Shown here: piece by piece, positions 1-28,129 of the stretch
Layout of the letters: each line of letters begins with the position of its first letter
Position numbering within the stretch: the first letter of the stretch is position 1
Source of the DNA: Candidatus Lithacetigena glycinireducens
GTDB taxonomy: Bacteria > Coprothermobacterota > HKB111
Length of the DNA: 28,129 nucleotides
Direction: 5' to 3'
Assembly (NCBI GenBank): GCA_018725485.1
Contig: QLUP01000001.1
Coordinates: 1 to 28,129 of the forward strand
The notes under the pieces: generated by a model
Told to the model about the DNA's origin: nothing
What the model saw: the letters and a program-made list of their open reading frames with translations, nothing else
Database searches by the model: none
Translations under genes and position numbers: made by a program

Positions 1-624
1 GATAAAGATCCTAACTGGTGGAATGTTTATGGTCTTGGCAGACTCGGGAAAATTGAGGGTTTAGTTTATCCTTATTTCTCCCAATGCAAAGAACTGCCTA
101 TGGGTGATTATATCTACGGATTAGATTGGGGCTTTAGTAATGATTATACCGCTCTGGTAAAAGTATTAGTGGATGGCAATAATTTATATTGTCAGGAATT
201 ATTATATGAAGTGGGTATGACCAATCAAGACATAGCTAATAGAATGATGGAGTTAGGTATTAGAAAGCATTACGATGAAATCTGGGCCGATTCTGCCGAG
301 CCAAAAAGCATTGAGGAGATTTATCGGTATGGCTTTAATATTAAAGGAGCGCCTAAGGGACCTGGAAGCGTAGAATACAGGCACCAGAAAATAAGGCAGT
401 ATAAATTGCAGGTTACCGAGGATAGTCTTAACTTAATTAAATCACTGCGGAACTTTCGCTACATTGAAGACAAGAATGGAAAACTGACCGATAAGACTAC
501 TCATAATTATTCACATTTGCCTGACGCCTTAGGTTATGCTATGATAGGAAGAGAAGGGGTAAGAAAAGATATGGAAAGGGTTATAGTATATAATAGCATG
601 GAGGAGATAGATTTTGACTTTTAG
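1..624 (+). CDS. terL: Terminase large subunit, C-terminal part (5' truncated by window edge)
   Basis: The reading frame is open from base 1, so the ATG at 100 is internal and the gene starts outside the window. The first residues, WWNVYGLG followed by a GLVY motif, match the linker between the ATPase and nuclease domains of PBSX/T4-type terminases. The nuclease (RNase H fold) follows: YGLDWGF with the first catalytic Asp, IWADSAEP with a second acidic site, and HLPDALGYA near the end with the last Asp. In this family the protein cuts concatemeric DNA and pumps it into the prohead through the portal, which is the next gene. The ATPase Walker motifs are not in the window. The family call is very secure; the subfamily is less so. 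Confidence 0.95.
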   Translation, partial: DKDPNWWNVYGLGRLGKIEGLVYPYFSQCKELPMGDYIYGLDWGFSNDYTALVKVLVDGNNLYCQELLYEVGMTNQDIANRMMELGIRKHYDEIWADSAEPKSIEEIYRYGFNIKGAPKGPGSVEYRHQKIRQYKLQVTEDSLNLIKSLRNFRYIEDKNGKLTDKTTHNYSHLPDALGYAMIGREGVRKDMERVIVYNSMEEIDFDF

Positions 625-650
625 TAAATTATTACAGGGATGAAACAAAA

Positions 651-2012
651 ATGTTAGATGAGTGGAACGAAATTTTGAGAGAAACTGTAAGAAATATTGA
701 GCAGGAGCTTTCTGACGACCGAGGATGGGTAAACCTTTCTCAATTAAATCTAAAAGGTGAATTTACTCAGAGCCACATAAAAGATATTATCAAGCGCTCT
801 CGTTACTATACCAAAATAGATCCTCTCGCTGCCCAGGCTTTAAGATTATGGACTGATTATACTTTTGGCTCAGGTTTAATAAGACGGGCTGAAGATGACA
901 AAATAAATAAGATAATGGATGAGTTCTGGGATGCACCGAGAAACCAATCTGTCTTATCCTGTGCTGGTCAGCGTAAAAACTCCCATAATTTATTAAGAGA
1001 TGGCAGTATTTATTTTGCTTTATTTTTGGCGCCAAAAGGACAGGCTACCATCAGAAGAATTGACCCTTTAGAAATTACCGAGATTATAACTGACCCTGAC
1101 GATGCTGAGGATATAAGATATTACAAAAGAGATTGGATAACTCCTCAGGGGGAGATGAAAACTGGATATTATAAAGCCTGGCAGAATAAGAAAGATGAGG
1201 CCACTAAAGATTATGCAGGTAAGACAATAACAGCCACTGAGGAGGCTTTAGTTTATAGATTAGAAAGAGAACCTGACGGGCTACCCTTAGTATTACCTGC
1301 CTTAGACTGGATAAAGTTATACAGGAGATTTTTGGCTTCTCGGGTAGCTGTTATCTTGGCTTTAGCTCGATTCGCCTGGAGAGAAAAGGTTGCAGGTGGA
1401 CCGCAGGCAGTGGCTGCTATTCGAGAAAAGCATGAGGGTGAGGAAATACCTGCTGGCTCTGTCCGCATAGAAAGCTTAGGTAGTAGCTTAGAGCCCATTA
1501 AAACTGATACTGGCTCTGCTCAGGCTTATCAGGATGGTAGGATGATTAAACTGCAGATATGCGCAGCCTTTGGAATACCTGAGCAGTATTTCGGGGATAT
1601 CAGCATTGGGAATCTGGCAACAGCCAAGACTGTTGAACTACCGATGATTAAGATGTTTGAGTCTTATCAGTCCATCTGGCTGGATGCTTATAAAGATATA
1701 AATAATATTGTCTTAAAACATAACGGAATAGATGGAGAGGATGTAAAAATAGATTGGGACCTGCCCAATATAACCCCGGAAGATGCCTCAGCAATAGCTA
1801 AAAACATCTCTGCTTTAATCCCTGTAATTCCAGAGCTGGCCTATAGTGATGATGTCTTACAGGCGGCTTTGATGTCTTTAGGTATTAAAGATATAAGCAA
1901 AGCTATAGAGAAATTAAAGAATATAACTGAGGCTCCACAGGTTGATGTTAACATTAAGTTAGCTAAGGCGCTAAAGTTATTTCAGGAGGTAATCAAAAAG
2001 AATGGTTTGTAA
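651..2012 (+). CDS. Phage portal protein
   Basis: This 453-residue protein directly follows the terminase and is followed by a minor head gene, the usual place for a portal. Length fits the family (about 400-550). The sequence has an N-terminal helical part with DPLAAQALRLWTDYTFG, a central mixed region with RIDPLEI, and a long helical stretch (stem and crown) with FGIPEQYFGDISIGNLATAK, a motif common in portals where the Thr/Ala-rich helix lines the channel. The portal forms the dodecameric ring at one capsid vertex, the docking site for terminase and connector. The ribosome site is weak, so expression may be coupled to the terminase gene 26 bp upstream. The gene overlaps the next by 11 bases. 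Confidence 0.88.
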   Translation: MLDEWNEILRETVRNIEQELSDDRGWVNLSQLNLKGEFTQSHIKDIIKRSRYYTKIDPLAAQALRLWTDYTFGSGLIRRAEDDKINKIMDEFWDAPRNQSVLSCAGQRKNSHNLLRDGSIYFALFLAPKGQATIRRIDPLEITEIITDPDDAEDIRYYKRDWITPQGEMKTGYYKAWQNKKDEATKDYAGKTITATEEALVYRLEREPDGLPLVLPALDWIKLYRRFLASRVAVILALARFAWREKVAGGPQAVAAIREKHEGEEIPAGSVRIESLGSSLEPIKTDTGSAQAYQDGRMIKLQICAAFGIPEQYFGDISIGNLATAKTVELPMIKMFESYQSIWLDAYKDINNIVLKHNGIDGEDVKIDWDLPNITPEDASAIAKNISALIPVIPELAYSDDVLQAALMSLGIKDISKAIEKLKNITEAPQVDVNIKLAKALKLFQEVIKKNGL

Positions 2013-2232
2013 GTCTTGCGGAGGATTAGGATTTATTGAGTATGAGGCTGGTTTAATCAGGGTTTTATGCTCTGATTGTGAGACAGGTCTAATCAAGCTT
2101 TTATCCCCTGATTACGAGGGAAAAGAGGAAGAAGAGATAAGTAGTGAACAAGTTGTTAGAAGCATTGACCGAGACGATACAGTTATTGGAGAAGAGAGAA
2201 ATCCCAGCCGATCCAGAAAGCGAAGTAAATAA
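2002..2232 (+). CDS. Small zinc-ribbon-like protein, function unknown
   Basis: A 76-residue product with CKSCGG at residues 3-8 and CSDC near residue 23, a CxxC...CxxC pattern like a zinc ribbon or DnaJ-type zinc knuckle. The tail is highly charged (acidic, then basic). The ATG overlaps the end of the portal gene by 11 bases and has a strong AGGAGG site 13-18 bases upstream, inside portal codons. It also overlaps the next gene by 89 bases in another frame, which is long for a phage. The Cys pairs and good ribosome site favour a real gene. The last third may be less constrained than the N-terminus. I do not recognise a specific family. Confidence 0.6.
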   Translation: MVCKSCGGLGFIEYEAGLIRVLCSDCETGLIKLLSPDYEGKEEEEISSEQVVRSIDRDDTVIGEERNPSRSRKRSK

Positions 2233-2344
2233 AAAGCTTAGCAGTCAACTGGAAAGGGATTTACGGAGATACTTTAGGTCACTGGATGATGCCTTACCGT
2301 GGGAGGCGATAGAGGAACTTTATTATAAATTTGTAAAACAATAA
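2144..2344 (+). CDS. Small acidic helical protein, function unknown
   Basis: This 66-residue product starts at GTG 2144, inside the preceding gene, and its stop TAA shares one base with the ATG of the minor head gene (TAATG), a sign of translational coupling. It is predicted mostly helical (LLEALTETIQLLEKRE, then a second helix near LERDLRRYF). Small genes of this size between portal and minor head proteins are common in phages, but I do not recognise a family. The coupling to 2344 is the best argument that it is translated. The alternative is that only the zinc-ribbon frame is real and this is an accidental frame. Confidence 0.55.
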   Translation: MNKLLEALTETIQLLEKREIPADPESEVNKKLSSQLERDLRRYFRSLDDALPWEAIEELYYKFVKQ

Positions 2345-2943
2345 TGAAAGAAGATATTGATGATATATTAGACCCAATACTCACGACCTTTCGAGGCACG
2401 CTACAATCCACTTTGCAGGGGCATGCGGTGAATGCTTACCTAAGAGGCAGTGCTCAATTAATTCAGTGGGGCAGGACAAAACTAACTGACCGTCCAGCTT
2501 TCTACGAAGGACCTCCCCTGGAAAGTGCCATCAGGTATGCTAATAGGCACTGTGCTAAATTAGTTACGAAAATAGATTTAGAAACCAAGGAAAGGCTAAG
2601 GATAATAATCAGCAATGCTATAAAAGAGAAGAGAGGTATCCCAGGATTAGCCAGGGATATCAGAAGAGAAATAGAGAATATGAAAAAATATAGGAGTGAA
2701 TTGATAGCTAAGACTGAGACGAGGAGAGCCTTATTCCATGCCTTTCAGGATAGAAGTAAAGCGATGGGGGTTACTGGCAAAAGATGGATTTTAGGTTCTG
2801 GTGGTAAAGAGGGAAATTGTGAAGATTGTAAAGCTAATGCTGCGGTGGGAGTTATTCCTATAGATGATGAGTTTCCGACGCCGCAAGATGAGGTGCACCC
2901 GGGTTGCCTTTGCAGCCTTGCACCTGTGATGTTAGAAAGATAA
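2344..2943 (+). CDS. Minor head protein (SPP1 gp7 / Mu gpF-like head morphogenesis)
   Basis: The 199-residue protein has the C-terminal signature of the phage Mu F-like / SPP1 gp7 group: AKTETRRALFHAF, then CEDCKANA, a proline/acidic loop, and HPGCLCSL. The Cys/His set (C-x2-C and H-P-x-C-x-C) is the family hallmark and probably binds a metal. Members bind the portal or enter the capsid with the DNA and help assembly. It is shorter than Mu gpF or SPP1 gp7, so it is a compact version. Position after the portal and before the protease/scaffold fits the Mu-like head gene order. Confidence 0.85.
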   Translation: MKEDIDDILDPILTTFRGTLQSTLQGHAVNAYLRGSAQLIQWGRTKLTDRPAFYEGPPLESAIRYANRHCAKLVTKIDLETKERLRIIISNAIKEKRGIPGLARDIRREIENMKKYRSELIAKTETRRALFHAFQDRSKAMGVTGKRWILGSGGKEGNCEDCKANAAVGVIPIDDEFPTPQDEVHPGCLCSLAPVMLER

Positions 2944-2961
2944 AATGAAGGAGGTGAAAAA

Positions 2962-3144
2962 ATGGGACTTAAAGAAAGATTAGAGGAAATCCAGAGAAAG
3001 CAACGAGAAGATTTAAAGAAACTTAAGGAAGAGGGTGTTAGTGATGAAACTGTTGGAGGGATTCAAAAAGTCTTAAGGATTGTTGGGACTATTATTTTTG
3101 TGGTAGGATTATTAGGATTAGTTTTATCTTTTTTGTTGAGGTAA
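2962..3144 (+). CDS. Small single-pass membrane protein
   Basis: A 60-residue protein with a charged amphipathic helix (residues 3-25) and one hydrophobic segment of about 20 residues (GTIIFVVGLLGLVLSFLL) running to the C-terminal Arg. It has a strong GGAGGTG site. I do not recognise a family. The position inside a head operon is odd for a membrane protein. It might act as a head-assembly membrane factor or superinfection factor, but nothing in the sequence decides this. Confidence 0.65.
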   Translation: MGLKERLEEIQRKQREDLKKLKEEGVSDETVGGIQKVLRIVGTIIFVVGLLGLVLSFLLR

Positions 3145-3146
3145 AA

Positions 3147-5120
3147 ATGCCTTACAAAACAATTGATGATTTACCAGAAGGAGTAAAGGGCTTACCAGTT
3201 AAAGCTCAGGAGATTTATTTGGCAGCTTTTAATTCTGCTTATGAGCAGTATAAAAGTGATGGGGCGGCCGCAGCGATTGCGTGGTCTGCCGTTAAAAGGA
3301 AGTTTGAGAAGAAAGGTGATAAATGGGTGGCCAAGGAGGCGAGCATGAGTGAATTACTCCTTCCTTACGGAAGGGGACTTCTCGGTGATAAAGTTAGAGA
3401 TAATTTAAGAAAAGCTTATGCCGAGATAATCCAAGAGTATGGCAAAAGGAATGCGGCTAAAGATGAAGCCAGAATTAGAAAGATAATCCAGTTAGCCTGT
3501 GAACTTCTATCAGAAGAGGAAGTAACAGAAGCGGGGAATATTGATTTTATTATAAATGCTTGGAAGGACTGGGCAGGCAGTTATACCGATTGCGTAGAGG
3601 CTTTGAGTGGTAAGCCAGGTATTACAGACCCAGAGTCCTTATGTGCCTGGCTACACTATAAGGCGGAGGGTAAATGGCCTGGAGAGAAGGAATCAGGTAA
3701 GACAGATTTTGACAATAAAACTTTATTGGCTATGAAAGAACAGGTTTTAACTCTGGCTTTAAAGGAAGCTGACTCTGTCCTAACCTTACTTAAAGGACTG
3801 GAATTAGTAAAAACGGAAGAAGGTAAAAAATATCCTAAGGAAGCTTATGCTTATGCACCTGGAGAGGATGTAACTCAATGGAAATTAAGATTGTGGGAAA
3901 CTCCAGAACTGAAAGTTACTAAAAACCAACTTAATAAAGCCTCAGCCTATTTAAGCCCTGGAGGCTATAAGGGTGATAAGATATCTATCCCTGTCGATTT
4001 AATAGAATCGGTAAAGAGAAAAGTAAGGACTGAATACAGAAAACTCGGTGTGGAAGATGAAGAAATACCCAGGTGGGTAAGTGAGGTAGAAAGTAGAACT
4101 CTTTTACTTGATTATGTCTCGCTTGCTGAGTCTAAAGTTTCATCTAAAGGAATAGCTGAGGTGGTTATCCTCAAACCTGGTTTTAATACCTCCAAGGAAA
4201 GGTATTATCCTCCTGAGGTAATTGTTAGGGATTTTGGGGTTTTTGAGGGCGTAAAAATGTATGCTGATCACCCTACTACGGAAGAGGATAAAAACCGCCC
4301 AGAAAGAAGTATTAAGGATTGGGTAGCCAACTTAAAGAATGTTAGAGTAAATAAGGAAGGACAAGCCGTTGGTGATGCTATCATAATTGAGCCATGGATG
4401 CAAGAGAAGTTAGCCACGCTGAGAGATAAAGGGCTCCTTAGCGAAATGGGAGTATCCATCAATGCAGTCGGGCAGGCGTCTAAGCAAACCATAGAGGGTG
4501 TTAAAACTAACTTTATTGAAAAGATAGTTAGAGCCCGTTCAATTGATTTTGTGACCGAGGCAGGAGCCGGGGGACTGGTACAGATGTACGAATCCAGTCC
4601 TGAATATGATGTGGATATCGTGTCTTTGGAAACTTTAAAGGAAAGAAGACCCGATATAATAAAAATAATAGAGGCTGAGGCCAAGGCCGAGGCCTTGCAG
4701 GAGGTAAAGAAGAAAATGGAGTTAGAAGAAAAGATAAAGTTATTAGAAGAACAAATAGCCACGCTTACCGTAGAAAGAGATGCATTAAAATCTCAGATAA
4801 CTGAGGCTGAAAAAGCTAAAGCAATCGCAGAGACCAAGGTTAAGTTAGACGAGGCTTTAGTCAAGAGCGAATTGCCAGAACCAGCTAAAGTTAGAATATT
4901 GGAGAGTTTTAAAGAGGCTCAATCTGTGGAAGGATTAGAAGAGGCTATTAAGATTGAAAAAGAATACATAGCCTCTCTCACGGAGGCGGGGAAAGTAAAA
5001 CATATGGGTGGAAGTCAGCCTGATTCTAAGGCTGCTAAAGAGGCTCTTAAGGAAAGTTTTAAGAAATTACACCCAGAATACAGTGAAGAACAGTTAAGAA
5101 TTGCCACAGAAGGCAAATAG
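3147..5120 (+). CDS. ChaB domain / prohead protease / scaffold fusion protein
   Basis: A 657-residue multidomain protein. Residues 1-65 resemble a ChaB domain (DLPEGVKGLPVKAQEIYLAA; AIAWSAVKRKFEK), often found fused to phage proteases. Residues about 85-300 are helical and unassigned. Residues about 320-480 look like a prohead maturation protease: KGIAEVVILKPGFN, MYADHP (H375) and LSEMGVSINA (S437) are plausible catalytic His and Ser, and ARSIDFVTEAGAGG closes the domain. From about 505 to 570 there is a strong Glu/Lys/Ala coiled coil, as in scaffold proteins, then a helical tail. In Mu-like phages a protease-scaffold is made just before the capsid protein and cleaved during maturation. Catalytic residues are inferred from motif context only. 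Confidence 0.78.
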   Translation: MPYKTIDDLPEGVKGLPVKAQEIYLAAFNSAYEQYKSDGAAAAIAWSAVKRKFEKKGDKWVAKEASMSELLLPYGRGLLGDKVRDNLRKAYAEIIQEYGKRNAAKDEARIRKIIQLACELLSEEEVTEAGNIDFIINAWKDWAGSYTDCVEALSGKPGITDPESLCAWLHYKAEGKWPGEKESGKTDFDNKTLLAMKEQVLTLALKEADSVLTLLKGLELVKTEEGKKYPKEAYAYAPGEDVTQWKLRLWETPELKVTKNQLNKASAYLSPGGYKGDKISIPVDLIESVKRKVRTEYRKLGVEDEEIPRWVSEVESRTLLLDYVSLAESKVSSKGIAEVVILKPGFNTSKERYYPPEVIVRDFGVFEGVKMYADHPTTEEDKNRPERSIKDWVANLKNVRVNKEGQAVGDAIIIEPWMQEKLATLRDKGLLSEMGVSINAVGQASKQTIEGVKTNFIEKIVRARSIDFVTEAGAGGLVQMYESSPEYDVDIVSLETLKERRPDIIKIIEAEAKAEALQEVKKKMELEEKIKLLEEQIATLTVERDALKSQITEAEKAKAIAETKVKLDEALVKSELPEPAKVRILESFKEAQSVEGLEEAIKIEKEYIASLTEAGKVKHMGGSQPDSKAAKEALKESFKKLHPEYSEEQLRIATEGK

Positions 5121-5129
5121 GAGGATTAA

Positions 5130-5963
5130 ATGGCGAGAAATATAACTTATAGACCAGGCTGGAAGATGTCTGTGGTTTGTAGCAATCCTGCGATACCGAG
5201 AAGCGGTGGAGCAGTGCGCTTAGGTATTTTGACAGGCATCGCCTTAACTGATAGAAGGCCTGATGGAACTACCTCAGTAGACTTTGGTCCTTTTATTGCG
5301 AGACTTCCAGTCAGGGATGAATTGAATTTAGTAGGCGGGATACCCGCAGGTGCAGCAGTCTTTTATCGAGATGATGCTGCGTTTTTAACCAACGATCCTG
5401 CTGGCACTAACCATTATTTTGGTATAGCCTTAGCCCCAGTTGGTAGGGCCTTAACCGCTACCATCGAAGTTTTGCACAGCGTAAGCCCTGGAGCAGGGAC
5501 ATTGGCTGTTGACTCTATAACTACGACCAGGATTGCTCCTGGAGCGGTTACAGAATCCAGGATTGCTCCAGCGAGTCTTACTGGAACAGTTGCCGCAGTT
5601 GTAGCTAACGCTAATGTTATTGGTGGGTTATTAGTGCTGCACCGTATTGACTGTCCTGATGTGGCTCAGAATAACGATATTATTCTGACTCACAGGACTA
5701 GACTTATTGATGCCTGGGGCCTGAATATAGGTGCTGCCGCTCATGCTACGGTTGATACCTGGCAGGTGTTTAGTGGTCCTAATGCTGTTAGCGATATAGT
5801 GACCAAAACTGCTGTTGTAAATGCAGTTAGGAGAATCAGCACTATTAATCCAGTCCACCACGAGATTCCGGTTGGCGGGATACTAAGAATAGCGGTCGCT
5901 AAAGGTGTTGGTACTCTGAATGCCGCAGTGACTGTGTATGTCTTAGGCGTTAGAGTAGCCTAA
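5130..5963 (+). CDS. Capsid decoration protein (DUF2190-like) with fibre-like extension
   Basis: Residues 1-115 match the small DUF2190 capsid cement family: MARNITYRPG start, GGAVRLGILTGIAL, and an end with YFGIALAPVGRALTATIEVL. This family is often misnamed RecA-like in databases. Here the protein is about twice the usual length (277). Residues about 125-150 hold two copies of a [ST]RIAPGAVTES-like motif, typical of short trimeric shafts in phage fibres. The last 120 residues are rich in beta strands and could be a trimeric head domain. It lies just before the major capsid gene and has a GGAGG site. It probably sits on the capsid surface and projects a knob. The head-fibre part is inference. 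Confidence 0.72.
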   Translation: MARNITYRPGWKMSVVCSNPAIPRSGGAVRLGILTGIALTDRRPDGTTSVDFGPFIARLPVRDELNLVGGIPAGAAVFYRDDAAFLTNDPAGTNHYFGIALAPVGRALTATIEVLHSVSPGAGTLAVDSITTTRIAPGAVTESRIAPASLTGTVAAVVANANVIGGLLVLHRIDCPDVAQNNDIILTHRTRLIDAWGLNIGAAAHATVDTWQVFSGPNAVSDIVTKTAVVNAVRRISTINPVHHEIPVGGILRIAVAKGVGTLNAAVTVYVLGVRVA

Positions 5964-5976
5964 TAGGAGGTAAATA

Positions 5977-7116
5977 ATGGAATTATTAAAATTAATGGAA
6001 GGTTGGGATAGCTATAAAACTATCTCAGAAATAAATAAACCAGCCGACTGGGATACGAGGTTAACTAAGTTAGTTGAGTTATTAGCTAATTCTAGTGGTA
6101 TGCCTCGGTACAGACACGAGTATTTACTAAGAGAAGCGATGACTACTTCTGATTTTCCTTTTCTTTTTGGGGATGCATTAGACAGGCAGGTGTTAGCTGC
6201 CTATAAAGCGATCGAACCAGAATGGAAAAGGTATATGCGGATTAGCACAGTTGACCGGCTATTCCCTAATGTAGGAGGGAGAAGGTTTGCTATTGCTAAT
6301 TCAGGTATGGTTTTGGATGAAGTACCTGAAAAAGGCGAATACAAACTTGTTACTAAGGCAGAAACCAGGTATGATGTCTTTGCCAGGAAATACGGAAACA
6401 AATTAGAGATCTCTTGGGAGACCCTTTTGGCTGATGATTTAGGGGCTTTAAAAAACACACCTAATGAGATGGCCTGGCTGAGTGCTAATACCGAACATTT
6501 TTTGGCGGTAAGTGCTTATGCTGGAGATATAGGTACTCATGCTGGTGGTAATCTATATCAAGCCGGCGTTAATGCAGGAACCTTACCTTTAACTATTGAG
6601 AATTTAGAGACAGCTGTGGCGGCTATGCAAGCTTTTAGACATCCTTCCGGGCAACCGATGAGAAACAGACCTAAATATTTGGTGGTTTCCGATGGTGGTT
6701 TGGAAATGACTGCCAGAAAGATTTTAACTTCGGCAGTTCAATCCTTCTTAATTAGGGGAGCTACTGATATGCCAGCTATGCCCGTGCCAACAACTAATGT
6801 TATTTCTCAATATGGATTGGAGTTAATAGTTGATCCCTGGTTATCTATTGTGGGACCAACTGGTTTTACAAGAAGGTCCTGGTATCTGTTTGCTGCTCCG
6901 ACTATGATAGCAGCGATAGAATGTGATTACCTAAAAGGACATGAGAGACCGGAAATCTGTATGAAGGCTTCAAATAAGGTCTCTATCGGCGGTGGAGATC
7001 TCGGGCCCATGACTGGAGATTTTGAATCCGATAATACTCTGTATAGAGTGAGGCAGTGCTTTGGCGCTAACAAGCTGGACTGGAGAGCTACATATTATAG
7101 CAGGGTAGCTGACTAA
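5977..7116 (+). CDS. Major capsid protein (Mu gpT-like, HK97 fold)
   Basis: The 379-residue protein sits where the capsid gene belongs and resembles the Mu gpT-like major head subunits: a helical N-terminus, DFPFLFGDALDRQVLAAY, an E-loop-like stretch (VPEKGEYKLVTKAE), YGNKLEISWETLLADDLG, PKYLVVSDGG in the middle, and GDFESDNTLYRVRQCFG near the end, where capsid proteins of this type end in a beta strand. It has a perfect AGGAGGT site. No N-terminal propeptide of the HK97 type is evident, consistent with a separate scaffold in the preceding protease gene. A strong hairpin follows the stop. Confidence 0.9.
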   Translation: MELLKLMEGWDSYKTISEINKPADWDTRLTKLVELLANSSGMPRYRHEYLLREAMTTSDFPFLFGDALDRQVLAAYKAIEPEWKRYMRISTVDRLFPNVGGRRFAIANSGMVLDEVPEKGEYKLVTKAETRYDVFARKYGNKLEISWETLLADDLGALKNTPNEMAWLSANTEHFLAVSAYAGDIGTHAGGNLYQAGVNAGTLPLTIENLETAVAAMQAFRHPSGQPMRNRPKYLVVSDGGLEMTARKILTSAVQSFLIRGATDMPAMPVPTTNVISQYGLELIVDPWLSIVGPTGFTRRSWYLFAAPTMIAAIECDYLKGHERPEICMKASNKVSIGGGDLGPMTGDFESDNTLYRVRQCFGANKLDWRATYYSRVAD

Positions 7117-7127
7117 GGGACAATTAC

Positions 7128-7149
7128 GGGGGGTTGGCGCCGATCCCCC
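7128..7149 (+). promoter_or_regulatory. Strong RNA hairpin after the capsid gene
   Basis: Arms 7128-7135 (GGGGGGTT) and 7142-7149 (GATCCCCC) pair over 8 positions, two of them G-U, around the loop GGCGCC. It lies 11 bases after the capsid stop and 19 bases before the next start. There is no T run, so it is not a standard intrinsic terminator. It could stabilise capsid mRNA or lower expression of the following joining genes. Confidence 0.6.
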
Positions 7150-7168
7150 AGTAGCAATGGAGTAAGAA

Positions 7169-7471
7169 GTGACTAATATTGAGAGAGTAAGGCTTTTAAT
7201 AGGTGATATAACGACACCACCTTATTATTCAGATATCAGGATAAGTGAGTTTTTATCTATTGCTGATAATTCCTTGTTTTTAGCTTCTGCTCTGGCTCTG
7301 CAGGCCTGGGCAGGTGCTCTGTCTGATTCTATGGACAGTGAGAAGATAGGGGATTATTCCTTTTCCAAAAAACAAGTAGAGAACAAGCTGGCACTGGCTG
7401 AATTATATCTGAAGAAGGAAAGTGAAACTCCAGCAGTAGCCTGGGCTTCTTTTAATCTCACTGGAGAATAG
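7169..7471 (+). CDS. Head-tail connector (gp6/gp15-like adaptor)
   Basis: A 100-residue mostly helical protein starting at GTG 7169 with a GGAG site. RVRLLIGDI near the N-terminus, then SDIRISEFLSIADNSL and ALALQAWAGA, is the pattern of the small DNA-packaging adaptors (HK97 gp6/SPP1 gp15-like) that bind under the portal. Position directly after the capsid gene and before the head-closure gene supports this. The start choice is guided by GVRLLIGD-type beginnings in the family and by the ribosome site. Confidence 0.72.
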   Translation: MTNIERVRLLIGDITTPPYYSDIRISEFLSIADNSLFLASALALQAWAGALSDSMDSEKIGDYSFSKKQVENKLALAELYLKKESETPAVAWASFNLTGE

Positions 7472-7476
7472 GAATA

Positions 7477-7806
7477 ATAGCATATAGAAATTTATTAATT
7501 AATAGGTGCACCATAAGACGATACACCGAGGGCGTTGTTGATGCGTACGGTAATCCGGTAAAAACCTGGGTTAATCACTTAGTTAACGAGCCTTGCCGTT
7601 GGAGTACACCTAAAAACAGAGAAGTTAAAATTGGGGCTGAAGTAGTAATCGCTGACCTTCAGCTATTCCTAAGAGACATATCCATTTCGGAGAAAGATAG
7701 GGTGATCTTAGAGGGTAGGACCTATGAAATCCTGGAAGCAGTTAGAAGACAGGATGGAGTTGGTTCTCACCATGTTGAGGCTCTTTTGAGGGCAGTAATA
7801 TCATAA
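7477..7806 (+). CDS. Head closure / head-tail joining protein, apparent ATA start
   Basis: A clear coding frame fills 7455-7806 yet has no ATG, GTG or TTG. Reading from ATA 7477 gives 109 residues beginning (M)AYRNLLINRCTI, with WSTPKNREVKIGAEV in the middle and DRVILEGRTYEILEAV and SHHVEALLRAV at the end. That ending is typical of head closure proteins (HK97 gp7 / SPP1 gp16-like), where the joining ring seals the capsid after packaging. GGAG at 7463-7466 lies 10 bases before the ATA and AGGA lies 3 bases before it. The frame starts right after the connector stop and ends 4 bases before the next ATG. Either AUA is a real rare start or a base error hides an ATG. Standard gene callers would miss this gene. 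Confidence 0.82.
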   Translation: MAYRNLLINRCTIRRYTEGVVDAYGNPVKTWVNHLVNEPCRWSTPKNREVKIGAEVVIADLQLFLRDISISEKDRVILEGRTYEILEAVRRQDGVGSHHVEALLRAVIS

Positions 7807-7810
7807 TGCT

Positions 7811-8209
7811 ATGAAAATGAATATAGAAGTTAAGCTCAATTTGAAGACTGAAGCAGCAAAAAAGCTTGTGGAAGAAGCCACTCGGTTAGCTCTAAGAGAT
7901 ACAGTAGTAGCTGTACATGAAGATGCTATGCGTGGCTCACCTAAAAAGACAGGCCATAACATGCGTTCTATAGCCTCTGAAGTCTCAGGGATGGGAATGG
8001 TAGCTACCGGAGGAGAGGCTACTCCTGAGAAGGTAGTTGATGATAATAAGTTAGAAGCAGCCTGCTTCTCTACGTCAGGTTATGGTGGATTCCTGGAAAC
8101 AGGGACTTATAAAATGAACGCTCGCCCTTATTTTAAACCAGCCCTGGACAAAAACTTTACTGAAGAAAAGTTTGCTGAAAGAGTAAAGAGGCACTTAGAA
8201 AGAAGATGA
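7811..8209 (+). CDS. HK97 gp10-like neck / tail-completion protein
   Basis: The 132-residue protein has the ending GFLETGTYKMNARPYFKPALD, the signature of the HK97 gp10-like family, plus a preceding MRGSPKKTGHNMRSI segment that also fits (usually P..TG.L..SI). Family members act at the neck during joining. It lies between head closure and tail terminator genes, as expected. The ATG at 7811 follows the previous stop by 4 bases with only a weak ribosome site, so coupling is likely. A second ATG two codons later is possible. Confidence 0.85.
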   Translation: MKMNIEVKLNLKTEAAKKLVEEATRLALRDTVVAVHEDAMRGSPKKTGHNMRSIASEVSGMGMVATGGEATPEKVVDDNKLEAACFSTSGYGGFLETGTYKMNARPYFKPALDKNFTEEKFAERVKRHLERR

Positions 8210-8210
8210 G

Positions 8211-8624
8211 ATGGCGGAAATACCTGATGTAAATGCTATATTCCGTGCTTACTTAGTAACTCAACCAGAGGTTACGAGACTCGTGGGCACGAGGATATAT
8301 TGCCCAAGGTTACCAGAGAATGCTACTTTACCAGCTATTGGTTATTTTGTTAGAGGTGGTCCTTCAGGTAATCCTCACATTCCTCCTCTCTTAACCCCGA
8401 GTTTTCAGGTGGATTGCTGGGCTGATTCTTTACCGAGGGCTCGTGAGGTTTACAGGGCGGTTTATAGTGCCCTGCAAGGAATCCAGGATGTAATAATCAC
8501 AGTTGGTGGAATTAATTACAGGATATTATCTGCCCGTGAGGAAGTTCAGGGGCAGGATTTAATTGAAAATGAAATACCTAATTATAGTCGGGTACTGACC
8601 TTTTTTGAGGTCCAAATATGTTAA
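8211..8624 (+). CDS. Tail terminator / completion protein (DUF3168-like)
   Basis: This 137-residue protein carries the features of DUF3168-type tail completion proteins: an N-terminal helix (DVNAIFRAYLVTQPEV), a G-R-I-Y-C-P-R-L-P strand, PSFQVDCWADSLPRAREVYRAV in the centre (a Q-V-x-C-W-A/S motif is characteristic), and a C-terminal strand with RVLTFFEVQI. It would cap the tail tube and join it to the head. It starts 1 base after the previous stop, indicating coupling. Confidence 0.8.
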   Translation: MAEIPDVNAIFRAYLVTQPEVTRLVGTRIYCPRLPENATLPAIGYFVRGGPSGNPHIPPLLTPSFQVDCWADSLPRAREVYRAVYSALQGIQDVIITVGGINYRILSAREEVQGQDLIENEIPNYSRVLTFFEVQIC

Positions 8625-8644
8625 TGATTAGGAGGTGCTAAAAA

Positions 8645-9013
8645 ATGGCAGATGTAATTTTGCCGGTAACTCAAGGAATTAAGACTGGTGTTTTGGATGT
8701 GGTAAACCATGTTAACTCCCGGGCAGGAACAGCGGCAGGGGCAGGTTTCTTTCTTATGCCTAATGATGGGATGACTGTGTTAGTGTGCGTCTGTGGAGTT
8801 ACGCCCAGGGCAATCAATTTCATCCCTGTTCCTGACAGATTCGGGCGGGTGGAGACCCTAAATCCAACTCCAACCGCAAGCGGAACGAGCATTTTCGGAC
8901 CCTTTTTACCCGAGATCTGGAACAATCATTTAGGCCAGATAAGGTTTCAGGCTGCTGCAGGCGGGTTAGCCACGGATAGATATTTAGCGGTCAGGATTTC
9001 TGACCCGAGATAG
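8645..9013 (+). CDS. Probable structural protein upstream of tail tube, unknown family
   Basis: A 122-residue protein, rich in Gly, Ala and beta-prone residues, with a strong AGGAGG site. It contains NSRAGTAAGAGFFLMPNDG, a short VCVCG strand and the ending DRYLAVRISDPR. Its style (small beta protein, few charges) fits a virion decoration or tail surface protein. Position between the tail terminator and tail tube genes is compatible with a tail role. I do not recognise a family. Confidence 0.62.
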   Translation: MADVILPVTQGIKTGVLDVVNHVNSRAGTAAGAGFFLMPNDGMTVLVCVCGVTPRAINFIPVPDRFGRVETLNPTPTASGTSIFGPFLPEIWNNHLGQIRFQAAAGGLATDRYLAVRISDPR

Positions 9014-9024
9014 GAGGTAAATAA

Positions 9025-9510
9025 ATGACAGTAGCAACAAATGTACTGGTAGGAGTAGCTACCTTATCTTTTAGACATCCAGTTGGTGGTACCTGGGTGG
9101 GAGTTGGCTACACAGAAGACGGCGTTACCTTTGAGTATTCCGCTGACACCGCCGATATTGAGACCGAAGAAGAAACCTTCCCTATTGCACGAGTAATCAC
9201 CAAAGAAACCCTGACAGTAACTTGCAACATGGCTGAGAGCTCTTTAAATAATATTGACAAAGCTATCGCTGGGAGTGTTTTAGCTGGTAACACCATAACT
9301 ATTGGAGGTGGCAGAATTAAGGAAATGAGTATTAGGATAGTAGGTAGGAATCCTGCAGGTTTTGCGAGAACTATTGAGATACCATTAGCCACTGCTACAG
9401 GGACGGTAGGTATGGCATACAGAAAAGGTGCGAAGACGGTGGTGCCTGTTTCTTTTCAGGCACTCAGAGGCGTTGGGCCTGTATGCACCATAACTGATTC
9501 CACTGTATAA
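9025..9510 (+). CDS. Major tail (tube) protein
   Basis: The 161-residue protein matches tail tube subunits by position (before the chaperone and tape measure) and by content: GVGYTEDGVTFEYSADTADIE, an early loop and strand common in tube proteins, followed by ITKETLTVTCNMAESSLNN (a strand then helix) and a beta-rich C-terminus with AYRKGAKTVVPVSFQAL. No sheath gene is present, supporting a long non-contractile tail. Hexameric rings of this protein stack along the tape measure. It has an AGGAGGT site. Confidence 0.85.
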   Translation: MTVATNVLVGVATLSFRHPVGGTWVGVGYTEDGVTFEYSADTADIETEEETFPIARVITKETLTVTCNMAESSLNNIDKAIAGSVLAGNTITIGGGRIKEMSIRIVGRNPAGFARTIEIPLATATGTVGMAYRKGAKTVVPVSFQALRGVGPVCTITDSTV

Positions 9511-9520
9511 GAGAGGTTTT

Positions 9521-9907
9521 ATGGCCCGCAACGAGGAGGAAAAACTTACCAAAGCTGAAATTGAGATTATTCTGGGCGGTAAATCATATTTTGTTAGACC
9601 CCTAGTTATTAAGGAATCCAGAAAGTGGAGAGCTAAGTTTTCTGCTGTTTTGGGAGAATTACCTCAATACACAGGAATAACTACTGATACACCTGATAAG
9701 TTTATGGCAGCTATAAATGCTATGTTAGTAGGTATGCCTGATAAGATAGTAGATCTGGTCTTTGATTACGCTCCAGAATTAGATAGAAAAGAGATAGAAG
9801 CCACCGCTACTGATGCTGAGATGGCTAAGGCGTTCGAACAGATTATAGAGGTTGCCTTCCCTTTAGCACGAAGTCTGGTGGGAGCGATGGGGAAGCTGTC
9901 ACCATAG
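9521..9907 (+). CDS. Tail assembly chaperone, zero-frame product (lambda gpG-like)
   Basis: The 128-residue protein lies between tail tube and tape measure, the standard site of the chaperone. It is a compact alpha/beta then helical protein: AEIEIILGGKSYFVRPLVIKES at the start and DKIVDLVFDYAPEL in the middle. The frame stops at 9905, but the -1 frame is open and clearly coding beyond it, so this is the short form of a G / G-T pair that coats the tape measure before tube assembly. The site GGGGAAG (9889-9895) is the likely slip point. Confidence 0.8.
   Translation: MARNEEEKLTKAEIEIILGGKSYFVRPLVIKESRKWRAKFSAVLGELPQYTGITTDTPDKFMAAINAMLVGMPDKIVDLVFDYAPELDRKEIEATATDAEMAKAFEQIIEVAFPLARSLVGAMGKLSP
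9889..9895 (+). other. Probable -1 ribosomal frameshift site GGGGAAG
   Basis: In frame zero the codons are ATG GGG AAG. Because GGG is preceded by G, the tRNA on GGG can slip one base back and re-pair perfectly; the next codon becomes GAA. It differs by one base from the lambda site GGGAAAG. The slip lies five codons before the zero-frame stop, as expected for G/GT chaperones. The A-site re-pairing is less ideal than in lambda, so efficiency may be low. Confidence 0.65.
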
Positions 9908-10137
9908 GAGAAGTTTATGAATTTATCCTGGCGGAATGGCATCTCCCACCGGAATATATTATAAATAATTGGACGGACGAACTGTTAAGTCTAATGTTAG
10001 ATAAATTGGTAGACAGAAAACAGAGAGAATACGAAGCATTAGCTGGAGTTACAGAAGCTCCTCGGCAGGGTAGAGTAGTGTCTGATAGCGAGTTTTTTAG
10101 ACTTCTTGGTGATAAAATTGAGGTGGTAAAGAATTGA
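9892..10137 (+). CDS. Tail assembly chaperone T-extension, made by -1 frameshift
   Basis: After the slip, the -1 frame runs from GAA 9892 to TGA 10135-10137, adding about 81 residues (81 codons plus stop). It reads EAVTIGEVYEFILAEWHLPP, then DKLVDRKQREYEALAG, and the family-like ending IEVVKN. The EFILAEWHLPPEYI-type start is typical of the T part of siphovirus chaperones. No good independent start precedes it, which favours frameshifting. The full G-T protein would be about 205 residues. In this family the T part binds the tape measure and the tube subunit. Confidence 0.75.
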   Translation, partial: EAVTIGEVYEFILAEWHLPPEYIINNWTDELLSLMLDKLVDRKQREYEALAGVTEAPRQGRVVSDSEFFRLLGDKIEVVKN

Positions 10138-10152
10138 GAGTAGGAGGTTAAG

Positions 10153-11799
10153 TTGGCAATCTCGATAGGAGACGCTCTGTTAAAGCTTGGCTTAGATAAG
10201 ACTGCTTTTGACAGTGATATGAAAAACTTAGATGCCCAAGTGAAAACCTCCATGAAGAAACTCCAGACCGCCTTTAAAGTTGGTGGAGCAGCCATAACTG
10301 CTATGGGTGCCGCTGGGCTTAAATTCGTGTCTGATGCTCGAGTAATGAATGCTCAGCTTGGTCAAACTGCTCTGATCCTCGGTATAACTACCAAAGAAAT
10401 ACGAGATTTGGCTCTGGCTACTGCCGATGTGTCCTTCCCCATCAAGAGTGTTGCTGACACTTTCGAACTACTAAGCAGAGCAGGGGTAAAAAATACTGAG
10501 GACATGAAGGCTAACGCTAAAGCCTTCGATGCCCTGGCTGACGCTACAGGCTCAAGTGCTGAGGTAATAGCTGGCATGCTCATCCCAGCTTTCAGGGTAT
10601 TCGGGAAAGAACTACCAAAAACCTCTAAAGAACTGGATATATTTACCTGGTTAAGCAGAGAGACTACAGTTAATTTAGGTGATTTTAGCGGCATGTTAAC
10701 TCGTCTGGCTCCCCAAATGATCGAAGCAGGAATAAGCATGGAAGACGCTGTTATTGCCTTAGCTGCTTTGGAGGAGAGAGGTATTACCGGAAGAGCGGCT
10801 ATGCGGGAACTAAATGAAGCGATTGGAGAATCAGTTGAGAGAAATATAAGTCTCCATCAGGCTTTAGGCATAACTACCGAGGAGGTTGGCAGGTATAATC
10901 AGCAGATAAGTGAATCTGTAGGAATCACCGATAAATATGCGGCAATAGCTGATAAGCAGTTTGGGATTATGGACAAGTTAAAGCATGCATGGAGTGAACT
11001 TACTTTTGCCGCAGGCTCTTTTTTAACTCCCTTAGAGCCTATCTTAACTGCTATGACTGCCCTGGGGCCAGTGATGATGTTTTTCGGAACAGCTACAGCT
11101 GCAGCTACCATAAAGACCATAAAACATACCGCAGCTTTGATAGCAAAGAAGGTGGCTCTGACAGCCAGCACTGTGGCCATCAAGGCAGCTACTGCTGCTC
11201 AATGGCTCTGGAATGCGGCTATGACTGCTAATCCTATCGGAATAGTTATAGCGGGGATAGCAGCCCTAATAGCAGCTATTATCTTGATAGCCAAGAACTG
11301 GGATTGGATCAGAGAGAAGACTATAAATGTTTGGGAAAGGCTGATGATTTTCTTCCGGGGGATAGTTGAACGGATAGGCGGTATTTTTGCAGGGTTAAAG
11401 GAGATGATATTAAGTCCATTTCGGGCTGCCTTAAGTGGAATAGAGGCAGGGATAAATTGGTTAATTAGACAGTTAAATAAAATCAGTTTTAAGGTACCTG
11501 ATTGGGTACCTCTTCTCGGCGGGAAGACTTTTGGATTAAACATCCCTGAAATTACCTTACCTAAATTTGCCCATGGTGGTTTAATTACCGAACCTACTCT
11601 TCTCTATGGATTGCGTTCTAAGAGACCCTATGCTGTTGCTGGTGAATCTGGGCCAGAAAGAATCTCTCCTATAACAAACTATGCAGGTGCAACTTACATA
11701 ACTCATCTGCACATAGGCACTTTAATTGCTGATGAAGCAGGTTTAGAAAAATTGAGATGGGAACTTCAGAGGATTGACAAAAAGGTAGGGCTGAGATGA
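10153..11799 (+). CDS. Tape measure protein
   Basis: A 548-residue protein starting at TTG 10153 with a TAGGAGG site. It begins with the usual GDALLKLGLDKTAFDSDMK coiled segment, continues with the MNAQLGQTALILGITTKEI and FELLSRAGV region of phage tape measures (TP901 type), and has hydrophobic helices around residues 355-380 that may cross the host membrane at DNA entry. The C-terminus contains AHGGLITEPTLLYGLR and VAGESGPERISP, the usual end block. Length predicts a short tail, roughly 80 nm by the common 1.5 angstrom per residue rule. It ends in an ATGA overlap with the next gene. Confidence 0.92.
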   Translation: MAISIGDALLKLGLDKTAFDSDMKNLDAQVKTSMKKLQTAFKVGGAAITAMGAAGLKFVSDARVMNAQLGQTALILGITTKEIRDLALATADVSFPIKSVADTFELLSRAGVKNTEDMKANAKAFDALADATGSSAEVIAGMLIPAFRVFGKELPKTSKELDIFTWLSRETTVNLGDFSGMLTRLAPQMIEAGISMEDAVIALAALEERGITGRAAMRELNEAIGESVERNISLHQALGITTEEVGRYNQQISESVGITDKYAAIADKQFGIMDKLKHAWSELTFAAGSFLTPLEPILTAMTALGPVMMFFGTATAAATIKTIKHTAALIAKKVALTASTVAIKAATAAQWLWNAAMTANPIGIVIAGIAALIAAIILIAKNWDWIREKTINVWERLMIFFRGIVERIGGIFAGLKEMILSPFRAALSGIEAGINWLIRQLNKISFKVPDWVPLLGGKTFGLNIPEITLPKFAHGGLITEPTLLYGLRSKRPYAVAGESGPERISPITNYAGATYITHLHIGTLIADEAGLEKLRWELQRIDKKVGLR

Positions 11800-12137
11800 G
11801 GTTAGGGCCAAGCTTAACTAACAATTTCCCTTTCCCTAAGTACAGATTCGCCAGAGTTGTATCAGATATAGAAAGTTCTGTCCAGCAGAGAGCCATAGAT
11901 GCCACCTTGCACTACATCATTACCGGGTTAAAAAGGAAATGGACAATATCATTTATTTATCCTAAAACTGAAACTAATATTGTGAATTTGCCAAAGTTGA
12001 GGTTATGGAGGGCACTTAATTTAAAATTATTAGATAAAGACAATGTTTGGTATGATGTTTCCATTATGGACATCACTGAGGAATCTATTCTGAAAGGTAA
12101 ATACTGGCAGGTAGGCTTAATACTGGAGCAGATGTGA
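11796..12137 (+). CDS. Distal-tail-like protein, small
   Basis: A 113-residue protein overlapping the tape measure by 4 bases (ATGA). Pattern: IITGLKRKWTISFIYP, LPKLRLWRALNL, DNVWYDVSIMDIT, then YWQVGLILEQ. It looks like the core beta sandwich of distal tail (Dit) proteins without the extra galectin domain. Position after the tape measure and before the large hub supports it. It would form the ring at the tail end. The assignment rests on pattern and position. Confidence 0.62.
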   Translation: MRLGPSLTNNFPFPKYRFARVVSDIESSVQQRAIDATLHYIITGLKRKWTISFIYPKTETNIVNLPKLRLWRALNLKLLDKDNVWYDVSIMDITEESILKGKYWQVGLILEQM

Positions 12138-14447
12138 ATGCCTGTTAAAGAGTTAAATTATCGGGTTACTTTATTAAAAGAATATAGGGGAGCGCCTGCT
12201 GGGAGTAAAACCTGGCTGGTTGATCCTTTAACCATTACGGGCAATGAACATTCTGCTTATTTCCCTCTCAGAGACGTTTTGAGTAAGTTGCCTTTAGACA
12301 TTAATTTAGCCAGATACGGAATCTGTGATGTACATAGAACTGATGATGGTTTTATCTGCCTGGCGGTAGATGGGACAGTTAAAAGGGAATGGAGAGGAGC
12401 TTTATCTCCTGTCACCGGGGTATATGTTACTCCTCTGGTCTGGGAGGTAATATACAGAACCCTGAAACATCCCGGAAGAATAGTATTAGAGGGTGGAGAA
12501 ATCAGAAGGGCCGATATTAGATTCAGGGATATAAATGGGGTCTGGCATATATTATTTACTGATGTGGTTATACCTAATGACCTGGTATTTACGCCAAGAA
12601 CGATTACCGGAATCAGAATCAGTGTAAAAGAAACCCAGGCCGGTCATCAGAGACCGAGAATAAGGAATTTAGTTTTACACGCCGATACCACTACTCTGAA
12701 AAGTGAGGTGGTCAGTCTCAGGCTATTATTGTCTGCTGAAAAGACCAGCTTAATTCCTCAGTGGGGGTCCATCCAAACAGGAGCTTTTGATATGGTAGTG
12801 AGGGACCCTGGTTGGGCAACTTATCCTTATCAGTTACCGGTGAGATTTGAGGTTGGTTTGCCTGGACTCTCACCAATAATGTTAGGTTTTGTAGACAATT
12901 GGGAGAAAAAAGAAGTTGGCGGAGTTAGATACTGGAAGGTTGACGGTAGAGATGTTCTGAAATTAGCTAAGGAAAATACAACCAGGCCTGACTATCGTTA
13001 TAAATATAGATTAGGGGATTTATTCAGTTATTTGATTAACTTTTTAGGGGTGAGTGGAGTTAATGAAGTTGGACAGGGTAAAGAAGTTAAATGGGCTATG
13101 TTTGATAGAATCTGGGACGATTTAGGTTATATTGCTGCGGCTATACAGGGTAAAATTACCGCCATCGATGACATAATTTACCTGAGACCCATAAGTGGTG
13201 TGGTTGAGTATAATCTTTTTGACAGCGACATAATCGATAGGCCCGAGCAGATAGATGTAGCCGTAAATAAGATAAACATAGAGAGCTCATTTTACGATTC
13301 TCATCATTGGATACTAAATTTAGGTTCTTCCGGTTTCTTTGTAATACAAAGCAACCAGGTTTATAATATAGAAACACCTTATTTTCATATACCCTCCGAC
13401 CCCGATTCTCTTATGTTTGCCGGACTTTTTAGACACACCGGGGAGTTTTATTCAGACAATTATAGTTGGTCTATAATCTCAGCTACTCCTGAGAGGTGTA
13501 CAGTCAGGATAACTACTGCTATCCTGATTAATCCTGGGGCTATTGTCCAAGCCAGAGTCCAGGGAAGAAGTATTAGCAAAAAGAGTATAAGCCGTATAGT
13601 AGAAGATAAAGATAGCCAGTTAATCTGGGGGGAGAGAGAAGCAAGTGTAAAGCTGAAGTTTTTAGAAAGTGGGGTAGAAGTAGAGAATTTAGCCTATGCC
13701 ATACTCGCTTTTTATTCGGGTATTAGTAGGTATAAATTAACTTTAACGCTAAGACCCGAATTAAGGGCTGGAAGTGTTATCAGGTGGAAGGATAGAAACT
13801 TTTTAATTGCTTCAGTAGAACACTCTTTACCCGCCTGTACCACCATTATTGAGATAGAAGAGATTAAGCCTTGGGAGGTGACAGAAAAATTGTTAAGGGA
13901 TTTAAGTGCCTATAAGAGAGTTGGTGTTACGGCTAACAGGTATTATATCGCTGGACACCTGGGAGGCGGTGTAGCTACCACACTGACAGTATCGGCTAAT
14001 ACCATATATGCTATGCCTCTTATCTTGCCGCAGGGGGTAAATATTGATAGATTATTATCAGAGATTACTGTTTTATCGGCTGGTAATGCCAGATTTGGAA
14101 TATATAGCGACGAGAACATACATCCTAGAGACCTGATACTAAACGCTGGAGAAGTCAGCACTGGCTCTACAGGGGTAAGGGAAAGGAGTTTGAATCAAAA
14201 CTTAACTGGCAATAGATTATACTGGTTTGTAATTCATTTTTCAGCTACCCCCACCGTAAGGGCCATAGCCAGAGAATATGTTTTACCTGTTATAGGAGCC
14301 CCTGTTACCTTAGGAGCGGATATTACCCCTTCGTGCTGGATATTAAGCAGGGCCTATGCTGACGGATTACCAGCGATTATGCCTGCTATGACTACGGCTA
14401 ATATTAATATACCCGCCATAGCGGTCAGAATAGCGAGCTATATTTAA
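12138..14447 (+). CDS. Tail hub / tip protein with receptor-binding-like C-terminus
   Basis: A 769-residue protein that begins directly after the previous stop. Residues up to about 590 look like a tail-associated hub: LPVRFEVGLPGLSPIMLGFVDNW, YWKVDGRDVLKLAKENTTR, then RLGDLFSYLINFLGV, and RAGSVIRWKDRNFLIASVEH, a strand-rich segment seen in the hub ring (gp27-like) proteins. Residues about 600-769 form a separate beta module (YYIAGHLGGG ... ILNAGEVSTGSTG ... AYADGLPA) that is clearly related to the end of the fibre gene at 18233. That module is likely a receptor-binding jelly-roll. No lytic enzyme motif was seen. Confidence 0.75.
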   Translation: MPVKELNYRVTLLKEYRGAPAGSKTWLVDPLTITGNEHSAYFPLRDVLSKLPLDINLARYGICDVHRTDDGFICLAVDGTVKREWRGALSPVTGVYVTPLVWEVIYRTLKHPGRIVLEGGEIRRADIRFRDINGVWHILFTDVVIPNDLVFTPRTITGIRISVKETQAGHQRPRIRNLVLHADTTTLKSEVVSLRLLLSAEKTSLIPQWGSIQTGAFDMVVRDPGWATYPYQLPVRFEVGLPGLSPIMLGFVDNWEKKEVGGVRYWKVDGRDVLKLAKENTTRPDYRYKYRLGDLFSYLINFLGVSGVNEVGQGKEVKWAMFDRIWDDLGYIAAAIQGKITAIDDIIYLRPISGVVEYNLFDSDIIDRPEQIDVAVNKINIESSFYDSHHWILNLGSSGFFVIQSNQVYNIETPYFHIPSDPDSLMFAGLFRHTGEFYSDNYSWSIISATPERCTVRITTAILINPGAIVQARVQGRSISKKSISRIVEDKDSQLIWGEREASVKLKFLESGVEVENLAYAILAFYSGISRYKLTLTLRPELRAGSVIRWKDRNFLIASVEHSLPACTTIIEIEEIKPWEVTEKLLRDLSAYKRVGVTANRYYIAGHLGGGVATTLTVSANTIYAMPLILPQGVNIDRLLSEITVLSAGNARFGIYSDENIHPRDLILNAGEVSTGSTGVRERSLNQNLTGNRLYWFVIHFSATPTVRAIAREYVLPVIGAPVTLGADITPSCWILSRAYADGLPAIMPAMTTANINIPAIAVRIASYI

Positions 14448-14455
14448 GGAGAGAA

Positions 14456-14914
14456 ATGAGTGTTTGGTCAACAGTATCCTGGGTTTTTAGGGATGATATA
14501 ACCTCTGCTAAACTGCAGGCAATGAGTAATAATGATTTATACCTGAGAGACAGGCTTCGTTTCCATTATGTAGGCGATGAGACTGAAAGAAGCGTGGCTG
14601 GAACGACGGAAACAGAGATCAAGTTTTTTAGGATGATAAAACATCCTAATGCTTATAACCTGAGGTTACTGAGGTTTTTTGCCGAGTTGAGAGTATCTGC
14701 TGCCTCTACTGGGACTTTAAGGATATACTTAGATGGTGCTGCTTCACCTTCTTTAACTTTAACTACTATAGCCACGGCTTTTGAATTACTAAATGGTTCT
14801 ATAGATGTTTCTGCCTGGGCCGATGGAGTACATACGGTATCTATCCGGTTGTTAAACTCAACAACCGCAACTACCATTAACAGACTTTTGGAATGTTATG
14901 TTGAGGTAGTGTAA
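14456..14914 (+). CDS. Tail appendage protein, beta-rich
   Basis: A 152-residue protein with VFRDDITSAKLQAMSNNDLYLRDRL at the start, a style used by tail fibre bases, followed by beta strands ending FHTVSIRLLNS-like and LLECYVEVV. It probably is a small trimeric jelly-roll subunit. Its stop shares one base with the ATG of the Cys-triplet gene that follows (TAATG), so the two are coupled. The 8-bp hairpin 14846-14853/14860-14867 lies inside it. No family is recognised. Confidence 0.68.
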   Translation: MSVWSTVSWVFRDDITSAKLQAMSNNDLYLRDRLRFHYVGDETERSVAGTTETEIKFFRMIKHPNAYNLRLLRFFAELRVSAASTGTLRIYLDGAASPSLTLTTIATAFELLNGSIDVSAWADGVHTVSIRLLNSTTATTINRLLECYVEVV

Positions 14915-15363
14915 TGAGAATAAGGGAAAAGGCAATAAGAACTACACAACTCAGAGACATAGAATGTGCTACCTGTGAGGTTTGCCAGGCCTGTCAGAAT
15001 TGTAATGTCTGTCAGTCAGCTTTTGGTACCTGTGGTATCTGTATTACCTGCCAATCTTGTAATACCTGTCAGTCCAGGATAACTTGCGTCTTATGTTTTA
15101 GTTGCGAGAATTGTGTTACCTGCCAAATGGAAGCCAGTTGTGGGGTATGTTTTGCCTGTCAATTATGTGTTACGGCTTGCCAGAATAATTTTGGTACCTG
15201 TTCCAGCTGCGTTACCTGCCAGATCTGTAATGTTTGCCAGATCTGCAATGTCTGCCAATCTTGTAATACCTGTCAGTTGAATTTTGGGAGCTGCGGAACT
15301 TGTGTAGTCTGCCAAGTTTGTGCAGCTTGCCAAATTTGTAATATCTGCCAGAGCGGGATATAA
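14914..15363 (+). CDS. Cys-triplet repeat protein 1 (37 Cys in 149 residues), putative radical-SAM substrate
   Basis: After a 17-residue N-terminus (RIREKAIRTTQLRDIE, similar in style to fibre anchor segments), the whole protein is made of C-x-x triplets, 37 Cys in all. Triplets alternate between CQx and CNx/CVx, giving a hexapeptide period. They form blocks of 4-9 Cys separated by short breaks such as AFGT, NFGT, RIT or EAS. There are no other domains, no signal peptide and no double-Gly leader. It lies in the tail operon with a 1-base overlap to the upstream tail gene and is followed by a twin and a radical-SAM enzyme. Candidate roles: beta-solenoid appendage, metal binder, or RiPP-like protein with thioether links. 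Function is inferred from neighbours only. Confidence 0.88.
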   Translation: MRIREKAIRTTQLRDIECATCEVCQACQNCNVCQSAFGTCGICITCQSCNTCQSRITCVLCFSCENCVTCQMEASCGVCFACQLCVTACQNNFGTCSSCVTCQICNVCQICNVCQSCNTCQLNFGSCGTCVVCQVCAACQICNICQSGI

Positions 15364-15780
15364 ATGAGTACTAATATTAGACTTTGTATAACCTGCCAGA
15401 TATGTAATTTATGCCAATCCTGTAATACCTGTCAGGCTTGTGTAGCTGCTCAGCCGAGCTGTGCTACCTGTGAGGTGTGTAATGTTTGCCAGAGTTGTGT
15501 TACCTGTCAGCAGTGTAATGCAGTTTGTTTTAGCTGCAACAGTTGCCAGAGCTGTATAACTTCTCAAACCTGTGGGACGTGCGATAAGTGCTTCACCTGT
15601 CAGAATTGTTTTTCTGACCAGGGTACACCTCCAGTTTGTGCTGCCTGCCAGAGTTGTAATACCTGTCAGGTGTGTTTTGGCTGCCAGAATTGTAACATTA
15701 GCCAGGCCTGTAGCTGCCAGGTTTGTGCAGCCTGCCAGGTTTGTGCAGCCTGCCAGAATTGTTTTATTAGCCCATTTTAA
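15364..15780 (+). CDS. Cys-triplet repeat protein 2 (37 Cys in 138 residues), putative radical-SAM substrate
   Basis: This twin of the previous protein has 37 Cys in 138 residues. Its triplet blocks are broken by longer inserts (CVAAQPS, CITSQT, CFSDQGTPPV, CNISQA), often placing Ser or Ala where a Cys would fall and Gln just after it, as if Cys had decayed. The ATG follows the upstream TAA with no spacing and in the same frame, so the two genes may have been one gene, or readthrough could make a 288-residue fusion. No clear ribosome site separates them, so termination-reinitiation is likely. It is followed 11 bases later by the radical-SAM gene. No known family is recognised. Confidence 0.86.
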   Translation: MSTNIRLCITCQICNLCQSCNTCQACVAAQPSCATCEVCNVCQSCVTCQQCNAVCFSCNSCQSCITSQTCGTCDKCFTCQNCFSDQGTPPVCAACQSCNTCQVCFGCQNCNISQACSCQVCAACQVCAACQNCFISPF

Positions 15781-15791
15781 GAGGAGGAAGT

Positions 15792-17102
15792 ATGGAAGAG
15801 TGTGAAAATTGTTTTACCTGTGAGAACTGCTACACCGACCAGAGCTGCGTAGAATGTCAGGTATGTGTTGAATGCCAGAGTTGTTATACCGCTGAATCTT
15901 GCGATAAATGTGAATCTTGTTTTACCTGCGAAACGGTGGCTCAACCTCACGGTTTGGTACAAAAAACCTGTCAGATTAAGCCTAAGATATATACCAACTC
16001 TTTAACCATCTTTGCTTCTAACGGCTGTAACTTAGATTGTGAGTACTGTTTTTTTAGGGGAACTAAAGACAAAGACAATCTTACCTATGAAGTTGGTAAA
16101 GAGGCGGTAGATTTTCTCTTCTTAGTTTCCGATAGCACTAAACCTGTTTCTATCTGGTTTTTTGGTGGTGAACCCTTCCTTAACTACGAGGTTATGCAGA
16201 AGGTTATTCTTTATGGGAAGCAGAAGGCTAAAAAATATGACAGGCAGTTGTCTTTTGGGGCTACTACCAATATGACCTTACTTAACCAGGAGAGAATAGA
16301 TTTCTGGCATGAGGAGGGTGGTAATCTATTAATTTCTCTTGATGGTTGCGAGGAGGGGCATAATTTCTACAGGAAAGATATATATGGAGAAGGCTCTTTT
16401 GCTACTGCCTGGAACTGGACTGAGAAATGGCTAAAACTAAAGCCTGAAACTTCTATCAGGTTTACCGTAAACCCGGAAACCTTACTTTACCAGATAAAAG
16501 GGCTTAAGTTCTTAGTAGAGTGGGGAGTAAATAATATCGCTATGTGTCCTAACCAGGAATGCGACTGGAGTGAGGAGGATTATAAACTTTATAAAGAAAA
16601 TCTTCTGGAAATAGCTGAGGTGTTTATAGCGAAGTTACGAGAAGGCAGAAGGCTTCTAATCAAACCTTTTGAAGACGGCTTTTCACTACATAAAATAAAA
16701 GGTAGGATGGGAGGAACTCGTTGCGGCACAGGGGGTTATGATGTGGGGGTTGGTGTTGATGGGAAATTATACCGCTGTCATCGTTTTGTTTTAAGAGGTG
16801 AAGCCGGGGAAATAGGCAATGTCTGGGACGGCTTTTCGGAGAAGAGGAAAGAGACCTTGAATTATGATATAAATAAGATACAGGGTTATAATTGCGAGAA
16901 GTGTATGATAAAAGCACGCTGTAATGGATACTGTATAGCCGTAAATCAGGATAGAAAAGGTGATTTATGGATTGTGCCTGAGGAAGTATGTAAGCAGGAA
17001 ATTATACATCAGGAAGTAGCGGATTTTATCCTGAATACTTTGAGAAGTGAGGAAAAACTTTATAATAAAGTGATGGGAAATGAAAATAAAAGTTGTAGAT
17101 GA
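15792..17102 (+). CDS. Radical-SAM/SPASM maturase with N-terminal Cys-triplet domain
   Basis: A 436-residue fusion. Residues 4-46 hold 13 Cys at 3-residue spacing in blocks of 4, 5 and 4 separated by YTDQS and YTAES inserts; Glu replaces many of the Gln seen in the two upstream proteins. The radical-SAM core follows: CNLDCEYC (C79, C83, C86) binds the catalytic 4Fe-4S cluster and GGEP (125-128) contacts SAM. The C-terminus is a full SPASM domain: C311, G324 and C329, then C368-x2-C371-x5-C377-x3-C381 and C400, expected to bind two auxiliary clusters. Such enzymes usually make sulfur-to-carbon thioether or carbon-carbon links in peptides. It has a strong GAGGAGG site. The adjacent Cys-triplet proteins are the obvious substrates. 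No PqqD/RRE domain, peptidase or exporter is nearby. Confidence 0.93.
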   Translation: MEECENCFTCENCYTDQSCVECQVCVECQSCYTAESCDKCESCFTCETVAQPHGLVQKTCQIKPKIYTNSLTIFASNGCNLDCEYCFFRGTKDKDNLTYEVGKEAVDFLFLVSDSTKPVSIWFFGGEPFLNYEVMQKVILYGKQKAKKYDRQLSFGATTNMTLLNQERIDFWHEEGGNLLISLDGCEEGHNFYRKDIYGEGSFATAWNWTEKWLKLKPETSIRFTVNPETLLYQIKGLKFLVEWGVNNIAMCPNQECDWSEEDYKLYKENLLEIAEVFIAKLREGRRLLIKPFEDGFSLHKIKGRMGGTRCGTGGYDVGVGVDGKLYRCHRFVLRGEAGEIGNVWDGFSEKRKETLNYDINKIQGYNCEKCMIKARCNGYCIAVNQDRKGDLWIVPEEVCKQEIIHQEVADFILNTLRSEEKLYNKVMGNENKSCR

Positions 17103-17646
17103 TAACATAGAAAAAGATAAAGAATTAGTAAGTATCAGCAGGGGATTGGAAGATGCTGGAAACATAGTCGCTCTTAATGGATTAGGGAAAATAGATAATT
17201 CTATGATAGAGTTTCCTCCTCCTACTTCTCCCAGAGGTACTATTATTTTACTTCACGCTGATGAAACTGATGGGACTGAATTTTCTAACACTGCAGATGA
17301 AAATATCCTTAAAGGATGGATTTTGCCTGCTAATAATTATGCTAGAATTATTGTGGAGGGGGAAATTAGATATAGAATGCCAAATTTAATTCAGGCTACT
17401 ACCCATACGGTTACCGTCAGGATAAGAGAGGGTGGGATAGGAGGAATAATCAGGAAGACCTTTTTAAGCGGGGTGTGGAGTAGCGTAACTACTGTGGTAC
17501 CCCAACATTTTATCTTTTCGCCTAAAACTTCGCTTGCTGGTGGGCAGGGTTCTCCCACTTCCTTAGTTATTACAGGCCAATTAGGTCTGGCACACTCTGA
17601 CTTTACCATTATGGGGTGTTCTATGCGAGTTTATGGAGTAGTATAG
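17080..17646 (+). CDS. Tail appendage protein, beta-rich C-terminus
   Basis: A 188-residue protein whose ATG overlaps the radical-SAM gene by 23 bases. The N-terminus (KIKVVDDNIEKDKELVSISRGLEDAG) is unassigned; from about residue 50 it is a beta-rich domain (GTIILLHADETDG, RIIVEGEIRYRMP, HTVTVRIREGG) ending in SDFTIMGCSMRVYGVV. The fold style is that of phage carbohydrate-binding or fibre-tip jelly-rolls. The overlap places the radical-SAM locus firmly inside the tail operon. Family unknown. Confidence 0.65.
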   Translation: MKIKVVDDNIEKDKELVSISRGLEDAGNIVALNGLGKIDNSMIEFPPPTSPRGTIILLHADETDGTEFSNTADENILKGWILPANNYARIIVEGEIRYRMPNLIQATTHTVTVRIREGGIGGIIRKTFLSGVWSSVTTVVPQHFIFSPKTSLAGGQGSPTSLVITGQLGLAHSDFTIMGCSMRVYGVV

Positions 17647-17656
17647 GAGTGCAGAT

Positions 17657-18025
17657 ATGGAATTACCTCTAAAAATGGTAAAAGGAGATTCCTTCAGAAG
17701 GAAGATTACTTTTTTTGATGGGACTACCAGAAGAGTGGTTGATATATCCAACTGGACCCTTTTCTTTACTGTAAAGAGACCTGAATATTTGGATAAGGAC
17801 GATTCTGTGGCTGAAATTAGAAAGACTGAGACTATAAGGGCAGGACAAGGAACTTCTGGAATCTGGATACTGGAAATCTTACCTGCAGATACAACTACAG
17901 TCAAAGATGTCCAGCCAGGGCTATATAAGTATGATGTTCAATATAGAAGACCCGATGGAACAATAAAGACCGTAACTGTGAGTGACTTTGAAATAGCACC
18001 GCAGGTAACTGTGAGGACAACCTAA
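17657..18025 (+). CDS. Tail/baseplate protein, beta-sandwich domain
   Basis: A 122-residue protein with the pattern of small phage baseplate/tail beta-sandwich domains (BppU N-terminus-like): KGDSFRRKITFFDGTTRRVVDIS, WTLFFTVKRPEYLDKDDS, SGIWILEILPADTTTV, PGLYKYDVQYRRPDGTIKTV and a final V-rich strand. Such domains attach receptor-binding parts to the tail. It overlaps the next gene by one base (TAATG). The assignment rests on pattern and position. Confidence 0.66.
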   Translation: MELPLKMVKGDSFRRKITFFDGTTRRVVDISNWTLFFTVKRPEYLDKDDSVAEIRKTETIRAGQGTSGIWILEILPADTTTVKDVQPGLYKYDVQYRRPDGTIKTVTVSDFEIAPQVTVRTT

Positions 18026-18210
18026 TGCCTGAAGACATAAGAATAACTATCACTGAAATTGAACCTGTAAATGTAATTATTCAGGATTACATAGTCCAAA
18101 ATATTATTGATTTGTTAGATGGTCCTAGAATATACATAAATGGTAGGCTTTTAATGTCTACGGCCTCAGGTTGGGTTTGGGTAGATGAGATTGACGGCGG
18201 AACATTTTAA
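18025..18210 (+). CDS. Small tail-operon protein, unknown
   Basis: A 61-residue protein in a TAATG overlap with the previous gene, so likely co-translated. It has an Ile/Val-rich N-terminal half and ends ASGWVWVDEIDGGTF. No motif is recognised. It precedes the fibre gene and probably belongs to the same appendage. Confidence 0.6.
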   Translation: MPEDIRITITEIEPVNVIIQDYIVQNIIDLLDGPRIYINGRLLMSTASGWVWVDEIDGGTF

Positions 18211-18232
18211 ATTTGGAAAAAGGAGGTAAGAA

Positions 18233-19537
18233 TTGTCTATTAGAATAAGAGTTAGAAGGGGTCCAAAAGCCAGACTACCAGTTCTTGGAGCTGGCGAGTT
18301 TGGTTTTACTACAGATACTAAGGAAGTATTTATCGGCGACGGCACTGCTAATCACGAGTTAGAGATGACTGCACGAAAAGGTGCGCCTTCTGGTTATGCT
18401 GCTCTAAATGCTGCTTCTTTAGTAGTGCAGAATCCCGCTAGTGCTACTGTAACTGCCGCACCAAATAGCATTGTTTTACGGGATGCTTTTGGTAGGTCCA
18501 AAATAGCAGCTCCCGCTGCTGCTGATGATATTGCTCAAAGAGCTCAAGCGGATGCGGTCCAAACTAATCTTGATATTCATTCTAGTTTAACTATAGCTCA
18601 TGGTGCTGTTTCTGCTGCTATGGCAGGCCGAATAGTAGTTCGGGATGCGAATGCCAGAGCTTCTTTTGCCGCACCCTCAGCAGCAGGCGATGTCGCTATC
18701 CTCTCAACAGTAACTGACCACGCAGCAGCAACTACAGGAGTCCATGGAGTAGGAACTTCTGTGGTCGAAAGTGTAGCAGGTGCTCAGAGTAAAGTAGACA
18801 TACACGGAGCATTAACAGCTCCGCATGGTGCCACTGATGCTGCTATTGCAGGTAGATTAGTCTTAAGAGACGCAGCAGGTCGAGCTAAATTTGCTGCTCC
18901 TGCTGCTGCTGGGGATGCTTTAATAAGAGGTGCGAGGCTAACTGCAGCAGAGATGCCTGATGGACCAATTGGTCTGGTTTTGACAGGTAGAGGACCTGGG
19001 GTTAATCCTGTTTATGAGGCTGCTGATTACCCTAGAAACCTAAAACCTGCTATAGTAAGATGGGCACTACCTGGGTGGTCTGGTGGATCTCGTGATGGTG
19101 TATGCACTGCTAATGTGATTTATTATATTCCCATTTTTGTTTCGGAAACTACTACTTATATAAGAGTTGGACTTTGGGTTCTTGTTGCATCTGCAGGGAC
19201 TATAGATATAAGAATATTTAGTTGGAGAGATGGAGTTCCTCACTCTTTAATCTTAAGCGCAGGAACAGTAGATACAGGAACTACAGGGCCAAAAGAAATA
19301 ATTATTTCTCAAGTATTAACTAGAGGTTATTATTTTTTAGCTTATAGATGTACAGGTACACCTATTTGTGTGGGTTTTAGTGATGATGCTCGAACACCTG
19401 CAGCAATTATGAGAAAACTAGGATGGGGAACTACCGAAAGTGTGTTAACTGTTATGGCTGCATATGCTGATCCTGCTCCTGCTCCAACTGATATTGCTAG
19501 AAATATGTTTGCCGTTCTTGTTTTAAGAGAAAACTAA
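18233..19537 (+). CDS. Tail fibre protein with Mtd-like N-terminus and repeated shaft motif
   Basis: A 434-residue protein starting at TTG 18233 with an AGGAGG site. Residues 1-45 (RIRVRRGPKARLP, GEFGFTTDTKEVFIGDGT) are the tail-attachment domain found at the start of many fibres, including the Bordetella Mtd protein. Residues about 65-245 form an Ala/Gly-rich shaft with three related copies of a block centred on VLRDAxGRAKFAAPAAAGD. Residues about 270-434 are a beta module homologous to the end of the hub gene at 12138. It would bind the host surface. No reverse transcriptase or template repeat of a diversity-generating element was seen. Confidence 0.82.
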   Translation: MSIRIRVRRGPKARLPVLGAGEFGFTTDTKEVFIGDGTANHELEMTARKGAPSGYAALNAASLVVQNPASATVTAAPNSIVLRDAFGRSKIAAPAAADDIAQRAQADAVQTNLDIHSSLTIAHGAVSAAMAGRIVVRDANARASFAAPSAAGDVAILSTVTDHAAATTGVHGVGTSVVESVAGAQSKVDIHGALTAPHGATDAAIAGRLVLRDAAGRAKFAAPAAAGDALIRGARLTAAEMPDGPIGLVLTGRGPGVNPVYEAADYPRNLKPAIVRWALPGWSGGSRDGVCTANVIYYIPIFVSETTTYIRVGLWVLVASAGTIDIRIFSWRDGVPHSLILSAGTVDTGTTGPKEIIISQVLTRGYYFLAYRCTGTPICVGFSDDARTPAAIMRKLGWGTTESVLTVMAAYADPAPAPTDIARNMFAVLVLREN

Positions 19538-19547
19538 CAGGAGGCGT

Positions 19548-20261
19548 ATGATGGCAGAGCAGGGAATTTACCAGATTAAGAATATTTTGAATGAGAAAAT
19601 ATATATTGGAAGTGCGATTAATATTAAGGCACGGTGGGGAATGCATCTTCATCTTCTAAAGAAGGGTTTACATCATAATAAACATTTACAAAACGCCTTT
19701 AATAAATACGGGGAAAATTCATTCAAATATAGTATTCTGGAAATTGTCCAAACACCCGAAGGATTGATCTTATTAGAACAACATTATATAGATTTACTCC
19801 AGCCCGAATATAATAAACGACTGTTTGCTAAAAACAATTTAGGGGTAAGACATACTGAAGAAGTAAAACAAAAAATGGGTAAGGAACGCATAGGGAAACC
19901 TCTCTCGGAGGAACATAGAAAAAAATTAAGTGAGGCCCGAAAGGAATTTATGACTAATCCCGAACACAGAAAGAAGATAAGTGAACTTAATAAAGGAAGA
20001 ATATGCACTAAAGAAACAAGGGAAAAATTAAGTGAGGCTACTAAAAGGACTTGGGCTAATCCTGAAAACAAATTAAATATGCGTAAAAATACAAAGAGAA
20101 AATCATATGACTCTCGTGTTCCTCCTTCAAGGGAGACAAAGCAGAAAATAAGTGAGGGAGTAAAACGATATTATGCTAATCCAGAAAATAGGCAAAAGCA
20201 AAGTAAAGATATGAAACGATATTATGAACAGCGAAATCAAGAAATTAGAGAAGTGAGGTGA
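19548..20261 (+). CDS. GIY-YIG homing endonuclease with NUMOD3 repeats
   Basis: The 237-residue protein begins with GIYQIKNILNEKIYIGSA (GIY and YIG elements), followed by RW (catalytic Arg region), HHNKHLQNAFNKYGENSF, and LLEQHYIDLLQPEYN containing the catalytic Glu. From about residue 98, several copies of a helix-type DNA-binding motif follow (LGVRHTEEVKQKMG, GKPLSEEHRKKLSEA, GRICTKETREKLSEA, SRETKQKISEGVKRYY), typical of NUMOD3. It is a free-standing selfish nuclease inserted between the fibre and the lysis genes. It keeps its own AGGAGG site and does not interrupt a gene that I can see. Confidence 0.92.
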   Translation: MMAEQGIYQIKNILNEKIYIGSAINIKARWGMHLHLLKKGLHHNKHLQNAFNKYGENSFKYSILEIVQTPEGLILLEQHYIDLLQPEYNKRLFAKNNLGVRHTEEVKQKMGKERIGKPLSEEHRKKLSEARKEFMTNPEHRKKISELNKGRICTKETREKLSEATKRTWANPENKLNMRKNTKRKSYDSRVPPSRETKQKISEGVKRYYANPENRQKQSKDMKRYYEQRNQEIREVR

Positions 20262-20265
20262 AAAA

Positions 20266-20475
20266 TTGGCAAAGAATGAGGTATGGCAAAAAGTAGGAGA
20301 AAACCTTGATGGTACACCTGTTATGGAACTTGTAAGTAGTATAGAAGTTCCTGATGAGGTTTTACCTGAAAGAGTAGAAATAGAGTTGACCCCAGAAATT
20401 AAAGCAGAATGGAAATTAGCGAATACAACATCTAAGAAAATGAGAGTAATAAGTAAGTTACTAAAATTGGGATAA
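20266..20475 (+). CDS. Small protein between fibre and holin, unknown
   Basis: A 69-residue protein starting at TTG 20266, 4 bases after the endonuclease stop, with a GAGGTG site. It begins AKNEVWQKVGENLDGTPVMELV and ends in a basic helix. Small proteins of similar build often sit between fibre and lysis genes, but no function is known to me. Confidence 0.55.
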   Translation: MAKNEVWQKVGENLDGTPVMELVSSIEVPDEVLPERVEIELTPEIKAEWKLANTTSKKMRVISKLLKLG

Positions 20476-20486
20476 GAGTATGAAAT

Positions 20487-21011
20487 ATGGAATTATCAGA
20501 GGTAATAAAAATAAAATTTAATAAAAATACTCTACTGTTTTCCGGAATCCTGGCATATTTTACGAGAAGAGAAATCCTTTACCCAATAATTGGATTTTTA
20601 GTAGTCTTTTTGTTGGATACCATACTGGGTTCACTGGCAACTATAAAAAATGGTGGCAAAGATAAAAAACCATTTCGTAGTGAGAGTTTTGCCAGGAAAA
20701 CAGCTAAGAAGATGTTAAATTATCTAATTGTATGGACATCCTTCTGGGGCCTGGGTATGATAGCCCACTCACTCCCAGAAATATGGGGGCTTAGCGAGAT
20801 TGTGCCAGCGATCACTATAGCGATGGGCATCCTGATAACCATATTTTGTGAGATAGTATCTATCGAGGAGAATTTAACGGTATTAGGTTTTGACCCTTAT
20901 CCTATGAGAATAGTTAAAGCAGTGGGGAGAAGAATATTTGAAGGTCTGGGGATTTATCTTCCAGAGAAAGAAGAGAAAAAAGAAGAACTAAAGGAGGATA
21001 ATGGTAGATGA
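20487..21011 (+). CDS. Holin (phage holin 4-type)
   Basis: A 174-residue membrane protein with hydrophobic segments near residues 33-52, 78-95 and 105-122. FLLDTILGSLATIKNGG with the following SFARKTAKKMLNYLIVW, and EIVSIEENLTVLG after the last segment, match the pattern of holin_4/toxin-secretion holins (conserved Asp-x3-Gly and E-x2-SI-x-EN). The tail is highly charged (EKEEKKEELKEDNG), as in holins. It overlaps the amidase gene in ATGA, as lysis genes often do. A second ATG 7 bases upstream is out of frame. Confidence 0.85.
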   Translation: MELSEVIKIKFNKNTLLFSGILAYFTRREILYPIIGFLVVFLLDTILGSLATIKNGGKDKKPFRSESFARKTAKKMLNYLIVWTSFWGLGMIAHSLPEIWGLSEIVPAITIAMGILITIFCEIVSIEENLTVLGFDPYPMRIVKAVGRRIFEGLGIYLPEKEEKKEELKEDNGR

Positions 21012-21580
21012 ATATAGAGTATATTCCAGGGATCACTAAGTTTGGATACCCTCAGGGTAGAATGGGTAGGGGTGGTTTAAGACCCACAGCCCTCGTTATA
21101 CATGTTATGGAGGGTACTATCAATGGAACTACATCCTGGTTTAGGAGACCTATATCGAGCAATCCTGGATCAAAAGTTAGTTATAATTATGGAGTTGGTA
21201 AAAATGGAAGGATAGTGTGTTGGGTGAGGGATGAGAATGCTGCCTGGGCTAATGGAGGGATACAAAATCCTACTTGGAGAGGATTATTGAAAACAGCCAG
21301 CGGTTATGTAAATCCCAATCTATACACTATATCCATAGCACGAGAAGGGTTTAATGGTGAACTTTGCACACCCAGGCAATATCAGAGTTTGCTTTATGTA
21401 GTTAGGTTGATGGTAGATAAATATCGGTTGCCGATAAATCGCAATACTATAATCGGACATTATGAGATAGATAGCAGAAAACCATTGTGCCCAGGGAGAA
21501 TTAATTTAGACCATTTTGTTAGTGAGTTGAGGACGAAGAAACCAACAGGTGGAGGCGATAAACCGCTGGATGTGTTATAA
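21008..21580 (+). CDS. N-acetylmuramoyl-L-alanine amidase endolysin (Amidase_2)
   Basis: A 190-residue single-domain amidase. The Amidase_2 fold is seen in VIHVMEGT (H32, zinc), VSYNYGVGKNGRIVCWV (Tyr-rich strand), ENAAWANG, YTISIAREG, and GHYEIDSRKPLCPG (H151 and C161, zinc; K158 near the T7 catalytic Lys position). It cuts between muramic acid and L-Ala in peptidoglycan, releasing virions. No separate wall-binding domain is present; the C-terminus is short. It follows the holin with a 4-base overlap. Confidence 0.92.
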   Translation: MNIEYIPGITKFGYPQGRMGRGGLRPTALVIHVMEGTINGTTSWFRRPISSNPGSKVSYNYGVGKNGRIVCWVRDENAAWANGGIQNPTWRGLLKTASGYVNPNLYTISIAREGFNGELCTPRQYQSLLYVVRLMVDKYRLPINRNTIIGHYEIDSRKPLCPGRINLDHFVSELRTKKPTGGGDKPLDVL

Positions 21581-21596
21581 AATAAAGAGGTAGAAA

Positions 21597-21788
21597 ATGA
21601 ATGAAAATGATTTAGCGGTAAAGATTACTTTATTAGAGGGCAAGAAGATATCTATTAATGTTGCTCAGGTAAAGGAACTTTTGAAGATTATTTTATTGGA
21701 GCTGGCGTTGATGGAAGAAAGTGAACTACTAAATCTTTTGCGTAAACACCGTGAAAGGTTTATAAAATTTATTGAGGAAGAAGGTTAG
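21597..21788 (+). CDS. Small helical protein in lysis cassette, unknown
   Basis: A 63-residue protein with a beta hairpin-like start and two amphipathic Leu-rich helices (VKELLKIILLELALMEESELLNLLRK). It has a GAGGT site and ends with EEEG, its stop overlapping the ribosome site of the next gene. No family is recognised. Confidence 0.55.
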   Translation: MNENDLAVKITLLEGKKISINVAQVKELLKIILLELALMEESELLNLLRKHRERFIKFIEEEG

Positions 21789-21799
21789 GAGGTGAAAAA

Positions 21800-22108
21800 A
21801 TGTTAATAATAATTGAGATCCTATTAGTAGCCTCGGTATTAGCAGCTTTTGTGGAAGCCATAGTAGAAATAATAAAGAAGAACACGGTTATTATCATCCA
21901 TCCGAGGATATATTCCCTTTTAGTTGGCTTAATTCTGGGATCGTTTTTGGTAGAGATACTTAATTGGGATATTTATCAATCCTTTGTAACGGGAGCAATA
22001 TCAGGATTGGTTTCTGCACCAGTTTTGCATGATGTTACAGCGATCTTAAGAAATCTAAAAGACTGCTTAAAGGACAATAACCCTTCAGGAGACAAGTTCC
22101 CGATATAA
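21800..22108 (+). CDS. Second holin-like membrane protein
   Basis: A 102-residue protein with two or three hydrophobic segments: LIIIEILLVASVLAAFVEAI, SLLVGLILGSFLVEIL, and a possible third SFVTGAISGLVSAPVL, with a charged C-terminal tail. Length and location after the amidase fit a second holin or spanin-like partner, but no lipobox is visible. Strong AGGAGGTG site. It is the last gene of the long late operon. Confidence 0.7.
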   Translation: MLIIIEILLVASVLAAFVEAIVEIIKKNTVIIIHPRIYSLLVGLILGSFLVEILNWDIYQSFVTGAISGLVSAPVLHDVTAILRNLKDCLKDNNPSGDKFPI

Positions 22109-22115
22109 TAATCTC

Positions 22116-22200
22116 ACCTGGTGTGTTGGGTTTTTTATGTCATGGGCTGTCTGGCCCCCTAACCTCCTCCCACATACCCTCCTTTACCAGCACACCAGGT
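22116..22200 (+). promoter_or_regulatory. Structured spacer with long inverted repeat over a ribosome site
   Basis: Arms 22116-22129 and 22187-22200 pair over 14 positions (ACCTGGTGTG with CACACCAGGT, then four more with one G-U). The 57-base loop holds a T run after the first arm, a small GGGC/GCCC hairpin (22144-22157), and a pyrimidine stretch with two CCTCC motifs. The second arm contains the AGGT that is the best ribosome site for the gene at 22205, so pairing would hide it. It may be the end of late transcription or a translational switch. Confidence 0.6.
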
Positions 22201-22204
22201 CGCT

Positions 22205-22408
22205 ATGATTAAAATCTACAAATTTTCTAATATAACCTTTAGTAAATTCCAAAGTGCCATTAACAAACTTCAAATTCCCGAAGGATACGGTATCGGAACC
22301 GATAACCAAAAGAATTGTTACCTGTCCTTAGAGGAAGGTAAAGAGCAATATATTGAGGAATTGCAGAAATTAATCGAGAGAGAAGGAATTTTTATCTATT
22401 TTAGGTAA
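22205..22408 (+). CDS. Small protein upstream of Mom-like gene, unknown
   Basis: A 67-residue protein (IKIYKFSNITFSKFQSAI, then EEGKEQYIEELQKLIE and IFIYF), mixed alpha/beta. It starts 5 bases after the inverted repeat and 5 bases before the next gene. It is not a zinc finger of the Mu Com type. Function unknown. Confidence 0.6.
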   Translation: MIKIYKFSNITFSKFQSAINKLQIPEGYGIGTDNQKNCYLSLEEGKEQYIEELQKLIEREGIFIYFR

Positions 22409-22413
22409 GAAGA

Positions 22414-23022
22414 ATGAAAATAGCACGATTATTTGAGGAGAAAGCAGAACCATTGGCAAGCCCGAAATTGCTTACATGTTCCGAAATAAATGTAATTAGG
22501 GCTTGCAATCTAAACAGGCGGTGGCATAGTCGTCTGCCAGAAATCCACTGGTCAAATGTGGTAAGAAGTAAGCACTATATTTGTTACGGAGCGTTCTATA
22601 ATAACGTGGTATATGCTGTTGCTATTTGGTCGTCTCCTGTGGCTGCTAATAGGTTCAAGAACGGAGACACACTTCTTGAACTAAGGCGCATGGCAATATC
22701 GCCTGAAGCTCCGAAGTATACGGCAACATGGATGTTGAGTAGGATGATAAAAGATATTAAAAAACGCTTTCCCAAAATAACAAGGCTAATAAGTTATCAG
22801 GATACAGAGGTGCACAAAGGGACGATTTATGCAGCTGCAAATTGGACAAAATGCTCAGAAACTAAATATATAGATTGGACAACAAGAAAGCGCAAGAGAA
22901 GCGAAGCACAGTCAAAAGCAAATAAAGTGCGATGGGAATACTGTATTGACTGTGCATCTAAAAAGGGATATGTCCCTAAACCCGGAACCATCCGTAGAGA
23001 ATCAAAAAAGCCCATTTCCTGA
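22414..23022 (+). CDS. Mom/GNAT-like putative DNA-modification acyltransferase
   Basis: The 202-residue protein has the layout of the Mom/XF1762-type GNAT group: RACNLNRRWHSRLP near residue 30, a strand with VVYAVAIWSSP, the acceptor strand LLELRRMAISPEAPKYTA, a long helix (MLSRMIKDIKKRFP), then RLISYQDTEVHKGTIYAAANW. In phage Mu, Mom modifies adenines in DNA and protects it from restriction. The C-terminus adds a CIDC pair and a basic tail that might bind nucleic acid. Assignment rests on pattern. A general acetyltransferase remains possible. Confidence 0.6.
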   Translation: MKIARLFEEKAEPLASPKLLTCSEINVIRACNLNRRWHSRLPEIHWSNVVRSKHYICYGAFYNNVVYAVAIWSSPVAANRFKNGDTLLELRRMAISPEAPKYTATWMLSRMIKDIKKRFPKITRLISYQDTEVHKGTIYAAANWTKCSETKYIDWTTRKRKRSEAQSKANKVRWEYCIDCASKKGYVPKPGTIRRESKKPIS

Positions 23023-23099
23023 GGAAAAATATCTGTTCTTATTTGCGCCTATTTCGCCGTATTTTTAGTCAAGATATATATTAATACATATTTGCACAA

Positions 23100-23127
23100 A
23101 ATCTATCCAAATTTTACACTTTGTCAA
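23100..23127 (-). promoter_or_regulatory. Possible antisense promoter
   Basis: On the - strand, TTGACA (23127-23122), 16 bases, then TAGATT (23105-23100). It would read leftward over the Mom-like gene, where there is no - strand gene. The -10 is a poor match and the region is AT-rich, so chance is possible. Confidence 0.35.
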
Positions 23128-23318
23128 TAGGCGTAAAACACTGATGAATACACGCTTTTCTGTTATTAGGGGTTATTTATAGCGGAAAATTAGCCTTTTT
23201 TAATCATTTTTAATCTACCTTAAAAAAATACGATAACAGAAATACTGATTAAATCAATGTTTTTTAAATCCAAAAAATAAATAGATTGTCTGGATAATCG
23301 TCAAAATCCTCGGCGGAA

Positions 23319-23440
23319 TTAAACAATCTGTAAAATTACCTGACAAAACACTTGACAAAAAATTAAATATTTATTATAATAAAAATGAAATTAAACAATT
23401 TGTAAAATATCTTGACAAACTACTTGACAAACTGTTTAAT
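23319..23440 (+). repeat. Three operator-like repeats (A, B, C)
   Basis: TTAAACAATCTGTAAAA (23319-23335) and TTAAACAATTTGTAAAA (23391-23407) are direct copies. The inverse, ACAAACTGTTTAAT (23427-23440), matches them on the other strand. Each has a near-palindromic ACAA-N-TTGT centre. A is upstream of P1, B between the promoters, C inside P2. This is the arrangement of a repressor-controlled switch; no repressor gene is in the window. Confidence 0.65.
23352..23380 (+). promoter_or_regulatory. Sigma70-type promoter P1
   Basis: TTGACA at 23352-23357, exactly 17 bases, then TATAAT at 23375-23380: a perfect consensus. It points to the operon starting at 23481. Operator-like sites lie on both sides. 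Confidence 0.85.
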
Positions 23441-23452
23441 ATGTGCTACAAT
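23424..23452 (+). promoter_or_regulatory. Sigma70-type promoter P2
   Basis: TTGACA at 23424-23429, 17 bases, then TACAAT at 23447-23452, 18 bases before the GGAGG site of the gene at 23481. A third TTGACA (23412-23417) with TTTAAT at 23435 overlaps it. Operator C sits inside the spacer. Confidence 0.82.
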
Positions 23453-23480
23453 AAAGTATAAAAATTAATGGAGGTTAGAA

Positions 23481-23837
23481 ATGAGATTAGAAAACCGAAC
23501 TGATTATAAAGCAGAAAGCTGGATAGAAAAGGTAATAAGAAAAGATGAATTAGCTTCTGTTTTGATGAAGGGTATTAAATTGGTCGTTGTTAAGTACTTC
23601 ACCAGAAAAAGCAAAATTGTCATCAGATTGAGAAGAGGACGAGAAGATCTTGGTTTGGTAGAATGGGATTTTGTTAAAACTCTTGGCCACGAGTTGCATC
23701 ATCACCAGGAATGGTTGATACGGGTAGAAAAAATAAGGAACAATAAAAAGTTTAATTATCGCTTTTCACACAAGGCTTCTGAGGATTATGCAGAAGTGTT
23801 GTGGAGAAAGTATCAATCGTTAGAAAAAGAGGTGTAA
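23481..23837 (+). CDS. HExxH zinc-metalloprotein (SprT/ImmA-like)
   Basis: First gene of the second operon, with a GGAGG site. The 118-residue protein has TLGHELHHHQE with HELHH at residues 70-74, the HExxH zinc motif of metallopeptidases, and a likely third ligand in SHKASEDYAEVLW (about residues 96-108). The N-terminal half has strands typical of small SprT-like or ImmA/IrrE-like domains. It might cut a repressor or a DNA-protein crosslink, but the substrate is unknown. Confidence 0.7.
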   Translation: MRLENRTDYKAESWIEKVIRKDELASVLMKGIKLVVVKYFTRKSKIVIRLRRGREDLGLVEWDFVKTLGHELHHHQEWLIRVEKIRNNKKFNYRFSHKASEDYAEVLWRKYQSLEKEV

Positions 23838-23842
23838 GAAAA

Positions 23843-24049
23843 ATGAAAAGATGGTTAATTGTTGATGGTGAAGTAAGCTTGGAGTTTGACTCAGGGAAGA
23901 TTGTTACCCTGACAGACGACGAGTTTGAGGAATTGAGAACGTCATTGGTTAAGGATTATATGTTTTCGGATGATTACCTGAAAGACATGTTTGTTCATCT
24001 GGAATTTTGTTTTGATGTGGCAAGAGATGTCAAGCTGAAAGCATGGTAG
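23843..24049 (+). CDS. Small acidic protein, unknown
   Basis: I chose ATG 23843 (68 residues, MKRWLIVDGEVSLEF) because it has a GAGGTG site 9-14 bases upstream and lies just after the preceding stop. A longer version from 23801 would overlap the metalloprotein by 37 bases and lacks a better site. The middle has SGKIVTLTDDEFEELRTSL. No family is recognised. Confidence 0.65.
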   Translation: MKRWLIVDGEVSLEFDSGKIVTLTDDEFEELRTSLVKDYMFSDDYLKDMFVHLEFCFDVARDVKLKAW

Positions 24050-24076
24050 TGTAAAGTATAAAAAAGAGGTGTAAAA

Positions 24077-24436
24077 ATGGAAGACAAATGGAAGACAAAA
24101 GAATCAGAAAGGGCTTGGGAAGAAACCTTGGCCCTTTGGTCTCATCTGGCGGAAAGACCAGATGAAGAGGTAATTGGGAAGCCATCTGAATGGCTACCCA
24201 AGGTGTTAGAGGAATTAGGGATATGTCATACACAAAAAGGGAAACCTTTCTGTGAGATATACGCTAATACCCCTAACTGTCCGTTAGGGGATTGCTCAGT
24301 GCGGTGGATGCCCGCACCATGCTGGAGCCGCACTCCCTACTATGAATGGGAGAGAGAGATGACCTGCAACGGTTGGCACCGGCAGGAAAAAGCCAGGAAG
24401 TTTTACAACTTCCTGGTAGAGAAAAAAGGAGGTTAG
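24077..24436 (+). CDS. Cys-rich small protein, copy 1 of a tandem pair
   Basis: A 119-residue protein with an amphipathic N-terminus (AWEETLALWSHLAERP) and a Cys segment with C after the PF motif, TPNCPLGDCS and PCWS, then EWERE and GWH. The next gene repeats this layout (CPLGDCS, PCWS, EWEWE, GWH). Four Cys are shared and may bind zinc. Five hairpins lie within this short gene, one of 10 bp. It ends KKGG, and its stop forms part of the next gene's GGAGG site. Function unknown. Confidence 0.72.
   Translation: MEDKWKTKESERAWEETLALWSHLAERPDEEVIGKPSEWLPKVLEELGICHTQKGKPFCEIYANTPNCPLGDCSVRWMPAPCWSRTPYYEWEREMTCNGWHRQEKARKFYNFLVEKKGG
24393..24416 (+). other. Perfect 10-bp intragenic hairpin
   Basis: CCAGGAAGTT, loop TTAC, AACTTCCTGG, in the end of the 24077 gene, 21-44 bases before its stop. 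Confidence 0.8.
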
Positions 24437-24439
24437 AAA

Positions 24440-24844
24440 ATGCAAGAGGAAAGAAAGATTATGGTAAGGAATAACCAGGCGGAAGCCTGGGAAGAAATTT
24501 TAAAACTGTGGAAGGAACTGGCAGAAATGCCGGACCAAGCCATTGAAAATGGTGATTGGATTGCGTTTAACAACGCAATCCTGAACAAGTTAGGGATTGG
24601 AAATAGAAGGCACGGGAGTGCTTTCTGTGAGAGGTTTTACAAAACTCCCTTCTGTCCGTTGGGGGATTGTTCGGATAAGGTGGATAAGAAACCTTGTTGG
24701 TCAACTCCCTTTTTAGAGTGGGAGTGGGAAGCGAATGAGAAGGGCTGGCATGTAAAAATGCTAGCTCAAGACTTCTTGGATTTTTTGATATACAAGAAAG
24801 AGACAGACGAGAAGTATGGAACAATCCAAGAAGAGGATGAGTAA
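24440..24844 (+). CDS. Cys-rich small protein, copy 2 of a tandem pair
   Basis: A 134-residue paralogue of the preceding protein, aligned from AWEEILKLWKELAEMP onward, with TPFCPLGDCS, KPCWSTPFLEWEWE and GWH shared. It starts at ATG 24440 with a GGAGGTTAG site overlapping the previous stop. Starting at a second Met (residue 8) is possible. A perfect 10-bp hairpin lies at 24558-24581 in the coding sequence. The C-terminus differs (an acidic tail). Function unknown. Confidence 0.72.
   Translation: MQEERKIMVRNNQAEAWEEILKLWKELAEMPDQAIENGDWIAFNNAILNKLGIGNRRHGSAFCERFYKTPFCPLGDCSDKVDKKPCWSTPFLEWEWEANEKGWHVKMLAQDFLDFLIYKKETDEKYGTIQEEDE
24558..24581 (+). other. Perfect 10-bp intragenic hairpin
   Basis: GGATTGCGTT, loop TAAC, AACGCAATCC, in the 24440 gene. 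The loop has the same length as the one at 24393. Confidence 0.8.
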
Positions 24845-24862
24845 ATAAAAAAGGAGGTTAAA

Positions 24863-25063
24863 ATGTTAAGGAATCTTGATTTAAGGATTATTGAGTATGC
24901 TGCTAGGAGAGTTTTGACTTGTTCTGGTTGTGGTTATGAATTAGAGTCTCGATCCATAGATTCGTTGGTGAGAAGAGCCAATGAAAATGGCTGGAGATAC
25001 GACTATCAAGAGGATGGGATCTATTGTTCTGATTGCTTGGTAATAATAAAAGAAGGAGGTTAG
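24863..25063 (+). CDS. Small zinc-ribbon protein
   Basis: A 66-residue protein with CSGC at residues 20-23 and CSDC near residue 55-58, a two-pair zinc ribbon. The middle is a helix (SIDSLVRRANENGW). It ends KEGG, again building the ribosome site of the next gene with its own stop. It could bind DNA or RNA, possibly as a small regulator. Confidence 0.7.
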   Translation: MLRNLDLRIIEYAARRVLTCSGCGYELESRSIDSLVRRANENGWRYDYQEDGIYCSDCLVIIKEGG

Positions 25064-25066
25064 AAA

Positions 25067-25420
25067 ATGAAAAGAATTACAAAAAAGGTTGCAGGTAAAA
25101 GAGGTAAGATAGGTGCTATCTATATTAGAGATGATAGCGAAGATAGAAAAGGGTGGCAAATGATACTCATACACCCTGACGGAAGAGTGGAGTATCCGAG
25201 AGAAGGATATTTACATAAGAACCGGGCGGAGGTATACCGATGCGCCCGAGCTATGTATGCCCCAGAGTGTTGGGGCTGGAGAGAAAGGGATAAGTCAATA
25301 CTGCTCGACTATCCTGATCTCACGGAAGAGGAAGAAGAAGTTGAAAAGAACGAGACTTTAAAGGAATCAAAATTTTGGTCTGAGGTGAAACGAAATTGGA
25401 AAGAAGAATCTACAGTGTAA
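25067..25420 (+). CDS. Small protein, paralogue of the 27770 gene
   Basis: A 117-residue protein. The core GWQMILIHPDGRVEYP, then CARAMYAPECWGWRERDKSI and LLDYP, is shared with the protein at 27770 (GWVIVLLYPKWKVEFP, WAWRERDKSI). The C-terminal extension is acidic then basic. Hairpins at 25107-25121, 25223-25248 and 25259-25276 lie inside it. The next gene starts within its last codons. Function unknown. Confidence 0.7.
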   Translation: MKRITKKVAGKRGKIGAIYIRDDSEDRKGWQMILIHPDGRVEYPREGYLHKNRAEVYRCARAMYAPECWGWRERDKSILLDYPDLTEEEEEVEKNETLKESKFWSEVKRNWKEESTV

Positions 25421-25599
25421 CTCAGGCCGCTAGACACTCGGGGTACTCCCGAGTGTCTATCTATTTGAAGATAAAAGCAGGAATTATCCAGGCTGTTTTG
25501 CTGGGAGATAAGCAATACATCTCCCAGCGAGAGTTGAACAAACTAATAAAAATGAAACAAAAAGGAAAAGGAGGTAAGAAGGATGTTTGTAAAAATTAG
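25396..25599 (+). CDS. Excisionase-like helix-turn-helix protein
   Basis: A 67-residue protein starting at TTG 25396 with a GAGGTG site. YSVTQAARHSGYSRVSIY followed by KIKAGII and YISQRELNKLI is the pattern of excisionase/MerR-type DNA-binding domains (HTH_17-like). It could act in excision or in control of transcription. Its coding sequence contains two perfect hairpins (12 bp at 25431-25459, 10 bp at 25500-25528). It overlaps both neighbours. Confidence 0.78.
   Translation: MERRIYSVTQAARHSGYSRVSIYLKIKAGIIQAVLLGDKQYISQRELNKLIKMKQKGKGGKKDVCKN
25431..25459 (+). other. Perfect 12-bp intragenic hairpin
   Basis: TAGACACTCGGG, 5-base loop, CCCGAGTGTCTA, inside the HTH gene at 25396, about 35 bases after its start. 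The strongest hairpin noticed in the window. Confidence 0.85.
25500..25528 (+). other. Perfect 10-bp intragenic hairpin
   Basis: GCTGGGAGAT, 9-base loop, ATCTCCCAGC, in the second half of the HTH gene. Confidence 0.8.
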
Positions 25600-25783
25600 A
25601 ATGAAGGACGGAAGTGAAGAAGTTTTTGATACTGACAAAATAACACTTGTCAGTAAAGATTGGGGTAAACCCATCTACACCATACATATAAGTGAAAACA
25701 AATATGTGAGGGTTGATGAGGGGATTTATCAGGCTCTTATGGAAAGATTAGAGCCTGTGTTATTAATAGCAAAGGAGGGTTAA
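25583..25783 (+). CDS. Small beta-rich protein, unknown
   Basis: A 66-residue protein with an overlapping start inside the excisionase-like gene and a GGAGGTAAG site. Strands MFVKIRMKDGSEEVFDTD and PIYTIHISENKYVRVDE suggest a small barrel, followed by a helix. Hairpins at 25630-25655 (9 bp) and 25730-25757 (8 bp) lie within. It ends KEG with its stop joined to the next ribosome site. Function unknown. Confidence 0.62.
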   Translation: MFVKIRMKDGSEEVFDTDKITLVSKDWGKPIYTIHISENKYVRVDEGIYQALMERLEPVLLIAKEG

Positions 25784-25784
25784 A

Positions 25785-26627
25785 ATGGAAAGTAAAAAGG
25801 AAGAAAAAATGAGTAAAATTGTAAGAAAAGAAAGTGAGGTTCTCCCGTCTCGAATGGGGGAATTAATTAAGTTCTCAGAGTTACTCTACAAATCGGGTAT
25901 GTTTCCTAATGTCAACTCCGCTATGGGGGCCTTAGCTATCATAGAATATGGAAGGGAATTGGGAATCCCTCCCGTAATAGCCTTAAACTCCATCTCAGTC
26001 ATTAAAGGGCGTTTATGTGCGAGCGCCCAACTAATGTTGGGATTAGCGGTAAGAAACGGGGTAACTTATAAAGTTGAAACCAGCACTGATAAGGTTTGTA
26101 GAATTAAATTTGTCAACGGTAACTTAGAATATGTATCAGAATACACCATCGAGGAAGCCGAAAAGGCAGGACTAGTAAGACCTGGTAGTAGCTGGACAAA
26201 CTACCCTAAAGATATGCTCTGGTCTCGTTGTGTAAGTAGGGGTCTGCGAAGGGTTAATCCCCTACCCATGGCAGGGTTATATCCTATTGAAGAAATACAT
26301 GATGTGAATGATGTGGATATTGAGCCTGCACCAGAAAATAACGAAACAATAATGCCAGTAGTTGAAGTACCAGAAGACCTATCTTGGCCTACTTTTTGGG
26401 GTAAGATTAAGTCCCTCGGGCTAACTGAGGAGGAGGCGCACAATCTCCTCGGGGTAAAGAGTTTTAAGGAAATCATTGATGGAGGGCAAACTAAAAGGGA
26501 TATACTAAAAACCTTGTGGAGAGCAGTAAGGCAAAAAGAGGTATTGCCACCCAAGGAAGAAATATCTCCTTTAATAGAGCCCGAAGACATCTCCAAATTA
26601 GCTGGTTCGTGGGAGCCAGAAAAATAA
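25785..26627 (+). CDS. RecT-like single-strand annealing / recombination protein
   Basis: The 280-residue protein starts after a GGAGGG site. Residues about 35-180 match phage RecT-type proteins: IIEYGRELGIPPVIALNSI, ASAQLMLGLAVRNGV, SSWTNYPKDMLWSRCVSRGLRR, GLYPIEEIHDV. RecT-type proteins anneal complementary DNA, usually with an exonuclease partner, which is not in this window. Residues 195-260 add an acidic linker and a helical tail with LTEEEAHNLLGVKS. The RecT call is firm. Partner and pathway are inferred. Confidence 0.85.
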   Translation: MESKKEEKMSKIVRKESEVLPSRMGELIKFSELLYKSGMFPNVNSAMGALAIIEYGRELGIPPVIALNSISVIKGRLCASAQLMLGLAVRNGVTYKVETSTDKVCRIKFVNGNLEYVSEYTIEEAEKAGLVRPGSSWTNYPKDMLWSRCVSRGLRRVNPLPMAGLYPIEEIHDVNDVDIEPAPENNETIMPVVEVPEDLSWPTFWGKIKSLGLTEEEAHNLLGVKSFKEIIDGGQTKRDILKTLWRAVRQKEVLPPKEEISPLIEPEDISKLAGSWEPEK

Positions 26628-26633
26628 TGAACT

Positions 26634-26684
26634 ACCCGCCTGTCTATTCAAAATTTCTACCACTAACAACATGGGCAGGCGGGT
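26634..26684 (+). terminator. Inverted repeat after RecT-like gene
   Basis: ACCCGCCTG (26634-26642) and CAGGCGGGT (26676-26684) form a perfect 9-bp stem, extendable by two or three pairs, with a 33-base loop. It starts 7 bases after the RecT stop. No T run follows, so it may attenuate or stabilise the mRNA rather than stop transcription. Confidence 0.5.
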
Positions 26685-26712
26685 TCTATTTCATAAAAAG
26701 GAGGTTAATAAG

Positions 26713-27045
26713 ATGGAGGAAAGAGTAGAATTATTAGATTATTATAAAGTACAGTATGAGAAATTATTATATCATAACCAAGAACTACAAAATACAGTCG
26801 AAACATTAAGAAGACAGATTGAACAGTTAGAAAAACAGATCGAACCAAAAGCGTTAGAGACTATAAAGGGACAGTCAAAGATTATAGATGAGTTATATAT
26901 TGATTTGGCAGTTTTGCGGCGATTATCATTGTTAATTATAGAAGAATTGGAAAGGCAATACCCTGATAATGAAGTTATTAAATTGTTAGCAAAGAATATA
27001 TATAACAGAGTAAGCTGGCAGGAAGATGAAGATTATGATCGCTAA
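26713..27045 (+). CDS. Coiled-coil protein, unknown
   Basis: I chose ATG 26713, directly after GGAGGTTAATAAG, giving 110 residues; a longer frame from 26671 would begin in the inverted repeat. Residues 15-45 form a heptad coiled coil (NTVETLRRQIEQLEKQIE), then helices around LAVLRRLSLLIIEELE. No family is recognised. It may be an accessory to the recombination protein. Confidence 0.68.
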   Translation: MEERVELLDYYKVQYEKLLYHNQELQNTVETLRRQIEQLEKQIEPKALETIKGQSKIIDELYIDLAVLRRLSLLIIEELERQYPDNEVIKLLAKNIYNRVSWQEDEDYDR

Positions 27046-27059
27046 AAAAGGAGGACAAA

Positions 27060-27380
27060 TTGGAAGTATTAAATAGGCTAAAAAATGAGAAAGATATTAT
27101 CGGCTGGGTTAGGCAGCTCGCCCTGCCACCTAAAGATATCAGGCATTTTGAAATAACCGATATGTTAATAATCGCTACCTTTCGTTCCGACGAAAGGTAT
27201 TTACTTCGTTTTAGAGTACTTCATTCTTTTGGAGGTACTGTTTTACGAGTTATTAATGGTTGGTTAATCCAAAATCTCTGTGACCGTATATCCAGTTATA
27301 CACTGGAGGAGTTCACGGAAAAAACAGGGTGGGGAACTACCCTGGAAATTTATCAATACAAACAAGGAGGCGAAAAATGA
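27060..27380 (+). CDS. Small protein, paralogue of the last partial gene
   Basis: A 106-residue protein starting at TTG 27060 after AAGGAGGACAAA. Its start MEVLNRLKNEKDIIGWVRQL resembles the last gene in the window (MEMSNRGRNVIDWVREY). The coding sequence contains a perfect 10-bp hairpin (27176-27199) and two 6-bp ones. It ends KQGGEK in GC-rich stop-linked sequence. Function unknown. Confidence 0.66.
   Translation: MEVLNRLKNEKDIIGWVRQLALPPKDIRHFEITDMLIIATFRSDERYLLRFRVLHSFGGTVLRVINGWLIQNLCDRISSYTLEEFTEKTGWGTTLEIYQYKQGGEK
27176..27199 (+). other. Perfect 10-bp intragenic hairpin
   Basis: TACCTTTCGT, loop TCCG, ACGAAAGGTA, in the 27060 gene. The tetraloop is similar to stable UUCG-type loops. 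Confidence 0.8.
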
Positions 27381-27398
27381 AAGGAGGTAAAGAAAAAA

Positions 27399-27767
27399 AT
27401 GAAAGAGTTTAAAACATTGATGAGAGTAGGTGACCAATACTACCAAGTATTGGATCACACAGGAATAGCTGAACTTATAAAGATCAACCCTGTTGAACTT
27501 TATAGTGTATTAAGGTTTTATCTTAAAGGGGATAAGTTTGGTTTCCCCTTAAGTTGGGATGAAGAAAGAGACAAAGGAGAAAAGATTAGTAGGAAGATAA
27601 TAATAAGTTATCTTCATGATCGATGGAGTAGTGAGAGAGTTTATCAAATTACAGTTTCTTCCTATGATGAAAGCGGTCATCTGGAAGCAACTGAGCTCGT
27701 TAAATTTACTTTAAATGGTATTTACGAGTTATTTAAAAGTTTTCTTGAAAGGAGTTGTAGGAGGTAA
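27399..27767 (+). CDS. Hypothetical protein in small-gene operon
   Basis: A 122-residue mixed alpha/beta protein with GGAGGT site. Begins KEFKTLMRVGDQYYQVLDH and has an acidic middle and a helical end (IYELFKSFLERS). Three hairpins (8-9 bp) lie in its coding sequence: 27434-27453, 27522-27553 and 27593-27615. No family is recognised. Confidence 0.63.
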   Translation: MKEFKTLMRVGDQYYQVLDHTGIAELIKINPVELYSVLRFYLKGDKFGFPLSWDEERDKGEKISRKIIISYLHDRWSSERVYQITVSSYDESGHLEATELVKFTLNGIYELFKSFLERSCRR

Positions 27768-27769
27768 AA

Positions 27770-28054
27770 ATGATAAGGATTAATAAAAAAGGTAAAATGG
27801 TTGTAAGTAAGGAAGTAAGAGCAAGGGTTAGGGTTGTCAAATACCCACACGGTTGGGTTATAGTGCTTTTGTACCCAAAGTGGAAGGTAGAATTCCCTAA
27901 AGGGAGACATCCTCACTTGACAGAAGAGGATGCGTATGAGTGGGCAAGGAGTGTGTACAATAATGAAACATGGGCTTGGCGTGAGAGGGATAAGTCTATA
28001 ATAATAGATAACCCGTCCTATATTCCCGAAGCGGATAAGGACTTTACGCCGTAA
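27770..28054 (+). CDS. Small protein, paralogue of the 25067 gene
   Basis: A 94-residue protein with a GGAGGT site. It shares GWVIVLLYPKWKVEFPKG and WAWRERDKSIIIDNP with the protein at 25067. It lacks the charged tail of that copy. A 7-bp hairpin lies at 27908-27932. The copy-pair implies duplication within the operon. Function unknown. Confidence 0.7.
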   Translation: MIRINKKGKMVVSKEVRARVRVVKYPHGWVIVLLYPKWKVEFPKGRHPHLTEEDAYEWARSVYNNETWAWRERDKSIIIDNPSYIPEADKDFTP

Positions 28055-28066
28055 TAAAGGAGGAAA

Positions 28067-28129
28067 TTGGAAATGTCAAATAGAGGGAGAAATGTTATCG
28101 ATTGGGTGAGGGAATATGCCATCCCGGCT
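28067..28129 (+). CDS. Start of a gene cut by the window edge, paralogue of 27060
   Basis: Starts at TTG 28067 directly after AAGGAGGAAA, the same arrangement as at 27060, and continues to the end of the window. The 21 residues seen, beginning MEMSNRGRNVIDWVREY, align with the start of the 27060 protein. An alternative start is the ATG at 28073. The rest is outside the window. Confidence 0.6.
   Translation, partial: MEMSNRGRNVIDWVREYAIPA

Follow-up and report, generated by a model that had tools for sequence, protein, structure and literature searches.

A radical-SAM/SPASM enzyme encoded beside Cys-triplet repeat proteins in phage tail operons: a possible cross-linker of the tail tip

The SCIFF substrates of radical-SAM/SPASM thioether maturases are short peptides with six Cys. 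The maturases themselves (SCIFF/CteB type, TIGR03974; PDB 5wgg) have the same radical-SAM/SPASM fold as the phage enzymes reported here and include their best solved relative, but the phage enzymes group apart from them. The closest model of the phage enzymes is that of the ranthipeptide system PapA/PapB (freyrasin; NF047865), and the Cys of the phage proteins stand in a register resembling CX3[D/E]. PapB joins Cys to Asp at the beta carbon or to Glu at the gamma carbon within CX3D/E motifs and also makes nested links (PMC9413430). The phage system differs from PapA/PapB in its sub-cutoff model scores, in having no visible leader or RRE and many Gln/Asn acceptors, and in its would-be substrate, which is a repeat protein of 65-300 residues or a domain of a tail hub. 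The CXXX-repeat (TIGR04115) and His-Xaa-Ser (HxsB/HxsC) systems likewise place a repeat-rich substrate beside a SPASM enzyme, but the phage repeats are spaced by three residues and not four, the model scores are lower, and the genes lie in a phage tail operon.

On the virion side, the hub proteins T5 pb3, Mu gp44, T4 gp27 and lambda gpJ share the N-terminal 570-residue fold and the gene position with the hub of one of our loci (L147). To our knowledge, a C-x-x repeat extension at the C-terminus is not present in any solved hub. Cys at every third residue is also found in the C-[ST]-[ND] phage proteins, e.g., of Campylobacter phage vB_CjeM_WX1, which differ in having N/D at position +2 and another N-terminus; in the record examined, the vB_CjeM_WX1 gene is not part of a tail operon. 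A preliminary description of the DNA analyzed here had called the combination of such repeats with a radical-SAM enzyme in a phage tail one not known to be described, and no description of radical-SAM enzymes in phage, virion or tail contexts was found in the open-access literature (subscription papers and preprints were not covered). We are not aware that a radical-SAM enzyme matures any virus structural protein and, since the features that define RiPPs are also not met, we regard the system as new at the system level. The enzyme and the hub each belong to known superfamilies, so the novelty concerns the system and not its parts.

The phage locus and its Cys-rich products

The window, i.e., the whole stretch of DNA analyzed (28,129 nucleotides), is a real phage, with genes for the terminase, portal, major head protein, tail terminator, tape measure, fibre, endolysin and holin. 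It comes from a single contig of a 1.24-Mb metagenome-assembled genome. All window genes with coordinates given below are on the plus strand. The tape measure gene (10153..11799) is followed, in the hub position, by the gene for a 769-aa protein without Cys repeats (12138..14447) and by a gene for a 152-aa protein, a probable fibre part, directly upstream of the first Cys-repeat gene (14456..14914). Downstream of the enzyme gene there is a 188-aa gene with a fibre-like motif in its sequence (EDAGNIVALNGLGKIDNSMI; 17080..17646), which recurs in the genes after the enzyme in two other loci (L308 and L330), and further on the gene for a fibre protein with an Mtd_N domain (18233..19537). The two Cys-repeat ORFs and the enzyme gene are thus flanked by the tape-measure/hub region on one side and by fibre genes on the other. 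A same-genus genome (G001) contains a phage whose major head protein is 79% identical but which has another tail tip and lacks Cys triplets; the contigs of that genome are short, hence the comparison is only suggestive.

Cys-repeat protein A (14914..15363) begins with a short non-Cys N-terminus (MRIREKAIRTTQLRDIE). Re-reading of the ORFs left intact the earlier account of two adjacent C-x-x repeat proteins, with 37 Cys in the 149 residues of protein A and 37 in the 138 residues of protein B (15364..15780), and shuffling confirmed it. Each protein contains 30 C-x-x-C pairs against a maximum of 19 (A) and 18 (B) in 10,000 shuffles per protein, and a six-fold Cys-triplet DNA pattern, which had 0 occurrences in dinucleotide shuffles, was present 14 times in the window. 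A Cys register of three as regular as this is far from what chance would give. The 1-base overlaps reported for this part of the tail operon were found at the first junction only; Cys genes A and B abut. Cys gene B is separated from the enzyme gene by 11 nt, with a GAGGAGG site in this gap, and the gene after the enzyme overlaps the enzyme gene by 23 nt.

The enzyme (436 aa; 15792..17102) is PapB-like. Its radical-SAM core carries the CX3CX2C cluster motif at residues 79/83/86 (16026..16049) and FFGGEP at 123-128 (GGEP at 125-128), and matches Pfam PF04055 with an E value of 3e-14. The cluster motif varies to CX3CX3C in the enzymes of L027 and L151. The SPASM region (residues 311-400; 16722..16991) has seven Cys (C311, C329, C368, C371, C377, C381 and C400), which are invariant across 12 relatives. 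With the core motifs and all seven SPASM Cys present, the gene next to the Cys genes is the full radical-SAM/SPASM gene that it had been taken for. C-x-x repeats at the enzyme's own N-terminus had been overlooked. This segment (residues 1-51; 15792..15944) has 13 Cys in the C-x-x register, as read from its sequence, and 10 C-x-x-C pairs, the shuffled maximum being 8. The counterpart of the segment in L271 is a separate 86-aa ORF (8697-8957), so the N-terminal repeats constitute a gene-fusion link of the repeats to the enzyme. In the AlphaFold prediction, the enzyme core was modelled well and residues 1-65 were predicted to be unstructured (pLDDT under 50).

The best PDB relative of the enzyme was 5wgg, a 453-residue radical SAM domain protein (E 2.9e-68). 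PapB (NF047865) was the top NCBIfam model for the window enzyme (247 bits) and for the six relatives tested (192-281 bits), the curated cutoff of 340 not being reached. Other SPASM subfamily models (SCIFF, Nif11 and QhpD) also scored on the enzymes, and neither the CXXX-repeat model TIGR04115 (111 bits vs. a cutoff of 350) nor TIGR03978 (84 vs. 370) was met. In the enzyme tree the phage enzymes cluster, with strong support for the main subgroup and only moderate support (73/82) for the whole clade of 13 enzymes; the host's own SCIFF-like enzyme (L002) falls elsewhere, outside the phage group. The earlier remark that no leader, peptidase, RRE domain or exporter is visible stood on re-examination of the window genes and the enzyme: no RRE hit was obtained in the enzyme and no peptidase or exporter gene was noted in the window. 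The repeats start near residue 8-18 of the proteins or are located at the C-terminus of a hub of approximately 570-740 aa.

Relatives and linkage of the module

The window enzyme used alone as a query matched nothing in viral contigs, and a two-sequence profile was needed. The repeat pattern led to L027, a profile of the window enzyme and the L027 enzyme to more loci on viral contigs, and two larger enzyme profiles to further ones. After removal of duplicates, 16 loci with the module were retained (the window, L144, L145, L270, L271, L147, L149, L027, L151, L152, L160, L305, L311, L312, L313 and L330), nearly all of them on metagenomic contigs; L270 is the same sequence as the viral contig L146, and the L160 enzyme is cut off by the contig end. 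Searches of phage/plasmid records with the window enzyme gave one distant plasmid match only, and the L147 or L174 enzymes found no match at E <= 1e-30 in 50,697 phage records. L174 and L199 are gut prophages with related-looking CQTCQGCQ modules, and their records appear to be isolate genomes.

Several groups of matches were rejected. The enzyme matches in gut 'Bacteriophage sp.' records (MT83xxxx) have SecDF, RecJ and similar neighbours in the records examined and therefore look like chromosomal SCIFF-type maturases. The vB_CjeM_WX1 protein matches the repeats only weakly and belongs to the C-[ST]-[ND] class, and the radical-SAM gene of this phage is of a different type. Matches to the bare Cys-triplet pattern were mostly simple DNA repeats in a chance frame, and the remaining enzyme-profile matches in the genome collection (L272-L303) were generic SPASM maturases without Cys-triplet ORFs.

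In every readable locus (16/16), a free Cys-repeat gene lies upstream of the enzyme gene and has the same orientation. The two overlap or are 9-99 nt apart, except in L271, where 285 nt with a small Cys ORF lie between them. The search for homologues thus found the pair kept together throughout. The wide occurrence of the enzyme without the Cys proteins, which the preliminary description had named as refuting their connection, was not encountered, as no member of the enzyme subfamily turned up in a locus lacking the repeats.

Two of the loci are on contigs binned as archaeal: L270 as Korarchaeota (Candidatus Methanodesulfokora) and L271 as Brockarchaeota. Both share with the window the upstream gene, kept beside the module at 38-45% identity of the 152-aa protein, and both Cys proteins including their non-Cys residues. 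The homologues of protein A (L270:5170-5376 and L271:7997-8338) have 'xNIRxxATxTxNxRDxxC' in common with it, and those of protein B have MSxNIRxCxxCQxC. The module occurs in viruses of bacteria and probably in viruses of archaea as well, although the archaeal binning of virus contigs is no proof of the host.

Comparison of five pairs of diverged Cys proteins showed Cys conserved at 93-100% and the other residues at 38-51%, with pN/pS of 0.22-0.41. The possibility that low-complexity repeats in an assembled contig happen to lie by an unrelated enzyme gene can be practically dismissed. Only the repetitive sequence itself speaks for such an artefact, and simple-repeat false matches do occur in pattern scans, but the same module is present in independent contigs from different projects, pN/pS is well below 1 with Cys specifically kept, and an accidental origin is already contradicted by the recurring linkage, the selection, and the co-loss in repeat-less hubs described below.

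Cys repeats at the tail-tip hub

Twelve of the non-archaeal relatives have another, larger Cys-repeat domain at the C-terminal end of a hub protein. The Cys-fused protein comes after the tape-measure and Dit-like genes wherever the contig includes those. Residues 11-577 of the L147 model have a tail-tip hub fold similar to T5 pb3 (Foldseek E 1e-12, VIA Z 10), Mu gp44, T4 gp27 and lambda J, with VIA Z values of up to 10 across many phage hubs; the confidence of the model is moderate. The L147 Cys domain starts at residue 575, after the family-conserved junction [DE]DLQ[ST]xGxxFC. In L144 the repeats are instead on a 254-aa protein, and the L330 and L152 hubs have an additional long N-terminal extension. 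AlphaFold gave no usable structure of the Cys domain (pLDDT 20-35).

Since the repeats form the C-terminal domain of the tail-tip hub in most relatives, the role in the virion is strengthened. The proposal that the Cys proteins are structural parts of the tail gained support from these fusions; their presence in the particle and the chemistry have not been shown. The Cys proteins of the window are separate genes and therefore their own virion role rests on analogy. No profile match was found between the 769-aa protein of the window and the Cys-fused hubs, i.e., homology was not detected.

Scans with the N-terminal part of the hub alone were used to sort the homologues by repeats and enzyme. 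Hubs with Cys repeats are accompanied by the enzyme except where the contig breaks off too early (L343, L348 and L188), and no such enzyme was present in the DNA examined around the hub homologues without repeats (L355, L356, L357 and L358/L359). The C-[ST]-[ND] Cys-triplet phage proteins had no enzyme of this subfamily in 20/20 loci, hence the mere possession of Cys triplets does not entail the enzyme. Altogether, the substrate link and the tail-tip position appear strongly supported by the comparative evidence.

The Cys proteins might also be modified in the infected cell without becoming virion parts, as a secreted or intracellular RiPP-like peptide directed against the host or competing phages, with the tail operon merely giving late expression. 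The window and the two loci binned as archaeal indeed encode them as free ORFs, and radical-SAM/SPASM enzymes of this sort usually make RiPPs. We consider this very unlikely in view of the hub fusions with their conserved junction in most relatives, the absence of any visible exporter, peptidase or leader, and the location of the module between the hub and fibre genes wherever the gene order is readable.

Repeat grammar, putative chemistry and the His/Tyr variant

The repeat unit is C-[QE]-x-C-[DN]-x (1,099 triplets). Position +1 is Q/D/E/N in 67%, position +2 is mostly S/T/V, and the residue four positions after Cys is Q/D/E/N in 79% of 844 cases in the family. The alternation of Q/E and D/N at +1, which is Cys+4, is the strongest non-Cys signal. 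Such a preference at Cys+4 would be as wanted by a PapB-like thioether-forming enzyme. Most Cys+4 residues of the window are Q/N, unlike the D/E used by PapB (PMC9413430).

We propose as the probable explanation that a phage-encoded PapB-like maturase staples the Cys-repeat proteins into a covalently cross-linked part of the tail tip. The phage would make proteins with Cys at every third residue, two free ones in the window, and one free protein plus a C-terminal domain of the hub in most relatives. The PapB-like enzyme from the next gene would act on them in the anaerobic host, prior to or in the course of tail assembly, most likely by forming a thioether between Cys and the Q/D/E/N at Cys+4. 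The whole protein would be the product, without leader and without cleavage, and the outcome may be a central fibre or adhesin that is located distal to the hub and is rigid and chemically stable. The repeats, the enzyme motifs, the linkage, the co-gain and co-loss, the hub fold and the selection on Cys are read from sequences and their predicted models. Linkage, fusion and co-variation lead us to infer that the Cys proteins are the substrate. The bond type is deduced, without any biochemistry, from the repeat grammar and the nearest family, and the presence in the virion, without virion proteomics, from the hub fusion; the benefit of a cross-linked tip is likewise an inference. Counting against the proposal are the sub-cutoff PapB scores, the Q/N acceptors of the window, the moderate clade support and the lack of a Cys-domain structure. 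Moreover, the window hub is neither Cys-fused nor detectably related to the Cys-fused hubs, and the evidence is comparative and mostly metagenomic.

A variant of this explanation, in which the chemistry alone differs, is possible but not favoured. The enzyme could perform another reaction on the Cys repeats, such as sactionine links to alpha carbons, epimerisation, or links to S/T/V at +2. The broad matches to SPASM subfamilies (SCIFF, Nif11 and QhpD), the richness of +2 in S/T/V and the mostly amide acceptors at +4 in the window would fit this, but PapB came out as the top model for each enzyme tested, and the Q/E, D/N alternation, the strongest signal apart from Cys, falls on Cys+4.

A hub with other repeats was found in L347. 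It shares 57% identity with the L147 hub and has [HY]x[DH]xP repeats at its end, and two genes on there is a different radical-SAM enzyme ending in HGDKP/YGDKP repeats. The best model for this enzyme is the dynobactin-type DynA (NF041298; 85 bits vs. a cutoff of 450), from whose system L347 differs in the HGDKP repeats and in the tail hub as the would-be substrate. Since the His/Tyr hub has a matching other radical-SAM enzyme, the repeat chemistry and the enzyme type change together.

This pairing also bears on the possibility that the repeats form a metal or Fe-S rod (polyferredoxin- or metallothionein-like, perhaps redox-active) and that the enzyme targets another residue, e.g., in the fibre or hub. 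The CxxCxxC spacing resembles that of cluster ligands, the Cys are the most conserved residues and the hosts are probably anaerobic. However, the enzyme bears the same repeats, the C-[ST]-[ND] class does without such an enzyme, and the His/Tyr-repeat hub is matched by a different radical-SAM enzyme, which makes a metal rod unlikely.

Returning to the stapled tail tip, we lean slightly towards a general, so far undescribed design in which a hub ends in short-period repeats of one reactive residue type (Cys or His/Tyr) and a matching phage-encoded repeat-bearing radical-SAM cross-linker makes a stapled fibre, with several chemistries in bacterial and archaeal viruses. If the proposal is true, it would give the first known case of a virus tail stapled by the chemistry of a radical-SAM enzyme, and a new covalent chemistry in virions beside the HK97-type cross-links. 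The range of radical-SAM maturases would widen from peptide natural products to long repeat proteins, up to 300 residues in length, and a route to very stable protein rods would be offered. The homologous hubs with Cys, with His/Tyr and without repeats would make the tie between repeat chemistry and enzyme subfamily testable. After the DynA-like enzyme gene, the L347 locus further contains genes for a B12-type radical-SAM protein and a glycosyltransferase, and a free His-repeat ORF.

Core motif of the module enzymes

In two relatives carrying the module of C-x-x repeat proteins and radical-SAM/SPASM enzyme, the core cluster motif was CX3CX3C and not the CX3CX2C of the window enzyme (L027, 9120-10676, CNLSCKYPC; L151, 6839-8353, CNFRCAYPC). 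The radical-SAM gene of a third relative, L152 (5834-8158), is apparently split by an intein precisely at CX3CX2C, with the boundaries ECNLR/C...AN/CDYCYA (slashes mark the junctions).

Other Cys-rich proteins of phage and apparently chromosomal loci

Phage Cys-triplet proteins include a second class, found in L040, L042, L100, L143 and other loci without the module's enzyme, that carries C-[ST]-[ND] repeats preceded by a 'WxDxNxNxW' N-terminus. Proteins of approximately 120 aa with CQTCQGCQ repeats and an N-terminus of helical appearance adjoin a radical-SAM gene in five gut prophage contigs (L098, L163, L174, L199 and L262); in L174 and L262, the repeat protein gene comes after a tail fibre gene, with another radical-SAM gene located downstream. 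The gut prophage sets probably represent a separate lineage of the Cys-repeat plus enzyme idea.

In L210 (IMGVR_UViG_3300029305_006592, 3502-8677), two proteins of 376 and 782 aa, both very rich in Cys, adjoin one of 478 aa that contains the motif CSGFCRYC and matched Pfam Radical_SAM only weakly (E 0.0055). In L315 (4154-6861), a radical-SAM/SPASM gene is followed by a 505-aa fibre-like protein, Cys-rich at the N-terminus with the Cys out of triplet register. The Cys-rich protein after the radical-SAM gene of L328 (8806-10672), apparently a chromosomal locus, bears a twin-arginine-like signal.

The His/Tyr-repeat hub locus

The tail hub of L347 (IMGVR_UViG_3300028835_002670, 6001-13761), 57% identical to the Cys-fused L147 hub, ends C-terminally in His/Tyr pentad repeats. 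The same region encodes a DynA-like radical-SAM enzyme, itself bearing HGDKP repeats, a B12-type radical-SAM protein, a glycosyltransferase and a free His-repeat ORF, incomplete at the contig end.

Other window genes and a same-genus phage

The window also encodes a GIY-YIG homing endonuclease (19548-20261), immediately after the Mtd_N fibre gene, and a Mom-like DNA modification protein (22414-23022; phrog_1384, E 3e-23). The major head protein of a phage in the same-genus genome G001 (G001:C31 and G001:C275, loci L338 and L337) was 79% identical; despite this, tape measure and tail tip differed.
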